A stretch of DNA of 64,000 nucleotides. Source: Lachnospiraceae bacterium. GTDB taxonomy: Bacteria; Bacillota; Clostridia; Lachnospirales; Lachnospiraceae. A model generated the notes under the pieces. The model was given only the letters and a program-made list of their open reading frames with translations. It was not told where the DNA came from and did not search any database. The position numbers were made by a program, and so were the translations under genes. Shown piece after piece: positions 1 through 64,000 of the stretch. The first letter of the stretch is position 1. Each line of letters begins with the position of its first letter. The stretch lies in contig JAFYAS010000060.1 in NCBI GenBank assembly GCA_017540605.1, positions 1 to 64,000 of the forward strand. The letters are read 5' to 3'.

Positions 1-128
1 AAACAGCTGTAATAGAGAAGGCGCGCTTTTCCCATGGCTTATGCGGCGCGCCGGGGCGGGTTTTCTCCGATCCGTGAGAGCGCTCCGGCGATCAAGACGT
101 CCGCGCCTTCCGGAGAGCCGCTATTGAA
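1..128. other. GC-rich edge segment, no gene
   Basis: The first roughly 125 bases are markedly richer in G+C than the AT-rich remainder. They contain a GGCGCGC/GCGCGCC inverted repeat (about 24-53) that could be a hairpin. No start codon with a ribosome binding site or long open frame is visible. The composition break falls where the acetyltransferase remnant begins, so this may be a recombination or assembly junction. Confidence 0.4.
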
Positions 129-388
129 ATCGCAAGCAAGATAAGATATATGTTTTGGTGCAAATTTTAATCTTGCCGGAATATCAGAATAAAGGGCTTG
201 CGCAGCAGGCAATCAAAAAGGTTGAATCTCTATATCCGGATGCAGAATACTGGCGCCTCGATACCATAGCTCAGGAAGATAAGCTATGTCATTTATACTC
301 AAAAATGGGTTATCAGAAGACGGGAGAGATTGAGCATATTAAAGATGGCATGGACATAGTGTTTTTCGAAAAACAATTGGTGCATTAA
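128..388 (+). pseudogene. GNAT acetyltransferase, C-terminal remnant
   Basis: The frame encodes the second half of a GNAT N-acetyltransferase. The acetyl-CoA loop region reads LPEYQNKGLAQQAI, followed by the usual C-terminal strand around YSKMGYQKTGEI. An in-frame stop at 125-127 precedes it and there is no ATG with a ribosome binding site, so the N-terminal half is missing; a TTG at 155 is the only plausible start. The natural C-terminus appears intact, ending just before the insertion sequence. It is probably non-functional and its substrate cannot be inferred. Confidence 0.6.
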
Positions 389-410
389 ATTGGAAGATAA
401 TCGCACAAAG

Positions 411-439
411 GAGCTTCAGCCCAAGTAGGACTGAAGCTC
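411..439. terminator. Hairpin between GNAT remnant and transposase
   Basis: GAGCTTCAG and CTGAAGCTC form a perfect 9-bp stem with an 11-nt loop, followed on the + strand by ATATTTTTATT. It lies between two convergent reading frames, just beyond the transposase stop, and is likely a bidirectional intrinsic terminator. Confidence 0.55.
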
Positions 440-445
440 ATATTT

Positions 446-1687
446 TTATTCTGGAAGTCTTCCTTCATACATAATCTGAAGCTCGCCATAGACTCTTCCC
501 CAGTTTCGGAGTGGCATGGTCCATTTCTTGGTCGCTTCAAAAGTGGATAGGTATAATGCTTTAAGAAGAGCCTGATCACTCGGAAAAACGCTTCTTTGAC
601 GGTTCAGCTTGCGATAAATGGCATTGAGACTTTCGATGGCGTTGGTAGTATAGATGACAGTTCTTACCTCTGATGAGAACTTGAAAATCGGACAGATTGC
701 ATCCCAGTTATCGTACCAGCGTTTCATCGCGCGAGGATATTTTTCTTCCCATTTTTCTGTTACTTTATCTAGAGCCTTCCGTCCTTCTTCTTCGGTCGAA
801 GCATTATAGATAGTCTTAAGATCTTTAGCGAAGGCCTTTCTATCCTTGTCAGGAACATATTTGAGAGTGTTACGAACTTGATGAACCAGGCATCTCTGAT
901 ATTCAGTATTAGGAAAGGCGGTAGCTATAGCTTCTTTGATTCCTGAAAGCCCATCAGCACAGACAATCATGATGTCTTTAACTCCTCGATTTTTTAACTC
1001 ATTCAGTACAGAGAGCCAGTATTTAGCACTTTCATTTTCACCAACCTGAATAGTAAGAACTTCCTTATGTCCCGTACAATTGATGCCAAGAATAACATAA
1101 GCAGCTAGTTTTCGGATTACTCCATTATCACGAACGGAATAATGAATCGCATCTATGAAGATAACCGGATAGACTTCTTCTAAAGGTCTATGCTGCCATT
1201 CTTCAATCTGAGGCAAAACCTTATCGGTAACATCAGAAATAAAGCCTTCTGAGGCCTCAAATCCGTAAATGTCATTAAGTGTATCGGATATCTGTCTTGT
1301 AGTCATTCCTTTGGCATACATAGAGATAATCTTCTGATCAATTTCTGAGACATCCTTTTGTCTTTTCTTTACTACTTGCGGTTCAAATGTAGAATTCCTA
1401 TCCTGTGGAACTTGGATATCAAGACTCCCAAAGCTAGAATTAATACGCTTAGTCTTATAACCGTTTCTGTAGTCATCGCTTTCGCTTCGCTCAGATTTGT
1501 GATAACCAAGATGGTCATCCATCTCAGCTTCCATCATTTCCTTGATGGTGCCACCGAGAAGATCCTTGAGAGCATCTTGGATATCCTCAGCAGTTTCAAT
1601 GTCATACTCCTGCAGGAGCTGTTGGATGATCTGACGTTTTCCATCTGTCATCTGAACTTTGTGTACGTTTTTCTTTTCTCTTGCCAT
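446..1687 (-). CDS. IS256-family (mutator) transposase
   Basis: This 413-residue protein matches the usual length of IS256-type DDE transposases, which cut and insert their own element. An N-terminal DNA-binding region (LLGGTIKEMMEAEMDDHLGY) precedes the catalytic core. Visible acidic residues are the Asp in VIFIDAIHYSVRDNG, the Asp in MIVCADGLSGIKEA and the Glu in TNAIESLNAIYRKLNRQR, which fit the family's DDE triad. The frame is uninterrupted and starts at an ATG preceded by AAGGAGG on the minus strand, so the protein may be active. It has no functional link to its neighbours. Confidence 0.95.
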   Translation of the reverse strand: MAREKKNVHKVQMTDGKRQIIQQLLQEYDIETAEDIQDALKDLLGGTIKEMMEAEMDDHLGYHKSERSESDDYRNGYKTKRINSSFGSLDIQVPQDRNSTFEPQVVKKRQKDVSEIDQKIISMYAKGMTTRQISDTLNDIYGFEASEGFISDVTDKVLPQIEEWQHRPLEEVYPVIFIDAIHYSVRDNGVIRKLAAYVILGINCTGHKEVLTIQVGENESAKYWLSVLNELKNRGVKDIMIVCADGLSGIKEAIATAFPNTEYQRCLVHQVRNTLKYVPDKDRKAFAKDLKTIYNASTEEEGRKALDKVTEKWEEKYPRAMKRWYDNWDAICPIFKFSSEVRTVIYTTNAIESLNAIYRKLNRQRSVFPSDQALLKALYLSTFEATKKWTMPLRNWGRVYGELQIMYEGRLPE

Positions 1688-1847
1688 AATAAAGGCCTCC
1701 TTAAAGTATTTATATTTTACCTTAGGAGACCTTAATAATACATAACTATTATATTTTTACAGACTTTTTTTCACAGACTCTTCCAATACTTTCTTAGACT
1801 ATGGAGTGGAAGGTTTATAAGAAAATATATATTGGCATAAAAAATGC

Positions 1848-1888
1848 CGACAGTATAAAGAAGGTAATCTTCTGATTATATACTGTCG
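1848..1888. terminator. Hairpin terminator at the RHH gene end
   Basis: CGACAGTATA at 1848-1857 pairs perfectly with TATACTGTCG at 1879-1888, followed on the + strand by CTTTTTTTA. The stem overlaps the last codons of the RHH gene. Read on the minus strand the T-tract is weaker (TTTTTATGCC), so it may act mainly on transcripts coming from the insertion sequence side. Confidence 0.5.
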
Positions 1889-2109
1889 CTTTTTTTATTC
1901 TTCTGATCACGAGCCATTGTTTCGTCAATAGCTCGGTTTATGAAGGCGGTAGTGCTTTCATTCATTGATGCTGCATGTTCCTGTACAATAGTTCTTCTTT
2001 CTGGTATCATGCGAACTTTAACTTCAACAAATTTATCATTATATTTTTTGTTGGCACGCTTGCGGGCTTCAGTTAAGCCTTTGTGAGTGCCTTTTTTTTC
2101 TTCTGACAT
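1876..2109 (-). CDS. Ribbon-helix-helix DNA-binding protein
   Basis: The 77-residue product has a basic N-terminus and a segment (FVEVKVRMIPERRTIVQEHA, then STTAFINRAI) with the strand-helix-helix pattern of Arc/CopG-type DNA-binding proteins. I chose the ATG at 2109 because GGAGAG lies nine bases before it; an in-frame ATG at 2124 has no such site. Upstream are three CGACTATGTAT repeats covering its own promoter and the divergent one leading to the actin-like ATPase. It is therefore probably an autorepressor, and possibly a partition adaptor. Assignment to a named family is by pattern only. Confidence 0.65.
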   Translation of the reverse strand: MSEEKKGTHKGLTEARKRANKKYNDKFVEVKVRMIPERRTIVQEHAASMNESTTAFINRAIDETMARDQKNKKSDSI

Positions 2110-2148
2110 CTTATAACTCTCCATAGTGAAAATTTATATTTACCTAAT

Positions 2149-2154
2149 ATTATA
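2149..2154 (-). promoter_or_regulatory. Extended -10 promoter of the RHH gene
   Basis: On the minus strand TGATATAAT gives an extended -10 (TATAAT at 2154-2149). The -35 position is poor and is overlapped by operator repeat 1 at 2172-2182, which suits repression by the gene's own product. Confidence 0.5.
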
Positions 2155-2171
2155 TCATAAAAAATGGTATA

Positions 2172-2258
2172 CGACTATGTATAAATTTAAATAGATACAT
2201 CTTGACAATGTATGCGACTATGTATTATAATTCAAATAACATACATGCGACTATGTAT
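2172..2258. repeat. Three CGACTATGTAT operator-like repeats
   Basis: The 11-mer CGACTATGTAT occurs exactly at 2172-2182, 2215-2225 and 2248-2258. Start-to-start spacings are 43 and 33 bp, close to four and three helical turns, so the copies face the same side of the DNA. Copy 1 lies over the -35 region of the leftward RHH promoter, copy 2 in the spacer of the rightward promoter, and copy 3 just after its start point. The third copy is embedded in ATACAT-GCGACT-ATGTAT, an inverted repeat. They look like binding sites for the adjacent RHH protein, or a minimal parC-type centromere. Confidence 0.7.
2202..2231 (+). promoter_or_regulatory. Promoter of the ParM-like operon
   Basis: TTGACA (2202-2207) and TATAAT (2226-2231) are both consensus hexamers separated by 18 bp. 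The spacer holds one CGACTATGTAT repeat, so bound repressor would block RNA polymerase. Transcription would begin near 2238 and cross about 650 untranslated bases before the actin-like ATPase gene. Confidence 0.75.
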
Positions 2259-2892
2259 ATAAAATCATTTTGCATGTTTGGAAATAAATACGGTTTTTAA
2301 TGTGGTTTATGGCGTTTTCTGCGAACTTTAGAGGATTAGGTTGTTGTATCATATCATTGTTCACAGATAATTTTTAGATTAGTGAGATGTAATACCAGAA
2401 TTTACGGATTTTAAGTTAAATTATGGTCCTTATCACGAACAAATGTAAAAATTATCTTGATATGATATATATGTCGAACGAAATGAGGTTCGGCATACAA
2501 CTTAATAGTAGGCACATTAGAAAATCTACCTAATTCTTAATAGAAGGTCCTGGTGCGGAGCGATGAAGGTCGGTGAAGTTCGCTGCTCAGTAAGGCTACT
2601 AGCCCGGTCAGGAATCGTAGATAGCTATATCTGCTAAATGGTAGATTGGAACACCGAAACTGTGAGCCGAAGGCAATAACAGCGGGGAGCTGGCTACTCG
2701 TGAAAAATCCTTGAGCAAGATTTGAAATGTGTGACATAGTTTGTCGTAATGTGTCGAGAGAACACGATCCTATAGAATTAGTATGTCTACTGACTTTAAC
2801 GAGTTTGTGGAATTCGCTAAGGTGAGTAGATATCCTGCAAATTAATCTACTCAACCCACAAATGAGTCATAACGAATGGAGGTAGAGTAACA
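2238..2892 (+). ncRNA. Long structured leader or large noncoding RNA
   Basis: About 650 bases between a strong promoter and the actin-like ATPase start hold no convincing coding frame. The part from about 2550 is less AT-rich and full of short complementary segments: AGCGA/TCGCT, GGCT/AGCC, GCC-GAA-GGC, CTTG/CAAG, GTGT/ACAC. An 8-bp perfect stem (GAGTAGAT/ATCTACTC, about 2823-2851) stands just before the ribosome binding site. No T-tract follows the final stem. It may be a regulatory leader, a free-standing large RNA, or a decayed group II intron; I could not recognise a domain V, so no family is assigned. Confidence 0.45.
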
Positions 2893-3822
2893 ATGGATGA
2901 TCATATTACTATTGGCATAGATCATGGCTGGAGTCAAATGAAGACAAGGAATACATGCTTTACAACAGGTATTGCACTTGTTGATGACAATCCTATTGTC
3001 TATGACAATATCCTGGATTACAACGGTAAATGCTACCGTGTTGGCGGAGATAGGATAAAGGTACAAGATGATAAGGTCTGTAACGAGAACTTTTATATGT
3101 TAACCCTTGCTGCAATAGCAAGAGAGTTGAATGCAAGGGGACCTGAGGTTACTGGAAAGAATCATATTACATTAGCAGTTGGACTTCCTATAGGCAGATA
3201 TAGTTCTGAGAAAAAAGCCTTTCGTAATTATCTACAAAAAAATCGCATGGTACGCTATCGCTATGAGAAGAAAGAGTATGTGATTTTCATAGATGATGTA
3301 CTTGTTTATCCTCAGTGCTATGGTGCTATCGTAGATAGACTCCCAATGATGAGTGGTCAGGAAATTGTGGTTGATATTGGTTCCTGGACTATAGACATAA
3401 TGAAGGTTATAGATAGAGTACCAGATCAGGCTTCAATAGCAACAGATCCAAATGGAATTATCACTTGTATGAAGAAGATACAGGAAGTATGTGTTGCCGA
3501 GACAAACTCAAAGATTGATGAGTATGCAATTCGTGAATTTATAACGAAGGGCGATGTAAGGTTAGATCAAGAGTTTGTGGATATTATGGTAAAGGAATTT
3601 ACAACATATACAAAGGGTATATTCAGAAATCTTGCTGAGAGGGGCATTAATGTTAGAACAACACCGATAACCTTTGTTGGGGGCGGAGCAGTTCTTATGA
3701 AGAGATATGCCGGTATAAACCAGAAGAATGTTTCTTATGTGGAGGATGTTAAAGCTAATGCATTAGGTTATGAGACATTAGCAGGCTTATATCTTAAGGC
3801 ACAGAAGAAAAAGGAAGCGTAG
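2893..3822 (+). CDS. parM: Actin-like ATPase, ParM/StbA type
   Basis: The 309-residue protein has the layout of bacterial actin homologs that form filaments to segregate plasmids. A first phosphate loop is seen at TIGIDHGWSQMKT, a second at VVDIGSWTIDIMKV, and an adenosine-loop glycine run at ITFVGGGAVLMKRY near the C-terminus. The start is preceded by GGAGGTAG. It is followed after nine bases by a small RHH-like protein, as expected for a ParM-ParR pair. Presence of a partition system suggests the element exists at least part of the time as an autonomous circle. The symbol is by analogy; the subfamily is not determined. Confidence 0.8.
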   Translation: MDDHITIGIDHGWSQMKTRNTCFTTGIALVDDNPIVYDNILDYNGKCYRVGGDRIKVQDDKVCNENFYMLTLAAIARELNARGPEVTGKNHITLAVGLPIGRYSSEKKAFRNYLQKNRMVRYRYEKKEYVIFIDDVLVYPQCYGAIVDRLPMMSGQEIVVDIGSWTIDIMKVIDRVPDQASIATDPNGIITCMKKIQEVCVAETNSKIDEYAIREFITKGDVRLDQEFVDIMVKEFTTYTKGIFRNLAERGINVRTTPITFVGGGAVLMKRYAGINQKNVSYVEDVKANALGYETLAGLYLKAQKKKEA

Positions 3823-3831
3823 GTGATAATT

Positions 3832-4293
3832 ATGGCTGATTATATGCATTTTTCGTTGAGACTTAACAGGGATGTTCCCGAGCATAATAAGATAATAAAG
3901 TTCCTTGATGAGATGGATCCTAGTAAATACAAGTCCAAGACAAGCTTTTTAGCGGATGCTGCGCTCTTTTACATTCAGTGTATAGAAGATGGTTCTTTAG
4001 AGAAGCTTAAAGACAGGAAGTTTAGGGAACGTACCACGGATTTTGTGACAAGGGATGAGTTTGAATCGAGGCTTGAGGGATTGACCGATTCTATAGAAAA
4101 GAAGATCTATAAGGAAATCATATCGGCTTATGTCAAAGCACCTTTTTTGCCAATGCCTGAGACACAAAATGCAGATAATAAAGGTTCTTTGTATCAGGCG
4201 GAGGAAGGGAAATGTTCTTCGCTTGAAGATAATCTCGGGAAGTACGAGGGAGTTATGGACAGTATAATGAGCTGGAGTTCTGACGATTCCTGA
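3832..4293 (+). CDS. ParR/StbB-like partner of the actin-like ATPase
   Basis: The 153-residue product begins with MHFSLRLNRDVPEHNKIIKF and a following KTSFLADAALFYI, which fits an N-terminal ribbon-helix-helix. A charged and probably coiled region and a low-complexity acidic tail follow. The ATG at 3832 is preferred over the GTG at 3823 because AGGTGA sits six bases before it. Its position directly after the actin-like gene suggests it is the adaptor joining filament to DNA. The tail resembles the filament-contacting tail of ParR proteins only in general character, so this is an inference. Confidence 0.6.
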   Translation: MADYMHFSLRLNRDVPEHNKIIKFLDEMDPSKYKSKTSFLADAALFYIQCIEDGSLEKLKDRKFRERTTDFVTRDEFESRLEGLTDSIEKKIYKEIISAYVKAPFLPMPETQNADNKGSLYQAEEGKCSSLEDNLGKYEGVMDSIMSWSSDDS

Positions 4294-4305
4294 GAGGAGG
4301 TGAGG

Positions 4306-4362
4306 ATGATGAGACAGTTTGCAAGACTGATGACTTATCGGTTTTATATTATGACAATGTAA
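4306..4362 (+). CDS. Possible 18-residue leader peptide
   Basis: An ATG at 4306 follows a strong AGGAGG with five bases of spacing and opens a frame of 18 codons. A hairpin with a T-tract follows at 4409-4438, before the adhesin gene, so translation of this peptide could influence readthrough. Another frame over the same bases (about 4302-4397) also looks coding-like but has no start. The region may instead be a decayed gene end. Confidence 0.25.
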   Translation: MMRQFARLMTYRFYIMTM

Positions 4363-4408
4363 CAGTAAATCCAGACCGAATGACAGAAATTGAATAATAA
4401 ATATGATG

Positions 4409-4438
4409 AAAGGTATGCCGATTAGGTATGCCTTTTTT
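4409..4438 (+). terminator. Intrinsic terminator before the adhesin gene
   Basis: AAAGGTATGCC (4409-4419) and GGTATGCCTTT (4425-4435) pair through 11 positions including G-T wobbles, with a GATTA loop and a T6 run. It separates the partition genes from the adhesin and shows that the ATG at 4403 is not the adhesin start. Confidence 0.65.
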
Positions 4439-4483
4439 CTTTGTCTGTCGAACAGTCTGGGGGATAGTAAAAAGGAGGTTCAA

Positions 4484-7400
4484 ATGAACAAGTATAAGAA
4501 AATTTTAGCTTTGTTTATGGTAGCAGTTATGTCAGTTGTCACATTCGGACAGACGGGTATGACGGCATTGGCGGCAACTACGGACACGGATGCTAATGAG
4601 GAGATTTCGCTTTACGACAAGGATGTGAGAACTGATCTTGATGAGGACGAGGTGGCGAAGGCAGAGGATATCAACGTAATTGTTGATTCTGATTTTGATG
4701 TAACCAATGTTAAGGATGGCATCAGCTATGACGATACCAAAGTTTCAGTGGCTTACGTAGAGAATATGGGAGATTTTAATCTATCTAAGGCAGGTAAATA
4801 TGATACCTATTATCTGGTTGAGCCATATAGTGGTAAAGCTGCTTATTTGATACACAGGGCAGTGACAGTAGACGAGCCTGAAGCGACGGATACTCCGAAG
4901 AATGAAGGTACGAGGGAAGAAGATGAAGGAGATTCGGATGAAGACCCTGACCCGATAGTCGGTGATGAGCGAAATCCTGAAGAGCTACCTTTATCTGAGG
5001 GAGAACTTGAGAATATCCAAAGCAGTACGGCAACATTCAGTATCATTCTTGATGATGATCAGGATGCTGAATTCATTGAGGAAGGAATCAATCCTGAAAC
5101 AGGAGATACCGACAAGGATTTGAAAGATGATGAGTCTGATGATGTTAGCTTGCTTGATAAGGTTGGCAATCTATTTTCAAAGGCTGTGGATGTGGTATTT
5201 CCATCTGTAACAGCTTATGCGGCAGAGAACAAGAATAAGATGAAGGTCTCTTATTCCGGCTATGCCGGTTACTGTGGTCACAGGACAGGTATTAAATATA
5301 TTTCCGAAGAGGGAGATTATTATAAACATCTGGTTTATTGTATGGACATGAAGAAGAATACCACGAACGGTACAGTCTCGGCAGGTGGCAAGATCAAGGC
5401 ACAGATTACTTTTTGTCTTGTAAATGGTGCAAGAACACTTGGAGGCAAGTGTCATACATCAAAGTATTCATCTAATTCAGCAGCGGCAGATTATTTTATA
5501 ACCAGTGCTGCAATTCATGTTTTGAATGGTGAGGTCAAATTATCTTACTACAATGATGGGAGTGGAGTCTACAAGAATATTGAGCAGATGGTAAATGATG
5601 CAAAAAAACTTGATAAGTCCAAGTATAATCTTGAGACCGGTCTTACCAAAAGCATTACTTATACCATATCTCCTAAGCAGACCGCATGGAAGGATATGGG
5701 TGATGGCCTTTACAGAAGCGAGGAGAAATTTGTACGTTCAAAGAGTGGTACTATCACAGATGTGAAGTATCAGATTAAAGGTGCTCCGTCAGGTCTTACT
5801 GTTGGAGAGATTAAGACAGATTCCAGCAATATTGATGATGAGAATGACTTGAAGAAGTATGATATCTGCGTAGCACAAACGGATGCATCCAAGGCTTCTT
5901 CTAACTTTTATCTGTATTGTAATTCAGATGCAATGGAAAAGATTATAGCCGATAAAAGTACGATTAAGGTTGTCGCAAAAGCGTATTCCGATGAAAAGGG
6001 CGGCAGGAAGTGGACGCCAACTGTCGTATCTCAACAAAAGATTACATTTCTTGAAGAATTTAATACGCTCTCAGCAAAGGCTACAGTCAAGGTAACATCA
6101 GATTTCAAACTTGGAAGTATTTCTATACGAAAGTTTGATAAGTACACAAAAGCTCATATAGATGGTGCAACTTATTATATGTATGAAGATAAGGATTGTG
6201 AGGAATTCTTATGTGAGCTTAAAGGAACAGGAGATGGTTGTTATGCTTCGGAGGTTGAGACTTTGACACAAGACAAATATTATCTCGTCGAAGTGGAAGC
6301 ACCTGACGGTTTTGCACTTGATGAGACTGTTCATGAGGTAGATATTTCCTATTTTACAATCTATGATGCGAAAGGGAATGTCGTTCAGCAGGGAAAAGAG
6401 TTTTCTCATGAAGAAGAACCTGAGCGTGTGGGTGTAATGATAGGAAAGAAGGATTCGTTTACAGGAAATGAAATCAAGACAGCTGGTTTTGCGGTATTCA
6501 ATGATGCGGCATGCACTAAGAGGACTATCATAGATTCAGCGAATGAAAATGTAGAAGTTCCTGTATTTCATTATGACGAGGACTTGGGAGCGGCAGTATC
6601 TGTTGGTTTTGTAAAGACGCAGGACACATACTATGTGAAAGAGGTCGAGATACCCGATGGATATTCAGGACTTAACACTATATGGGAGGTTCAGCCGGGT
6701 TATGGTGAAACTGTTTATAAGGATGTAACAAATACACCAATCCGTTGTGATGTTACAGCAAAGAAAAAACAGAAGAAGGAAGGACTGATGGGTGATGCAA
6801 CACTTATCGGAGCAACTTATGGTCTTTATGCGGCAGAGGATATTAAATATCCTGATGGCACGGGAGTTGTTACATATAAGTCGGATGATCCTATTAAGGC
6901 ATCAAAAGGTACGGACTTTAAGTTCAGTGACGTAACAGCTACAAAGGACACTCTTCTTGCTACCATAAAAACAGATGGAGATACGGAGTTCTCATTCAGC
7001 AATCTTTATTTCGGCAATTACTATATCAAAGAGATAGAGCCGAGTGTAGGCTGTATTCTTGATGATACGGTATATGAGTTGAAATTCAGAGAAGCGAAGG
7101 ATACACATTCTGACATTTCGCTTAACCGGGATGTGTTTGAGGATGTAAAGAAGCAGGCGTTTGAGATCATCAAGGTATCAACAGACGGAGATACCGGGGA
7201 GACAGACAAGGTAAAGGATGCCGAGTTCACAGTAAAGCTCAAATCAGAGATTAATAAGAAGGGCTGGGATGAGGCAACTACCTATGATACTCTCGTTACT
7301 GATGAGAAAGGATATGCTAAGTCTGTAGAGCTTCCATATGGGGAGTATCTTGTAAAGGAGACAAAAGTTCCGAAAGACCTTTATAAGACGGATGATTTTA

Positions 7401-9370
7401 CGGTTAAAGTTACAGAGGATTCGAGGACACCGCAGGTCTGGAGGACATTAAACGATGCACCGTTTAAGGCATATATCCGTATCGTGAAGAAAGATGCGGA
7501 GAGTGGTGAGACAGTGCTTTTGCCGGGAGTAACTTTCAAAATCCGAAAAGGACATTCAAAAGTTGATATAGAAAGCAGCAGTGACGCTTCTGCAAAAGCT
7601 GAAGAAAAAGACAATTCTTCTTATGTCGAACAGAAGGTGGGAGACAAGAAGATTACTGAGTTTACTACGGACGATACAGGTACGGTTACAACGCCTTTGA
7701 AGCTTAAATACGGCGACTATGAGATTGTGGAGATTAAAGCGCCTGATGGATATCTTATTACAAATGAGCCGAAACCTTTTTCGGTGACCAAAGAGGGTGC
7801 GGTTCAGGTTACAGAGGATGATGACGGAGATCCGGTTATTACTGTAGATATAGAGAACAAGCCTGTCAAAGGTAGTGTCAGTATCAAAAAATCCGGTGAG
7901 GTATTAGTAGCAGCGGAGTATGATACTATTATTGACCGAATTCTTACAGCAGTAACAGGAGATAACAGAAGTGTTAGGTTTAAGTATGAAGAGCAGCCTC
8001 TTGCCGGAGCAAAATATGAGCTTGTCGCAGATGAGGACATTTATACACCGGACCACCAAAAAGACGCAAGTGGTGATGGCAGGAAGATTGCCGTTTATAA
8101 TGACATCCCTGTTGTTAGCGGTGCAGCAGTGGCGACACTTGTTACCGACGATAAGGGAGAAGCAAGTGCCGACGGGCTTCCGCTTGGCAAGTACCATCTG
8201 GTAGAGGTTGAAGCACCACATGGATATGTGCTTGACGAGACCGCAAAGGAGATTGAGCTTACCTATAAGGATGACCACACGGAGGTTGTCTATGAGAATG
8301 CAGAGTTTGTGGACGAGAGGGTAAAAACGGAGCTTTCCATTATCAAGAAAAACTCTGTTAGTGAAATTCCTGTTGAGGGAGCAACTTACGGTGTATACGC
8401 TACGGAGGATATCTTAGGTAGGGATGATAAGGTGTTGGTTGAGGCGGATTCGCTGATACAATCTGCCGTGACGGATGAAGAGGGCAAGGCGGTATTTGAT
8501 TCTGATTTACCACTTGGTAAATACTATGTGAAGGAAGTGGAGACGGCACCGGGGTATCTGGTTGACGAGAATGAGTATGAAGTAGATTTTACCTATCAGG
8601 ATCCGAAGATAGCACTTCTTACAAAAGAGATTCCTGTTGAGGAGACACCGATTATCGTTGAAATCTCAAAGAGTGATATTACTACAGGGAAAGAACTTCC
8701 CGGGGCAAAGTTGGAGATTATCGACAAGAACGGTGAAACTTTTGCAGCTTGGACTTCAAATGGCGAACCTTATACCATTAATCCTATACCTGCAGGCGAA
8801 TATACTTTAAGAGAAACTACAGCTCCATATGGTTATCAGATTGCAGAGGAAGTGAAGTTTACTGTTGAGGAGACTGGAGAGATTCAAAAGGTTGCAATGT
8901 CCGATGAGCGTGTGCTTGGAATGATACACATTTATAAGACGGACGGCTCGTCTAAGAAACCTCTTGCAGGAGCAGAATTTGAGGTTCGCAATGAAAAGGG
9001 CACAGTGATAGCAAAGCTCACGTCAGGCAAAGACGGCAAGGCTGTGACTGAACCTATACCGATTGGCAGTTACAAGGAAGACGGCACATTTGACAAAGAC
9101 CTGCACTACTTTGTAGTGGAGACAAAAGCACCGGACGGATATATTCTTGATGATACGAAACACGATATAGTGCTACAGTATGACGATGATCCGCCGGAGT
9201 TTGTTGAGTATACTTTGAATGTGAAGAACAAGCCGAACAAGCCAAGGCTCCCGCAGACGGGCGGTAACTTCAATCCGTGGTTGTTCGCAGGAGCAGGGAC
9301 GGGTATTCTTATCGGAGCTGCTATTTGGTATATCAGGAGACGAAGAAAGTTTCCGAAGGCAACAAAATAA
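4484..9370 (+). CDS. LPXTG surface adhesin, thioester-like and Cna-B repeats
   Basis: The ATG at 4484 follows AAAGGAGG and opens a 1628-residue protein with a signal peptide (residues 1-30, ending ALAA). An acidic Asp/Glu-rich segment is followed at about 255-360 by a Cys-rich region with HLVYCMD, resembling bacterial thioester domains. Then come at least nine Cna-B/SpaA-like repeats (about 544-1570), each ending in a box such as LVEVEAPDGFALDE or FVVETKAPDGYILDD; these folds often carry isopeptide bonds. LPQTG near residue 1589, a hydrophobic segment and a basic RRRRK tail form the sorting signal. It is likely attached by the sortase at 34821 and helps donor-recipient contact. Confidence 0.9.
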   Translation: MNKYKKILALFMVAVMSVVTFGQTGMTALAATTDTDANEEISLYDKDVRTDLDEDEVAKAEDINVIVDSDFDVTNVKDGISYDDTKVSVAYVENMGDFNLSKAGKYDTYYLVEPYSGKAAYLIHRAVTVDEPEATDTPKNEGTREEDEGDSDEDPDPIVGDERNPEELPLSEGELENIQSSTATFSIILDDDQDAEFIEEGINPETGDTDKDLKDDESDDVSLLDKVGNLFSKAVDVVFPSVTAYAAENKNKMKVSYSGYAGYCGHRTGIKYISEEGDYYKHLVYCMDMKKNTTNGTVSAGGKIKAQITFCLVNGARTLGGKCHTSKYSSNSAAADYFITSAAIHVLNGEVKLSYYNDGSGVYKNIEQMVNDAKKLDKSKYNLETGLTKSITYTISPKQTAWKDMGDGLYRSEEKFVRSKSGTITDVKYQIKGAPSGLTVGEIKTDSSNIDDENDLKKYDICVAQTDASKASSNFYLYCNSDAMEKIIADKSTIKVVAKAYSDEKGGRKWTPTVVSQQKITFLEEFNTLSAKATVKVTSDFKLGSISIRKFDKYTKAHIDGATYYMYEDKDCEEFLCELKGTGDGCYASEVETLTQDKYYLVEVEAPDGFALDETVHEVDISYFTIYDAKGNVVQQGKEFSHEEEPERVGVMIGKKDSFTGNEIKTAGFAVFNDAACTKRTIIDSANENVEVPVFHYDEDLGAAVSVGFVKTQDTYYVKEVEIPDGYSGLNTIWEVQPGYGETVYKDVTNTPIRCDVTAKKKQKKEGLMGDATLIGATYGLYAAEDIKYPDGTGVVTYKSDDPIKASKGTDFKFSDVTATKDTLLATIKTDGDTEFSFSNLYFGNYYIKEIEPSVGCILDDTVYELKFREAKDTHSDISLNRDVFEDVKKQAFEIIKVSTDGDTGETDKVKDAEFTVKLKSEINKKGWDEATTYDTLVTDEKGYAKSVELPYGEYLVKETKVPKDLYKTDDFTVKVTEDSRTPQVWRTLNDAPFKAYIRIVKKDAESGETVLLPGVTFKIRKGHSKVDIESSSDASAKAEEKDNSSYVEQKVGDKKITEFTTDDTGTVTTPLKLKYGDYEIVEIKAPDGYLITNEPKPFSVTKEGAVQVTEDDDGDPVITVDIENKPVKGSVSIKKSGEVLVAAEYDTIIDRILTAVTGDNRSVRFKYEEQPLAGAKYELVADEDIYTPDHQKDASGDGRKIAVYNDIPVVSGAAVATLVTDDKGEASADGLPLGKYHLVEVEAPHGYVLDETAKEIELTYKDDHTEVVYENAEFVDERVKTELSIIKKNSVSEIPVEGATYGVYATEDILGRDDKVLVEADSLIQSAVTDEEGKAVFDSDLPLGKYYVKEVETAPGYLVDENEYEVDFTYQDPKIALLTKEIPVEETPIIVEISKSDITTGKELPGAKLEIIDKNGETFAAWTSNGEPYTINPIPAGEYTLRETTAPYGYQIAEEVKFTVEETGEIQKVAMSDERVLGMIHIYKTDGSSKKPLAGAEFEVRNEKGTVIAKLTSGKDGKAVTEPIPIGSYKEDGTFDKDLHYFVVETKAPDGYILDDTKHDIVLQYDDDPPEFVEYTLNVKNKPNKPRLPQTGGNFNPWLFAGAGTGILIGAAIWYIRRRRKFPKATK

Positions 9371-9384
9371 GGTAACTATAAAGA

Positions 9385-9445
9385 AGAGAAGCTGATATTC
9401 AGACTTCTCTATATTATTGCCATCAGCAAAGGGGCTGGTGGCAAT
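9385..9445 (+). terminator. Two hairpins after the adhesin gene
   Basis: The first, AGAGAAG-CTGA / TCAG-A-CTTCTCT (9385-9410), has 11 pairs and one bulge. The second, ATTGCCATCAGC / GCTGGTGGCAAT (9416-9445), has 12 pairs including a wobble, a 6-nt loop, and is followed by TTCGTTTT. Together they probably lower transcription from the adhesin into the next genes. Confidence 0.5.
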
Positions 9446-9469
9446 TTCGTTTTAAGGAGGAATTTTATC

Positions 9470-10468
9470 ATGATGGATTACACAATGTTTAAGGAACTCG
9501 TGAATGACAAGTTTATGGAATATATGCCCGACCATATGAAAAATGGAGAGTTAAAAATTATGCAGGTGAATAAGACTAACGGAACTAAGGATGGTCTAAA
9601 TGTATATCAACCGGATTCTAATGTGGCACCAACACTCTATGTTGATGATTTGTATGAACAATTTAAGGAGACTGAGGATTTCGAGGGAGTGCTTAAGAGT
9701 GCAGCAGAGAAGTATGTGAATGCAATGGAGAATGTGCCTCAGATGCCAAAGGATATTCTCACGGACTCATCAAAAGATAAGATATATATGACCATTATCA
9801 ATACCGAGGCGAACAGACAAATGCTTGAAAAAGTGCCTCATCGTGAGGTGAACGATACATCGGTGATATACAGGCTTATGATAAGTAGTGATGAGAGAGG
9901 GATTGGAAGCACAGTCATTACAGATGACCTTGCAAAGAATCTTGAACTTTCAGAGGAGGAGCTTTTTAAGATTGCCGCAGAGAACACGCCGAAGATGTTC
10001 CCACCGGTCGTAAAGCCGATGTCACAGGTAATCTTTGGCATTCTTACGGAAGATGGCGGTATGCCTAAAGATGTTGCTGAGCAGGTTGTTGATGGTATGA
10101 AGGGCGAGAATGAAATGATGTGGATCATTACCAACAACAAGGGCGTATCTGGGGCGGTAAATATGATTTTTGAGAAGAACCTTTTTGAATTGTCTAAGGG
10201 GCTTAATGATGACCTTTATATCCTTCCTTCGTCTATCCATGAGGTGATAGCAGTACCTTCAAGCCTTGGAGATCCCGTTGAACTTGCTGAAATGGTTCAG
10301 CAGGTGAATATGGATGTTGTAGATGTTTCTGAGAGACTTTCCAATCAGGTATATCACTATAACAGGGATTTAAGAAAGCTTTCCATGGCTACAGATACTC
10401 CAAACAAAGATATTGTAAATGCGGTAGCGGAGATCAGTCTTGTTTATGATAGTGAGCCGAAACGCTAG
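9470..10468 (+). CDS. DUF5688 family protein
   Basis: The 332-residue protein matches in length and overall sequence character the DUF5688 proteins common in Clostridial conjugative elements. Features include YRLMISSDERGIGSTVITDD and a central NTPKMFPPVVKP. It lacks a signal peptide and membrane segments and appears cytosolic. A strong AAGGAGG precedes the ATG pair at 9470/9473. It heads a tight run of genes with the 42-aa, RadC-like and DUF3991 proteins. The function of the family is unknown. Confidence 0.7.
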   Translation: MMDYTMFKELVNDKFMEYMPDHMKNGELKIMQVNKTNGTKDGLNVYQPDSNVAPTLYVDDLYEQFKETEDFEGVLKSAAEKYVNAMENVPQMPKDILTDSSKDKIYMTIINTEANRQMLEKVPHREVNDTSVIYRLMISSDERGIGSTVITDDLAKNLELSEEELFKIAAENTPKMFPPVVKPMSQVIFGILTEDGGMPKDVAEQVVDGMKGENEMMWIITNNKGVSGAVNMIFEKNLFELSKGLNDDLYILPSSIHEVIAVPSSLGDPVELAEMVQQVNMDVVDVSERLSNQVYHYNRDLRKLSMATDTPNKDIVNAVAEISLVYDSEPKR

Positions 10469-10479
10469 GAGGTGATTGT

Positions 10480-10608
10480 ATGCCGGAAGTGACTGAGGTT
10501 GAAAGTATTGAGGAACTGATACAGCTTATTACCGATATGCCTGAAGGAGTAATGATTGAGGTGGAGCTTGGGGAGGAGGATGCAGATGATTGGAGAGAAG
10601 GCATTTAA
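10480..10608 (+). CDS. Small acidic protein, 42 residues
   Basis: An ATG at 10480 follows AGGAGGTGA, one of the best ribosome binding sites in the window, and opens a 42-codon acidic frame (MPEVTEVESIEELIQLITDM onward). It fills the gap between the DUF5688 gene and the RadC-like gene and overlaps the start of the latter, as expected for translational coupling. I recognise no family. Confidence 0.65.
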   Translation: MPEVTEVESIEELIQLITDMPEGVMIEVELGEEDADDWREGI

Positions 10609-11203
10609 GCTTGATATGGTCAGTGTTCGCCTTGTAAAAGATGCTCCCGTACTGTCCGGTGTAAAGATTGTTTCACCGGATAGTGCAGTAGAGGCTTTGG
10701 GTAGTGTAATGTCTGAAATAGACAGGGAGGTTGTGGCTGTCATAAACCTTAAGGCAGACGGCATACCTATCAATGCGAGTTTTGTTAGCGTAGGTACAAT
10801 AAATGCTGCGCTGACTGAACCGAGGGAGCTTTTGAAGGCAAGCCTTCTTTCTAATGCTGCTAATGTCATTATGATTCACAATCATCCGTCAGGCAACCTT
10901 ACACCTTCAAAGCAGGATATATCTCTTACAAACAGGATGATAGAGGTATTCTCACTTATGGGAATGCCTCTTTTGGATCATGTGATTGTGGGTGGTGACA
11001 ATAAATCGTTCTATAGCATGAAGCAGAAGGGAGAGGTTGTATTTGAGCGGAACAAGGTGTATTCAGGCTACATTGATTCTCTGAAATTTCAGAGTGTAGC
11101 AGAGGAAAGACCTGATGGTATAGTTGCCGCAGACTGGAGAAAGGAGACACTTGGCTATGGGAATGTTCACGAAGGACGAGCTGATGTTGGCAAAAAGCGT
11201 TGA
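10586..11203 (+). CDS. RadC-like JAB/MPN domain protein
   Basis: The 205-residue protein contains the zinc-binding signature of the RadC/JAMM fold: MIHNHPSGNLTPSKQD gives the His-X-His and the downstream Asp. LLDHVIVGG follows, as in RadC. It lacks the N-terminal helix-hairpin-helix region of chromosomal RadC, like many versions carried on mobile elements. The ATG at 10586 is preferred, since AGGAGG at 10574-10579 gives six bases of spacing. Its biochemical role is not settled; in mobile elements such proteins accompany anti-restriction and replication genes. Confidence 0.85.
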   Translation: MIGEKAFKLDMVSVRLVKDAPVLSGVKIVSPDSAVEALGSVMSEIDREVVAVINLKADGIPINASFVSVGTINAALTEPRELLKASLLSNAANVIMIHNHPSGNLTPSKQDISLTNRMIEVFSLMGMPLLDHVIVGGDNKSFYSMKQKGEVVFERNKVYSGYIDSLKFQSVAEERPDGIVAADWRKETLGYGNVHEGRADVGKKR

Positions 11204-12101
11204 CTTAAAAGAGGTAGCGTCTGCTATGGGATATACAGTCAGGCGTATTGGAAGGCTTTATACTATAAAAGAAATGGATTCTATACGCATTTATCCGGAT
11301 AGTCATTGGTATCGTTGGTCAGGCAAAAGCAATACCGGGATTACAGGTGGAAGTCAGATTGATTTTATGATGGAGTTTGCAGGAATGGATATAGGCGAAG
11401 CGGTTTCTTATCTTTTGGATTTCTCCGGATATACAAAGAGTAGTATGAAGATTGAAAATCCAGTGATATATCAGGAGAAAAAGAAGCCGTTTTGTCTCCC
11501 TTCTCCTATGTCGAACAATCTGAGGATAACTAAGTATCTTACTAACGAAAGAGGTCTGGCAGAGGATACAGTGAAATGGTTCATAGATAAAAAACTGATT
11601 TATGAATCCGTACCATATCATAATGTTGTCTTTATCGGTTATGACAATGAGGGAAAAGCTAGATTTGCAAGTATGAGAGGAATATATGACCACGATGGAA
11701 AGGCTTTTAAGTGTGATGTGGCAGGAAATGATAAGAGATTCGCATTTCATGTGGAGGCAGAGCATAGTGATATGGTTCTTGTGTTTGAAGCAGCGATTGA
11801 TCTGATGAGTTATTTTGAGATGCATAACAGACCAAGGGTTCATATGATTGCGCTTGGAATGACTGCAGATAATCCACTTAAGCAATATCTTAGTGACCAT
11901 AGCGAGATTAGAAGTATAGGATTTCGGATGGATAATGATGAGCCTGGGAGAAATGCTTCATTTAATCTTGCAGAAAAGTACATGCGTCTTGGATATAGGA
12001 CTGATATAACTTTTCCACCAGACGGATGTAAAGATTATAACGACCTTATCAAGAAGTTGAAATCTGAAAAGGTACGGTCGGGTTCAATAAAGGTTAGATA
12101 G
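11157..12101 (+). CDS. DUF3991 and Toprim domain protein
   Basis: The 314-residue product carries an N-terminal DUF3991-like segment (YRWSGKSNTGITGGSQIDFM) and a C-terminal Toprim-like half. In the latter, VFEAAIDLMSYFE supplies the conserved Glu and FRMDNDEPGRNA the DxD motif that binds metal. Such proteins are primase-like and probably act in conjugative DNA processing. The ATG at 11157 has AAGGAG nearby and lies inside the end of the RadC-like gene, so the two are translationally coupled. It stands next to the iteron cluster and candidate oriT, consistent with priming of the transferred strand. Confidence 0.8.
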   Translation: MGMFTKDELMLAKSVDLKEVASAMGYTVRRIGRLYTIKEMDSIRIYPDSHWYRWSGKSNTGITGGSQIDFMMEFAGMDIGEAVSYLLDFSGYTKSSMKIENPVIYQEKKKPFCLPSPMSNNLRITKYLTNERGLAEDTVKWFIDKKLIYESVPYHNVVFIGYDNEGKARFASMRGIYDHDGKAFKCDVAGNDKRFAFHVEAEHSDMVLVFEAAIDLMSYFEMHNRPRVHMIALGMTADNPLKQYLSDHSEIRSIGFRMDNDEPGRNASFNLAEKYMRLGYRTDITFPPDGCKDYNDLIKKLKSEKVRSGSIKVR

Positions 12102-12125
12102 TGTGAGTGCATTATTGTAGATTCC

Positions 12126-12379
12126 GGGTGCATACTGTGACCCAAACATTAAAAGGGGAATTTTTTAAAAACCGACTTGGGTGCACACGTCATCCAAACA
12201 GTTGAATTATGCAGTCAGATGTGAGCCAAAATACAAGGAGTTGGGTGCATGTTGTGACCCAAATAATACTATGGTTGAATACTTTTAGAAATTATGAGTG
12301 CATAATGCACTCATATGGGAAGATTATGCACCCACCTATGACTCAAATACCTTTTAATTGGGTGCAAGGTTGCACCCAA
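12126..12379. repeat. Cluster of about seven GGGTGCA/TGACCCAAA iterons
   Basis: Related units GGGTGCA...TGACCCAAA occur at about 12126-12146, 12179-12198, 12209-12230 (degenerate), 12241-12263 and 12324-12347 (degenerate). Two units are perfect palindromes: 12294-12314 (ATGAGTGCAT, one base, ATGCACTCAT) and 12358-12379 (TTGGGTGCAA, GG, TTGCACCCAA). The rest of 12102-12544 is noncoding. The cluster sits between a primase-like gene and the relaxase operon. It may bind a relaxosome or replication protein, or regulate the mob genes. Confidence 0.75.
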
Positions 12380-12426
12380 GTTACATTTTTATGATATTTG
12401 GGGGTTTTAGGGGGCAAACCCACTAA

Positions 12427-12470
12427 CCAGATGCATTTTTTCGACTTTGTCGAACAAAATGCGTATCTGG
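12427..12470. other. Candidate origin of transfer (oriT) inverted repeat
   Basis: A long imperfect inverted repeat runs from CCAGATGCATTTTTTCGAC to GTCGAACAAAATGCGTATCTGG, with a TTT centre. It directly precedes the gene cluster for MobC and the relaxase and follows the iterons and a G-rich stretch (TTTGGGGG...AGGGGGC). Position and a long hairpin next to relaxase genes are typical of oriT, but the nick site cannot be identified from sequence alone. Confidence 0.5.
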
Positions 12471-12544
12471 CAGTATCAGATTGAAGGTGCCTTTATATAA
12501 GGAGCCGGAATGATTTTTTCAACAGGTAAAAGGAGGAAATTTTT

Positions 12545-13225
12545 ATGCATGAGAATAGTTTTGTGATTGATTCGACAGAAGGATTGCTTACCTACATAAA
12601 AACAGTAAAGAGTTCTGTGAAGATACAGGAGAATGGAGCGGAGATTATATTAAGAAATCTTGCTGAACATAATGTGCAGATTTATACGGATAAGGAAGCA
12701 AATCTTTATATGAAGATGGCTGATAAAGAGGAGGAGAAGACTACGATAGATGATGTAGTGGATCTTGTATGTGAGTACAACTATGAGGAAATCTATGAGA
12801 CAGAGGAGAAAGTAAAGTCTGAATCTGATTTTGTCAGCAGATGTAAGGCGGAAAAGAGACTTGAAGACTTAAAGAGAGAGAAGAAGATTCTTGATAGAAT
12901 CTTCTATCATACGAAGTATGGAAGAAAAGTCGGAGTGGTTGCGGACAGAATTTGCGTAGGCCTTTGTGAGAAACTTAATCTTGTACCGATTTATAATGTT
13001 CCGATGTATGAGGACAAGTATGTTTCTGAGGAAACTGCTTATGTGGCTTCACAGGCAGAATCGTCAGTGGTCAGCGCAACTGAGCATGATAAGAACCATG
13101 AAGTATCAGAGGATATTATTGAAGGGGATAAGGTTGCCGATGACCACATAGTAACTTCGGTGGCTGTTCCGCATATAGCAGAGCCTACTCGTGGTGAGAT
13201 GGAGGAGTCAAAGGGGGCGAGATAA
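12545..13225 (+). CDS. Uncharacterised protein heading the mob operon
   Basis: This 226-residue, acidic, cytosolic-looking protein follows AGGAGGAAA and ends immediately before the MobC start. Residues 60-130 are strongly charged and probably helical (ETEEKVKSESDF, then EKRLEDLKREKKILDRIFYH). The C-terminal 60 residues look disordered. I recognise no family. Position next to the candidate oriT suggests an accessory relaxosome role, but nothing in the sequence proves it. Confidence 0.55.
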   Translation: MHENSFVIDSTEGLLTYIKTVKSSVKIQENGAEIILRNLAEHNVQIYTDKEANLYMKMADKEEEKTTIDDVVDLVCEYNYEEIYETEEKVKSESDFVSRCKAEKRLEDLKREKKILDRIFYHTKYGRKVGVVADRICVGLCEKLNLVPIYNVPMYEDKYVSEETAYVASQAESSVVSATEHDKNHEVSEDIIEGDKVADDHIVTSVAVPHIAEPTRGEMEESKGAR

Positions 13226-13549
13226 ATGGGTATGAATTTACGTAAGGCGTACAGGCTTACTGAGGAGCAGAATGAAGAGCTTCAAGCGAAGGTGTCCGAG
13301 CTAGGTATGACTGAATCTGAGTTTATAAGACTTCTTATCACCCAGCGCCCAAAGGACTATCCTGAGATTAGGCAGATGCTTAACAACCTTATCAATGAAG
13401 TGAACCACATCGGGGTGAATATAAATGAGATCGTTCATAACAATAATTCCATGCTTTATTCAGACAGTGATAAGACAAGGCTTTTGGCTTATATGAATAA
13501 GCTGAATGAGGCTGTGAATAAGGCGGTGAAGAGTATTGGCGATAACTAA
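13226..13549 (+). CDS. mobC: MobC-like relaxosome protein
   Basis: The 107-residue protein has an N-terminal RHH-type segment (AYRLTEEQNEELQAKVSELG, TESEFIRLLI) followed by the MobC-type helical region LNNLINEVNHIGVNINEIVH. MobC proteins bind oriT and help the relaxase melt and nick DNA. It overlaps the relaxase start by 14 bases, a coupling usual for this pair. Confidence 0.85.
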   Translation: MGMNLRKAYRLTEEQNEELQAKVSELGMTESEFIRLLITQRPKDYPEIRQMLNNLINEVNHIGVNINEIVHNNNSMLYSDSDKTRLLAYMNKLNEAVNKAVKSIGDN

Positions 13550-14954
13550 AATCCTTTACATGAAGGAAGGGAAGTATGGAGATCCCGGCAGACATCTCAA
13601 ACATGCCATAAAGTATATCCTTGAGCCTGAAAAGACAGGTGAGCAGCTTTATATTGGAAGTGTCAACTGTCAGATACCATTTGCTTATGAGCAGATGAAG
13701 GCAACAAAGGTTCAGTTTGGAAAAACAGGAAAACGACAGGGGTATCATATAATCATTTCGTTTGAAGAGGGTGAAATTGATGCTCCTATAGCTTATGAAG
13801 TGGTTGGTAAGTTTGTAGAGGAATATCTTAAAAATGAATACGAAGCAGTGTATGCAGTTCATGATAATACGGATCATATACACGGTCATATTGTATTCAA
13901 CAGTGTGAGTTATCTCACAGGAAAGAAGTTTCGTTATGAAAAGGGAGATTGGGCGAAGTATATGCAGCCGATTACCAACAGGCTTTGTGAGGAATATGGT
14001 CTTTCGACAATTACCATTGATGGAGATGAGGCTGAACCATTTGAGGAATATACTGAATGGAAGGACAGGAGAGATGGTAAATTTATCTGGTCCGACATGA
14101 TAAAAAGAGATATAGATTCCTGTATTCTTGAAGCGGATAGTTTTGAAGAGTTTATTATACTTCTTAAAAATAAAGGATATGAGGTAAAGCAGAATAAATA
14201 TTTTGCTGTTAAGCCTCCGGGACTTTCAAGATACAGGCGTTGTTATCGTCTGGGAGAGGAGTATTCGGAAGAACGTATCAGGGAGAGAATCATTAAGGAG
14301 GATTTGAAGTTCTATCAGGAGACTCATACCGAGGCAAGGATACTAAAGGTTCTCGTACCATACCACCTGAAAAGGGCGAAGCTTTCCGGCATGCAGAGAA
14401 AGTATTTTGCAAAACTCTACCGTATAGGAAAACTTAAGCAGCGTCCGTATAGTCAAGCATATAAGTATAGGGATGAGATACGGAAGATGCATAAGATTCA
14501 CAAGCAATATATGTTTCTTTGCAAATATGAGATTCATTCTATGGAAGAATTAAATGTCGTATATGAAAAGCTACAAGAAAAGAGGAGCGAAAGAGCGAAG
14601 GCTCGTAATGCACACTACAAAGATCGAGCAAAATACAATATGCTCTTTAAAAAACTTGAACGGCTTGATGAGCTTAATGCGGCAGAGATAACATTTCAGA
14701 ACGGAGATTCTTTTTTTGCCGACGAGCATAAGGAGTATGAAAGTATTGTAAATGAAATCGGGGAAGAGGGATATTCTGTTGATAATGTCATAGAGTTAAG
14801 GAAAGCATACAAAGAAAAAACGGTTGCATTCCGTGAAGAAGCAAAGGAAATCAGTAGAGAGATCCGTATAGCTAAAAGTCTTATTCAGGAGGAAGAGCAG
14901 AAACGGGATTCAAATAAAAAACGTGATTCAGTAGACAGACAGCCACATAGGTAG
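13536..14954 (+). CDS. MobP-type relaxase
   Basis: The 472-residue protein is a relaxase/mobilisation nuclease that nicks oriT and stays attached to the transferred strand. The three-histidine metal site is clear at HDNTDHIHGHIVFNSV (His109-His118). A catalytic Tyr is expected in the N-terminal region, where HAIKYIL is a candidate. The C-terminal half is basic, and its last 150 residues are coiled-coil-like. The start is a TTG at 13536 inside mobC. It works with MobC, the PcfB-like protein and the coupling protein that follow. Confidence 0.9.
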   Translation: MAITKILYMKEGKYGDPGRHLKHAIKYILEPEKTGEQLYIGSVNCQIPFAYEQMKATKVQFGKTGKRQGYHIIISFEEGEIDAPIAYEVVGKFVEEYLKNEYEAVYAVHDNTDHIHGHIVFNSVSYLTGKKFRYEKGDWAKYMQPITNRLCEEYGLSTITIDGDEAEPFEEYTEWKDRRDGKFIWSDMIKRDIDSCILEADSFEEFIILLKNKGYEVKQNKYFAVKPPGLSRYRRCYRLGEEYSEERIRERIIKEDLKFYQETHTEARILKVLVPYHLKRAKLSGMQRKYFAKLYRIGKLKQRPYSQAYKYRDEIRKMHKIHKQYMFLCKYEIHSMEELNVVYEKLQEKRSERAKARNAHYKDRAKYNMLFKKLERLDELNAAEITFQNGDSFFADEHKEYESIVNEIGEEGYSVDNVIELRKAYKEKTVAFREEAKEISREIRIAKSLIQEEEQKRDSNKKRDSVDRQPHR

Positions 14955-14984
14955 GCTGTCATTAATTTTGCTAGGAGGTTGATT

Positions 14985-16223
14985 ATGGAAGATAAAGCAA
15001 GGCAGGACGAGCTTATCAGTACTCTTGAAAAAGAGAATTATGATGAGGAAGTCATTAAACAGGTAAAAGAGGATTTAGAGGCGGGGCTATCGGTGGATCA
15101 GGTATCAATTTATAAGATACGCAGGCTCAAGTCAAAGGACAGGGCGCTTATATCCAAAGGATTGCGTCTTGGGATGCCCTATGAAGTTATCTCAGATATG
15201 GTAAGTCATCGTTACAAGGATACACAGCTTGCGGTTGTAATTGGAGAGTATGCCGGTGGCACTGATATATCCGTGATAAAGGATGTGCTAAAGGAGTTTC
15301 GCACTGGTCATGATATTAAGGAGACATTTACACAGGTAAAAGAGCGCATGGCTAACACCGAGGAGAAACCGGTCGAGGCTGTAGAAACAGTTGAAGAGAC
15401 ATCTGAGAATGATTCGGAGATGGCTACGGATGAGTTCCCAAATTTAAATGCGTCCATAGGGCAGAAAATTACAAGCTCTGATTTCTTAAAATCCATTGAG
15501 ATGATGATGTCCGCATTTACGAACACGATGCAGATGCAGTTTGACCGCATGGACAAGAGGGAGGAGGAAAGGAAATCCAATGCAGATGCAAGTAAGGCTG
15601 AGGAGATTTTCAATGCCAAGATATCTGAATTAGAGGATAGCCTTTCTAATACGAAAAAGGAGCTTTCCGAATCCTACAGTGTCATGGAGACCAAGGAGAA
15701 GCAGATTAAGTCCTTGCGTGATGAGCTTGATGATAAGGAGAAGCAGATGAAAGATTCCATATCTGAAAAGGATAGGGAGATACAGGATTTAAGAGAGGAG
15801 CTGGATATGATGAGGGCAGGTGATTCAGATAATAGGGTAGGAATGAGAATTGATGCGAAACCACAGAATGTGTCGGAGAAGGCGGTTAAGAGTGTATCTG
15901 CAAATGTACCTAATTATGCTACAACTATGGTAGCGGCAAATGGAAAAATCATTCCTATTCAGGTGGAGAGGATGGAGCGTAAATCATCACTCGGTATTGG
16001 CGCATTGATGTCAAAGTTGCTCCCGAAGAGTTCTGCAAAGACCATTCTTACAAGGATGATTGAGGGGCGATATTCGGGAGAACAGCTTGCAGAGCTTGAG
16101 TTCGCATATAGTAAGGGGCTTGGTGAAGCGGAGGTCAATGAACTTATTGAAGCCAATCTCCCTGCTGATGAGATGCACGGCATCATAAATGTTGTTGCCG
16201 CAGCGAAGGGTGGTGAGGAATAA
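14985..16223 (+). CDS. Coiled-coil conjugation protein of unknown family
   Basis: The 412-residue product has an N-terminal helical region (LEKENYDEEVIKQVKEDLEA) and a middle part with low complexity. Residues around 200-285 form a long predicted coiled coil (EISELEDSLSNTKKELSES onward). The C-terminal 80 residues form a small helical domain. The ATG at 14985 has AGGAGG eight bases before it. It overlaps the PcfB-like gene by one base. It is probably a structural or relaxosome-associated component; no enzymatic motif is visible. Confidence 0.6.
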   Translation: MEDKARQDELISTLEKENYDEEVIKQVKEDLEAGLSVDQVSIYKIRRLKSKDRALISKGLRLGMPYEVISDMVSHRYKDTQLAVVIGEYAGGTDISVIKDVLKEFRTGHDIKETFTQVKERMANTEEKPVEAVETVEETSENDSEMATDEFPNLNASIGQKITSSDFLKSIEMMMSAFTNTMQMQFDRMDKREEERKSNADASKAEEIFNAKISELEDSLSNTKKELSESYSVMETKEKQIKSLRDELDDKEKQMKDSISEKDREIQDLREELDMMRAGDSDNRVGMRIDAKPQNVSEKAVKSVSANVPNYATTMVAANGKIIPIQVERMERKSSLGIGALMSKLLPKSSAKTILTRMIEGRYSGEQLAELEFAYSKGLGEAEVNELIEANLPADEMHGIINVVAAAKGGEE

Positions 16224-17314
16224 TGTCAGAGATCAGTGATGCAGTACAGATTATCCGTGTCGGTTTTGAGGGCATGGAGATAGCAATGAAGGTTGGAAGC
16301 GCTTCCATTGGTACAATGCAGAAAACAATGAAGTTCATCTATGGTATGCTGAATTTTGAGAAGAGTATGGGAAAGACTTCCATGAAGCATCTTCTGATGC
16401 GTGGCGGGGATCTGCAAGTGCTGGAGTTTGATAAGCAGGATTTGGCAAAGGTACAGAAGCTCGCAAAGAAGTACGGGATTTTATATTCCGTTATGCCTGA
16501 TATGGGTAAAGAGGGTAAGGTGGAGGTGCTTTTCCATAGTGAAGCAACACCCAGGGTTAATCTCCTGATTAGCAAGTTAAAATCAGATACGATGTCAGTA
16601 AAGAGTATGGATAAATTTTTAGAGGAAACCGATGATAAAGCACTTGGGGTTTTTGATAAATTTCTTAAAAAAGAAAAGTCGGGAAACCATGATGTCCACG
16701 CTGATGCAAACCTTGACAGTATGATAAAGAAAGTAGGTCAGTATGCCAAAGATAAAAAGAGTGTCAGTGTGGACGAAATTAAGAAAGATTTGTCCATAGA
16801 TAAGGACATGGTTAAAGAGGCGCTTTCTGAACTTCTTAAGATTGGCGTCGTGGATAAGCCGAATGAGCACGGTCAGTATAAAGTAATCATGGACAGTGAT
16901 TCAATTGATGCAAAGGTTAACAGGTTTCAGGAACTTACCAATCGTATGAGGACGATAGCGGCTTCAAAGAATACGAACCTTGTGGATATCACGATAGCAA
17001 AGAAGATGGTGTTCGAGGAGAATGACCATGCAATAAAGACTCTAATTCCAGGCACATATAAGACTGGTGCAAAGTACATCTGGCTCAATAAGTCGGATAT
17101 TATGGAGATTTATAATGGCAAGACCCTTCTTTCCTATCTTGACCGTAATAAAGATTATAAAATCTATTCAAAGGATAACAGGGTGATAGAAACAATAAAA
17201 GGCATTGACCTTTTTGAGGCACATTATGATGCGGTGGCTTCAGGAATCCGTGAGCATTTTGAAAAGGAGATGAAGCAGACTGTGACTCGAAGCACACAGG
17301 TAAGAAAGAGGTGA
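16223..17314 (+). CDS. PcfB-like DUF3801 protein
   Basis: The first 140 residues match the DUF3801/PcfB pattern: a helical start, then SMKHLLMRGGDLQVLEFD, then LAKKYGILYSVMPD. In pCF10 PcfB helps dock relaxase and DNA at the coupling protein. The C-terminal part (VSVDEIKKDLSIDKDMVKEA, LLKIGVVDKPNEHGQYKV) resembles a winged helix. The gene starts inside the stop of the previous gene and is followed directly by the coupling protein, the order seen in Gram-positive conjugation modules. Confidence 0.75.
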   Translation: MSEISDAVQIIRVGFEGMEIAMKVGSASIGTMQKTMKFIYGMLNFEKSMGKTSMKHLLMRGGDLQVLEFDKQDLAKVQKLAKKYGILYSVMPDMGKEGKVEVLFHSEATPRVNLLISKLKSDTMSVKSMDKFLEETDDKALGVFDKFLKKEKSGNHDVHADANLDSMIKKVGQYAKDKKSVSVDEIKKDLSIDKDMVKEALSELLKIGVVDKPNEHGQYKVIMDSDSIDAKVNRFQELTNRMRTIAASKNTNLVDITIAKKMVFEENDHAIKTLIPGTYKTGAKYIWLNKSDIMEIYNGKTLLSYLDRNKDYKIYSKDNRVIETIKGIDLFEAHYDAVASGIREHFEKEMKQTVTRSTQVRKR

Positions 17315-17320
17315 TGAGTA

Positions 17321-17860
17321 ATGAAGACTACAAAGAAAAAGCCTTCCATTCCTCTTATCATCGTTGGTGCATTGCTTGCAGCGTACCTTGGATATCTGGT
17401 CAATGGTGCATGGCATCAGGGGATTGAGTTTAGTGATTTTGTAAATAACATGATTGAGGTGCTAAGCTATCCGCTTAGGGATTATTATAATGAGAGCACA
17501 CTAAAAGCCATTGTTATTTCAGAAATTATTTTTGCTATGGTAATGCTGATGTACTACACAAGCCAGCGGTCGATGATGCCGGGCAGGGAGTATGGTACGG
17601 CAAGACTTGCTGCGCCGAAGGAGGTCAATAAGGTAATTCGTGATAAGGACGATGGAAAGAACCGAATTTTAAGTCAGAATGTGAGGATGAGTCTTGATAC
17701 AAGGCTTACGAAACTCAACAATAATGTTCTGATAATCGGAGGTTCGGGAAGTGGTAAGACATTTTACGAGGTAAAGCCAAATCTGATGCAGAGAAATTCA
17801 TCTTTTATCATAACCGACCCGAAAGGCGAGATTCTTCGCTCGGAAGGTGAGATGCTATAA
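17321..17860 (+). pseudogene. VirD4-type coupling protein, N-terminal part
   Basis: These 179 codons encode the front of a type IV coupling protein: two N-terminal membrane segments (residues 10-28 and 63-79) and a Walker A motif GGSGSGKT at 140-147. The frame stops at a TAA at 17858-17860, just after FIITDPKGEILRSEGEML. The codons after it (ANGYNVKVINLLEMD) continue the same protein in the same frame, so a single nonsense codon splits one gene of about 737 codons. Unless the stop is read through, or is a sequencing error, the element may be impaired in transfer. Confidence 0.85.
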
Positions 17861-17875
17861 GCTAACGGCTATAAT

Positions 17876-19534
17876 GTGAAGGTTATAAATTTGTTGGAGA
17901 TGGATAAGAGCGATTGCTATAATCCGTTTGTTTATCTCCGTGAGGAGACCGATGTGGTAAAGCTGGTAACGAATATCATGTCCAATACCACACCAAAGAA
18001 TGCGACAAGTTCAGATCCGTTTTGGGATAAGGCAGAGGGGCTGTTTCTACAGTCTCTTTTCTATTATGTGTGGCTTGAATGTCCGATTGCCAAGAGGAAT
18101 ATGGCTACAGTTATGGAACTTATCGGCAAGGCAGAGGTCACGGAAAAGGATAAGCCTTCGGAACTTGATAAGCAGATGTCTTTTCTTGAGCATACTTCTC
18201 CACTTGGAGCAAACCATCCTGCGGTAAAGCAGTATAAGAAGTGTATGCGTGGTGCAGGTGATACCATCCGTTCCATTATCATATCAGCAAATTCAAGACT
18301 TGCAAAGCTTGAGAATAAGCAGGTATTAAGGCTTTTGTCAAAGGATGACTTAAACCTTGCGGAGCTTGGCACGGGTGTCAGCAACGACGGTCATACAAAG
18401 ACGGCTCTATTCTGCGTAATACCTGACAGCGACAAATCCTATAACTTTATTATAGGTATGCTCTATACGCAGATTTTCCAGGAACTTTACTATCAGGCGG
18501 ACTTTAATTACGGCGGTAGGTTGCCAATCCATGTGACATTCATGCTTGATGAGTTTGCAAATGTCGCTTTGCCGGATGATTACTGTTCGCTGCTTTCGAC
18601 CATGAGAAGTCGTGAGATTTCATCAGTTATCATCATACAGAACCTTGCTCAGATAAAAGCACTTTTTAAGGATACTTGGGAAACAATTCCGGGCAACTGC
18701 GATACACTTGTTTATCTCGGCGGTAATGAGCAGAGTACACATGAGTATATCTCAAAGTTACTCGGCAAGGCTACCATTGACAAGAAGTCTACGGGAGAAT
18801 CGAGGGGCAGACAGGGTAGTTCAAGTCGAAATTTTGATGTGCTCGGTCGAGAGATTATGACACCGGATGAGGTTAGGAAGATGGATAACTCAAAATGTCT
18901 TATCTTTATTCGTGGTCTTGATCCGGTGCTTGACGGTAAGTATTACACACCTAAACATCCTATGTTTTCACAGACAGCGGACGGTGACGGTGAAACTTAT
19001 CAGTATGTGAAAAAGGCGGATGACCATTTTATTGGTAAGCCTTTCGAGATTCTTAATGAGCAGGGTGTCGAACATTTTGTGAAGATGAAGGAGAACGGCG
19101 AGAATGTGTTCATTCAGGACCTTACCTATGAGGAGTTCATGAGTCTTGATAAAGATAGGATGAATGAGTATATCCTTACGGAAGAGGAACTGTTGGAGAA
19201 CAGGAAGTTCTTAAAATCCATGGAGGAACAGATGGAACTTGAGTACGTACCTAATGAGGCAGAAGAGAAATCAGGCACAAATATGCTTTCTGATTTGATT
19301 AAGGCTGCCATGGAAAGTAGAGAGAAGGAGAAAGAGATAATCGCAAATGAGACTTTAGAGCAGAGGTTAAAGCGTATATCCTTCACACCACAGATTAGAA
19401 AGCTACTTGAATGTGCAGTGGCTATGAAAATTCCTGAAGATGAGATACTTAAATATGCCTATGAGGGTGTGTCAATAATAAAACTAGGTCAGTTCTTAAA
19501 TAGCTATAAGGCCAAAGAGAAAACTGTAGCTTGA
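17876..19534 (+). pseudogene. VirD4-type coupling protein, C-terminal part
   Basis: This 552-codon frame continues the coupling protein after the TAA at 17858. It contains the Walker B region (VTFMLDEFANVALPDDYC) and the conserved sensor-like IIIQNLAQIKALF and NCDTLVYLGGNEQSTHEY of VirD4/TraG ATPases. A GTG at 17876 is the first in-frame start after the stop, but it lacks a good ribosome binding site and the piece would have no membrane anchor or Walker A. It is best read as the back half of a disrupted gene. The rest of the frame is intact, which argues for a recent mutation. Confidence 0.85.
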
Positions 19535-19601
19535 TTTCATATAATAATCCCTTATGCCAGAATAATAATCGGGACAAGGGTTTAAATATAAACTATTAAC
19601 C

Positions 19602-19645
19602 GGGAGAGATGTATATCAGCCGATATGCGTCTCTCCCTATTTTTT
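19602..19645 (+). terminator. Attenuator-like hairpin before the pilin-like gene
   Basis: GGGAGAGATGTATAT (19602-19616) pairs with ATATGCGTCTCTCCC (19623-19637), one mismatch, followed by TATTTTTT. It separates the coupling protein from the mating-channel genes and probably reduces their transcription. Confidence 0.6.
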
Positions 19646-19725
19646 ATGAAAAGGAGATTTTTATCATGATGAGATTATTCAAGAATGCAATGAGCAACAA
19701 GTCAGGGAAGAAGGAGGTTTCTACC

Positions 19726-20046
19726 ATGAAAAAGAAGAGAAGGAGTTTTATGAAGCAGGTGATGGTTCCGGCATTTTGCTGTGCCGTGACAGTCATGAAC
19801 CTTATGAGTACAACTGCATTTGCGGCAGGAACAGAAGCGGTGACAAAGCCGCTTGAAAGCTTGAAGACACTTATTATTGCGGTTATCGGTGCTATTGGTG
19901 TCATTATACTTGCTAAGAATGTGATGGAGTTTGCGCAAGCGTATCAGCAGCAGGATTCATCAACCATGAATTCGGCGCTTAAGGGTATTGTTGCAGGCGT
20001 GATGATGGCGGGTATTTCTTCTGTGCTTACATTTCTTGGCTTCTGA
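19726..20046 (+). CDS. VirB2/pilin-like small membrane protein
   Basis: The 106-residue product has a signal-like N-terminus ending TTAFAAG and two hydrophobic segments (LIIAVIGAIGVIILAKNV and GIVAGVMMAGISSVLTFLGF), the layout of VirB2-type or Maff2-type conjugation proteins. Two starts fit: ATG 19726 with AAGGAGG eight bases before, and ATG 19666 with AAAAGGAG, which adds 20 residues. I prefer the shorter form because it begins directly with the signal peptide. It is the first gene of the channel cluster. Confidence 0.7.
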   Translation: MKKKRRSFMKQVMVPAFCCAVTVMNLMSTTAFAAGTEAVTKPLESLKTLIIAVIGAIGVIILAKNVMEFAQAYQQQDSSTMNSALKGIVAGVMMAGISSVLTFLGF

Positions 20047-20063
20047 AAAATTAGGTATTGGGG

Positions 20064-20079
20064 CAGGGAATATTCCCTG
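20064..20079. repeat. Perfect 16-bp palindrome before the VirB6-like gene
   Basis: CAGGGAATATTCCCTG is a perfect palindrome in the 56-base gap between the pilin-like and VirB6-like genes. It could be a small RNA hairpin limiting readthrough or a protein binding site; no T-tract follows. Confidence 0.35.
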
Positions 20080-20102
20080 GCCGGAAAGGCAGGTGAATGT
20101 AA

Positions 20103-20945
20103 ATGGATTTTTTTAAGCTCGGTGGTGTCATCTTAGAGTTATTAAACATGGTATTCGGTTTTTGGAATAATCAGGTATCACTTGTGTTTGGACTTCTCGG
20201 AGAATCACCGATGAATTTTAAGGGCGGTGGTCCATGGGGTGTGATATCAGGAATAGAGCCTATATTTGTTGCAGTAGGATCTTCGCTGGTAGTTCTGTTC
20301 TTCGTGATAGGCTTCTGTTCAGAATCTGTGGATGTGAAAGAAGAAATGAGATTCGAAGTGATACTTCGTATGCTCATTAGACTTGGTCTTGCGGAGTGGT
20401 TCGTGGCGAACAATGTGATGATTATGAAGGCTGTCTTTACTTCGGTTGGCAACCTGGTTGGACTTTTATCGGCCGGGAAAACAACAGAATTAAAGATAGC
20501 CTCTGATCAGGCAAAGATTATTGAAGAACTGGGTTTTGGAGAATCGTTGCTGATGTTGATATTGTCAGCGCTTCTTTCCATTATCATTATTATCTGTGGT
20601 TTCTTTTTGATATACACAGTATATTTCAGGTTTATGAAGCTGTTAATCATTGTGCCGTTAGGCTCAATCGCCTACTCAACGATGGGCGGTAACAGAATGG
20701 TGGCTCATACGGCTGTCACATATAGCAAATATTTTCTGTCCGTGGCACTTGAAGCAGTGGTGATGGCTCTTGCGATTATACTCTGTAACGCACTTATTAA
20801 TGCGGGGCTTCCGTCATTTACGGGAGATTACGCAGACTGGGCAAAGGTGCTGATCTATCTTTGTGAGATGACATTTACGATTGCGCTCACGGTCGGTACG
20901 GTAAAAGGAGCACAGAGCCTTGTAAGCAAGGCACTTGGCATTTAG
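20103..20945 (+). CDS. VirB6/TrbL-like conjugation membrane protein
   Basis: The 280-residue protein has several strongly hydrophobic segments (about 55-78, 155-185, 205-235 and 250-270) and no enzymatic motif. This fits the polytopic VirB6/TrbL-type proteins of Gram-positive mating channels. Its place between the pilin-like and VirB3-like genes is the standard one. The assignment rests on topology and gene order more than on residues. Confidence 0.7.
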   Translation: MDFFKLGGVILELLNMVFGFWNNQVSLVFGLLGESPMNFKGGGPWGVISGIEPIFVAVGSSLVVLFFVIGFCSESVDVKEEMRFEVILRMLIRLGLAEWFVANNVMIMKAVFTSVGNLVGLLSAGKTTELKIASDQAKIIEELGFGESLLMLILSALLSIIIIICGFFLIYTVYFRFMKLLIIVPLGSIAYSTMGGNRMVAHTAVTYSKYFLSVALEAVVMALAIILCNALINAGLPSFTGDYADWAKVLIYLCEMTFTIALTVGTVKGAQSLVSKALGI

Positions 20946-20958
20946 AATGGAGGTTTTT

Positions 20959-21474
20959 ATGGTTATTGAGGTAAATAAAGATATAGACCGTTACAAGGAA
21001 TCGGTAGTACTTGGACTAACGGCAAGGCAGCTGATTTACAGCATTATATCGGTTGTGATAGGAGGAGGCATTGTCCTTCTTGTTTATCCGTATGTTGGAT
21101 TGACAACAAGTGCATACATCGCAATTCCCGTGGTGGCTCCGATTGCCTTGACGGGTTTCTATTCATACAACGGTATGACTTTTATGGAAATGATGAAATT
21201 AAAGCTTCATTTTTCTTTTGGCAATAAGGCACTCACCTATGTATCTACGGAGAGTGCGGATGAGATAAGGAAGGTTCAGCTGGAAGAAGAGACGGCAGGT
21301 AAGAAGAAGGGCTTCTTCTTTACGGGTAAAAAGACAAAGCAGACAGAGGTTACGCCGGTTCATACAGGCTCAAAGGAATCTGCAAAGAAAAGCCTGATGC
21401 TTATGTTATTTGCTGTGGTCGGACTTGTTGTACTCTTTGTGGTGGCTGCTGTGATATTGAAGATGTACATGTAA
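20959..21474 (+). CDS. PrgI/VirB3-like membrane protein
   Basis: The N-terminus (EVNKDIDRYKESVVLGLTARQL) is characteristic of PrgI-family proteins, followed by two adjacent membrane segments as in VirB3. The 171-residue product is longer than VirB3 and has an extra C-terminal membrane segment after a basic linker. The ATG at 20959 has GGAGG seven to eight bases before it. PrgI proteins anchor the VirB4 ATPase, encoded next. Confidence 0.8.
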   Translation: MVIEVNKDIDRYKESVVLGLTARQLIYSIISVVIGGGIVLLVYPYVGLTTSAYIAIPVVAPIALTGFYSYNGMTFMEMMKLKLHFSFGNKALTYVSTESADEIRKVQLEEETAGKKKGFFFTGKKTKQTEVTPVHTGSKESAKKSLMLMLFAVVGLVVLFVVAAVILKMYM

Positions 21475-21492
21475 CACATCGGAAAGGATGGA

Positions 21493-23925
21493 ATGATTAT
21501 GGGATTATTTTCTGACGGATTTAAGGAACTTAAGAAGGCAAGTGTGCCTCTTTACAAGGCTCCCAAGTCCATACAGGAGACGATAGAAATTGAGAAGGTG
21601 GCAGTAAACGGTATCTTTGAGGTATCAAAGAACCGCTACTCTAAGTGTTATCGTTTCAATGATATTAACTACACGACAACAAATGAGGATGAGCAGATAG
21701 ACATCTTCGAGAGGTACTGCAAGTTCCTTAACAGTCTTGACTGTGCTTTTAAGATTACGGTCAACAACAAGAACAAGGATATGGATAAGCTCCGTGACTA
21801 TATCTTGCTTGCTTATCAGAAAGATGGATATGATGAGTATCGAAAGATTTATAACGATATCATTGAGGAGAAAATCCGTGATGGCAGGCAGGGTATTGAG
21901 CAGGAGAGGTATCTTACCATAACGATTGAGAGAAAGAACTTTGAGGAAGCAAAGGCACAGTTTGCCACAATTGAGGCTACCGTTCATAAAGCTTTCTCGG
22001 AACTTGGAACGGATATCATTCCGCTTGACGGAAATGAGAGGTTAAAGGTTCTTCATAACTTCTATCATCTTGGAGAGGAGGATACCTTTGATTTTGACAT
22101 CAAGAATGCTGCAAAGGTTGGGGCAGATTTTCGTAATGACCTTTGTAACGGGATGCTTAAATACTTCCCGGAGCATATCGAAGATGAGGGCAAATTCGTT
22201 CGGGCTCTTTTTATCAAAAAGTATCCGAGTTCACTCTCTGACAGATTCTTAAATGAGATTACTTCTTTACCCGTTCACTCCGTAACGAGTATTGATGTTG
22301 TTCCGATACCGAAGGACATGACAACAAAGGTACTTCAGAAAAAGTATCTTGGAATTGAATCAGACATTATCAAGCAGCAGAGGGTGAGGAATAAGAATAA
22401 TGATTTTTCTTCTGAGATTTCCTATGCAAAAAGAACGGAGAAAAAAGAGATAGAACAGATTATGGACGATGTGAGGGAGAATGACCAGTGCATGTTCTAT
22501 GTGGCGGTTACTATTCTTCTTGTGGCAGAGAGCAAGGATGAACTTGAGAGTATGACGGAATCTATCGTGACAATCGGTAAGAGAAACTCCGTGACGATAG
22601 ATACCCACTATCTCAAACAGAGAGAAGCTCTTAACACGGCTCTTCCTATTGGAATCAGACAGGTGGAGACTATGAGGACGATGCTTACCCAATCCTTAGC
22701 AGTGCTGCTTCCGTTTAATGTGCAGGAATTGAATGATTCAGGTGGTAATTACTACGGTATCAACCAGATTAGCAAAAATGTAAATGTAGGTAACAGAAAG
22801 AAGCTCTTGAACGGAAATGGATTTATTTTTGGTGTGCCCGGTTCCGGAAAGAGCTTTTTTGCAAAGCAGGAGATGGGTAGTGTATTTCTTAATACCAACG
22901 ATGACGTGATAGTTATAGACCCGATGAATGAGTATTTTGGTATAGCTGATACTTTTGGCGGTGCAATCGTTAATCTATCTGCATATACCAAGAACTATGT
23001 GAATCCTTTGGAGGCTGATTTATCACAGGTAAATGAAAAGGGTATCCGTGACGTGATTGCTGACAAGTCAGAGTTTATGCTTGGACTTTGTGACCAGCTT
23101 TTAGGCTCGGCGCTTAATCAGAAACACCATTCCATCATCGACAGGTGCGTGAAGGATTTGTATTTTGATTCGTGGAGAAATCACAAAGTACCGCTTATGA
23201 GCGACTTTTATCATATATTGAAGGCCCAGGCAGAATCAGAGGCACAGGAGCTTGCTCTATGTCTCGAACTTTTTGTAGAGGGTTCGCTTAATATCTTCAA
23301 TCATCATACAAACGTTGATGAGGACAACAGACTTACCGTTTATGGCATTCAGGATTTGGGTTCACAGCTTGCACCCGTGGCAATGCTTGTCATGATGGAG
23401 GCTATTCAGTCAAGAATCATCGAGAATGGTAGAAAAGGCAGGGCTACATGGCTTTATATTGATGAGTGCCATGTTCTCCTTAACAGCGATTACAGTGCGA
23501 CTTATCTTCAACAGCTATGGAAAAAGGTGAGGAAGCAGGGCGGACTTTGTACCGGTATCAGCCAGAATGTCACAGACCTTTTGCAGAACTATATTGCCTC
23601 TACGCTCATATCAAACAGCGAGTTTATTGCACTTCTTAAACAGAGTAATATCGACAGTGCGAAACTTGCCGAGGTCATCGGCGTATCGGATGCGCAGCTT
23701 CGATTTGTAAGCAACAGCCCAAGTGGTACGGGGCTTATCAAGTGCGGTTCGGTGGTGATTCCATTTGATAATACGATTGGGAAAGATACGGCACTTTATA
23801 AGCTCTACAACACGAATATCCATGAGAAGATTGCAGAAGGGCTTATGGACAATACGCCTGTTACTTCTGAAAACTCCGATGTCGAACAATCTGCGGAGAA
23901 GTACAACAGTTGGTTGATTTATTAA
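21493..23925 (+). CDS. VirB4-like conjugation ATPase
   Basis: The 810-residue protein is the channel ATPase. It has a long N-terminal VirB4 domain, a Walker A motif GVPGSGKSFF near residue 447, a Walker B region ATWLYIDECHVLL, and the following QQLWKKVRKQGGLCTGISQN typical of the family. It lacks a membrane segment and would be held by the PrgI-like protein. In-frame ATGs at 21493 and 21499 are both possible. The frame is intact, in contrast with the coupling protein. Confidence 0.92.
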   Translation: MIMGLFSDGFKELKKASVPLYKAPKSIQETIEIEKVAVNGIFEVSKNRYSKCYRFNDINYTTTNEDEQIDIFERYCKFLNSLDCAFKITVNNKNKDMDKLRDYILLAYQKDGYDEYRKIYNDIIEEKIRDGRQGIEQERYLTITIERKNFEEAKAQFATIEATVHKAFSELGTDIIPLDGNERLKVLHNFYHLGEEDTFDFDIKNAAKVGADFRNDLCNGMLKYFPEHIEDEGKFVRALFIKKYPSSLSDRFLNEITSLPVHSVTSIDVVPIPKDMTTKVLQKKYLGIESDIIKQQRVRNKNNDFSSEISYAKRTEKKEIEQIMDDVRENDQCMFYVAVTILLVAESKDELESMTESIVTIGKRNSVTIDTHYLKQREALNTALPIGIRQVETMRTMLTQSLAVLLPFNVQELNDSGGNYYGINQISKNVNVGNRKKLLNGNGFIFGVPGSGKSFFAKQEMGSVFLNTNDDVIVIDPMNEYFGIADTFGGAIVNLSAYTKNYVNPLEADLSQVNEKGIRDVIADKSEFMLGLCDQLLGSALNQKHHSIIDRCVKDLYFDSWRNHKVPLMSDFYHILKAQAESEAQELALCLELFVEGSLNIFNHHTNVDEDNRLTVYGIQDLGSQLAPVAMLVMMEAIQSRIIENGRKGRATWLYIDECHVLLNSDYSATYLQQLWKKVRKQGGLCTGISQNVTDLLQNYIASTLISNSEFIALLKQSNIDSAKLAEVIGVSDAQLRFVSNSPSGTGLIKCGSVVIPFDNTIGKDTALYKLYNTNIHEKIAEGLMDNTPVTSENSDVEQSAEKYNSWLIY

Positions 23926-23938
23926 GGACGGTGAGTAT

Positions 23939-25849
23939 ATGAAGATTCGTAAGGTAGAAGATCAGCCCATGAAGCTTCATACCAAGAACGGTCCGAAGCT
24001 TCGTATCAGGGCAAAGAATAAGACGAAATCCAGCAGGATGAAAGTTCATAAAGTAAAGAAGTCTCCGCTTTCAAGTTTAAAACAGAGGGCGGAGTCTTCT
24101 AATGCCTCTATACAGGTAAAGAGACAACAGCTTCATATCATGGGTAGGAAAGCTTTAAAAGAAGTTGACGGTGGCGAGGAGGTCGCTGACAGTATTGATG
24201 TGGCAACGACATTTGCCTATCCTTTTTCCTCGGCTGCGTCTAAAGGTGCAAAGCTGCTTCGCAAAAAAAAGAAGCAGTCAAAGGAAGAATCTAAAGCGAG
24301 AGACAAGAAGAAAAGGACATCATATGGTCGTATGGATTCAGAATCAATCAATGCAAGTGAGGTCGAGCGTCGTAAAGCTTCCATCAAGGCAAAGGAATCT
24401 AATCTAAAAAAGAAGGACAGTGGTAAGAAATCTGGTTCTGGTAAAGATTCTCCTTTAGGAAATGGTAAATTCAGAAGAGGCAGAATGATAGCGACCTTTA
24501 TCGCCAACATGAGAGCTAACGAGGAGGAGAAAATATCTCTTTCCACAGCGGCAAAGCAGACAGTAAAGAGGGAACTTGCTATACTGATAAAGAAGATTGT
24601 GGCCACTGTGCTTCCGGGATTACTTGGTCTTTTCTCTGTGATTGCCCTGTGTGGGATAGTAGTGGTAACGGTGCTTGCCGTCATATACAATTCTCCGTTT
24701 GCTATCTTCTTTCCATTGCCTGACAGTGGTACAGAGGATCCAAGAACGGTGCTTGTCGGTTATTATCAGGAGTTTAATGAAACGGTCTTTGATCTTGAAG
24801 AGTCAGGCGAGACAGTTGTATATCAAAACTCTGATGATGGGGTGGCTGTTTCAAACTTCAATGACACTTTGATGGTTTATATGCTCATATATGGTGATGG
24901 CAAACCAGGATATGTCATGAATGAGGAAGGCAAGAAGAATCTCAAAAAGATATTTGATGAGATGAACTATATTGATTCGGCAAGTAGTGCGGTTAAGATG
25001 GATGTCGGAGATTCACTTGGTAAAGTCTGGGTGACGGCATACTGTCCGTGTTCACTGTGTTGTGGACCATATGCTAACGGCATCACGGCATCAGGCAAGA
25101 AAGCAAAGGCTAAACATACTATAGCTGTGGATGCCTATAACCCTATCGTGCCAATGGGAACGAAAGTCGTGATAGAGGGCACAGTCTACACCGTAGAGGA
25201 TACAGGGAATCTTAATCATTATGGAAATGATTTTGATATTTTCTATGCGAAGCATTCTGATTGCGGTCAATGGGGAAGACGTCACGTGGAAGCTTATATT
25301 GCAAAAGGTAATACCAATAAGGTTATGGTCACTTCATCCAATACTACAGTACATAATCTGACTTATAAAGATTATATGGAGAAGAATACTTTGACACAAG
25401 ATCAGAAAGATGTGCTTGAGCAGTTGATGAGTGCTGATGCATCTACTTTTTATGGTTCCGGAGCGATAGGAGCGCAGGTCGCACAGATGGCTATGACAAA
25501 GGTTGGATGTGGATACAGTCAGGATAAGCGAATGCAGCAAGGTTGGTATGACTGTAGTTCTTTGGTTTATCGACTCTATAAGGAAGTTGGAATTAATCTT
25601 CCCTATGTGGCATCAACTCAGGGACAGTATTGTTATAAGAATGCGATGATAATCAATAAAAAAGATTTGAAGCCCGGAGATTTAATCTTTTATTCGTATG
25701 AAGATAACGGACAATTCCGAAATATATCCCATGTGGCAATTTATGTGGGTGATGGAAAGATGGTTCATGCGGCGAACTCAAAGAGAGGTGTGGTATTAGA
25801 TCCACTTAGAACGAGTAGCGTGGTTTTCTATGCGAGACCGTACAGGTAA
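23939..25849 (+). CDS. Conjugation wall hydrolase: 3D domain plus NlpC/P60
   Basis: The 636-residue protein opens a path through peptidoglycan for the mating channel. A basic N-terminal 200 residues are followed by one membrane segment (about 218-245). A 3D (double-psi beta-barrel) domain follows, with VTAYCPCSLCCG, TIAVDAYNPIVPMG and the Asp-rich VEDTGNLNHYGNDFDIF (about 362-460). Last is an NlpC/P60 endopeptidase with Cys538 in WYDCSSLVYRL and His in ISHVAIYVG. Tn916-type elements usually pair NlpC with a lysozyme-like domain, so the 3D domain here replaces that module. Confidence 0.88.
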   Translation: MKIRKVEDQPMKLHTKNGPKLRIRAKNKTKSSRMKVHKVKKSPLSSLKQRAESSNASIQVKRQQLHIMGRKALKEVDGGEEVADSIDVATTFAYPFSSAASKGAKLLRKKKKQSKEESKARDKKKRTSYGRMDSESINASEVERRKASIKAKESNLKKKDSGKKSGSGKDSPLGNGKFRRGRMIATFIANMRANEEEKISLSTAAKQTVKRELAILIKKIVATVLPGLLGLFSVIALCGIVVVTVLAVIYNSPFAIFFPLPDSGTEDPRTVLVGYYQEFNETVFDLEESGETVVYQNSDDGVAVSNFNDTLMVYMLIYGDGKPGYVMNEEGKKNLKKIFDEMNYIDSASSAVKMDVGDSLGKVWVTAYCPCSLCCGPYANGITASGKKAKAKHTIAVDAYNPIVPMGTKVVIEGTVYTVEDTGNLNHYGNDFDIFYAKHSDCGQWGRRHVEAYIAKGNTNKVMVTSSNTTVHNLTYKDYMEKNTLTQDQKDVLEQLMSADASTFYGSGAIGAQVAQMAMTKVGCGYSQDKRMQQGWYDCSSLVYRLYKEVGINLPYVASTQGQYCYKNAMIINKKDLKPGDLIFYSYEDNGQFRNISHVAIYVGDGKMVHAANSKRGVVLDPLRTSSVVFYARPYR

Positions 25850-25851
25850 AT

Positions 25852-25875
25852 AGCCGTAGGCGTAATCCTACGGCT
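25852..25875. terminator. Terminator between convergent hydrolase and Abi genes
   Basis: AGCCGTAGG and CCTACGGCT form a perfect 9-bp stem with a CGTAAT loop. It overlaps the Abi stop codon at 25868 and lies two bases after the hydrolase stop, so it can serve both strands, although T-tracts are short. Confidence 0.5.
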
Positions 25876-26809
25876 TATATCTCAATACTGTATTCCAGGT
25901 AACGGGAAATCCCATACTACTTAATAGTTTATCAGTATTATCTTTTGATGTCTTCTTCTGGTAGGAGAAGATGATTGATTTGAGTTGCTTATAAAAGCAC
26001 TTGAAATCTTCTTTTGGAAGGAGATAACGCAATGCTATAACAATTGCAAACAGGTCATTTTTGCCAACGGAATAATTGGAACCATTCTTTGGAACGCCCA
26101 GTTTTTTATGTAATGCAGTATCAGGAATATCAGTATGGCTGTGGTATAAAAACAGACGCTCGTTGTGGGCACAGACATTTCTGAAATCAGTTATGACTTT
26201 AAGGTGCTGTCTTAATTCACGCTCATTTACCGCTTCATAGCAATGGCTGATTTTTGACTGGATATCACTTTGCATATAGGAATACATTTTTGAGATTTGT
26301 CCTATTGTAAGTGTATTCACAACAGCCCATAAAGGTACATTTTGATATTTCCTGCGCTGATAAACGATATAGTCATGTGCCGAGCTGATGTTGGCATTAT
26401 ATGTAAGAATCTGTATCAGTTTGTTTATTCCATTGTAGTTACGTCTGGAATAGTTATAGTTATTTGGATCAAGGTAATCATTCTGGTTGGATGAATACTT
26501 ATCACAAAAGTGGTAGGAAATCTGGGAGCGAATTCTTTGTTCTATGTGGCAGATGTATTTGAATATGAGTAGGCGTAATTCCTCATCAAAGTCATACAGA
26601 TTGACTATATCTTCGAAAGTGGTGTCTGGTAGATATGTGCGTGTGGTGTAGTCATAAAAGATGGACTTGTAACCGTCGATAAGAGCGTAATAACGAATTT
26701 CTCTCAATTTTTCCTCAGCAAAAGAAAGATTGCCTATTATCAATCCCTTTTTTGAGGTAAGATTTTTAATTTGCTCCTGATAATTCAGGAAAGGTTTCAA
26801 CCCCGACAT
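25868..26809 (-). CDS. AbiF/AbiD-type abortive infection protein
   Basis: The 313-residue protein has the Abi_2 family pattern: LSFAEEKLREIRYYALIDGY near the start, the central HIEQRIRSQISYHF, and RNVCAHNERLF, whose R-x4-H arrangement is the HEPN ribonuclease-type motif. The family stops phage growth by killing or arresting the infected cell, and AbiF proteins have been proposed as relatives of the Cas13 ancestor. I start it at ATG 26809, after AAAGGAA; an upstream in-frame start at 26932 would translate through a structured RNA region. It has its own promoter and runs against the transfer operon. Confidence 0.85.
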   Translation of the reverse strand: MSGLKPFLNYQEQIKNLTSKKGLIIGNLSFAEEKLREIRYYALIDGYKSIFYDYTTRTYLPDTTFEDIVNLYDFDEELRLLIFKYICHIEQRIRSQISYHFCDKYSSNQNDYLDPNNYNYSRRNYNGINKLIQILTYNANISSAHDYIVYQRRKYQNVPLWAVVNTLTIGQISKMYSYMQSDIQSKISHCYEAVNERELRQHLKVITDFRNVCAHNERLFLYHSHTDIPDTALHKKLGVPKNGSNYSVGKNDLFAIVIALRYLLPKEDFKCFYKQLKSIIFSYQKKTSKDNTDKLLSSMGFPVTWNTVLRYKP

Positions 26810-26824
26810 ACGTAGTATTCCTTT

Positions 26825-26897
26825 CAAACAAAGAAGAGAGGACCCAAGGATCCTCCCTCCGGTCACAGTCCTCTCGAGTATCTGCAACCTATCACTG
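26825..26897 (-). ncRNA. Structured 5' RNA of the Abi gene
   Basis: Between the promoter and the Abi start lies a hairpin with stem GAGAGGAC/GTCCTCTC (26875-26868 with 26843-26836). Its 24-nt loop can fold further on GGATCC, and TTCTTTGTTTG follows. It resembles an attenuator and fits reports of AbiF genes accompanied by a noncoding RNA acting as antitoxin or regulator. Boundaries are estimated. Confidence 0.5.
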
Positions 26898-26903
26898 CCC
26901 TTT

Positions 26904-26932
26904 ATGATAGCACAGTATAAAGGGTTTGACAA
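26904..26932 (-). promoter_or_regulatory. Promoter of the Abi RNA and gene
   Basis: On the minus strand TTGTCA (26932-26927) and TATCAT (26909-26904) are separated by exactly 17 bp. Transcription would start near 26897, at the head of the structured RNA. Confidence 0.7.
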
Positions 26933-26983
26933 TAGTTATTATGGAGAAAATAATAAATTTTTATGCAAAGGAGAGTGATTGTT

Positions 26984-27502
26984 ATGGGTGTAACAGTAAC
27001 CGATTTGGTGGTTTACCATTACGAGAAGCAGCCATCTGACTTTAAAGTCGGTGAGCTGCTTCATAACTTTAATGGCAATGATTACCGTGTTATGGAGAAT
27101 TATGGGAGAGGTGATGTACTTCTAATGCAAATGAATACAGGGATGTTTGTAGTTGCCGAGGGTATTGCGACGTATAAGAGATATCCAAAGGATGAGAGTC
27201 CTACGGAAAAGAATATGCAGACAGGTATTGAGTGGGATAGTGGCGTATATCTTGGTAATGACATAACCTCAATCAATTTTAAAAAGCTTCGTGAGGAGTA
27301 TGGTGCTCCGCCTGAACCAAATGAACAAGGTGAGTATGAGATTGAGATTAATGAGACACTTTCGCATACAGAATGCGTTAAGGCAGATTCATATTATGAG
27401 GCTTTAGATGATGTAAAGGATAGATATGACAGGAGTGAGATAGTGCTTGATGCGGAATCATTTGTAGATGTGGATTTTGCACCAAAGGGCAGAAGTAGAT
27501 AA
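26984..27502 (+). CDS. DpnD/PcfM-like C-terminal domain protein
   Basis: The 172-residue protein ends with YEIEINETLSHTECVKADSY and SEIVLDAESFVDVDF, the pattern of the DpnD/PcfM small proteins found in conjugative elements. The N-terminal 100 residues are a separate region of unknown function. ATG 26984 is preferred over 26963 because AAAGGAGAG lies nine bases before it. It precedes the giant helicase gene. Function is unknown. Confidence 0.65.
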   Translation: MGVTVTDLVVYHYEKQPSDFKVGELLHNFNGNDYRVMENYGRGDVLLMQMNTGMFVVAEGIATYKRYPKDESPTEKNMQTGIEWDSGVYLGNDITSINFKKLREEYGAPPEPNEQGEYEIEINETLSHTECVKADSYYEALDDVKDRYDRSEIVLDAESFVDVDFAPKGRSR

Positions 27503-27539
27503 AGGCTGTTCAAATAAATTATAGAAGGGAGATTTTCAG

Positions 27540-30500
27540 ATGAGTGTTGATTATAAGTGCAGGCAGATCTATAACGATGTAATCCATGAAGTTACAAAAT
27601 CAGAAGAAATATGGAAGAGTGTTCTGAATCTGTGCGGTAAGATATACCGATATGAATTTGATAATGTGCTTATGGTATATGCACAGCGTCCACATTCGAC
27701 AGCGGTTGCTGATTATGATACATGGAAAAAGGTTGACCGTTATGTGAAGCGTGGAAGCAAGGGAATTGCCGTATATCCATCAAGAGCGTTAGATAAGCAT
27801 TGTCGTTATGTTTTTGATATTTCGGATACCGGAGGAAGAACGGTAAAGTTGACTTGGGATTTTGATAATGGAAATCTCGAAGATTATGCAAGGCTTCTTT
27901 CGAGCCGGGGTGATATAAGTCTTTCCGGAAATGAAAGCAAAGGAGAGCTTGAAAAGATAATTTGGGACTTTACAAAGGCAGAGATTCGTGCTATATTAAA
28001 AGAAAAACACGCAATGCGTGTTGAAGCATTGACGAATACTCTAGGCAATCAGATTATCAGTGGTATGAAGGATGTAGAAAGCGACGGTATGCAGCTTATA
28101 GAAAACAGTATCTTCTATACCGTTGCGGGACGATGTGGATTTGATCTTTCAGAATCAGAGAACAGTCTTCATACTATAAAACAGATTACCAAAGAGGATA
28201 TAATTTATGAGCTTGGCAGTCTTGTCAGCGATGTGTCTTGTGATGTTTTAAGGAATATCAGCAGGGATATCAGAACAGTCGAGAGAGAAAGGAGAATGTC
28301 TTATGAGCGTAGCACTACAGTACAAAGAGGGACCGGATGGAATGTTGTATCCGAACATAACAATGGAACAGGAGAATCTGTCGAATCTAGGGAAGTACGG
28401 TCTGATGGCGATGGATTATCTGAGGGAGAATCATTATCAGAGGTACAAGTCACTGGTTCGATTCGGGAGGCTGACGGAGGTACTGTCTCCGCTGAACGAG
28501 GAAGCGTGCGAGATGGAAGACAGATTGATGGAGCAGTATCTGAAGGATCATCCGGCAAAGAACCCAGCAGACACAATGGAGATGTGGAGAATCAGAGAGC
28601 AGGGCTTAAGGAAGATAGAGGAGATAATAGTCCACGACCTGATCAACAAGTACCATTAAACGAAGAGGTTGTGGAGGTTGACAGGAATCCGTTTGAGGTA
28701 GTTGCCACAAATCAGGGTGAATTTCATCAGATGTCCTTTATGGATATGATGAAATCACCGAATAATGATTTAGACAGAGAACTGAAAGAATTAGAAAACT
28801 TTGGAGAAGAAAGAGGAGCTGATGCGGCTTCTCTTTTTTCACATATGGAATCTGTTCTTTCAGAACAGGAAAAAGAAGACATAAAGTCAGGCAAATACAC
28901 CTATCTTAATCCGAAGAAGGAGCCTGTGCCGGAGGAGTACATCAAAACAGTGGTGCTTCGAGGTACAGGCTTTGTTGATGGAAAAAAGCGTGTTTATAAG
29001 ATTATGCAATCTGAGTTTGTAAAGTCCGAACGTGTAAAAAAGATCAAAGCAGAATATGGTACCGGAGGAGCAGGTTGGCCTCTGGAAGGATATGGGCTAC
29101 ATGGCTATGATACCTTTCAGGCAAAGGGCATTCGCTTTCAGTGGCGTGATGAAGAGGGCGAGAAAGAAGGATATGTAAACTGGAATACAGTAGAGGAAGT
29201 GATTTCTGCGCTTGTCCTGACAGGAGAATATTACACACCGAAGCCTGAATTTGTAGATACAGAATCACCAAAAGACCTGCCGGAGAGAGAGGATATTATT
29301 GATGCAGATTATGTGGAGGTGGACGATTCTGAGGAGGAATTGGATGAATTTGCAATCCCTGATGAAGTAGAGGATATGGGTATTCCTGATAACAAGCGTG
29401 CTTCTGGCGAACAAGATGGGGATAATTGGTATGGCATGACACCTGAGGAACTTGCGAGGGAAGACGAACTTGTAACTTTTGCCGAGTATGGCAAGGAGTT
29501 TATGGATGAAGATACTTATAATGCGAAGCTTGGGGAGATGCTTGAGCAGAGGGATGAGGAGCAGAAAATTCGTGTTGCAGAATCCGTCAATTTTCATATG
29601 TCTCCCTTCACCACGCAATCCGCAGGAGTGATGACAAGGTACGATTGGAACATCAAGGCACTTCGCACATTAAAACTGATTCAGAGTGAGAACCGTGCAG
29701 CTACATCTGAAGAGCAGGAGATTTTGTCGAAGTATGTCGGCTGGGGTGGGCTTTCACAGGCATTTGATGCGAATAATGAGAATTGGAATAAAGAATACAG
29801 TGAGCTTAAGGAACTACTCACACCGGAGGAGTATGAGGCGGCTAGGGCAACAGTAAACAATGCATTTTATACACCATCTATCGTGGCAAGTGCGATTGGA
29901 AATGCCCTTGTTCAGTTTGGTTTTAAGGATGGTAATATTCTTGAACCATCATTAGGAGTTGGTAATTTCTTTGGCTGTCTGCCGGATTCATTGTCACAGG
30001 CAAAGCTTTTTGGTGTAGAGATTGATCCGGTATCTGCTGAGATTGCAAGACTTCTTTATCCATCGGCAAAGATTGAAATCAAGGGTTTTGAGGAGACGAC
30101 ATATCCCGATAACTTTTTTGATGCGGTCATCGGAAATGTGCCGTTTGGAGATTATAAAGTCTATGATCCGAAGTATAACAAGCTGAATTTAAAAATTCAC
30201 GATTATTTTCTTGCAAAGAGCATCGATCAGGTAAGACCGGGAGGTGTCGTGGCAGTTATAACTACCAAAGGGACGCTTGATAAGAAGAATAATTCCATCC
30301 GTAAATATCTTGTGGAGAGGGCGGAGCTTCTTGGTGCAATCAGACTTCCAACTTCCACTTTCTCCGGCAATGCAGGTACAGAGGTGACAAGTGATATCCT
30401 GTTCTTTCAGAAACGTGAGAGAAAGGTGACGATTGAGTCTGAGTGGGTACATCTTGGTTTTACGGAGGATGGTATCCCGGTAAATAGTTATTTTGCTGAA

Positions 30501-33500
30501 CATCCTGAAATGATGCTCGGTACGATGAAGTATGACAAGGGGAGATTTGGCGAGAATAGCAATTATACGGTATGTGTAAATGATAATAATGATTTTAATC
30601 TGTATGAGGCACTTAATAATGCTATAGCTAACATTCATGCAGACTATAAGGATTTCGAGCTTATATCTGAAAATGATGAAAGCCTGACATCGGAGATTTC
30701 TGCTGATCCTGACGTGAAGAATTTTACTTTTACTGAATATGACGGAAAGCTATATTTCAGGAGAGATAGCAGAATGTATGAATGGGAGGCAAAAGACAAG
30801 ACAGAGAAGCGTATTCGCGGTCTTATGAAAATCCGTGAGCTTACAAGGAAGGTGATAGATATTCAAATCCAGGGAGCAGATGAGCAGGAACTTATCAAAG
30901 CACAGAAGGAATTATCTGATACTTATGATGGTTTTGTAAAGAAACACGGATATATCACGGGTAGAGGAAATTCGATGGCATTTCGTATGGATGCAGATTA
31001 TCCGCTTCTCTGCTCATTGGAGATTGTGGATGAGGACGGGAATGTGGAGAAGGCGGAGATGTTTACAAAGCAGACGATTAAGGCGAAACAGGAGATAAAG
31101 CATGTGGAGACAGCGGTGGAGGCACTGAACCTGTCAATAAATGAGTTCAACAATGTGAATCTGCCCTTTATGCTTTCGGTCTATGAGCCGGATATCAGTG
31201 ATTATATTGAGGAAATCAGGAGCAAGCAGGCTGACATAGGAAGGGCAGAGGCAGCAAATGCTGTAGCAGAGCCTGCCACATTTACGGTGGGAGGAACGGA
31301 GTTTGATGAGGGTATGGTCGCAGAGGTTGACGACATAAGGCTTTCTGATGACCTGAGATTTCAGCTTATGCGTGAAAAGTTAATTGAAGAGCTTAAAGGT
31401 GTGATATTCTGTAATCCCGAAAGCTATAACGAGAATGACCGTAACCGTGGCTGGGAGACTGCAGATGAGTATTTGTCCGGAAATGTCAGAGATAAACTTC
31501 TGATAGCAGAATCAAATGCTAAGCTGAATCCTGAAATTTTTGGCACAAATGTTGAAGCTCTTAAAGAAGTACAGCCTCCTGACCTTGATGCGTCGGAGAT
31601 AGATGTGCGTATAGGTACAACTTGGATTGAGCCTGAGGATTATCAAGCATTCATCTATGAACTTTTGAACACGCCGTACTGGGCGAGGGATGATGGGAGT
31701 TCATATAGGAGTAATGGAATCAAAGTGAATCTGAACCGATTTTCAATGGAGTGGTTTATTGAGAATAAGTCAAGGGACAGTCATTCTGTGGCAGTTACAA
31801 AGACATACGGTACAAGCAGGATTGATGCTTATTCCATCTTTGAATCTACCCTTAATATGCGTGTTGTGACTGTTAGAGACCGTATTGAGGACGGTGGTGG
31901 GAAATACCATTACGAGGTCAATAAAGAAGCAACAATGCTTGCAAGGGAGAAGCAGAACCAGATAAAGGAAGAATTTCGTAATTGGATATGGAAAGATCCT
32001 GACCGTAGGAAGAAGTATGTGGATTATTATAATCAGACATTCAATAATATCCGTCTCCGTGAGTATGACGGAAGCCATTTGGAGTTTCCGGGCATGAATC
32101 CTGATATTCACCTTGAAGAGCATCAGGTAAATGCGATTGCCCGTGTGCTTATGGGTGGAAATACGCTACTTGCCCATTGTGTGGGTGCCGGCAAGTCTTT
32201 TGAAATGATGGCTGCATGTATGGAACAAAAGAGGCTCGGGCTTGCAAATAAAACGGTTATGGTCGTGCCAAAGTCCTTAATCGGTCAGACGGCAAGTGAG
32301 TTCCTCCGTCTTTATCCGTCAGCGAATATCCTCGTGGCAACAGAGAATGATTTTTCAAAGAAACGCAGGCAGCAGTTTATCGCCCGTATAGCAACAGGAG
32401 ATTATGACTGTATTATTATGTCTCACTCGCAATTTGAGAAGATTCCAATCTCGAAGGAACGACAGCAGATGCTTATGGAGAGGCAGATTGATGAACTGAA
32501 TATTGCCATAGCAGATATAAAAGCAGAGAATGGCGAAAACTGGTCAGTCAAGCAGATGGAAGCACAGAAGAAGAGACTTGAGGAGCAAATGAAAGAGCTT
32601 ATTGAAACGGTGGAGCGTGATGATGTCATTACATTTGAGGAGCTTGGCATAGATTCAATCATGGTAGATGAAGCACATTTTTTCAAGAATCTTTCCATAT
32701 TTTCTAAGATGACGAATGTGGCGGGCATCACGGGTACAGGCAGCAAGAGGGCGATGGATATGTTCTTAAAATGCCAGTATATCAATGAGATTAATAATGG
32801 CAGGGGGATTGTATTTGCTACCGGAACACCCGTCTCGAATACAATGTGTGAAATGTATGTCATGCAGAGTTTTCTTCAGAAGGATACCCTTGAACAGCTT
32901 GGAATCTATCATTTCGACAGTTGGGCGGCAAACTTTGGTGAAGTTACTACATCATTGGAATTATCTGTTGAGGGCAATGGATTTCGTTTTAGAAACCGAT
33001 TTAACAAATTTGTGAATCTGCCTGAGCTTATGAATCTTTTTAAGGAAGTGGCAGATATCCGTACCCGTGATACACTTGATTTAAAAGTGCCAAAGCTTCG
33101 TGATGGAAACTATAAGATAATCTCATCGGAACCGGACTGGTACACAAAAGAAGTCATGGAGGAATTTGTGGCGAGGGCAGAACGTATTCATGGAGGAGGA
33201 GTAGATCCAAGAGAGGATAATTTTCTTAAAATCACTAATGATGCGAGACTTCTCGGTACGGATGCAAGGCTTCTTGAAGCATCAGCACCGGAGAACCCCG
33301 GAGGTAAGCTTAATCAGGTGGTAGACAATGTATATGAAGAGTATAAAAGAGCTGAGAGCCTTGGAATTATGGGCACTCAGCTTATTTTTTCGGATATTGG
33401 AACGCCAAAGTCTGCTTGGAAAGAGGAAATGCTTGACTCTGATTATTACAGGTCAGGGCATGAGTTTGATGTTTACAACTATATCAAGACGGAACTTGTG

Positions 33501-34805
33501 AAAAGAGGAATACCCGCTGAAGAGATTGCTTTTGTACATGACGCAAAGACAGATGCGGCAAGGGAGAATATTTTCAAGGAAATGCGTATGGGCGTAAAGA
33601 AAATCATGATAGGTTCGACAGATAAGTGTGGTACTGGAGTAAATGTACAGACACACCTTGTTGCTATGCATCATGTAGATTGCCCTTGGAAACCATCAAG
33701 CATTGAACAGCGTGAAGGCAGGGGATTAAGGCAGGGAAATGAGAACAGTGAAGTGGCTGTTTATCGTTATGTCACGAAAGGAACATTTGATGCGTACTCA
33801 TGGAGCGTTGTCGAGAACAAGCAGCGTTTTATATCCCAGATTATGACTTCCAAGTCTATAGGCAGGAGTTGTGAAGATATTGACGAGGTGACATTTCAGT
33901 ATGCAGAGATTAAGGCGGTGGCAACAGGAAATCCCTTGATTAAGGAAAAGATGGAAATCGACAACGATGTTCAAAGACTTAAACTTTTGAAAGCATCATA
34001 TAATTCCCAGCATTATCAGCATCAGGACAATTTCATGGTTAAATATCCGAAGCTAATTAGTGCGGCAGAGGAGAAACTCGCTCATGTAAGGAATGATGTG
34101 GCTTTTCGTGATGAGATTCTTAAAAAGGAGCCTGAATTTGCTATAGAAGTATATGGTCCGGTAATCATCAGTGAGAAGAAGTTGAAGGAAGAAAAAGCTT
34201 CTGGACAGACATCATTTGCAGAGGAAAGCAAAGAAGAAAGTATCACCAGAACTAACAATGGCGCAATATACAAAGAGCGTGTTGACGGTGGTACGGCACT
34301 TCTTGCTGCGGTATCAAGGGCGAAGACAGGTATCAGGACTGAGATTGGCAGGTATAAAGGATTTACATTATCTGTGGAGAAGAACTTTATGGGAATCAAT
34401 TATCTGTATCTTACAGGTAAAACAGATTATAGCATTGAGCTTTCTACATCTCCTGTAGGTATGATGGTTCGTCTTGAGAATGAGTTTAATAAGATTGATG
34501 AAAAGATTGTTTTCCTTGAGCAGAAACTTGATACCTACCATAGAGATATGGAACGGGCAAAGGCTGATTTTGAGAAGCCTTTTGAACATGAGAAGGAACT
34601 TCAGCAGAAGCTAAAAAGGCAGTTTGAGATTAATGCGGAGCTTGACCTTGATAAAGCAGAAGGAGCTAAGGAGGAGAATTTCGATGCGAATAGGGCAGAT
34701 ATCGGAGAGAAATACGATGTTTATGATGAAGATGTTGACAGGAAAGAGTCGGAGGAGACCTACGATATCGCTACTGCGGATAAAGAAAATGACTGTATCA
34801 GATGA
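27540..34805 (+). CDS. Giant ArdC-like / N6-methylase / SNF2 helicase
   Basis: The 2421-residue protein is the type carried by many Firmicutes conjugative elements. The N-terminus (about 10-110) resembles ArdC/LtrC antirestriction domains ([20 protein letters not shown]). An N6-adenine methylase-like domain has motif [13 protein letters not shown] near 800 and IGNVPFGDY near 864. The SNF2-type helicase has Walker [12 protein letters not shown] near 1544, VDEAHFF near 1708 and [12 protein letters not shown] near 2055. Residues 254-373 are low-complexity because another gene is encoded there in a second frame. It probably protects or processes incoming element DNA; its activity is inferred from domains. 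Confidence 0.88.
28303..28659 (+). CDS. TnpV-like protein overprinted inside the helicase gene
   Basis: This 118-residue frame lies entirely within the helicase gene in another forward frame. It has its own AAAGGAG nine bases before the ATG. Its sequence ([46 protein letters not shown]) fits the TnpV family of small transposon proteins. The helicase product over the same bases is low-complexity (Gly, Ser, Glu and Arg rich), as expected when the other frame is under selection. TnpV function is unknown. Confidence 0.7.
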
Positions 34806-34820
34806 TGGAATGGAGGAAGT

Positions 34821-35429
34821 ATGAGCAAGCGAGATTTTATCATTATAGTGTTGATTGGGATTGTACTTGTTGCAGTCCCTTTTGTATTCAGGGCATTAGA
34901 CCATGCGAGGTCTGATGAATATATCAGAGGATTTGAGGTGAATGGAGATGAAACAGATGAAGGGCAGGAGAATCAGGGCAAAGCCACCAACGGTAAAAAG
35001 AAAGCTGCCAAGGATATACCCGAAGGAGCAATCGGTATCATCGAGATCAAAAGTCTTGATATCAAATATCCCATATTTGAGGGCGCAGGAAGTACACAAT
35101 TAAATATGGGCATTGGCCATATGGAAAATACCGCACCTTTGTGTGAAAAGGGCAATGCGGTATTAGCAGGACATAATGGAAGCAGGCGAGGAATGTTCTT
35201 TACAAGACTGAATGAGGTTAAGGACGGTGCAAAGGTCAAGATAACAAATCAGGAAAAGGTAACTCATACCTACGAGGTATATGAGACCGGTGTATATGGA
35301 CCGTATGATGAGACTGTCTATCAGCAGTCAGATGAAGAATGCCTTACTTTGTTTACCTGTGCATATTCGGGGACGAGGAGATTTGTGGTCAGGTGCAGGC
35401 TTGTTACCCCTGTATCTGATGATACTTGA
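34821..35429 (+). CDS. Sortase, class D-like
   Basis: The 202-residue protein has one N-terminal membrane segment (residues 6-24) and a sortase fold. The catalytic His is in VLAGHNGSRRGMFFTRL, the Cys in LTLFTCAYSGTRRFVVRC, and the Arg follows it. Sortases cleave LPXTG signals and join the protein to the wall. The adhesin at 4484 with LPQTG is the obvious substrate. GGAGGAAGT precedes the ATG. Class assignment from motifs is tentative. Confidence 0.88.
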   Translation: MSKRDFIIIVLIGIVLVAVPFVFRALDHARSDEYIRGFEVNGDETDEGQENQGKATNGKKKAAKDIPEGAIGIIEIKSLDIKYPIFEGAGSTQLNMGIGHMENTAPLCEKGNAVLAGHNGSRRGMFFTRLNEVKDGAKVKITNQEKVTHTYEVYETGVYGPYDETVYQQSDEECLTLFTCAYSGTRRFVVRCRLVTPVSDDT

Positions 35430-35490
35430 GAACCGGACAGTAACCATTTAATGTAGTATAGCGTGGATGCACGCAGAAAGTGAGGACGTT

Positions 35491-36168
35491 ATGAATTATC
35501 GTATCAATGTATTTGAGGTAAAGGGAAACGACAGTAATGTAAAGGCTTATGCCAATATTGCATTCGGAGAGTCGTTGGTGGTGAGGAATATTGCCATTGT
35601 AGAGAGAAAGGACGGAGAGGGACTTTTTGTTAATATGCCGTCGTACCGCAGTAATGAGGTGAACGAGCAAGGCAATCCTGTCTATAAGGATATCGCAAAT
35701 CCTGTCACAAAGGAGTTTTACAAGGAGCTTACCGACAACATCCTTGAGGCTTATGAGAAGCGTGCAGAGCTTGGTAAGGACGGGATGAAGGTAGGTGATG
35801 ACAGTGCGGAGCCTGTGTTCAATGTATCGTTAACACCGATTGACAGAGAGGGTAGCCATACCAAGGGACTTGCGAGGGTTTATATCGAAGACTCTTTTGT
35901 AATCCAGAATATCAGTGTGGTAGAAGGCAAGAACGGACTTTTTGTCTCAATGCCGGCTTATAAGACCAGCAGAGGAGACTATCAGGATATCGCCTTCCCT
36001 ATCACTAAGGATTTTCGTGAGAAGCTTTTTGGTGCAGTTCTTGATGCCTATAAGCAGGAGAAGGAGAAACCGAGAGAGAAAAGAGCAGCGGAGACTAAGG
36101 ACAAGGTACAATCAAAAGATGGCGAGTTTATCGAAGTCAGCGACAAGGATGATCTCCCTTTCAGATGA
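35491..36168 (+). CDS. Tandem SpoVG-domain protein
   Basis: The 225-residue protein contains two copies of the SpoVG fold. Each has the pattern of a first strand, then VVRNIAIVERKDGEGLFVNM or VIQNISVVEGKNGLFVSM, then a Pro-rich turn and DIA-PxTK. SpoVG is a small nucleic-acid-binding regulator in Firmicutes, normally a single domain of about 95 residues. The fused pair would mimic its dimer. The ATG at 35491 has GTGAGG before it. In this context it may regulate element or host genes. Confidence 0.8.
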   Translation: MNYRINVFEVKGNDSNVKAYANIAFGESLVVRNIAIVERKDGEGLFVNMPSYRSNEVNEQGNPVYKDIANPVTKEFYKELTDNILEAYEKRAELGKDGMKVGDDSAEPVFNVSLTPIDREGSHTKGLARVYIEDSFVIQNISVVEGKNGLFVSMPAYKTSRGDYQDIAFPITKDFREKLFGAVLDAYKQEKEKPREKRAAETKDKVQSKDGEFIEVSDKDDLPFR

Positions 36169-36191
36169 TAGACGCAGTAAATAAGGTTTTA

Positions 36192-36213
36192 CCGGGGCTG
36201 TTTATAGTCCCGG
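36192..36213 (+). promoter_or_regulatory. Hairpin before the DUF6674 gene
   Basis: CCGGGGCT and AGTCCCGG pair through 8 positions with one wobble and a 6-nt loop. It sits just upstream of AAAGGAGGA and may tune translation or readthrough. Confidence 0.4.
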
Positions 36214-36230
36214 AGAAAGGAGGATAAAAG

Positions 36231-37046
36231 TTGGATAGTGTAGAATCATTTTCAAAGGATAAGGATATTTCGGAGCTTTTGGAACTTCTTACACAGATGA
36301 AAGATCGTGACGGACTTGAAAATTTCAAAAATACGGTATCTTATGTGGATTCTCTTGAAGAGACGTTATCTGCTATGATGAAACAGATTGTGGATATGAG
36401 GGAGGAGATAAAGACAGTACATGAGCAGAACCAGTATCTTATGAGCAGGGCAGAGCGTGGAGTGAGGGATATCATGGTGGATCAGCTAAAAAAGGCTGAG
36501 GAGAAGGTGCAGGAGCTTCACAGCAGACTTGTAGAGGTTAAAAATAGCTTAAAGAGATTCGCATCCGATGCAGTCAAGAGTGCTAAGATGTTTGGAGGCA
36601 GGGCAATCTTGAAACTTGTGGATATCACCCATATAAAACAGGCACTTGTAGGTATCAGGGATAGGGCTGACCGTATGGCAGGGAGTATTGATTCCCTTTA
36701 TGATATGGTAGAGGGTTATAAAGCTAATGTTAAGCGTGAAGCAGAGCGTAGAGCGAAACCCTATGAGGGCAGAGAATCTGCGACCCATTATGATAGGGAT
36801 GATAATCAGTTAAGAGCCGTTGCAGAGGAACAAACCTTATATCAGCAGGATAAGAGCATTGGCTCTTATGAAGAGGAGATGCAAAGGTTCATGGATGCTA
36901 AAGTCAGAGAGGGTATGACTTATGAGTGTAATCAGGATGCTTATGAGGATTTTAAGGCTTACTATGACAAAAAGCTCAAGGCAGCGGGACAGGCTGGTAA
37001 GGGACAGACGGCTGTAAGTAGAGTGATGAAGAAAGACACGAGATGA
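36231..37046 (+). CDS. DUF6674-like coiled-coil protein
   Basis: The 271-residue protein starts at a TTG with AAAGGAGGA seven bases upstream. Residues 40-110 form a coiled coil (EETLSAMMKQIVDMREEIKT onward), followed by a helical bundle around ILKLVDITHIKQALVGIRDR and a charged tail. It resembles DUF6674 proteins common at the end of such transfer modules. No enzymatic motif is visible; it is the last gene before a strong terminator. Confidence 0.6.
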   Translation: MDSVESFSKDKDISELLELLTQMKDRDGLENFKNTVSYVDSLEETLSAMMKQIVDMREEIKTVHEQNQYLMSRAERGVRDIMVDQLKKAEEKVQELHSRLVEVKNSLKRFASDAVKSAKMFGGRAILKLVDITHIKQALVGIRDRADRMAGSIDSLYDMVEGYKANVKREAERRAKPYEGRESATHYDRDDNQLRAVAEEQTLYQQDKSIGSYEEEMQRFMDAKVREGMTYECNQDAYEDFKAYYDKKLKAAGQAGKGQTAVSRVMKKDTR

Positions 37047-37186
37047 TTCAATATTTCCTGATTTTAATTGTGCTTTTTGTTCTTCCAGTGTATAATATAT
37101 GTTTAGAGATGATTGGATGAAAATTGAGCTGTGACACGGGTCAGTGTAAAAAAATATAAGAATATTAACAGAATGCTTAGATTATG

Positions 37187-37227
37187 CAGTCGGTCAGATG
37201 TATATGCATCTGTTCCGGCTGTTTTTA
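37187..37227 (+). terminator. Terminator ending the transfer module
   Basis: CAGTCGG-TCAGATG (37187-37200) pairs with CATCTG-TT-CCGGCTG (37207-37221), followed by TTTTTAG. It marks the break between the conjugation genes and the accessory region. Confidence 0.7.
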
Positions 37228-37293
37228 GTTGAGTATATATTCTTAGAAAAGGTTATGTGTCGTAATATCTAAAAAAAACGGAGGTGGCAAACT

Positions 37294-37695
37294 ATGTATT
37301 TATCTATGCTTAGCAATGAAAAGAAGCACTTGTTTTTGAATCTTGAAATCTATATGTCTATGGTGGATGGGGAATTTTCTGAGAGTGAGAAGAGAATTAT
37401 TGATTCACATTGTTTGGAGATGCATATTGATAACAATAATTATGAGATGGATATACCACAGGATGAAGTTTTTAAGAGACTTCAGGAATCTCTTACATGT
37501 GAAGAACAAAGAATCGTATTTCTTGAACTTGTAGCGACTATCATGGCAGATGATAAATTCCATAAAGATGAGAAGAGACTTGTCGGGAGACTTGCGGATA
37601 TCTTCGACATTGATGAAAAAGGTGTTGAGGAAGCATTTTCAATTATTAATGATATGAAAAATGTTTATGAGAGGTGCTCGAATTATATTAAATAA
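37294..37695 (+). CDS. TerB-like helical protein
   Basis: The 133-residue acidic protein has the two-repeat helical pattern of TerB-family proteins: MVDGEFSESEKRIIDSHCLE and, later, MADDKFHKDEKRLVGRLADI, each with metal-binding acidic residues. TerB domains accompany stress, phage-defence and surface-associated systems. A clear CGGAGG precedes the ATG and the next gene follows after ten bases, so it likely works with the membrane protein downstream. Confidence 0.7.
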   Translation: MYLSMLSNEKKHLFLNLEIYMSMVDGEFSESEKRIIDSHCLEMHIDNNNYEMDIPQDEVFKRLQESLTCEEQRIVFLELVATIMADDKFHKDEKRLVGRLADIFDIDEKGVEEAFSIINDMKNVYERCSNYIK

Positions 37696-37707
37696 GGAGA
37701 ATGTGTG

Positions 37708-39609
37708 ATGGAACAACATAAACAAAAAGTAGAATTGATGCGCAAATATGCTAGTAAAATCTGTACTAGTTTTGTTTTCCATGTAGGTGATGATATACCA
37801 TCTAAGAAAATAGATAATGCAATTAAAAAATATGCGAATGGGCTAGATCGAGATACAGTAATTGGATTATACGATACAACAATTACGGGGAGTGGAAAGT
37901 CAGGATACATATTTACAGACACGAAAGTATATTATCTACAGACTTTAGAGAAGCCACAAAAGTTATGGTATGATGATATAGAATCTGTAGAAGTAACCAC
38001 AGATAAGGTTAAAGATTGTGACAATAAAATAATTTTTCATATGTATGATGGAATGACATTAGTGTGGACAGATTGCTTTGTTAACAAGAAACCTCTTCGA
38101 GATTTCTTCAAAGAAATGTTGAAAATAATAGCCTATACTCAAACTGACAACATTCCGGAGGCAATGTTTGATGAATCCAGAATGGAGGGGGCAATAGCTG
38201 GAGGAGTTGCTGCCGGAACATATGGTCAGGTTAATAAATCTTTTGAAGAAGAAAGGTTTCATGCTGCACAAGGACACGGCTTTGCAGCTGAAAGGGCTAA
38301 TACTCTATATGATAGAATTACTGGACATGATGCTAAGATAGTTGGTGATGATAACGTAAAAAATGGGGCGGACCGTATTGTTGACGGAGTGATGATACAA
38401 TCAAAATATTGTCAGACTGGCAATAAATGTATCAGTGAATGTTTTGATAAGGATGGCAATTTTAGATACTGGAATAATGGAAAACCAATGCAGATAGAAG
38501 TTCCTGCGGATAAGTATGATGCGGCGGTACAGGCAATGGAAGATAAAATTCGTCAGGGTAAGTTACCTGGTGTAACAGATCCAGAAGAAGCAAAGAATAT
38601 TGTTCGCAAGGGGCATTTTACATATGAACAGGCAAAGAATATAGCAAAAGCAGGAACAGTGGAATCATTAACTTATGATGCAGTAAATGGTGTGATAATT
38701 GCATCATCCGCTTTTGGGGTAACAGCTATTATTACTCTTGCTACGAATTTATGGAATGGGGAAGACTTTAATAAATCTTTAAAATTAGCCACATGTTCTG
38801 GTTTAAAAGTTGGAGGGACAGCTTTTATTACTACAATTTTAGCAGGACAATTATCAAAAGCTGGATTGAACAGTGCGTTAGTTGGAAGCTCAGAGGCGAT
38901 TGTTGCATTTATGGGTCCGAAGGCATCAGCTGTTTTAATTAATGCTTTTAGAAGTGGAAGTAATATATATGGTGCCGCTGCTATGAAGAGTGCTGCAAAG
39001 CTATTGCGAGGTAATGTTATTACTGCTGGTGTGACAGTGGTGGTTTTGTCTTCATTTGATGTTGCTAATATTTTTAGAGGAAGAATATCAGGAAAACAGT
39101 TATTTAAGAATCTTGCAAATACTGCCTCAACAGTAGGTGGAGGAACAGCAGGGTGGCTTGGGGGTGCAGCTGTTGGTTCAGCTATTCTTCCTGGAGTAGG
39201 TACGGTTGTTGGCGGCTTGATAGGCTCTATTGCAGCTGGTGCTGGTGCTGGTAAGTTGTCCGATACTGTCCTTGGTAGTTTTATCGAAGATGATGCTGAC
39301 GAAATGGTTAGAATAATTCAGAAAGTGTTTGAAGAGCTTGCTGTAGATTATCTTTTAACTCAAAAAGAAGCAGAAAAATCTGTTGATAGACTTGGTGAAA
39401 AATTGGATGGAAAAAAATTGAAGGATATGTTTGCAAGTACAGATAGAAAAAAATATGCCAGAAATCTTTTAATACCTATCATTGAAAATGAAACAAAAAA
39501 ACGTAAACATATTGCAAAAGTAAGCGATGAGCAACTAGCTTTGAGTCTTCGTGGTGTTTTAGAGGATATTTCAGATTATTTTGATTCGGATAAAGAATTG
39601 GCGTATTGA
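37708..39609 (+). CDS. Membrane protein with PH-like and nuclease-like regions
   Basis: The 633-residue protein has three parts. Residues 1-150 resemble a bacterial PH-like domain (GKSGYIFTDTKVYYLQ). Residues 185-300 hold NGADRIVDGVMIQSKYC, which has the Asp...Gln-x-Lys spacing of PD-(D/E)XK nucleases, plus a Cys pair in GNKCISECF. The remainder has several Gly/Ala-rich hydrophobic segments, including GGGTAGWLGGAAVGSAILPG, that probably insert in membranes. I know similar proteins only as uncharacterised accessory-region proteins. The nuclease idea is an inference from one motif. Confidence 0.55.
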   Translation: MEQHKQKVELMRKYASKICTSFVFHVGDDIPSKKIDNAIKKYANGLDRDTVIGLYDTTITGSGKSGYIFTDTKVYYLQTLEKPQKLWYDDIESVEVTTDKVKDCDNKIIFHMYDGMTLVWTDCFVNKKPLRDFFKEMLKIIAYTQTDNIPEAMFDESRMEGAIAGGVAAGTYGQVNKSFEEERFHAAQGHGFAAERANTLYDRITGHDAKIVGDDNVKNGADRIVDGVMIQSKYCQTGNKCISECFDKDGNFRYWNNGKPMQIEVPADKYDAAVQAMEDKIRQGKLPGVTDPEEAKNIVRKGHFTYEQAKNIAKAGTVESLTYDAVNGVIIASSAFGVTAIITLATNLWNGEDFNKSLKLATCSGLKVGGTAFITTILAGQLSKAGLNSALVGSSEAIVAFMGPKASAVLINAFRSGSNIYGAAAMKSAAKLLRGNVITAGVTVVVLSSFDVANIFRGRISGKQLFKNLANTASTVGGGTAGWLGGAAVGSAILPGVGTVVGGLIGSIAAGAGAGKLSDTVLGSFIEDDADEMVRIIQKVFEELAVDYLLTQKEAEKSVDRLGEKLDGKKLKDMFASTDRKKYARNLLIPIIENETKKRKHIAKVSDEQLALSLRGVLEDISDYFDSDKELAY

Positions 39610-39627
39610 ATATGGAGGAATTAAAAG

Positions 39628-39969
39628 GTGGAAAAAAAAGCTATAATAAAGAAAATGAAAGTGTATGCAACTTTTAAAGAAAAAGATATTGAAGAAAGAA
39701 TTACCGATGTTAAAGAGATGACATTTATAAACCTTCGTGATTGCCTGATTGGACTTGGTACAATACTAGAAGAAGATTTTGATTTGAATGTATATATTAT
39801 CAGTGTTCAAGCAGGAGTTGTGAACAAGAACAACGCAATTGTAGCTGTTAAGCTTAATGATAATAAACTGTATATGTTTGGATATGCTCGAGAGGGGCTT
39901 ATAAAACAACACACAGCTGAGAAAGCTATGGAAAAAATAGAAAAGAAGGTTTTAGAACACTATAAGTAA
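39628..39969 (+). CDS. Small uncharacterised protein
   Basis: The 113-residue product begins at a GTG with TGGAGGAA upstream, and follows the membrane protein by 18 bases. It has an alpha/beta pattern (VYIISVQAGVVNKNNAIVAV, then NKLYMFGYAREG) and no signal or membrane segment. I recognise no family. Its position suggests an immunity or accessory role to the preceding protein, which is speculative. Confidence 0.55.
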   Translation: MEKKAIIKKMKVYATFKEKDIEERITDVKEMTFINLRDCLIGLGTILEEDFDLNVYIISVQAGVVNKNNAIVAVKLNDNKLYMFGYAREGLIKQHTAEKAMEKIEKKVLEHYK

Positions 39970-40051
39970 GAGGGTATAAGTTAAGAGTTATGCCAGTGAT
40001 AATATAAGACTATGAATATATGCTGATTTGATAGATGTGGATGGTGAGAAG

Positions 40052-41071
40052 ATGGTCAATAGTCATTTTGTTCCTCAATTTATACTAAGGAATTTTTGTG
40101 CAGATGAGAAAATACAATATTACAATTTGGAGAATAAAAAGGCAGAGGAGAGATCCACAAGATCCGTCTTTTCAGAGAAGGGGTATTATCCGATTAATAT
40201 CGAAAAATCTCTTTGCCAAAAAATAGAGGTTCAATTTGCTAATATCCTTAATAAAAAGATTCTAAATGAGAATTATAGAATATCTTTAAATTCTAAGGAA
40301 ATTCTTATTTTAAAGAAATATCTTATAATAACGATGCTAAGGGTTAGAGATGATAATCTTGAACACAATATTTGGTATCACGAACTCAAGAGAAGTGGGA
40401 TAATAGTTGAGGACGATCTGGAAAAAGAATTCCTTAGCGGAGATTTTTACGAGAATATAAATAAGGTGCTTGAATGTGACGATTTAGATAAGTTGCTTGA
40501 TTTAGTTAAAAAAGGCGATAATCTAAATTTAGTGACTTTTATTAAAGATGCGGTTTATTCTTACAATGTTTTTGTAAGGTCAAATCATTCCAAAGAAGAT
40601 TTCTTAATACCTGATCGCGGATGGGCAGGTTATCGTGGACCGGTAGGTGTAAAAAAACTAAATGCTATGTTAAATATGCCAGTGTTTATGTTTGATCCGT
40701 ATGTGCAGATGATATGGTTTATGTCATCTCCGCAAGATTATGCGATTTATCCATTATCGAAGTCGTTGGCGTTGTTAGCTGTCAGTTCCGCATTTAAAAT
40801 ATGTTTGCCTGGTTCACCATACAAGTTTATATATCCCGATGAAGCTCCCTCTTTATCAGCGTGTCTAGGGTTTGGTAATGCCAATACTATAGCACTACCT
40901 GAAAATCGAATTAATAGAGATGGTACAAAGGAGTATAGATACCAGATTAAACAACTGACAAAGAAGGATATGGCTTTTTTGAATGGTGTATTGATAAAAA
41001 ATGCAGATAAGTATGTATGCTATGCTGATTTAGGTAGAGTAACATACAGTCTTAAAGAGAATAATACATAA
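40052..41071 (+). CDS. DUF4238 family protein
   Basis: The first residues after ATG 40052 (MVNSHFVPQFILRNFCADEK) carry the H-x-V/I-P-x-F/Y-L-x-x-F signature that defines DUF4238. At 339 residues it is about the usual length. A weak GGTGAG precedes the ATG, and a TTG at 40028 is a possible alternative start. The family is frequent in defence islands but its activity is unknown. It is followed by an intrinsic terminator. Confidence 0.75.
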   Translation: MVNSHFVPQFILRNFCADEKIQYYNLENKKAEERSTRSVFSEKGYYPINIEKSLCQKIEVQFANILNKKILNENYRISLNSKEILILKKYLIITMLRVRDDNLEHNIWYHELKRSGIIVEDDLEKEFLSGDFYENINKVLECDDLDKLLDLVKKGDNLNLVTFIKDAVYSYNVFVRSNHSKEDFLIPDRGWAGYRGPVGVKKLNAMLNMPVFMFDPYVQMIWFMSSPQDYAIYPLSKSLALLAVSSAFKICLPGSPYKFIYPDEAPSLSACLGFGNANTIALPENRINRDGTKEYRYQIKQLTKKDMAFLNGVLIKNADKYVCYADLGRVTYSLKENNT

Positions 41072-41116
41072 AAAATGTAAAGTTTATTAATAATGTTCGG
41101 GTGCAGTACATTACAT

Positions 41117-41147
41117 ATCCAGTCCTTCGGGGCTGGATAATTTTTTT
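41117..41147 (+). terminator. Terminator after the DUF4238 gene
   Basis: ATCCAGTCC and GGGCTGGAT pair with one wobble around a TTCG tetraloop, followed by AATTTTTTT. This is a textbook intrinsic terminator. Confidence 0.85.
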
Positions 41148-41149
41148 AC

Positions 41150-41178
41150 TTGACATGGCACGCAATGCGTGCTACGAT
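41150..41178 (+). promoter_or_regulatory. Promoter with a palindromic operator in its spacer
   Basis: TTGACA (41150-41155) and TACGAT (41173-41178) are separated by 17 bp. The spacer contains the perfect palindrome GCACGCA-A-TGCGTGC (41158-41172), which fills 15 of those 17 bases. A bound dimer would block polymerase, so the HTH protein encoded directly downstream is probably autoregulated. Confidence 0.75.
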
Positions 41179-41227
41179 AGAGACAGATAGAAAATTATAC
41201 GATGAAATCATCAGAAAGGAGGACATT

Positions 41228-41452
41228 ATGGCTACGGAAACAATGAATGAGATTAAGAAAATTCGTAAAGAGGCAGGCATGACACAGAAAGTCTTCAGTG
41301 AGTTCTTTGGAATACCTGTAAGGACTTTACAGGATTGGGAGGCAGGACTAAGGACACCACCTGATTATGTGGTGAGGCTTCTTCCCTACAAGCTTAACCT
41401 CGAATGGGATTATGAGAACAAGAAACCAAAGGATTTATCCGAAGAAAAGTGA
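41228..41452 (+). CDS. XRE/HigA-like HTH regulator
   Basis: The 74-residue protein has a helix-turn-helix at MTQKVFSEFFGIPVRTLQDW followed by EAGLRTPP, the pattern of XRE-type and antitoxin-type regulators. The ATG at 41228 has AAAGGAGG before it. A 15-bp palindrome in its promoter is the likely target. No toxin gene is adjacent, so it may be an orphan. Confidence 0.8.
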   Translation: MATETMNEIKKIRKEAGMTQKVFSEFFGIPVRTLQDWEAGLRTPPDYVVRLLPYKLNLEWDYENKKPKDLSEEK

Positions 41453-41606
41453 TATTGACAGAACGATGATGCACTCACAGAGGATTGGTCTTGTGTGAAT
41501 GTTAGTAATTACCGACAGTGAAACCTTTATAAAGCAATATATTAGGGGTGCGATGTCCGAATGTGAGCTGTGTATCCAATTTATTTATGGAAGGGCGGCG
41601 ATTTAT

Positions 41607-42725
41607 ATGAATGAGAATACTAATTTAAGGATTGTTCTGGCTATATTGGTTGTTGGATTGGCGTGGAGTGTATTTTCTCCCTTACCGGTAGTGGCGAAAG
41701 TGAGAAGCCATTTATCTGTAAAGAACAAAAAGTTATCGGTGGGTCAGGAATATACTTTGAAAATGAAAGGAATATCTGCTAAGGACAAGAAAAAGGGAAG
41801 AAAGGTCAGATGGAAAGTATCTAATAAATCCGTGATACTTATCAAAGGAAAGAAGGATTTTAGTATAACTCTACGGGCAAGAAAGACAGGGAATGTAAAG
41901 GTTACAGGCATTTATCGTGGGAAGAAATACACTTGTAAAATTAAAGTGAAAGATGATGGAGCCGGAGAGCAGAAGCCTAAAGAACAGACTGACACCAATG
42001 AAAATCAGTCGAATATACATATGAATGCGTCAGAGATAAACATGTATTTTATAAGTGATGTGGATAAAAAGCATTTATCAGAATCTGAAAAACATATTTA
42101 TAGCTATCAGTTTAAGGTAGAGGGAATAAAAAAGAGTACGGAAATTAAATGGAGTATTGAGAGTGACGAAAAGGTTAGCTGCTTTAAGGTAGACAACGGA
42201 AGAGTATATATGTGGAGGAGTCCGGGATATGAGGAAAATCATGAAGACGCATTTGTTGTGGCATCCTTGAGTGATGGTACATGGGTTAAAGCAAAATTGC
42301 ATGGATATTCAGAGCGGAATGAGGCTGTGAAGAATATCGTGAACGGATTTGTGAATGATAAGCTTACCTCTGATATGACAGAATATGAAAAACTCGATGC
42401 GATTGCCTCATATGTGTCATTGAATTATGAGTATCAGCTTTATCAGTCAGATTGGATTACGATGGCGCTTGGTGGAAGTGGAGATTGTTTCTCAAGCAGG
42501 TGCTTTGTCAGATATCTGTGTCAGGCAGCAGGGATTAAGGCGGTTATCTGTGTGGGAGAAGGCTTAGACGGCATGACTCTGGCAAAGGCAGATGGAAAGC
42601 TATATGTGGTTATGACCGGTTTTAGGGATGCTCAGCCAAGAAAGTATAGGGTATATGAGCCTACAGAGGAATCTTTGCAGAGTATAGTGTCGAGAAGTCA
42701 TATTGACCTTGCGTATTTCGATTAG
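41607..42725 (+). CDS. Secreted transglutaminase-like protein
   Basis: ATG 41607 follows GGAAGGG and opens a 372-residue protein with a signal peptide (hydrophobic residues 7-28, ending VVA). An immunoglobulin-like, lysine-rich region comes next (LSVGQEYTLKMKGISAKDKK). The C-terminal 130 residues resemble the transglutaminase-like fold: SGDCFSSRCFVRYLCQAAGI supplies the nucleophilic Cys and the family's GI motif. The usual later His is not obvious (YVVMTGFRDA), so it may be inactive as an enzyme. It would act outside the cell. Confidence 0.6.
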   Translation: MNENTNLRIVLAILVVGLAWSVFSPLPVVAKVRSHLSVKNKKLSVGQEYTLKMKGISAKDKKKGRKVRWKVSNKSVILIKGKKDFSITLRARKTGNVKVTGIYRGKKYTCKIKVKDDGAGEQKPKEQTDTNENQSNIHMNASEINMYFISDVDKKHLSESEKHIYSYQFKVEGIKKSTEIKWSIESDEKVSCFKVDNGRVYMWRSPGYEENHEDAFVVASLSDGTWVKAKLHGYSERNEAVKNIVNGFVNDKLTSDMTEYEKLDAIASYVSLNYEYQLYQSDWITMALGGSGDCFSSRCFVRYLCQAAGIKAVICVGEGLDGMTLAKADGKLYVVMTGFRDAQPRKYRVYEPTEESLQSIVSRSHIDLAYFD

Positions 42726-42781
42726 AGTTATGTTATGGTGCGTAAAATCGTTGGGATAATAACTTAGGCGGAGATTGAATT

Positions 42782-42982
42782 CTAGTCTTTGTGGTACTCG
42801 ATAATATCATCTATGCCACAATCAAACATTTCGCATAGTTGGTTAAGCGTGGTAAGAGTTATACTGCGATTATGCTTAAGGTTGTCTAGTGTACCACGGC
42901 TAAAATTATATTCATTTAGTAGTTTATACTGTGATATGTTCTTTTCTTTAAGAGTTTTCCATAAAGGATCAAAGGTTATCAT
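42782..42982 (-). CDS. Cro/C1-type HTH regulator
   Basis: The 66-residue protein is a single XRE/Cro domain: ISQYKLLNEYNFSRGTLDNL and ITLTTLNQLCEMFDCGIDDI follow the family's five-helix pattern. It is transcribed against its neighbours and has GGTGAG upstream. A short gap to the next rightward gene suggests it could control either direction. Confidence 0.8.
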   Translation of the reverse strand: MITFDPLWKTLKEKNISQYKLLNEYNFSRGTLDNLKHNRSITLTTLNQLCEMFDCGIDDIIEYHKD

Positions 42983-43121
42983 TCATGCTCACCGCCCTTT
43001 AATCATTCTAATAGAAGCGCAAAAAGGTGTATATTCCCAAAATGACGGGAATAATTATTGACGGATAAAACCTACATATTTTATAATTCTGATAGCAAAT
43101 AAAGTATGGAGGGGTGTTTGT

Positions 43122-43394
43122 ATGCTTGATCAGAAAACAAGGGAAGAGGTAAATAAAACAGTTAAGATTGTTAATGGAGAGAAGATAAATGAGGTATTCG
43201 GGAGTGATTGTGAGTTTGCTATTATGGGAATCATGACTGAAGCTATGCTTTGTGCAGGAATTAGAAAGGGCAGGATGATTGAGGCGTTATATTTTGCCGG
43301 AGAGGCGATAGATAAACTATCAGTGCAGGAGCTTCGTGATAGTTATATTGGTTTCATGTATAAGGGGAAAAAGAAGAGTAAGTTGGAAATTTGA
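43122..43394 (+). CDS. Small uncharacterised protein
   Basis: The 90-residue product starts at an ATG with ATGGAGGGG upstream. It is helical (CEFAIMGIMTEAMLCAGIRK, ALYFAGEAIDKLS) with a basic tail. No family is recognised. It lies just ahead of the WYL regulator and may share its transcript. Confidence 0.5.
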   Translation: MLDQKTREEVNKTVKIVNGEKINEVFGSDCEFAIMGIMTEAMLCAGIRKGRMIEALYFAGEAIDKLSVQELRDSYIGFMYKGKKKSKLEI

Positions 43395-43449
43395 AACTTG
43401 ACTGTGCGACTTGCAGGATTAAATGAGGTTTTCGAGGAGGTTGATATTA

Positions 43450-44445
43450 TTGTCAAAGGGCGAAAATCAGAAGCTTAAGCTTCTTTATCTGTTGGATATA
43501 TTGAATGAATATACAGATGATGAACACAACATCACAATGCAGGAGATAGTAAAGAGACTCTCTGATTGTGGTGTGAATGCCGAGAGGAAGGCTCTCTATA
43601 ACGATTTGGAGGAACTTCGGACATATGGGATTGATGTTATAGGGGAAAAGGATGGTTTAGGTTATAATTATCATATAGGTAATCGAAAATTTGAACTTGC
43701 GGAGTTGAAGCTGCTTGTAGATGCCGTGCAATCATCTAGATTTATCACGAAAGCAAAGTCTAAAGAATTGATAAAAAAGATTAACGGCTTGACGAGTAAA
43801 TACCATGCCGATGAGTTAAACCATCAGGTATATGTGGCAGGACGAGTCAAAACTATGAATGAGAGTATCTATTATAATGTCGATCTGATTCACACAGCTA
43901 TTTCCGCAGATGTAAAGATCAGGTTCAAATATTATATGTGGAACGAGAATAAAAAGCAGGTTTATAGACGGAACGGGGATTACTATAGTGTTTCACCGTG
44001 GGGATTGACATGGGATGATGAGAATTACTATCTTATCGGATACGACGATGAGTATAAGGCTATCCGATATTACCGGGTTGATAAAATGAAGAAGATACTC
44101 CTGTCTGACGAGAAGAGAGAGGGTAAGGGAAACTTTAAGTCAGTGGATATGGCTGTATATTCAAAAAAGAGATTTGGAATGTTTGATGGTGAAGAGATAG
44201 AGGTAGAGTTGCTCTGTGATAATGATATGGCAGGGGTTATAATAGACAGATTTGGAAGAAACACTCCATTTGTGAGACAAGACGAAGGACACTTTATTGC
44301 TCTTGTATCTGTGGCTGTCAGCATACAGTTTTTGGGATGGGTGATGTCACTGGGAGATGGTGTGAAGATTGTTGGACCGGATAGAGTGGTAGAGCAGATG
44401 CAGGATGAGGTTAGAAGACTTAATAAAGCTTATTTAGATGATTAA
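43450..44445 (+). CDS. WYL-domain transcriptional regulator
   Basis: The 331-residue protein has an N-terminal helix-turn-helix (KLLYLLDILNEYTDDEHNIT, then RKALYNDLEELRTYGID) and a WYL-type region (VSPWGLTWDDENYYLIGYDD, IRYYRVDKM). WYL regulators sense nucleic acid or nucleotide ligands and often control defence genes. I prefer the TTG start at 43450, since GAGGAGG lies nine bases before it; an ATG at 43423 has a poorer site. It stands just upstream of the phosphorothioation island and may regulate it. Confidence 0.85.
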   Translation: MSKGENQKLKLLYLLDILNEYTDDEHNITMQEIVKRLSDCGVNAERKALYNDLEELRTYGIDVIGEKDGLGYNYHIGNRKFELAELKLLVDAVQSSRFITKAKSKELIKKINGLTSKYHADELNHQVYVAGRVKTMNESIYYNVDLIHTAISADVKIRFKYYMWNENKKQVYRRNGDYYSVSPWGLTWDDENYYLIGYDDEYKAIRYYRVDKMKKILLSDEKREGKGNFKSVDMAVYSKKRFGMFDGEEIEVELLCDNDMAGVIIDRFGRNTPFVRQDEGHFIALVSVAVSIQFLGWVMSLGDGVKIVGPDRVVEQMQDEVRRLNKAYLDD

Positions 44446-44461
44446 GCATGTTTTTTGATAG

Positions 44462-44500
44462 AATCGTATTGGGCGTAAGGGCGCCTGATACGATTTTTTT
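44462..44500 (+). terminator. Terminator between WYL gene and Dnd island
   Basis: A 14-bp stem, AATCGTATTGGGCG / CGCCTGATACGATT with two wobbles, and a TAAGGG loop are followed by T7. It insulates the Dnd operon from upstream transcription. The remainder of 44501-44678 shows nothing recognisable. Confidence 0.85.
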
Positions 44501-44678
44501 CATGTATCAGAGTTGAGTACAGACTTTTGGACAGCTCTTTATGCTATATTTTATTTATCGAAGATGTTTATCCGTCATTAATTGGAAGTAACAGAAAGTA
44601 TTTAAGAAAAAAGATGAACCTATGAAAGAGAAAAGTGGGTCAATTACAGGAGTGAAATCATCTAGAAAGATAGAAAAA

Positions 44679-44707
44679 TTGATAAAATGTTCCAAATATG
44701 ATATAAT
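44679..44707 (+). promoter_or_regulatory. Promoter of the Dnd restriction operon
   Basis: TTGATA (44679-44684) and TATAAT (44702-44707) are separated by 17 bp. Transcription would begin near 44714, fifty bases before the first gene of the island. Confidence 0.7.
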
Positions 44708-44763
44708 ATTATTTTGGATTATTGTATTCAAGTGGAATGTTTTGACGATATGAGGTGCTGTTT

Positions 44764-47388
44764 ATGACTATAGATAACGAAGTATTATATGAAAAATACA
44801 ATATAGATATCGAATTGTATAGAGGTATTCCTATAGACTTCAATGATCTTAGAATACGTACAGCGAATTGCCTAAAAAGAGCAGGTATTTTCGATTTAGA
44901 TAATCTATTGTCTATGTCGTATGACAAGCTATCTAGGATAAAAAGCCTTGGAATGTTAAGTTTAAATGATATTGAAACATATGTCAAGAAACTTGATTCA
45001 AAGGCTGAAGAATTGATAGAACAAATGGATATCTGTATAACATCCAAAATTAGGAGTCGAAGAGACTTGATTTATTCAGGAGAGTTTACAGAAGAACTTT
45101 ATGATGGAATTAGTGATTATGAGCAAAGAACTATAGATGAACTGAAGAGTGGATTCGAGCTTTTAGATCATGACTTGATTATTGCTTGTAGAGATAATCC
45201 TACATATGCATGTAACATTTCTGTTATGTTGAAGAGCTTTACTAAGCAGATAAAAAAGCATAAGGAACTGGACGAGTTATATGATTCTGTAAAAGGAAAG
45301 GTTAATAATCATCTTAAACCATATTTTGAAGTCTATCCTATGCGAGAGTCGTTAAGTGAAGAGTTTAAGATTTATTGTGAAGATGATAGTGTATTGCTTG
45401 GAACCTTATTTGATAAAGTGAAATCATCTGATATTTCGACACAGGAGAAGATAAAGTTTGTCAAGTGGACTTCTTATGATTTGAAAGAAGAGCTTACATC
45501 TTTTTTGGATGGGTTTTATGCACGTTCCTTGAATACAGAAAGAGTCCTTCATCTCAGAGCGAGAAAATGTACGCTGCAAGAGATAGGTGATGAATTAGGA
45601 ATTACAAGAGAGCGAGTTCGGCAGATTGAGAAAAAGGTTGTTCAGCCTTTTTGTAGATGGCAGAGGTATAAAAAATTTCTTCCCAGATTATCTGCTGAAT
45701 TTAATGGAGAAACTATACTTGAAGCTACAGAACTTCAAGAGTATTTTGGTGATACAACAGAGGTTTTGTTGTATTTATTGCAGTGTGCTGATGACGAGTT
45801 CTTTTCATATGATCGTGACACAGATACAGTAATAATTGTTGATGATGATATTACTGATTTTACTAGAGATTATGTAGAGAAAATGCCGGATGAATTAGAT
45901 GCAGCAATCATTGATGAATATAAAAACAAAGCGATAGATGAGTATGATATCCCTTTAGATATTTTTGAAAGAGAGATTGATAGGCAGTATAAGATTTCGG
46001 GTGCAATCTATCATAGAAAGAAGCTTTCTCTTGAGAAGATGTATCATATTGTTATGAAACGGTATTATCCTAATGGAATGAATGTATATGATGATACGGA
46101 GCTTGCACGCTTTCGATCTTTGGTAATTAATGAATTTGGAGATGTTTCACTTCCTGAGAAGAATAGGTCGATATCTGCTGCGATAGGAAGGACGTGTATA
46201 TTATGTGGGAGAGGTAAATATCGAGTAAAAGAAGATGTTACAATTCCTCACAAACTTGTGAAAGAGATTTGGGAATTCATAATGAAAAGTGATAGGAGGC
46301 TATTCTTTATGAATGAAATTTTCCTTGAGTTTGAAAAGGAACTCCGTGGTGAGGGGATAGATAATAGATTCTTCCTACAGGGTATTCTTCGTGAAGAATA
46401 TGAAAATGATCTTTTCTTTAGAAGGGATTATGTATCTAAGGATAGTGAAAATCTTTCAATGTATAGAGATATTCAGTTATTCATAAAGAAATCAGAATAT
46501 CCGGTTACAAAAGAACAAATTAGAGAAGCGTATCCTGGGATTACAGAAATAATGATTAGTATTGCTTTGGCTGATGATGACATAATCAACTTCTTTGGGT
46601 CATATATACATGGTACTAATCTTAATCTTTATGCAGATGATAAGAAATATATTGGTAATGTTGTTAGTGCAATCGTAAGTGATGGTATGCCTCATCATTG
46701 TGATGAGTTATTTTTAATAATGCAAAGTGGTAATCAGGATATGCTTAACAGGTTGGGGATTTTTTACCAATATAGTTTATTCAGTTTATTGCAGTATTTG
46801 TATAAAGATAAATACGAATTTGAAAGACCATATATTGCAGAAAAAGGTACTAATATAAATAAACCGATAGAGCTATTGCAAGAGTATGTATCAGCGAATG
46901 AAGTGTTTGAGATAACAGAGCTACAGGGATTAGCAAAAGAATATCATTATTTTGTTTATGATATTTTGAAATTCTTAAATGGGTGGAATGATACGCATTT
47001 ACTGATCAACAAAGATGAGATGGCGGCAATAGAATATATAGGTATTACATCGGATATTGCATATGAAGTCGAACAACAAATTCTTGAAGAAATAGATGAT
47101 AGTGCATTGATTACAAATTTAAAGTGTATATATAATTTGCCTTCTATATGCGTGCCGTGGAATGAATGGTTGATTTATAGTGTAATAAATAAGTGGGGAA
47201 AAGAACTGGAGGCTAACACAACATCAAATCAATTTAGATCATCATCCCCTGTTGTTTCCAGGATAGGAAGATTCAATAGGGAGGATTATGGAGACACTGA
47301 ATCTAGAGAAATGGTTCAGACAATAGATTTGAATGATATTGATGCTGTGGAGGATTATATAATGGAAGATTTTGATATTGAGTGGTGA
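44764..47388 (+). CDS. RNAP alpha-CTD/sigma-region-4-like protein
   Basis: The 874-residue protein is the first gene of the island. Residues 28-75 (RTANCLKRAGIFDLDNLLSM onward) resemble the helix-hairpin-helix of the RNA polymerase alpha C-terminal domain. Residues 257-300 (RKCTLQEIGDELGITRERVR, then QIEKKVV) match sigma-70 region 4 closely. The remaining 570 residues are unrecognised, with several winged-helix-like stretches. The ATG at 44764 is preferred because GAGG stands eight bases before it. It overlaps no other gene but directly precedes the helicase. It may recognise DNA for the restriction module rather than direct transcription. Confidence 0.6.
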   Translation: MTIDNEVLYEKYNIDIELYRGIPIDFNDLRIRTANCLKRAGIFDLDNLLSMSYDKLSRIKSLGMLSLNDIETYVKKLDSKAEELIEQMDICITSKIRSRRDLIYSGEFTEELYDGISDYEQRTIDELKSGFELLDHDLIIACRDNPTYACNISVMLKSFTKQIKKHKELDELYDSVKGKVNNHLKPYFEVYPMRESLSEEFKIYCEDDSVLLGTLFDKVKSSDISTQEKIKFVKWTSYDLKEELTSFLDGFYARSLNTERVLHLRARKCTLQEIGDELGITRERVRQIEKKVVQPFCRWQRYKKFLPRLSAEFNGETILEATELQEYFGDTTEVLLYLLQCADDEFFSYDRDTDTVIIVDDDITDFTRDYVEKMPDELDAAIIDEYKNKAIDEYDIPLDIFEREIDRQYKISGAIYHRKKLSLEKMYHIVMKRYYPNGMNVYDDTELARFRSLVINEFGDVSLPEKNRSISAAIGRTCILCGRGKYRVKEDVTIPHKLVKEIWEFIMKSDRRLFFMNEIFLEFEKELRGEGIDNRFFLQGILREEYENDLFFRRDYVSKDSENLSMYRDIQLFIKKSEYPVTKEQIREAYPGITEIMISIALADDDIINFFGSYIHGTNLNLYADDKKYIGNVVSAIVSDGMPHHCDELFLIMQSGNQDMLNRLGIFYQYSLFSLLQYLYKDKYEFERPYIAEKGTNINKPIELLQEYVSANEVFEITELQGLAKEYHYFVYDILKFLNGWNDTHLLINKDEMAAIEYIGITSDIAYEVEQQILEEIDDSALITNLKCIYNLPSICVPWNEWLIYSVINKWGKELEANTTSNQFRSSSPVVSRIGRFNREDYGDTESREMVQTIDLNDIDAVEDYIMEDFDIEW

Positions 47389-47393
47389 CGTGT

Positions 47394-49439
47394 ATGAATT
47401 ATAAAGATATAGATATAAAGAGAAGTTATATAAGTTGTGGAGAGGACGGTATAGCTGATGCTTTGATTGTACCGGCATTGAAATGTACGAATCATTATTA
47501 TAGAAGCGTTGGTTATTTTTCTTCGGGTGTATTTGATACTATTATGGATGGGATTCCTACATTTGTTAGGAATGGTGGTGACATTAAGATGATTGCTAGT
47601 CCCAAGCTGAATAACGAGGACATTGAGGCAATTAATCTTGGATATGAAGAAAAAGAGCGTGTTATTGGGAACGCATTTAGCAGAGAGTTCATAGAAGAAG
47701 TTGAGAATTTTGACGATTCAAGACTTGCGATGCTAGCAGAATTAATAGCTAGGGGGATATTAGATATAAGAATTGCAGTGACAAACACTCTTGGGGACTA
47801 TCATGATAAACTAGGAATTCTTGAAGATTTTGAGGGCAATAAAGTTGCCTTTTATGGTTCTGCGAATTCAAGTAAAAATGGGTATAGAGATAATTACGAT
47901 AAAATTCGTGTTGTGAAAAGCTGGATAGATGGACAGAAAGACAGTGTTGATGATGAAGTGGAAGAATTTGATTCATTGTGGAATGGTACGAACAAGTTTG
48001 TTGAAGTATATGAATATAAAGAGTCAGCAAGAAAGCATTTGCTTAAGGTTATGGAACGTAGGAGTACTTCAAAAAAGCAAGGCAATACGGGGATTAAGTT
48101 AAGAGATTATCAGGAAGAAGCGATTAAAGCGTGGGTTAATAATGATTACCATGGGTTCTACGTTATGGCTACAGGTACTGGTAAAACATGGACTGCGATA
48201 TATTCTGCAAAAAGGTTACTTGAAGAGCACTCTGCAACCGTAGTGATATGTGCCCCGTATAAGCACTTAGTGAAACAGTGGGCAGAAGATGTAAGAAAAG
48301 CATTTCCTGATGCTGTGCTTATAATGGTTTCGTCTGAGAATCCTTCATGGGACCAGAAGATAAGTCAGGCGATTATTAATAAAAGATATAATAAGGATGT
48401 TCAGATTATAATTATCTCAACAATAGTATCTTTTAATCTTGAGAGATTTACAAATGTTATAAGCAAAGATTCTTCGGATAAACTGTTGATTGTTGACGAA
48501 GCACATAGATTTACTAAAAGAAACGAGGATTTAAAATGTGATTACAAATATATGTTGGGATTGAGTGCTACACCATATAGCGGTCGAAGCGCAGCTTCCG
48601 GAAAGGAACTAATGAAGTATTTTGGTGGACAGGTGTTTGAGCTTCCTATAGAAGCAGCACTAGATAAGAAGTTTCTTGTTCCTTACTATTATAAACCGAT
48701 ATTTGTATATGCTACCGAAGAAGAGGAAGAACGATTCAGAAAGCAGTCGAGAATTATTGCTTCATATTTTAGAAACGGAAAGTGTATCGATCCTGAAAGC
48801 CTTGCAAAGACATTGAGAAATAGATTAAGGATTATTTCGATGGCACAAGCAAAGATTGATGGTATTGGTGATTTTGTTAATCAGATTGAGGAAAAAGACC
48901 ATGTAGTAGTTTATTGTGGAGATGGAAGACTATATGATGATACCGGAGAAGAAATAAGACATATCAGACAAGTAAAACGTGTTTTAAATGATATGGATTA
49001 TAAAGCGAGTCAGTTTACTGCACAAGAAAACATGACAGAAAGGATGGAACTGGTAGATGCTTTTAACAAAGGTGAGATATCTGCTTTGGCAGCCATTAGA
49101 TGTCTGGATGAAGGAATAAACATTCCATCAATAAGAAGCGCATTGATTCTTTCGAGTAATGATGATTACCGGGAATTTGTACAGAGAAGAGGACGTATTC
49201 TTAGGCTTTATAATGACAAAGAAAGTGCAGTTATTTATGATGTTGTTGTGCTACCGTCTGATGATATGACAGAATGGGCAAAGATTGAACTTAGGCGTTA
49301 TAGAGAATATGCTAAATTGTCTATAAACTATGATGAAACGATGGATGAGTTAGATAGTCTTTTGATACAATATGGTTTGTCAGAAGAAGACGTGGATGTA
49401 TACGACTATGAAGAAATGGAGGATGAGATTGATGAGTGA
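47394..49439 (+). CDS. Dnd-linked restriction protein: PLD nuclease plus SF2 helicase
   Basis: The 681-residue protein joins a phospholipase-D-type nuclease (YHDKLGIL, then FYGSANSSKNG, the His-Lys and Asn-Ser elements of an HKD site) to a superfamily 2 helicase. The helicase has MATGTGKTWTAIYSAKRLL, LLIVDEAHRF, LGLSATPYSGR and a C-terminal FVQRRGRILRLY. This matches the helicase-like family annotated as a restriction enzyme of DNA phosphorothioation systems. It likely cuts DNA lacking sulfur modification. The start at 47394 lies just after the previous stop. It is followed, with overlap, by a 55-residue gene. Confidence 0.8.
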   Translation: MNYKDIDIKRSYISCGEDGIADALIVPALKCTNHYYRSVGYFSSGVFDTIMDGIPTFVRNGGDIKMIASPKLNNEDIEAINLGYEEKERVIGNAFSREFIEEVENFDDSRLAMLAELIARGILDIRIAVTNTLGDYHDKLGILEDFEGNKVAFYGSANSSKNGYRDNYDKIRVVKSWIDGQKDSVDDEVEEFDSLWNGTNKFVEVYEYKESARKHLLKVMERRSTSKKQGNTGIKLRDYQEEAIKAWVNNDYHGFYVMATGTGKTWTAIYSAKRLLEEHSATVVICAPYKHLVKQWAEDVRKAFPDAVLIMVSSENPSWDQKISQAIINKRYNKDVQIIIISTIVSFNLERFTNVISKDSSDKLLIVDEAHRFTKRNEDLKCDYKYMLGLSATPYSGRSAASGKELMKYFGGQVFELPIEAALDKKFLVPYYYKPIFVYATEEEEERFRKQSRIIASYFRNGKCIDPESLAKTLRNRLRIISMAQAKIDGIGDFVNQIEEKDHVVVYCGDGRLYDDTGEEIRHIRQVKRVLNDMDYKASQFTAQENMTERMELVDAFNKGEISALAAIRCLDEGINIPSIRSALILSSNDDYREFVQRRGRILRLYNDKESAVIYDVVVLPSDDMTEWAKIELRRYREYAKLSINYDETMDELDSLLIQYGLSEEDVDVYDYEEMEDEIDE

Positions 49440-49599
49440 CGAACAGATTAAAGAACATATGATAGAGTTTATCAAAGAGAAAGAAAGAGATGTAGTAAAT
49501 GATAAACTTAGAGGTTCAAGCGGCGACAATAAATCTAAGTCGGATATAGTTAATTCGATTTTGTCTGAATTAGATAAGGAGGTGCCTGATGAGAATTAG
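49432..49599 (+). CDS. Small charged protein in the Dnd restriction operon
   Basis: The ATG at 49432 lies within the end of the helicase gene (8-base overlap), and the frame ends inside the next gene, giving 55 residues. The product is highly charged (EHMIEFIKEKERDVVNDKLR). No family is recognised. The overlaps on both sides argue that it is a real, translationally coupled component. Confidence 0.55.
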   Translation: MSDEQIKEHMIEFIKEKERDVVNDKLRGSSGDNKSKSDIVNSILSELDKEVPDEN

Positions 49600-51559
49600 T
49601 AAGATTGAGTTTGAAAATTTTAGGAATTTTAAAGGGCATGGAGAGATTAAATGCTCTACCGATGGGAAAGTAACCATTATTTATGGTAAAAATGGAGATG
49701 GCAAAACTACTTTGCACCAACTCTTTCAGTGGGTGTTTTATGGTGCTGTTCACTTTAACAAGACAACTTCAGATACTTTGTATAATTTGAGCTTTGAGAG
49801 TGAACAGGCGTATAATTCTACATTTCAAGTAATGGGTCGAATAGATTTTGATCACATGAATGAGAAATATTCTATTACTCGAACAATTACTTATCGCAAG
49901 GAATTAGATTCATCATCTATTATCAATGAAGAGTTGGAACTTAATCATTTGGATTTGGACGATAATTGGAAGAGAATTGATCGCCCGCAGGAGACCATAG
50001 AGAAGTTGCTTCCATCAGGATTATCAGAATACTTTTTCTTTGACGGAGAGAATATGATAGCAGATCTCAGAGTAAAGGGAAGAGATTCTGCAAAAAATCT
50101 TCGCAAGGCATTGTATTCTATTTTTGATTTAGATATTTTAGAGTCAGCGCTTGGACATATCGGAAATACTGACTTGAAAACTACAGTCCTTGGTAAGCTT
50201 TATTTGAGCAAAGGGACTATTACAAGTGGAAGTGACATTAATGCAACTAAGACAAATATAGAAAATGCGCAGAACAAGATTGAAGAATATGAGCGTATTA
50301 TTAGCGAAGATGAAGCAGAAAAGAATGCAAAAAAGGAATTAATCTCCAGTATTTCTGAGCAAATTGGTTCAACCAAATCAAAAGAAGAATATGAGAAAGA
50401 GCGAAGAGGATTGATTAAGCAGCGTGATGCATTTCTTTCTAATATTGATTCAGAGATGTCTCAGTTTGGCGATATGATAATAAGCGATTTTCCGCAACTT
50501 TTAATATCGAAAGCTGTAGAGGATGCAAAGAAACGTATTCATTTAAAGGTAGAAGACAGCAAACTTCCACAGGGACTTGATAAAAGACTCATTTTCTATC
50601 TTACGCGTTTGTCTACATCAAAGTGTATTTGCGGAAGGGACTTGACAGAGGAGCATAAGGAGCACATAAAGAGTTTTCTTGATATGATGCCACCAAACAA
50701 TTATGACAGTATGTATATTAATTTTTCTGCACAGGCTAAGCAATGGGGCAAGGGGTATAGCAGAGAAAAAATAGAAAGTTTTATCAAACGTGTTATAGAT
50801 AATCAAGAATATGCTAATTCGTGTGATGTAAAGATTAGAGAATTAGATGAAGATGAAAAGAACAGTAAAGATATAGAAGATCTTATTGTAGACAGGAAGA
50901 ATGCTGAGAATAGGGTTGCTGAACTTGAGGATGACTTAATCAGGGCAAACGGTGAACTTGATAAATATAAGATGTTCTTGAAAAAAGAAATGAAGAGGTT
51001 TGATAGTCTTACTGAGCAAACGAAAATTAATCAGGTAGCGAAGAGAAAAATTGATATCATGAATGCTGTTCGGGATTATTTTAAGGATTGCTTAGAGGAT
51101 GAATCGGAAAAATATAGTAAACTTCTTCAGGATAATATTCAGTCTCTTCTTAATATGATGCTTACAAGTAAGAGAACAGTATCAGTCAGCCCGCAATTTG
51201 CTGTAAGGGTAGTTGACAGTTATAAGGATGAGTCTAAGTCAGAGGGGCAATTTGCTGTAGTCTCATTTGCATATATTGGAGGAATATTAAAACTTGTTTC
51301 CGATGTTGAGAATCTTAGTGGCAAGGAATATCCTTTGGTTTTAGATGGTCCGTTTTCAAAATTGGATGCAGATCAAAGGCAGAATGTAATTGATTGCATA
51401 CCAAAGTTTGCACCACAGGTCATTCTCTTTTCTAAGGATAGTCTTCAGGACTATTTTGATGCCGATACTATAGGACGAGTTTATACAATACAGAGCAATG
51501 AAGAGAAGAACATTGCCTCGGTAAAGGAGGGATTTACATGGACTTCAGATCAGATGTAG
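49589..51559 (+). CDS. DndD-like SMC/Rad50-type ATPase (restriction module)
   Basis: The 656-residue protein is an SMC-like ATPase with Walker A IYGKNGDGKTT (31-41), a long coiled coil, a central Cys pair (KCICGRDL) in the place of a zinc hook, and Walker B YPLVLDGPFSKLDADQR. The stretch SGLSEYFFFDGENMIADL is nearly the same as SGLSNFFFFDGEKIAEL in the DndD encoded at 54786, so the two are paralogs. It overlaps both neighbours. In this operon it probably powers or positions the restriction machinery, not sulfur transfer. Confidence 0.75.
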   Translation: MRISKIEFENFRNFKGHGEIKCSTDGKVTIIYGKNGDGKTTLHQLFQWVFYGAVHFNKTTSDTLYNLSFESEQAYNSTFQVMGRIDFDHMNEKYSITRTITYRKELDSSSIINEELELNHLDLDDNWKRIDRPQETIEKLLPSGLSEYFFFDGENMIADLRVKGRDSAKNLRKALYSIFDLDILESALGHIGNTDLKTTVLGKLYLSKGTITSGSDINATKTNIENAQNKIEEYERIISEDEAEKNAKKELISSISEQIGSTKSKEEYEKERRGLIKQRDAFLSNIDSEMSQFGDMIISDFPQLLISKAVEDAKKRIHLKVEDSKLPQGLDKRLIFYLTRLSTSKCICGRDLTEEHKEHIKSFLDMMPPNNYDSMYINFSAQAKQWGKGYSREKIESFIKRVIDNQEYANSCDVKIRELDEDEKNSKDIEDLIVDRKNAENRVAELEDDLIRANGELDKYKMFLKKEMKRFDSLTEQTKINQVAKRKIDIMNAVRDYFKDCLEDESEKYSKLLQDNIQSLLNMMLTSKRTVSVSPQFAVRVVDSYKDESKSEGQFAVVSFAYIGGILKLVSDVENLSGKEYPLVLDGPFSKLDADQRQNVIDCIPKFAPQVILFSKDSLQDYFDADTIGRVYTIQSNEEKNIASVKEGFTWTSDQM

Positions 51560-52071
51560 TTTTAAAGGGAGCTGCGTGGGATAATACAATCAAGGATTTA
51601 GGTAAAATTTTTAATACACGAACTAATTTTAGCATATATTTATTAGCCATGTCGATTGGTATTATGTATGATCAACGAATAGATAAGCTTGACGAGACTG
51701 AAGAGAGCGAACCTCATAATGTACCAAGAACTGTTTTGTCTTCTCAAAATATGGATGGTAGAATAGATTTTATGTTTCAGGCAGCAATTCTGACATCGCA
51801 GACTATTGATTTTAATGAGGATAAACGTTTACAACTTGCTTTTGGAGACAATGATGATAGTTTTAAGAAAATGGAGTTTCTAACAGAGTTTGCTAATTTT
51901 GGTGCTACCAAGTTAGCAGAGAAAATTGGCACATCAAATCTTGAGTCAATGGAAAATATAAAGAATTTTCTTGTTAGTACATTAGAAGGTAGAAACTTCG
52001 ATATAGACGCTCTATCTGAGGAAGATTTACTGGATGATTGGATGCCAGATTTCACAGGTGAATTAAACTAA
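51538..52071 (+). CDS. DndE-like protein (restriction module)
   Basis: The 177-residue protein starts at ATG 51538 after AAAGGAGGGA, inside the end of the DndD-like gene. Its N-terminus (WDNTIKDLGKIFNTRTNFSI, then YLLAMSIGIMYDQ) follows the DndE pattern of a helix, Lys/Thr turn and a second helix, but it lacks the strongly basic surface of the DndE at 56720. The order DndD-like then DndE-like mirrors dndD-dndE. The relation to DndE is weak by sequence and is partly inferred from position. Confidence 0.5.
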   Translation: MDFRSDVVLKGAAWDNTIKDLGKIFNTRTNFSIYLLAMSIGIMYDQRIDKLDETEESEPHNVPRTVLSSQNMDGRIDFMFQAAILTSQTIDFNEDKRLQLAFGDNDDSFKKMEFLTEFANFGATKLAEKIGTSNLESMENIKNFLVSTLEGRNFDIDALSEEDLLDDWMPDFTGELN

Positions 52072-52088
52072 TGATTGACATATGAATC

Positions 52089-52134
52089 AAAAAGCGATAT
52101 ACTTAAGTAGACTACTTAAGTATATCGCTTTTTT
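52089..52134 (+). terminator. Perfect 22-bp hairpin between restriction and modification genes
   Basis: Positions 52089-52110 and 52112-52133 are perfect inverted repeats of 22 bp around a single base; the arm centre is GATATACTTAAGTAG and the 3' end is a T6 run. It lies 12 bases before the dndB start and 17 bases after the previous stop. It should terminate transcription efficiently from the + side, and its A-tract would serve the other strand too. It could also be a protein binding site. Confidence 0.85.
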
Positions 52135-52144
52135 GGAGGGTATT

Positions 52145-53209
52145 ATGGATTTTGTATATAAATTTCCTGTTGTTAAGGGTATTCAGGCTGATAGAGTGTA
52201 CTATATAGCAATGGTACCTCTGAAGATGCTTTCCAGACTATTTCCGGGAGAAGATGAATATGTTCCGCCGGAGTATAGAGCACAGAGAAGATTAAATGAG
52301 AGCAGAATACCTGTAATCAGCAAGTATATATTAGAGAATAGAAAGAACTATGTTTTTTCGGCGCTGGCTGCTTCGATTGATGGTGAGTTTGAGTTCAAGG
52401 CAGGAGATGTATCTGGAGAAGTAGGGGTACTTGAGGTGTCTATGGATGCCCGTTTCCTTCTTAATGACGGACAGCATAGGAAGGCGGCAATCATTGATGC
52501 TTTAAGAGAAGATGATACTTTAGGAGAAGAAACAATATCTGTAGTATTTTATGAAGACAAGGGTCTATCAAGAAGTCAACAGATATTCACTGACTTAAAT
52601 AAGCACGCAGTAAAAACCTCTAATTCGATATCAGAATTATATGATTCGAGGGACCCGCTTGCTGTAATGACCAGAAAAGTAATATCCAATATTGAATTTT
52701 TTGATAGGTATACAGATAAAGAGAAAGATAATCTAGGTAAATATGCTTCTAACCTCTTTACGCTCAATACATTCTATAATGCAAACAAAAGAATGATTGG
52801 GAAGAAGAAAGTTGACGATGAAACGGAGCGGTTTGCTACTATGTATTGGAAGTGCGTCGCAAGCTATGTGAAACCGTGGTTTGAATTATCTACGTCTCAG
52901 ATTACCAAGTTGGATCTGAGAGAGAAATATATTGTGACACAGGGTGTTGTGATTAAGGCGTTTGGGCAGATTGGTAAAATATTCTATGATGATAAAAAAC
53001 TTGATATGAATGGTAAGTTACAAGGACTTATGGATATTAATTGGAGAAGAAACGCATCTATTTGGATTAAAAGAGCTATACGCCCTGATGGAAGAATGAT
53101 TGCAAATGAGAAAGCGGTTAGATTGATCGCAAATTGTATTAAAGAGCAACTCGGAATTCCACTTGATGAAGATGATATGCAAATAGAGAGTGATTTTAAG
53201 AATAATTAA
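52145..53209 (+). CDS. dndB: DndB, regulator of DNA phosphorothioation
   Basis: The 354-residue protein carries the DGQHR motif that names the DGQHR domain (LLNDGQHRKAAI, residues 106-116). DndB is a regulator that limits the level or placement of phosphorothioate modification and can act as a transcriptional repressor. I start it at ATG 52145 after GGAGGG; the longer frame from 52082 would translate through a perfect hairpin terminator. dndC follows after 15 bases. Confidence 0.88.
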   Translation: MDFVYKFPVVKGIQADRVYYIAMVPLKMLSRLFPGEDEYVPPEYRAQRRLNESRIPVISKYILENRKNYVFSALAASIDGEFEFKAGDVSGEVGVLEVSMDARFLLNDGQHRKAAIIDALREDDTLGEETISVVFYEDKGLSRSQQIFTDLNKHAVKTSNSISELYDSRDPLAVMTRKVISNIEFFDRYTDKEKDNLGKYASNLFTLNTFYNANKRMIGKKKVDDETERFATMYWKCVASYVKPWFELSTSQITKLDLREKYIVTQGVVIKAFGQIGKIFYDDKKLDMNGKLQGLMDINWRRNASIWIKRAIRPDGRMIANEKAVRLIANCIKEQLGIPLDEDDMQIESDFKNN

Positions 53210-53224
53210 CTGGAGGATTGTTTG

Positions 53225-54796
53225 ATGGCTGTTGCTGGAAAGACCACAATAAATAAAGATATTATAGAAGGAATGATGGAAACTGTTCGTAACCTATATT
53301 TAGCGGATGATATACCGTGGGTTATAGGATATTCAGGCGGAAAGGACAGCACAGCAACATTGCAGCTTGTGTGGTATTCACTTGAAAAGCTACCTCCAGA
53401 TCAGTTAAAGAAACCAGTTCATGTTATAAATACGGATACTTTAGTTGAGTCACCTGTAATCTCAAGATGGGCAAAAAAATCGCTTGAAGAGTTAGAGAAG
53501 ATGTCTGACGAAAAAGGAATGCCGTTTAAAACTCATATATTAAAACCTAAGACAGATAATACTTTTTGGGTTAACTTTTTAGGAAGAGGATATCCTTTCC
53601 CTAGAAAAAAACTGAGATGGTGTACAGATCGTTTGAAAATACAGCCTGTAAACAATTTTATTAAAGAGAAGATTGCAGAACATGGTGAGATTATATTAGT
53701 TATTGGGACACGAAAAGCAGAGAGCGCTAATCGAGCTAAAACTATGGCAAAATATGAGAAAATGAGGGTAAGAGAGTTGCTTAGTCCAAATCCAACTATG
53801 GCAAATGAATTAGTGTTTTCGCCACTTGAAGATTGGACTGATGATGATGTTTGGATTTATCTCATGCAATACAAGAATCCATGGGGATATTCAAATAAAG
53901 AATTAATGACAATATACAGAGGTGCTTCGGCGGATAATGAGTGTCCATTAATGGTTGCCAAGGATCTTCCTAGTTGTGGAAAGAGTAGATTTGGCTGTTG
54001 GGTATGCACAATGGTCGAACGTGACAAATCAATGGAAGCTATGATTGCCAACGATGATGAAAAAGCATGGATGTCCCCTCTTTTAGAGTTCCGCAACGAA
54101 TTTGGTGATGAGAGTAAAGACAGGGAACGTCGTAGTTTTAGAAAGATGAATGGTTCTTTACAGGGAAGCTATGAGCGCCTTCATCATGGACCGTATTTGA
54201 AAGAAATAAGGGATAAGTGGTTAGAGAGATTATTAACTATTCAAAAGGAATTAAATGATAACTGCCCCTCAGATTTTGACAGTATTGAATTGATTTCTGA
54301 TGACGAGTTAAGAGAAATCAGAAGAATATGGGTATTAGAGAAGCATGAGTTTGATGATTCTCTACCAAAGATTTACGAAAAAGTCTATGGAAGACCATTT
54401 AATGATCCTGATTGGATAGGGTCGCAACTGTTTGGGCAAGATGAGTGGGAATTGTTGAAGGAGATATGTAACGATCCTAAATATGCTAATGAAGAGCTTT
54501 TGTTTGAAATGATGTATAGTCTGATAGATGTAGAGAATCAATCTACTGGACTTGATCAGAAAAAAGGTTTGATAGATGATCTTACGAAAGTAGTAAAGAA
54601 GAATTTCTATGCAAATGAAGCAGATGCTACGAACTATTATGCGGAGCATACTAAAAGAAAAAAAGAATTCGGAGGAAACTATAATGAGAAATTCCTTGAG
54701 CCGGCAATGGTGAAAGAAGAGTCAAGTTATAGTGTTAATCCGGATGAGGATATTGATATTGCAATAGATGAAGAGGAAGATGACTATGATAATTAG
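53225..54796 (+). CDS. dndC: DndC, sulfurtransferase of DNA phosphorothioation
   Basis: The 523-residue protein has the ATP-pyrophosphatase loop YSGGKDSTATLQL (SGGKDST at 37-43) of the PAPS reductase-like family and Cys residues for an iron-sulfur cluster, including LRWCTDRLKIQP and CPLMVAKDLPSCGKSRFGC. DndC activates the DNA phosphate and inserts sulfur from DndA. The ATG at 53225 has TGGAGGA before it. It overlaps dndD, consistent with co-translation. All expected motifs are present. Confidence 0.92.
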   Translation: MAVAGKTTINKDIIEGMMETVRNLYLADDIPWVIGYSGGKDSTATLQLVWYSLEKLPPDQLKKPVHVINTDTLVESPVISRWAKKSLEELEKMSDEKGMPFKTHILKPKTDNTFWVNFLGRGYPFPRKKLRWCTDRLKIQPVNNFIKEKIAEHGEIILVIGTRKAESANRAKTMAKYEKMRVRELLSPNPTMANELVFSPLEDWTDDDVWIYLMQYKNPWGYSNKELMTIYRGASADNECPLMVAKDLPSCGKSRFGCWVCTMVERDKSMEAMIANDDEKAWMSPLLEFRNEFGDESKDRERRSFRKMNGSLQGSYERLHHGPYLKEIRDKWLERLLTIQKELNDNCPSDFDSIELISDDELREIRRIWVLEKHEFDDSLPKIYEKVYGRPFNDPDWIGSQLFGQDEWELLKEICNDPKYANEELLFEMMYSLIDVENQSTGLDQKKGLIDDLTKVVKKNFYANEADATNYYAEHTKRKKEFGGNYNEKFLEPAMVKEESSYSVNPDEDIDIAIDEEEDDYDN

Positions 54797-56723
54797 AAAG
54801 CTTGTGCTGCATAATTTTGGTATTTATGCAGGAACAAATGAGTTTACATTTGATGGAGATAAGAATGTTGTGTTAATTGGCGGTATGAATGGTCGAGGTA
54901 AGACAACAATATTAGAGGCTGTATTATTAGCGCTTTACGGAAGAAATTCCTTTGCATATACAGAGAGTAAATTTCAATCATATAGCCGATATCTTGATTC
55001 ATATGTTAATAAATCTGATAGAACCTGTTTGTCTTATGTAACACTTAATTTTGAAATGGATGGAAGTAGTTATATTGTTAAAAGAAGCTGGGAGGGTAAT
55101 AAAAGAAAGATTAGTGATAATACAGAAGTATGGCAGGATGGTAAGTCTAATGAGTTTTTAACCGAAAATTGGGTAATGTTTATGGAGAACCTTTTGCCAA
55201 GTGGATTATCGAATTTCTTTTTCTTTGACGGAGAAAAAATAGCAGAACTTGCAGCTGATAGTACAGATGAAAAACTTAAGGATTCAATTAAATCCCTTTT
55301 GGGAATTGAAGTATTGGAAAGTCTTGATAGAAATCTGTCTAAATTATTACGTAAAAGTGGTAAAGAAAAGGACAGAGTATTCAAGGAAGAGGTATCATTC
55401 GAATTAAAAAAGGCTAAAGAAGATGCAGAACAACAATTAAGAGATTTAGATGATAGGATACAGAGATTAGAAGATGAACTGGTTGTTGCTGACAAGAAGA
55501 TAGAGCAGACAAGGATTGAGTACACATCAAAGGGTGGCGATATTTTTGAAAAGAAGGAAGAATATTACAAAAAAAGGTCGGAATTAGCGGTAAAGCAATC
55601 ACAGCAAAAAGAGCAGCTCCTTGATACTGCAGCATCTGAATTGCCTCTTGTGCTTGTAAGAGACCTTCTTGAAGATGTGAAGAGTTCAGTAGAAAAGGAA
55701 CGAGAATCAAGGGAGAACAGTGTTGCGTTGAAGAAGATTCAGGAGTTTTATTCTTCTTACAAAGCTAATAATAATTCCGATGAACTTGTTGATTTCATTC
55801 AATATATGACTGATATAACTAACAAGTCGGATAATGATATGATTTACAATATGTCAGATTCTTCGTGGTTGCAGTTAGTACAATTATGTGAAGGAAGACT
55901 TGATAAGAGAATAGCTGATACTAATCACTTGTTTGAAGTGCGTGATGAAACTCAGCAGGAGATTGAGAGTACAGACAGTCTGCTTTCTGTAGAAATTGAT
56001 GAAGAGAAAATTGGAAAAATCTATAAAAAGATTATTAAATTAGAGCATGATAAGAGTAAGAAAGAAGTCGAGCTTGAGGAATGTAGAAGAGAAAGGCCAC
56101 ACTATAATAATGCGCAGATTAAGGCAACTACAGAATTTAATAGATATGTGGAGGGGATGCTGAAGAAATTAGAAACAAGTGATGATTATGATAGGATTGT
56201 CAAGTATTCTCATCTCGCTACAAATGTGCTTTCAGAATATAAAGTTAAGCTTCAGGAGAAGAAGATTGGGAAATTAGCAGATGCTATGACCCAATGTTAC
56301 AAGCAGCTTGCGAATAAAAAAGGGATGATTGTTCGTATAGAAATGGATCCGGTAAGCCTAGATTTAAAATATCTAAATGATAAGGAAGAGGAGATTCCTA
56401 AAGAACGACTCTCTGCAGGAGAAAAGCAACTTATGGTCGTATCTCTCTTATGGGCATTAGCAATATGTTCAAGTAGAAAATTACCTGTGATTATTGATAC
56501 TCCATTATCTAGACTTGATTCTAAACATAGAATGGCGTTGATTAAGACCTATTTTCCTAATGCTAGTGATCAGACAATCGTTTTATCTACGGATTCTGAA
56601 ATATATGGAAAGTATTACAATGCCTTAAAGAAAAATGTAGGAAATGAATATACACTTGATTACAATGATGAAACAAGAAGCACTACAATTTTGCCAGGAT
56701 ACAGATGGGAGGAAGAACAATGA
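54786..56723 (+). CDS. dndD: DndD, SMC-like ATPase of DNA phosphorothioation
   Basis: The 645-residue protein has Walker A GMNGRGKT (33-40), the family stretch SGLSNFFFFDGEKIAEL, a long coiled coil, signature LSAGEKQLMVVSLL and Walker B LPVIIDTPLSRLDSKHR. DndD is thought to open or move DNA so DndC can modify it. I use ATG 54786, which gives the usual N-terminus MIIRKLVLHNFGIYAG, after GAGGAAG. The gene overlaps dndC by 11 bases and dndE by 4. Confidence 0.92.
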   Translation: MIIRKLVLHNFGIYAGTNEFTFDGDKNVVLIGGMNGRGKTTILEAVLLALYGRNSFAYTESKFQSYSRYLDSYVNKSDRTCLSYVTLNFEMDGSSYIVKRSWEGNKRKISDNTEVWQDGKSNEFLTENWVMFMENLLPSGLSNFFFFDGEKIAELAADSTDEKLKDSIKSLLGIEVLESLDRNLSKLLRKSGKEKDRVFKEEVSFELKKAKEDAEQQLRDLDDRIQRLEDELVVADKKIEQTRIEYTSKGGDIFEKKEEYYKKRSELAVKQSQQKEQLLDTAASELPLVLVRDLLEDVKSSVEKERESRENSVALKKIQEFYSSYKANNNSDELVDFIQYMTDITNKSDNDMIYNMSDSSWLQLVQLCEGRLDKRIADTNHLFEVRDETQQEIESTDSLLSVEIDEEKIGKIYKKIIKLEHDKSKKEVELEECRRERPHYNNAQIKATTEFNRYVEGMLKKLETSDDYDRIVKYSHLATNVLSEYKVKLQEKKIGKLADAMTQCYKQLANKKGMIVRIEMDPVSLDLKYLNDKEEEIPKERLSAGEKQLMVVSLLWALAICSSRKLPVIIDTPLSRLDSKHRMALIKTYFPNASDQTIVLSTDSEIYGKYYNALKKNVGNEYTLDYNDETRSTTILPGYRWEEEQ

Positions 56724-57100
56724 TAATGAGACAGATTCGTTTATCAAATCGTGCAAAAGAGCGATTGTCAAGATTGAAAGGAAAGACTGGAATTAAGAAT
56801 TGGAATGTTCTCTGTAGATGGGCATATTGTTATTCTTTGAAAGAAAACACAATTCCTACACCTGAAAATATAGATGGCGACAGTAATGTAGAAATGTCTT
56901 GGTATACATTTGCCGGAGAATATAGTGAATTGTATGAGGCTTTAATTATAGCATGGTGTAAGAAGATGGATATTCCTACGGATAATGAGACTATGGCTAA
57001 ATACATTAAAATGCACATAGAAAGAGGAATATCATATTTGTCGGGAACCAATTTTATTAAGGAACTTGATGATTTGTTGAGATTAGGAGCAGCGAGATAA
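56720..57100 (+). CDS. dndE: DndE, DNA-binding subunit of phosphorothioation
   Basis: The 126-residue protein has the DndE pattern IRLSNRAKERLSRLKGKTGI, then NVLCRWAYCYSLKEN, and a basic surface suited to DNA binding. DndE joins DndC and DndD in the modification complex. ATG 56720 overlaps the dndD stop in an ATGA arrangement and has GGAGGAAG upstream. dndA begins at its own stop codon (TAATG). Confidence 0.9.
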   Translation: MIMRQIRLSNRAKERLSRLKGKTGIKNWNVLCRWAYCYSLKENTIPTPENIDGDSNVEMSWYTFAGEYSELYEALIIAWCKKMDIPTDNETMAKYIKMHIERGISYLSGTNFIKELDDLLRLGAAR

Positions 57101-58248
57101 TGAGTGTATATTTAGATTATAATGCTTCAGCACCAATTGATGATCGTGTTGTGGATTTTATGATGGATATTTACAAGAATAATATTGGGAATGCTGACAG
57201 TAGAACCCATGATTATGGTGATAACGCAAGAACTATTGTAGAAAATGCGAGAAAACAAGTTGCGTTATTGTTGGATATCCCTTCTGAGGATGTGTTCTTT
57301 ACCAGTGGAGCAACGGAGAGTAATAATATTGCTATACAGGGACTTAGGGAATATGCTGAAAAAACAGGTAAAAAGCATATTATTACCACAAGCATAGAAC
57401 ACAAAGCGGTGCTAGAAACTGCTAAGTATATGAGTGAAAATGGGTATAGAGTTGATTTTGTGTCACCCGATCATACTGGTCAAGTATCGGCTGACGAAAT
57501 AATTGATCTGGTTGCTGATGATACATTATTGGTATCCGTAATGCATGTGAATAATGAAACAGGAACAATTCAGCCTGTGAAAGAGATAGGGGATAGGCTT
57601 GCAGATAAAGATGTTTTGTTTCATATTGATGCAACGCAAAGCTGTGGTAAGCTTGTGGAGGAGATTAGACAAATTCAATATGATATGCTTTCTTTCAGTA
57701 GCCATAAGATGTATGGCCCTCAGGGAATAGGGGCATTGGTGTTGCGCAGAAAGAATTATAAGTTGCCACCGGTTAAGCCAATTATGTTTGGAGGACAGCA
57801 GGAACATGGAATTAGCCCGGGAACGATTCCGGTTGCGTTGGTTGGTGGATTAGGTAAAGCGTGTGAGATAGCGATTGATGAATATAAGGGTGATGAGGCA
57901 GATAATATATCAATCAGGGAAATGTTAATAGAAATGTTGGACAAATCAGGCGTTAAGTATATAATCAATGGAGATATTGATTATATAATATCGTCTACTT
58001 TAAATATTCAGATAGAAGGTGTTTCATCTGAAGCACTTATGTTGTCTAGTAAGCAGTATTGCGGAATCTCAAATGGTTCGGCATGTACATCAAGTAGCTA
58101 TTCGCCAAGCTATGTACTCGTGGCTATGGGAATGTCAGAAGATGAAATAGATCAATCAATTAGGTTGAGCTGGGGTAAGAATACAGATGCTGAAGAATTA
58201 AGAAAGAATTTCGGAAAACTATTGGAAGTAGCAAAGGAGCTTGTTTAG
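57100..58248 (+). CDS. dndA: DndA, cysteine desulfurase
   Basis: The 382-residue PLP enzyme takes sulfur from cysteine for DndC. The PLP lysine is Lys203 in SFSSHKMYGPQGIGAL, the conserved His is in TTSIEHKAVL, and the active Cys is Cys329 in GSACTSSSYSPS. The length and motifs match IscS/NifS enzymes. Having dndA at the 3' end of the operon, rather than divergent as in Streptomyces, is seen in other bacteria. It overlaps dndE by one base. Confidence 0.92.
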   Translation: MSVYLDYNASAPIDDRVVDFMMDIYKNNIGNADSRTHDYGDNARTIVENARKQVALLLDIPSEDVFFTSGATESNNIAIQGLREYAEKTGKKHIITTSIEHKAVLETAKYMSENGYRVDFVSPDHTGQVSADEIIDLVADDTLLVSVMHVNNETGTIQPVKEIGDRLADKDVLFHIDATQSCGKLVEEIRQIQYDMLSFSSHKMYGPQGIGALVLRRKNYKLPPVKPIMFGGQQEHGISPGTIPVALVGGLGKACEIAIDEYKGDEADNISIREMLIEMLDKSGVKYIINGDIDYIISSTLNIQIEGVSSEALMLSSKQYCGISNGSACTSSSYSPSYVLVAMGMSEDEIDQSIRLSWGKNTDAEELRKNFGKLLEVAKELV

Positions 58249-58277
58249 GCTACGCAATGTGTAAGTGGGCAAAATGA

Positions 58278-58400
58278 TTGCCCTATATTCTGATTGGGGA
58301 CGGGTTTAGTAAGAATGAGGTGAATGAGCTATAGGAGATTTTTAACGAAGCAGCAGGCGAAGAGAAAAAGACGGTAGAGTTATCTAAGGGTATAGGATAA
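58278..58400 (+). pseudogene. Possible decayed gene after dndA
   Basis: In one frame the bases read LPYILIGDGFSKNEVNEL, a stop, then EIFNEAAGEEKKTVELSKG before a final TAA. The run looks like coding sequence with at least one internal stop and no valid start. I cannot name the family, and it may be chance. Confidence 0.25.
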
Positions 58401-58439
58401 GTTTTGTTTACGTTATACCATAAGGAGGAGGTGAGTGAT

Positions 58440-58682
58440 TTGGGTAAATGTATACCAAACATGGATATGAAATTTGTTACTTGTCCTAAATGTGGCAAGT
58501 TAGTACAAAAATGCATTACAACAATGTCAGAACTTGTATGTCCGCACGATAATTGCAGATACAAGTTTGATGCGTTTGTTCGTGGAGATTTTGTAATGTA
58601 TTATAATCCAAATGATGGAGAATCCAAAGAACTTGCTTCCGTATTAATCGAAAGTGAAAGGTTTCCGGATATGATAGGATGA
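58440..58682 (+). CDS. Small zinc-ribbon protein
   Basis: The 80-residue frame has two Cys pairs, FVTCPKCGKLVQKC and VCPHDNC, which form a zinc ribbon. A TTG at 58440 is placed about ten bases after GGAGG; an in-frame GTG at 58431 is too close to it. It lies 22 bases ahead of the HNH nuclease gene and is probably its partner. The function is unknown. Confidence 0.55.
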   Translation: MGKCIPNMDMKFVTCPKCGKLVQKCITTMSELVCPHDNCRYKFDAFVRGDFVMYYNPNDGESKELASVLIESERFPDMIG

Positions 58683-58704
58683 AGTTTTGTAAGAGGAGAC
58701 ACTT

Positions 58705-59727
58705 ATGCCAGGATGGAATCTGAAAAATGGAGAATTGAATAATGTTAGAGTCAGCGAGGACGAATATTGGTCATTATTCAACTTCGTTTTTTCCGATGCA
58801 TGTATGAAACGCAATACATATAAGTTTGGGCTTATAAAGTCTATTATGGACAACTTGTTTAACTGTGTGTTTGAAGATAGAAGTGCGACATATGAACTGT
58901 CTTATGAAGATATATTTGAGAAGTTTACTATAAACTATTGGAATTTGGTATTAAGATATCACCTGAAACAGATGCGCAGAGATGGTCGTACTGAGATTTC
59001 AAAGATAGAATCTATCTTAATGCAGGCGGCAGAAGAAAATGATTTATTGGAGTCTCTCGATTATGAGGCATTGCCACTCGATGATAAAAAGAAGATTGTC
59101 AAGCAAGTGTCGGTCTCTTGTAGAAGAAATGTCATAGGTGCGTTATATGCTGATATGGATGGGAAACTATACGGCTTTGATTTGAAAAGTGATAGTATTG
59201 TCTTATCACCATATGCCTATGACTTCATGTTGAAATATAAATCAGAATTAGAAAAACTGAATTATTACGCTTGGGCTAAATTCATGGAAAAGATTAATAG
59301 TGATGATGTCTTGGTGCGAGTTTTGGATAAATTAGAATTAGCAACGCCTAAAAGAGATAATCTATCAATATATAGAGAAATCTTATATAAGGAATTTGAG
59401 GAGTGCAACTGCTTTTATTGTGGCAAAAAGCTTGAACATATCGGCAGGGGAATACATGTTGATCACTTTATTCCGTGGTCATATGTGAAAGATGATAAGC
59501 TGTGGAATTTTGTATTATCCTGTCCTAGATGTAACGAGAAGAAGAATAATAAAATACCAACGGAAATATATTTGGATATGATTCTTAAGAGAAATGAGAT
59601 AATCAGAAATAATATGGATGTGGTTGTTGAGATGGATTTTAGGAATTATGATTCAGAACAGCTTAAAAGGTTGTGGAAATATGCTCAATTAAGTGGATTG
59701 AAACAGTTTTCTACAGTGAGACCATGA
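58705..59727 (+). CDS. HNH endonuclease linked to the Dnd operon
   Basis: The 340-residue protein ends in an HNH nuclease. CNCFYCGKKL (Cys236, Cys239), HVDHFIPW (His251, Asp253, His254) and SCPRCNEKKNNK (Cys273, Cys276) give the complete metal and zinc sites. The first 230 residues are an unrecognised, mostly helical region that could recognise substrate. AAGAGGAG precedes the ATG. Location after dndA suggests a phosphorothioation-related restriction nuclease, either sensing unmodified DNA or cutting modified DNA. This assignment is from context. Confidence 0.8.
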   Translation: MPGWNLKNGELNNVRVSEDEYWSLFNFVFSDACMKRNTYKFGLIKSIMDNLFNCVFEDRSATYELSYEDIFEKFTINYWNLVLRYHLKQMRRDGRTEISKIESILMQAAEENDLLESLDYEALPLDDKKKIVKQVSVSCRRNVIGALYADMDGKLYGFDLKSDSIVLSPYAYDFMLKYKSELEKLNYYAWAKFMEKINSDDVLVRVLDKLELATPKRDNLSIYREILYKEFEECNCFYCGKKLEHIGRGIHVDHFIPWSYVKDDKLWNFVLSCPRCNEKKNNKIPTEIYLDMILKRNEIIRNNMDVVVEMDFRNYDSEQLKRLWKYAQLSGLKQFSTVRP

Positions 59728-59801
59728 TGATTTATGATGGCTATCATATTTTGAAAATGATGAAATAATTAAACTACTAGCTTTAAGGAGGACTGCTATA
59801 T

Positions 59802-60674
59802 ATGAAGAAACACTCAATAGAAGTTAATGGCACTAAAGTAAGTATTATGGGTGATGTAGCAAATGAAGAAGCGTATATTTCTTTGACTGATATTGCCAAG
59901 TATAAGAATCCGGATGATCCGAGAATAGTAATATCAAATTGGATGAGTGCTTACTCTACAATAGATTATTTGGCGATGTGGGAACAGTTATATAACCCGA
60001 ATTTTAACCGTATGGAATTCCAGACGGTTAGAAATGAACCGGGAAGATTGATAATGACTCCTTCCCAATGGATTGAGCGCATGAATGCCGTAGGAATCAC
60101 TTCAAAAGCAGGAAGATATGGAGGTACATATGCACATTCAGATATAGCTTTTGAGTTTGCTTCATGGGTTTCTCTGGAATTCAAGTTGTATTTGATTAAA
60201 GATTATCAGCGATTAAAGAAAGACGAATCCGAAAGGCTAAGACTAGGGTGGGATGCTAAAAGAGAGCTGACAAAAATTAATTACAGAATCCATACAGATG
60301 CTGTTAAAGAATTCTTGATTACACCGGAGTTGACACCACAAGAGATGACTTATACATACGCCTCAGAGGCAGATGTTTTAAATATGGCTTTATTTGGAAA
60401 AACTGCGTCACAGTGGAGAAAGGAAACCGGAACCAAGGGAATGAGTCCCAATATAAGAGACTATGCTTCGGCGGAGGAACTTGTGGTTCTTATAAATTTG
60501 GAAGATACAAATGCTGATTTAATAAGACAAGGGCTATCTCAAATTGATAGGTTAAAGCTATTACGCGAAAAGGCGTATAGACAGTTAAATATATTAAGGA
60601 GCAATACCAAGGCACTCGAAGGAATAAAACAAAGTCTAATTTCTGACAATGTGAGTGACGAAAAAGGTGATTGA
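59802..60674 (+). CDS. KilA-N domain protein
   Basis: The 290-residue protein has an N-terminal KilA-N DNA-binding domain (EAYISLTDIAKYKNPDDPRI, WEQLYNPNFNRMEF, SDIAFEFASWVSLEFKLYLI). This fold is typical of phage and large-virus proteins. The C-terminal half is helical with an unassigned role. AAGGAGG precedes the ATG. It closes the Dnd region and could be a regulator or a phage-derived cargo gene. Confidence 0.82.
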   Translation: MKKHSIEVNGTKVSIMGDVANEEAYISLTDIAKYKNPDDPRIVISNWMSAYSTIDYLAMWEQLYNPNFNRMEFQTVRNEPGRLIMTPSQWIERMNAVGITSKAGRYGGTYAHSDIAFEFASWVSLEFKLYLIKDYQRLKKDESERLRLGWDAKRELTKINYRIHTDAVKEFLITPELTPQEMTYTYASEADVLNMALFGKTASQWRKETGTKGMSPNIRDYASAEELVVLINLEDTNADLIRQGLSQIDRLKLLREKAYRQLNILRSNTKALEGIKQSLISDNVSDEKGD

Positions 60675-60725
60675 GGTTTATCGAGTTGATTTTTATGAGA
60701 GTGGGGTAACTTAATAACTGAAAAA

Positions 60726-60756
60726 GAGATTTCAGGAACTGAGTTCCCGAAATCTC
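60726..60756 (-). terminator. Terminator downstream of the S24 remnant
   Basis: GAGATTTCAGGAAC and GTTCCCGAAATCTC pair through 13 of 14 positions around TGA. On the minus strand CTTTTTC follows the stem, so it terminates transcripts from the S24-like remnant. Confidence 0.6.
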
Positions 60757-60776
60757 CGTATCTAAGATAATATCCT

Positions 60777-61036
60777 TCATTGCAGAACCTTACCGAAAAC
60801 CTTGAATGAACTGTCGATATTTATAGGTATAGGTTCATATTTGGGGTTGAGTGAAATGAGGAAGTTTCCGTCAGGGGTGCTCCTCATTTTCTTAATGTAT
60901 GACTTGCCATCAAGTTCGAAAATGCCTATCTCACCATTCTCCACGGATTCTTGTTGTCTGACGTATACTATCTGTTCATGGATGTTTTTTTTAGTGAATC
61001 AGGACTAAATGCAAGCTCATCACACTGAGATTTCAT
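60777..61036 (-). pseudogene. S24/LexA-like repressor remnant, frameshifted
   Basis: The minus strand encodes the C-terminal peptidase-like domain of an S24/LexA-type repressor (EQIVYVRQQESVENGEIGIF, then ELDGKSYIKKM, ending VFGKVLQ). The frame is broken within an 8-base A run: the part before it (DELAFSPDSLKK) is in another frame. No N-terminal HTH remains. It is a decayed regulator or part of a larger lost gene. It lies in the 518-base region between the KilA-N and secreted-protein genes. Confidence 0.75.
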
Positions 61037-61103
61037 TATATATTTTAAGATTAACAAGTAAAGTTACACTTTATTGTATTAGGCTTCTTTTTGTATTATT
61101 ATG

Positions 61104-61134
61104 TTGACAACAATGAGGGTGTCGGTGGCATAAT
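61104..61134 (+). promoter_or_regulatory. Weak promoter candidate for the secreted protein
   Basis: TTGACA at 61104-61109 is consensus, but the best -10 (CATAAT, 61129-61134) is 19 bp away. It is a possible promoter for the next gene. Confidence 0.35.
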
Positions 61135-61192
61135 TGATGAATTCTACATATTGCTATAGTTTTATACTGGTTGTATGGAGGTTTATGATTAT

Positions 61193-61987
61193 ATGAATAG
61201 CATTAAAAAATTTGTATTTGCGATTGTAACTATTGTGTCTTTATCTATACTCACTGAGGGATTTGTTGTTTCTAAAGCTGCTGATAATGAGTATAAAGCT
61301 ACATCGAAACCATATAAATATACATATTCCAACGGTGAGGACGGTTATTACCTTGATAATGATATATTGTATCACTATGATTACCATAGCGGTTTAACTG
61401 ATGAATTGGTCAAGCTAGAAAGCAAAAAGTATAACTTCAGGAATATAGCTGCGGTGTATGGGGGGAACGTATATATATCAGATCACAGTGACTGTATTGA
61501 TTTTGAAGGGAAACTACAGACTTATGTATATAGCATCTCAGGAAACGCTATTATAAATACATGTGATGGTTCAATAGAGAATGTTTCTGAAGGATATGTT
61601 ACAACCTTAGATAGCATTGCTACAAGCGTTAGTCCATACTCTAGAACATTGTATAAGCTCACTTCTGATGGGATGGATAAGGTAAGTACATTTAAAAAGT
61701 CTGGATACATGAGATTTATAGGAAAAGGAAGTGGCAAAGTTCTTATTTATACTCAGTATACTAATCTTATGATGCAGAAATTGTCATTGTATAAAGTGAA
61801 TCTGGCTAAACTCGAAGAAACCAATAGTTTAAGCAAATCAAGAAAGAAGCTTGCTACGCTTAAAGTTAAGAGCAAGAAATATAGCGGAATGGTTGTTGAT
61901 TATGCCAACCTTAAATACTGCAAGGTGTTTAGGGGTGACAGATTTTACAAGTACACTTATAAAACTAAGAAATACAAGAAAATATAA
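61193..61987 (+). CDS. Secreted protein of unknown function
   Basis: The 264-residue product begins with a signal peptide (FVFAIVTIVSLSILTEGFVV, ending SKA). The mature part is rich in Tyr, Lys and Asp, with repeated strand patterns (DGYYLDNDILYHYDYHSG, NVYISDHSDCIDF) that suggest a beta-propeller-like fold, and has a basic Lys/Tyr tail. GGAGG lies about twelve bases before ATG 61193; ATG 61175 is an alternative. I recognise no enzyme motif. It is probably an extracellular protein. Confidence 0.6.
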   Translation: MNSIKKFVFAIVTIVSLSILTEGFVVSKAADNEYKATSKPYKYTYSNGEDGYYLDNDILYHYDYHSGLTDELVKLESKKYNFRNIAAVYGGNVYISDHSDCIDFEGKLQTYVYSISGNAIINTCDGSIENVSEGYVTTLDSIATSVSPYSRTLYKLTSDGMDKVSTFKKSGYMRFIGKGSGKVLIYTQYTNLMMQKLSLYKVNLAKLEETNSLSKSRKKLATLKVKSKKYSGMVVDYANLKYCKVFRGDRFYKYTYKTKKYKKI

Positions 61988-61999
61988 TTAGAAAGATTG

Positions 62000-62021
62000 G
62001 GGTGAGCACCGCTCACCCTTT
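62000..62021. terminator. Hairpin between secreted-protein and RT genes
   Basis: GGGTGAGC and GCTCACCC form a perfect 8-bp stem with an ACC loop between two convergent genes, overlapping the stop of the reverse transcriptase. T-tracts are short on both sides. Confidence 0.5.
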
Positions 62022-64000
62022 ATTCTTTCCTCTCTTCCTTTTCTTCTTAGCTAGACCATATTTCTTTACTATAGCGTTCATATGGGTTTCAAGCTCACTT
62101 TTGGCGTTCTTTGGAATCTTGCCATTTCTTAAGACATCCGGGATATTAAGACTTACAAGGTCAGAGTCTATGCGGTGAAGGGTGATTTTATGATTATAGA
62201 TGTCGAGCTTATGAATCTCATAACCTTCTAAATACCAGGCTTCTGCAATGCCGTTTACATTTGAAAATGGATACCATGCCCTTCTGCCATCATAGGTGTA
62301 CCATTTATCAGGGAGTTTGTGACCGGATATCTTCTCGATATCGCTAAACTTTAGAGTGACAGAATAGCAGTCAAGCGTTGCAAAATGCATCCTAAGCTTG
62401 TGCCATTTCCATTTGTTTGTCGGAGGCTTTTTGGTGTTGGTATTCTTATCGCTCAACTCTATATCCTCTAGGCTCTTTATATAGTCAAATGGAGCTGTTG
62501 CAGGTATTTCATCGTTCAACCGTATGAGATTCCATTCTCCCATAGCACAGAGCTCGTGCACATATACCTGCTCTCTGTAATTTGGATTGTTGTCAGGAAG
62601 TATGGTTCTAATCGTCTTTGCCTGGTCAACAAGAATAGGATTGCCACAAAAATAACACTTACCTTCGTATTTGCGCCAAATACTGCTGTATTTACCTGTT
62701 ACATTATTGATTTCTTTGAACTGTTCCCTAAGAGAATAGTATTCCGGTTCGCTGAATATGTTCGTTCTTGGGTCAACCGCTTTATGCCTTACAAGTACAG
62801 CCTCCTGAATCTTAATAACCCTTACAGTCCGGTCGTAGGAGAGTGTGTAGTACCTTTTATCATTTCCTTCAAGATACCAGTATTTCTCTATAACCTTCTC
62901 CTTGCTCCAATGAGGATGCTTTTCTATTGCATGGTTAAGAAGTATCGCATCTATCGCATTATCAACTTTGACAAATGCATCATAAGAGTCAGCAAACTTA
63001 TAATACCCCGCCCAGCCTCGCAAAGACGCATTAAGCCTCTCTATGAGATCACGCTGAGATTTTGTGTGACTGTCTATGACAGCCTTTATTTCATTGATAT
63101 ACTGGTCAACTTTGTCCACTCTGGGTGTAATCTTAAGGATTCCGTTCTGATTCATTGAATAGTGAAATGACAGGAAATCAAAACCATCTTTGACCTCTCT
63201 TATCATTGTTTTATCCCGGTTAAACCTAAGACCCCGCTCCGATATGAAATCATCAACCAGCTTTAGAATCTGTTCTCCCCGTTCATAGCTTCTTGCCATG
63301 AAAATGATGTCATCGGCGTACCTTACCATAAATCCGTCATAATAGTCCTTGTCACCATCAGGATACAAGGCATTATATACATAGGCCTGCAATCCGTCTA
63401 ATACATAGTTGCCTATATATGGAGATATGTTACTTCCTTCGGAAATGCCTCTGTCTTCCGTCATTATGACCTCATGGTCAGGGAAAAGCCTGCTCCCCGG
63501 GACTATATCGGTAGTTAGGAATTGATATAATACATCCTTATCCATAGGAATATGCTTCATTATCCATGAATGCTTTATGCTTGCATAGTATGATTTTATA
63601 TCAGCTACAACTACGAATCCGGGAGCATCTTCGCCAATAAGTGCCTTAAATAAATGAGTATGTGCATCATGAGCGGATCTTCCCTTCCTGAATGCAAATG
63701 AATTATAATCAGAGTGAGCTTCTTCAACCGGTAGAAGTGTAAATGCGTGTAATACTGCCATAGCCCTGTCGAATTTGATAGGGATTGTTGCGTGTCTGAC
63801 TTTACCATGTGTTCTGATGTTAAATGTCACATGCCTTACCGGGCTTGCTTTGTATCCGTCGTTGTTGAGCTCGTATGCCATTTGCATTTTCTCGGCAGAA
63901 TTTCTAAGCCTGAATTTGTCAACTCCGGGGCAGGAATTAGCATCAGCAACTCTTTTAACTGCAAGACATCTGAAATCAATGTTTTCCGTTAGTTTTCTTT
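62013..64000 (-). CDS. Group II-like reverse transcriptase with HNH and DUF7662-like tail (partial)
   Basis: The frame enters from the right edge and gives 661 residues in the window. LAVKRVADANSCPGVDKFRL near the edge is the RT0 region of group II intron proteins. Counted from the internal ATG at 63887, the active site VRYADDIIF is at 188-196, a maturase-like LNASLRGWAGYYKFADSY at 285-302, and a zinc site CYFCGNP with VHELC at 411-447. Residues 496-573 (CYSVTLKFSDIEKISGHKLP, RRAWYPF, EAWYLEGYEIHKLDI) resemble the DUF7662 fold, unusual for an intron protein. No intron domain V follows the stop. Confidence 0.8.
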   Translation of the reverse strand, partial: RKLTENIDFRCLAVKRVADANSCPGVDKFRLRNSAEKMQMAYELNNDGYKASPVRHVTFNIRTHGKVRHATIPIKFDRAMAVLHAFTLLPVEEAHSDYNSFAFRKGRSAHDAHTHLFKALIGEDAPGFVVVADIKSYYASIKHSWIMKHIPMDKDVLYQFLTTDIVPGSRLFPDHEVIMTEDRGISEGSNISPYIGNYVLDGLQAYVYNALYPDGDKDYYDGFMVRYADDIIFMARSYERGEQILKLVDDFISERGLRFNRDKTMIREVKDGFDFLSFHYSMNQNGILKITPRVDKVDQYINEIKAVIDSHTKSQRDLIERLNASLRGWAGYYKFADSYDAFVKVDNAIDAILLNHAIEKHPHWSKEKVIEKYWYLEGNDKRYYTLSYDRTVRVIKIQEAVLVRHKAVDPRTNIFSEPEYYSLREQFKEINNVTGKYSSIWRKYEGKCYFCGNPILVDQAKTIRTILPDNNPNYREQVYVHELCAMGEWNLIRLNDEIPATAPFDYIKSLEDIELSDKNTNTKKPPTNKWKWHKLRMHFATLDCYSVTLKFSDIEKISGHKLPDKWYTYDGRRAWYPFSNVNGIAEAWYLEGYEIHKLDIYNHKITLHRIDSDLVSLNIPDVLRNGKIPKNAKSELETHMNAIVKKYGLAKKKRKRGKNKG

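Follow-up and report, generated by a model that had tools for sequence, protein, structure and literature searches.

A Dnd-PbeABCD island of a Lachnospiraceae bacterium with an apparently undescribed 5' gene encoding an alpha-CTD/sigma-4/winged-helix protein

As currently known, a phosphorothioate defence pairs enzymes that modify DNA with effectors, and how the latter choose their sites is an open question. In many bacteria the partner of dnd modification is DndFGH. Another partner, PbeABCD, is characterised by phosphorothioate-dependent virus exclusion for which all four genes are needed; as far as the accessible text of the sources goes, it was published in 2019 for the DndCDEA-PbeABCD system of Haloterrigena jeotgali (PMC6459918) and re-described in 2024 as a CxC ABC-ATPase/DndE/HKD-SF2 system (PMC10853773). 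BREX type 4 (brxP-brxC-pglZ-brxL) is phosphorothioate-based according to the accessible part of PMC12839542, and is cited as phosphorothioate-synthesising in that of PMC11931770. The former also describes PglW of BREX type 2, in which an alpha-CTD-like domain is followed by several winged helices.

Here we describe an island in the window, by which we mean the whole stretch of 64,000 nucleotides analysed (positions 1 to 64,000 of contig JAFYAS010000060.1). Judged by homology, it is of a known anti-virus type, Dnd plus PbeABCD, in a gut bacterium. Its best explanation is probably a Dnd plus PbeABCD operon on a conjugative element, extended by one recurring 5' gene, and it is this gene, 44764..47388, that is apparently undescribed, PbeABCD and Dnd being already known.

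The Dnd-PbeABCD operon and its flanks

The features of the island, all on the + strand, are as follows.

43423..44445, +, WYL/WCX-domain transcriptional regulator (Pfam WYL 1e-11, WCX 2.8e-09; HTH_11 weak)
44460..44497, +, terminator-like hairpin closing the WYL unit (17 pairs, T tail)
44679..44707, +, promoter-like TTGATA-17-TATAAT with TG ahead of the second hexamer (11/12 matches)
44764..47388, +, alpha-CTD/sigma-70 region 4/tandem winged-helix protein, 874 aa, first gene of the operon
47394..49439, +, PbeA, HKD(PLD)-family nuclease domain and SF2 helicase (PADLOC PbeA 3.5e-197)
49432..49599, +, PbeB, small protein of 55 aa, overlapping pbeA and pbeC
49589..51559, +, PbeC, ABC ATPase of the CxC clade (PADLOC PbeC 5e-80)
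51538..52071, +, PbeD by position and size, 177 aa, overlapping pbeC
52082..53209, +, DndB (TIGR03233 9.5e-120); relatives align from start 52133
53222..54796, +, DndC, PAPS-reductase-type sulfurtransferase with SGGKDS motif (TIGR03183 4.4e-183)
54768..56723, +, DndD ATPase (TIGR03185 1.3e-136)
56705..57100, +, DndE (TIGR03184 2.2e-36)
57100..58248, +, DndA cysteine desulfurase with SSHK and GSAC motifs (TIGR03235 4.6e-135)
58267..58283, +, terminator-like hairpin 3' of dndA
58461..58682, +, zinc-ribbon-like protein, 73 aa (one CPKC pair, motif search)
58705..59727, +, accessory HNH nuclease, HNH C-terminal (Pfam HNH_4 4.7e-11)

From 44764 to 58248 the ORFs named by the sequence-only reading are all present on one strand; neighbours overlap or are spaced by no more than about 12 bp, a figure that rises to 61 bp when dndB is taken from its shorter, conserved start. 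The proposal of that reading that they form one functional unit is right. The modification half, dndBCDEA, is there as stated: DndB, DndC, DndD and DndE all exceed the curated NCBIfam cut-offs, and DndA has TIGR03235 as its best family at 450 bits against a cut-off of 480. By homology, sulfur would be mobilised by DndA and DndC and put on host DNA by DndCDE, and DndB would limit the modification.

Genes two to five of the putative restriction half are assigned to PbeABCD because of the PADLOC matches to PbeA and PbeC, the HKD, DEAH and CxC motifs, and the published A-B-C-D order beside dnd. PbeA, whose ORF is also open from a GTG at 47382, carries the PLDc_2, ResIII and Helicase_C domains expected of a PLD-nuclease/SF2 helicase, and its motifs HDK..GSAN, GTGKT and DEAH are kept in 10 homologs; it does match TIGR04095, a profile that had been suggested for checking the proteins, at 3.6e-111, yet with 372 bits it stays below the cut-off of 600. 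PbeB fits the small, fast-evolving type of protein encoded between pbeA and pbeC, and has homologs of 65-76 aa, 40-50% identical, at the same place in three related loci (L053, L054, L085). PbeC is indeed DndD-like (TIGR03185 E 9.4e-29, under cut-off), with a Walker A GKNGDGKT and the diagnostic CxC hook, CICG at 346; CxCG is present in all ten PbeC checked, whereas the DndD of the window has no CxC. The 177-aa gene is kept at the same place in six relatives, and here the label 'DndE-like' found no backing: profile searches, including one of PDB profiles, gave no family match, hhalign against DndE gave a probability of 0.1%, and Foldseek with a low-confidence AF2 model (pLDDT 54) gave no fold match. 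By position and size it occupies the place of PbeD, and kinship with DndE is not thereby denied. From published work on homologs, PbeC and PbeD would scan DNA, and PbeA, the helicase with the HKD nuclease domain, would block or attack unmodified incoming DNA.

The sequence-only reading had taken the five genes ahead of dndB for a distinct, previously undescribed restriction architecture for sulfur-modified DNA. In its favour, no dndF, dndG or dndH was found among the ORFs of the window region; the dnd-associated models TIGR03237 and TIGR03238 had no match in the window's own genome, in a test run without a positive control. The main claim nevertheless falls, because four of the five genes are already described as PbeABCD in the accessible portions of PMC6459918 and PMC10853773, and a new architecture is now very improbable. 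The first gene lies outside the PbeABCD descriptions found there, neither portion mentioning a protein of its type as part of the module. It is apparently the one undescribed item of the earlier list, and gene neighbourhoods show that this Pbe lineage has it as a conserved partner.

Upstream, the WYL/WCX gene is likely the regulator of the island; in L001 and L003 the island is likewise preceded by such a gene, 91% and 75% identical respectively, and an alignment shows the promoter-like site kept, with changes, in three relatives (L001-L003). Downstream, the HNH nuclease and zinc ribbon do follow dndA as had been noted, separated from it by the terminator-like hairpin. Islands of this kind often carry the HNH nuclease as an accessory: a homolog lies 24 bp past dndA in L146 and others occur in L147 and L148, as well as in the Ssp-Pbe loci L059 and L060. 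Its N-terminal approximately 215 aa match no family. The 73-aa protein reaches no family cut-off in Pfam and NCBIfam-type profile searches, and has a 70% identical, 76-aa counterpart near the island in L147. Conjugation-type genes in the window (a TraG/VirB4-type P-loop gene, 21493-23925, and an NlpC/P60 gene with its end at 25849 and its start at 23939) bear out the suggestion that the island travels on a conjugative element, which would be of the Gram-positive kind.

The 874-aa protein and its family

Pfam confirms the alpha-CTD/sigma-4 character that had been proposed for the first gene product, with RNA_pol_A_CTD at residues 23-74 and Sigma70_r4 at residues 267-293. The protein can be divided into three parts.

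44821..45003, +, alpha-CTD-like domain, residues 20-80 (PDB alpha subunits E 1.6e-06)
45496..45678, +, sigma-70 region 4-like HTH, residues 245-305 (SigA E 7e-08)
45679..47043, +, tandem winged-helix core, residues 306-760 (AF2 secondary structure, hhalign)

Domain-level structure alignment recovered the alpha-CTD-like domain (VIA Z 9.6, rmsd 1.7-1.9 A over 62-63 residues) and the sigma-4 part (Z 7.0), and gave assorted matches for the winged helices, of which the AF2 model contains about six; Foldseek with the whole model found nothing at E <= 0.001. Residue R32 is the counterpart of alpha R265. It is invariant in eight aligned proteins, as are T281, R282, E283, R284, R286 and Q287 of the motif TRERVRQ (281-287), which belong to the sigma 4.2 recognition helix; T281, R284 and Q287 remain invariant across 14 proteins. 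A working sigma factor was considered and ruled out, because Pfam found Sigma70_r4 only and no sigma region 2. The Shine-Dalgarno GAGGTG and the ATG at 44764 are kept in relatives. The protein evolves faster than those encoded by pbeA, pbeC, dndC and dndD, fastest of all in the N-terminal linker and the alpha-CTD.

Where PbeA is at least approximately 62% identical, a full-length relative always stands directly 5' of pbeA and in the same direction; this holds for seven loci of seven (the window, L001, L002, L003, L053, L054 and L085). Where PbeA is 51% identical or less, no full-length homolog was found, and the family sample has one in only three of its 14 PbeA genomes. The 908-aa alpha-CTD/sigma-4 protein of an Ssp-Pbe locus (L061) aligned with the window protein in its N-terminal part only and is therefore counted as an analogue. 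Searches with the full-length family were swamped by alpha-CTD matches to rpoA, and were redone with the C-terminal core on order and phylum samples.

Homologs also occur in BREX type 4: of the 12 loci in the family sample with full-length BrxP, 9 have one directly 5' of brxP. Further ones are adjacent to brxP in L083 and L088, or separated from it by one 238-aa ORF in L082. Some of these BREX-4 homologs have sigma 4 and one has an alpha-CTD, and several have neither. A third setting is the candidate system PDC-M33, where in four genomes a homolog follows M33A-B-C as the fourth gene. By hhalign the Pbe type matches the BREX4 type at 1.6e-72 over 785 columns and the M33 type at 4.2e-47 over 562 columns, the tandem winged-helix core being the part in common. 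In the tree the Pbe-type proteins form one side of a branch (96/98), as do the M33-type proteins (100/99), and because members cluster largely by system the family looks like an overlooked recurring component. A family with the promoter-reading residues of RNA polymerase recurs next to two sulfur-based systems whose biochemistry differs, and next to a candidate system that is uncharacterised. Among 16 family members from whole-genome searches, four were orphans beside housekeeping or unrelated genes. Plasmid and phage collections held no homolog, and the IMG/VR matches were short, mostly over the sigma-4 segment. A search of open-access running text found no description of such a protein in Pbe, BREX-4 or PDC-M33 systems, and the accessible type-4 BREX section of a 2026 review does not list one. 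Type 4 BREX may, on this evidence, often include a component that has gone unlisted.

What the 874-aa protein might do

The first gene probably encodes a non-catalytic DNA-reading subunit, with an alpha-CTD to read UP elements and a sigma region 4 to read -35 elements on a string of winged helices, which would work in the defence complex and bring it to, or gate it on, promoter-like DNA; targeting, regulation and decoy are the roles that may be envisaged. Promoter reading is not the whole job of the family, since several BREX-4 homologs have neither domain. We propose tentatively that two unrelated phosphorothioate defence systems, Pbe-Dnd and BREX type 4, share with PDC-M33 an overlooked subunit drawn from this family, which would direct these systems to promoter-like DNA or guard RNA polymerase surfaces against phage takeover. 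Points against a defence component are the four orphans, the more distant PbeA loci without a full-length homolog, and PDC-M33 having no known sulfur enzyme. A protein that is a mere passenger of the island, functionally unconnected with Pbe and Dnd, would agree with its patchy presence among the PbeA genomes of the family sample, but it sits poorly with the unbroken, co-directional adjacency in the seven closer loci, with the clustering by system and with the recurrence in two other defence systems, and seems improbable.

It is less likely that the protein regulates transcription of the operon to which it belongs (and of BREX-4 operons), binding over the promoter and taking no part in exclusion. 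Such a role would suit a gene placed first, right behind the promoter-like site in Pbe loci and ahead of brxP in BREX-4, with its sigma 4.2 and alpha-CTD DNA-reading residues kept, and with a few orphans known away from defence genes. However, a separate WYL regulator already stands upstream, the size, 874-1334 aa with some six winged helices, is more than one expects of a repressor, the PDC-M33 homologs come fourth, and several BREX-4 homologs have neither promoter-reading domain. If the protein were only a regulator, the finding would amount to no more than an unusual regulator attached to a system already known. Phage takeover proteins touch the same surfaces: sigma region 4 is bound by T4 AsiA and phage G1 gp67, and alpha R265 is modified by T4 ADP-ribosyltransferases. 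A decoy or guard that imitates these surfaces and releases Pbe when touched would account for the invariant arginine matching R265 and for the match of the sigma-4 part to the SigA region-4 entries 4g8x and 4g94, the latter presumably the gp67 complex. This is hardly probable, as DNA binding explains the same residues, the alpha-CTD is not in all family members, and there is no sign of a sensing-effector fusion. The family offers one testable point of entry to the question of how these systems are targeted or triggered.

Comparison with known systems

Like the PbeABCD of H. jeotgali, as given in the accessible text, the window has an HKD and SF2 PbeA, a small PbeB, a CxC-type PbeC and a small protein in the place of PbeD, in the order A-B-C-D beside dnd; unlike it, the window has the 874-aa gene before pbeA, a dndB, and then the HNH nuclease and zinc-ribbon protein. 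The 874-aa protein resembles MzaA, the sigma-like protein of the MZA system, in its sigma-4-like HTH (PADLOC 2.9e-04), but the match covers only approximately 75 residues with 17 bits, profile positions 584-661 of 683, and a second profile search gave 26 bits against a cut-off of 800. Identity with MzaA was rejected, the match spanning a small part of the profile far under the cut-off. Separately, in two Ssp-Pbe loci pbeD is followed by genes for MzaA-like proteins that carry both sigma region 2 and sigma region 4.

With PglW the protein has in common an alpha-CTD and winged helices, and the alpha-CTD of the M33-type protein gives a weak match to PglW; the 874-aa protein differs in having a sigma-4 HTH in place of the kinase, NERD nuclease and iSTAND domains, none of which profile searches found in it. 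BREX type 4 has quite different modification and effector genes, with no brxP, brxC or pglZ among the proteins of the window operon; what the two systems share is a homologous tandem winged-helix protein encoded directly 5' of pbeA in the one and, in most sampled loci, of brxP in the other.

Pbe and Dnd modules in one operon

The window, in a genome of 64 contigs and 2.85 Mb, carries on one strand the gene order 874-aa gene-pbeA-pbeB-pbeC-pbeD-dndB-dndC-dndD-dndE-dndA. The following features were located:

44679, (+): promoter-like TTGATA-17-TATAAT, 5' of the 874-aa gene
44764-47388, (+): 874-aa gene
47394-49439, (+): pbeA
49432-49599, (+): pbeB (55 aa)
49589-51559, (+): pbeC
51538-52071, (+): pbeD (177 aa)
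52082-58248, (+): dndB to dndA
58267, (+): hairpin with T-rich tail, 3' of dndA, closing the operon
58705-59727: HNH nuclease gene
4403-9370: 1655-aa SpaA-repeat LPXTG surface protein
25871-26932, (-): Abi_2 abortive-infection-like gene, inside the conjugation region on its opposite strand
27540-34805: 2421-aa protein with N6-methylase and SNF2/helicase domains
34821-35429: sortase
62013-63887, (-): group II intron reverse transcriptase/maturase-like ORF (TIGR04416, below cut-off)

The overlapping, co-directional arrangement from the 874-aa gene through dndA proposed in the sequence-only reading was borne out: adjacent genes overlap or lie no more than about 12 bp apart (as much as 61 bp with the alternative dndB start at 52133). 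The surroundings of the promoter-like site and the Shine-Dalgarno GAGGTG with ATG 44764 are kept, with changes, in three relatives. The WYL regulator gene 5' of the operon is conserved as well. The HNH nuclease and zinc-ribbon genes are present after dndA, as proposed, and both adjoin the island in relatives; since they lie beyond the hairpin, they may form a unit of their own. The HNH nuclease, whose N-terminal ~215 aa had no family match, is kept beside Pbe-Dnd islands and also occurs in two Ssp-Pbe loci (L059, L060).

The proposed dndBCDEA modification half also held: DndB, DndC, DndD and DndE scored above NCBIfam cut-offs, and DndA, with TIGR03235 as best family just under its cut-off, retains the PLP-lysine and catalytic-cysteine motifs. 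The same reading had proposed, subject to confirmation, a distinct architecture for the restriction half, but four of its five genes are PbeABCD, an already known module, because PbeA (3.5e-197 against PADLOC PbeA), PbeC (5e-80 against PbeC profiles) and the gene places fit the published system. PbeA has one HKD motif with GSAN and, for the helicase, GTGKT and DEAH; ten homologs keep every one of these motifs. PbeC carries the CxC hook that divides its clade from DndD and that the DndD of the same operon lacks. The 55-aa gene has 65-76 aa counterparts at the same position in relatives, and the 177-aa gene agrees in position and size with PbeD, whose published kinship with DndE was not reproduced in our comparisons. 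Together with dndCDEA, PbeABCD was shown to block the replication of viruses with no cleavage visible (Xiong et al. 2019, PMC6459918); the HKD domain has been argued to imply cleavage, and CxC/HKD-SF2 (Pbe) systems are also found without dnd genes (Rakesh et al. 2024, PMC10853773).

The 874-aa protein and its possible role

Residues 20-80 match alpha-CTD (PDB alpha subunits, 1.6e-06; structural alignment Z 9.6) and residues 245-305 sigma region 4 (SigA, 7e-08; Z 7.0), in agreement with the earlier alpha-CTD/sigma-4-like assignment. The remainder is predicted to form about six tandem winged helices, in a model (mean pLDDT 74, pTM 0.38) whose domain folds are usable and whose mutual domain arrangement is not. 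The domain search found neither sigma region 2 nor an enzymatic domain. Eight homologs share without variation R32, the counterpart of alpha R265 in the alignment, and, in the sigma 4.2 recognition helix, T281, R282, E283, R284, R286 and Q287; of these, T281, R284 and Q287 stay invariant across 14. In RNA polymerase, alpha-CTD and sigma 4.2 residues of this kind touch UP-element and -35 DNA.

In our judgement, the protein is most likely a putative non-catalytic DNA-reading subunit that would recruit the Pbe complex to DNA resembling promoters, or gate it there. The main rival is a putative regulator, as the first-gene position would suggest; its size, the separate WYL regulator already present and the internal place of homologues in operons of PDC-M33, a candidate defence system, argue against this. 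The protein might instead act as a decoy for phage takeover proteins; if true, this would be the most surprising of these readings.

Between the window and its relatives L001 and L003, dN/dS was 0.10-0.13 for the 874-aa gene, against 0.02-0.05 for pbeA, pbeC, dndC and dndD, and its fastest parts were the linker and alpha-CTD (0.18-0.33). This fits, and does not prove, a component under changing selection, for example in target choice or sensing. The HNH gene differs strongly in both relatives and pbeD in L001: pbeD is 72% identical to L001 and 93% to L003, against ~93-95% for neighbouring genes in both, a pattern that suggests local recombination or specificity switching.

Occurrence beside Pbe and Ssp genes

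PbeA was found at E <= 1e-60 in 14 of 397 genomes of the family. A gene of the 874-aa type lies directly 5' of pbeA in the window, L001, L002 and L003 (L001-L003 from a separate scan), L053, L054 and L085 (from the order sample). These seven are all the loci with PbeA at least ~62% identical, and loci with PbeA at most 51% identical lack the gene there. Such neighbour counts describe genome samples, many probably metagenome assemblies, with some contigs ending inside the island; one family search, limited to two scored candidates per genome, may be short of some members.

Some loci differ in composition. The homolog at L085:5945-9949 (1334 aa) has an extended N-terminus with three alpha-CTD stretches. 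L053 (genome G290) has an unusual sulfur module: behind the alpha-CTD/sigma-4 gene and pbeABCD, with no dndBCDE in between, come a 333-aa protein whose PAPS-reductase domain is partial, then a DndA-like desulfurase, an FRG-domain protein and an AIPR protein. Seven hybrid loci (L059, L060, L061, L062, L063, L065, L067) encode SspD-like, SspB (DUF4007), SspC and SspA-like proteins, with PbeA and PbeC/PbeD-position genes immediately behind them; SspB and SspC were PADLOC-checked in L061, the other genes being assigned from their position and a partial similarity. The open-access main texts consulted gave no account of such a pairing. At L065:11487-12647 and L067:5112-6173 the PbeD-position gene is followed by an MzaA-like protein that has both sigma region 2 and sigma region 4, and at L061:291-3017 the same place is taken by a 908-aa protein that combines two alpha-CTD domains with a single sigma-4 domain.

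Relatives beside BREX type 4 and PDC-M33

A search with the winged-helix core, run against order and phylum samples, also found homologues beside type 4 BREX (L083: PADLOC BrxP 1.2e-262, BrxC 5.2e-135; PglZ in L082 and L092). Among 12 loci with full-length BrxP, a homologous protein lies directly 5' of brxP in nine, counted as eight from the BrxP survey plus L092. This tandem winged-helix protein of 570-1140 aa (L123, L125, L127, L128, L129, L131, L132, L133, L092) is often an unlisted neighbour of brxP in type 4 BREX. Most brxP-adjoining homologues lack sigma 4 and alpha-CTD, so that what they all share is the winged-helix core, with polymerase-like modules confined to some lineages. In four genomes, homologues of a third group follow PDC-M33A-B-C.

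Profile comparisons of the Pbe-type with the BREX4-type (1.6e-72 over 785 columns) and the M33-type (4.2e-47 over 562 columns) confirm that the three are homologous. A 26-sequence tree put the Pbe-type and the M33-type each on one side of a supported branch and the BREX4-type in several places; 5 changes account for the system labels taken together, compared with 12.6 when labels are shuffled. In whole-genome searches, four of 16 family members were orphans beside housekeeping or unrelated genes. Given these orphans and an occurrence that includes PDC-M33, the family is exclusive neither to defence nor to sulfur systems.
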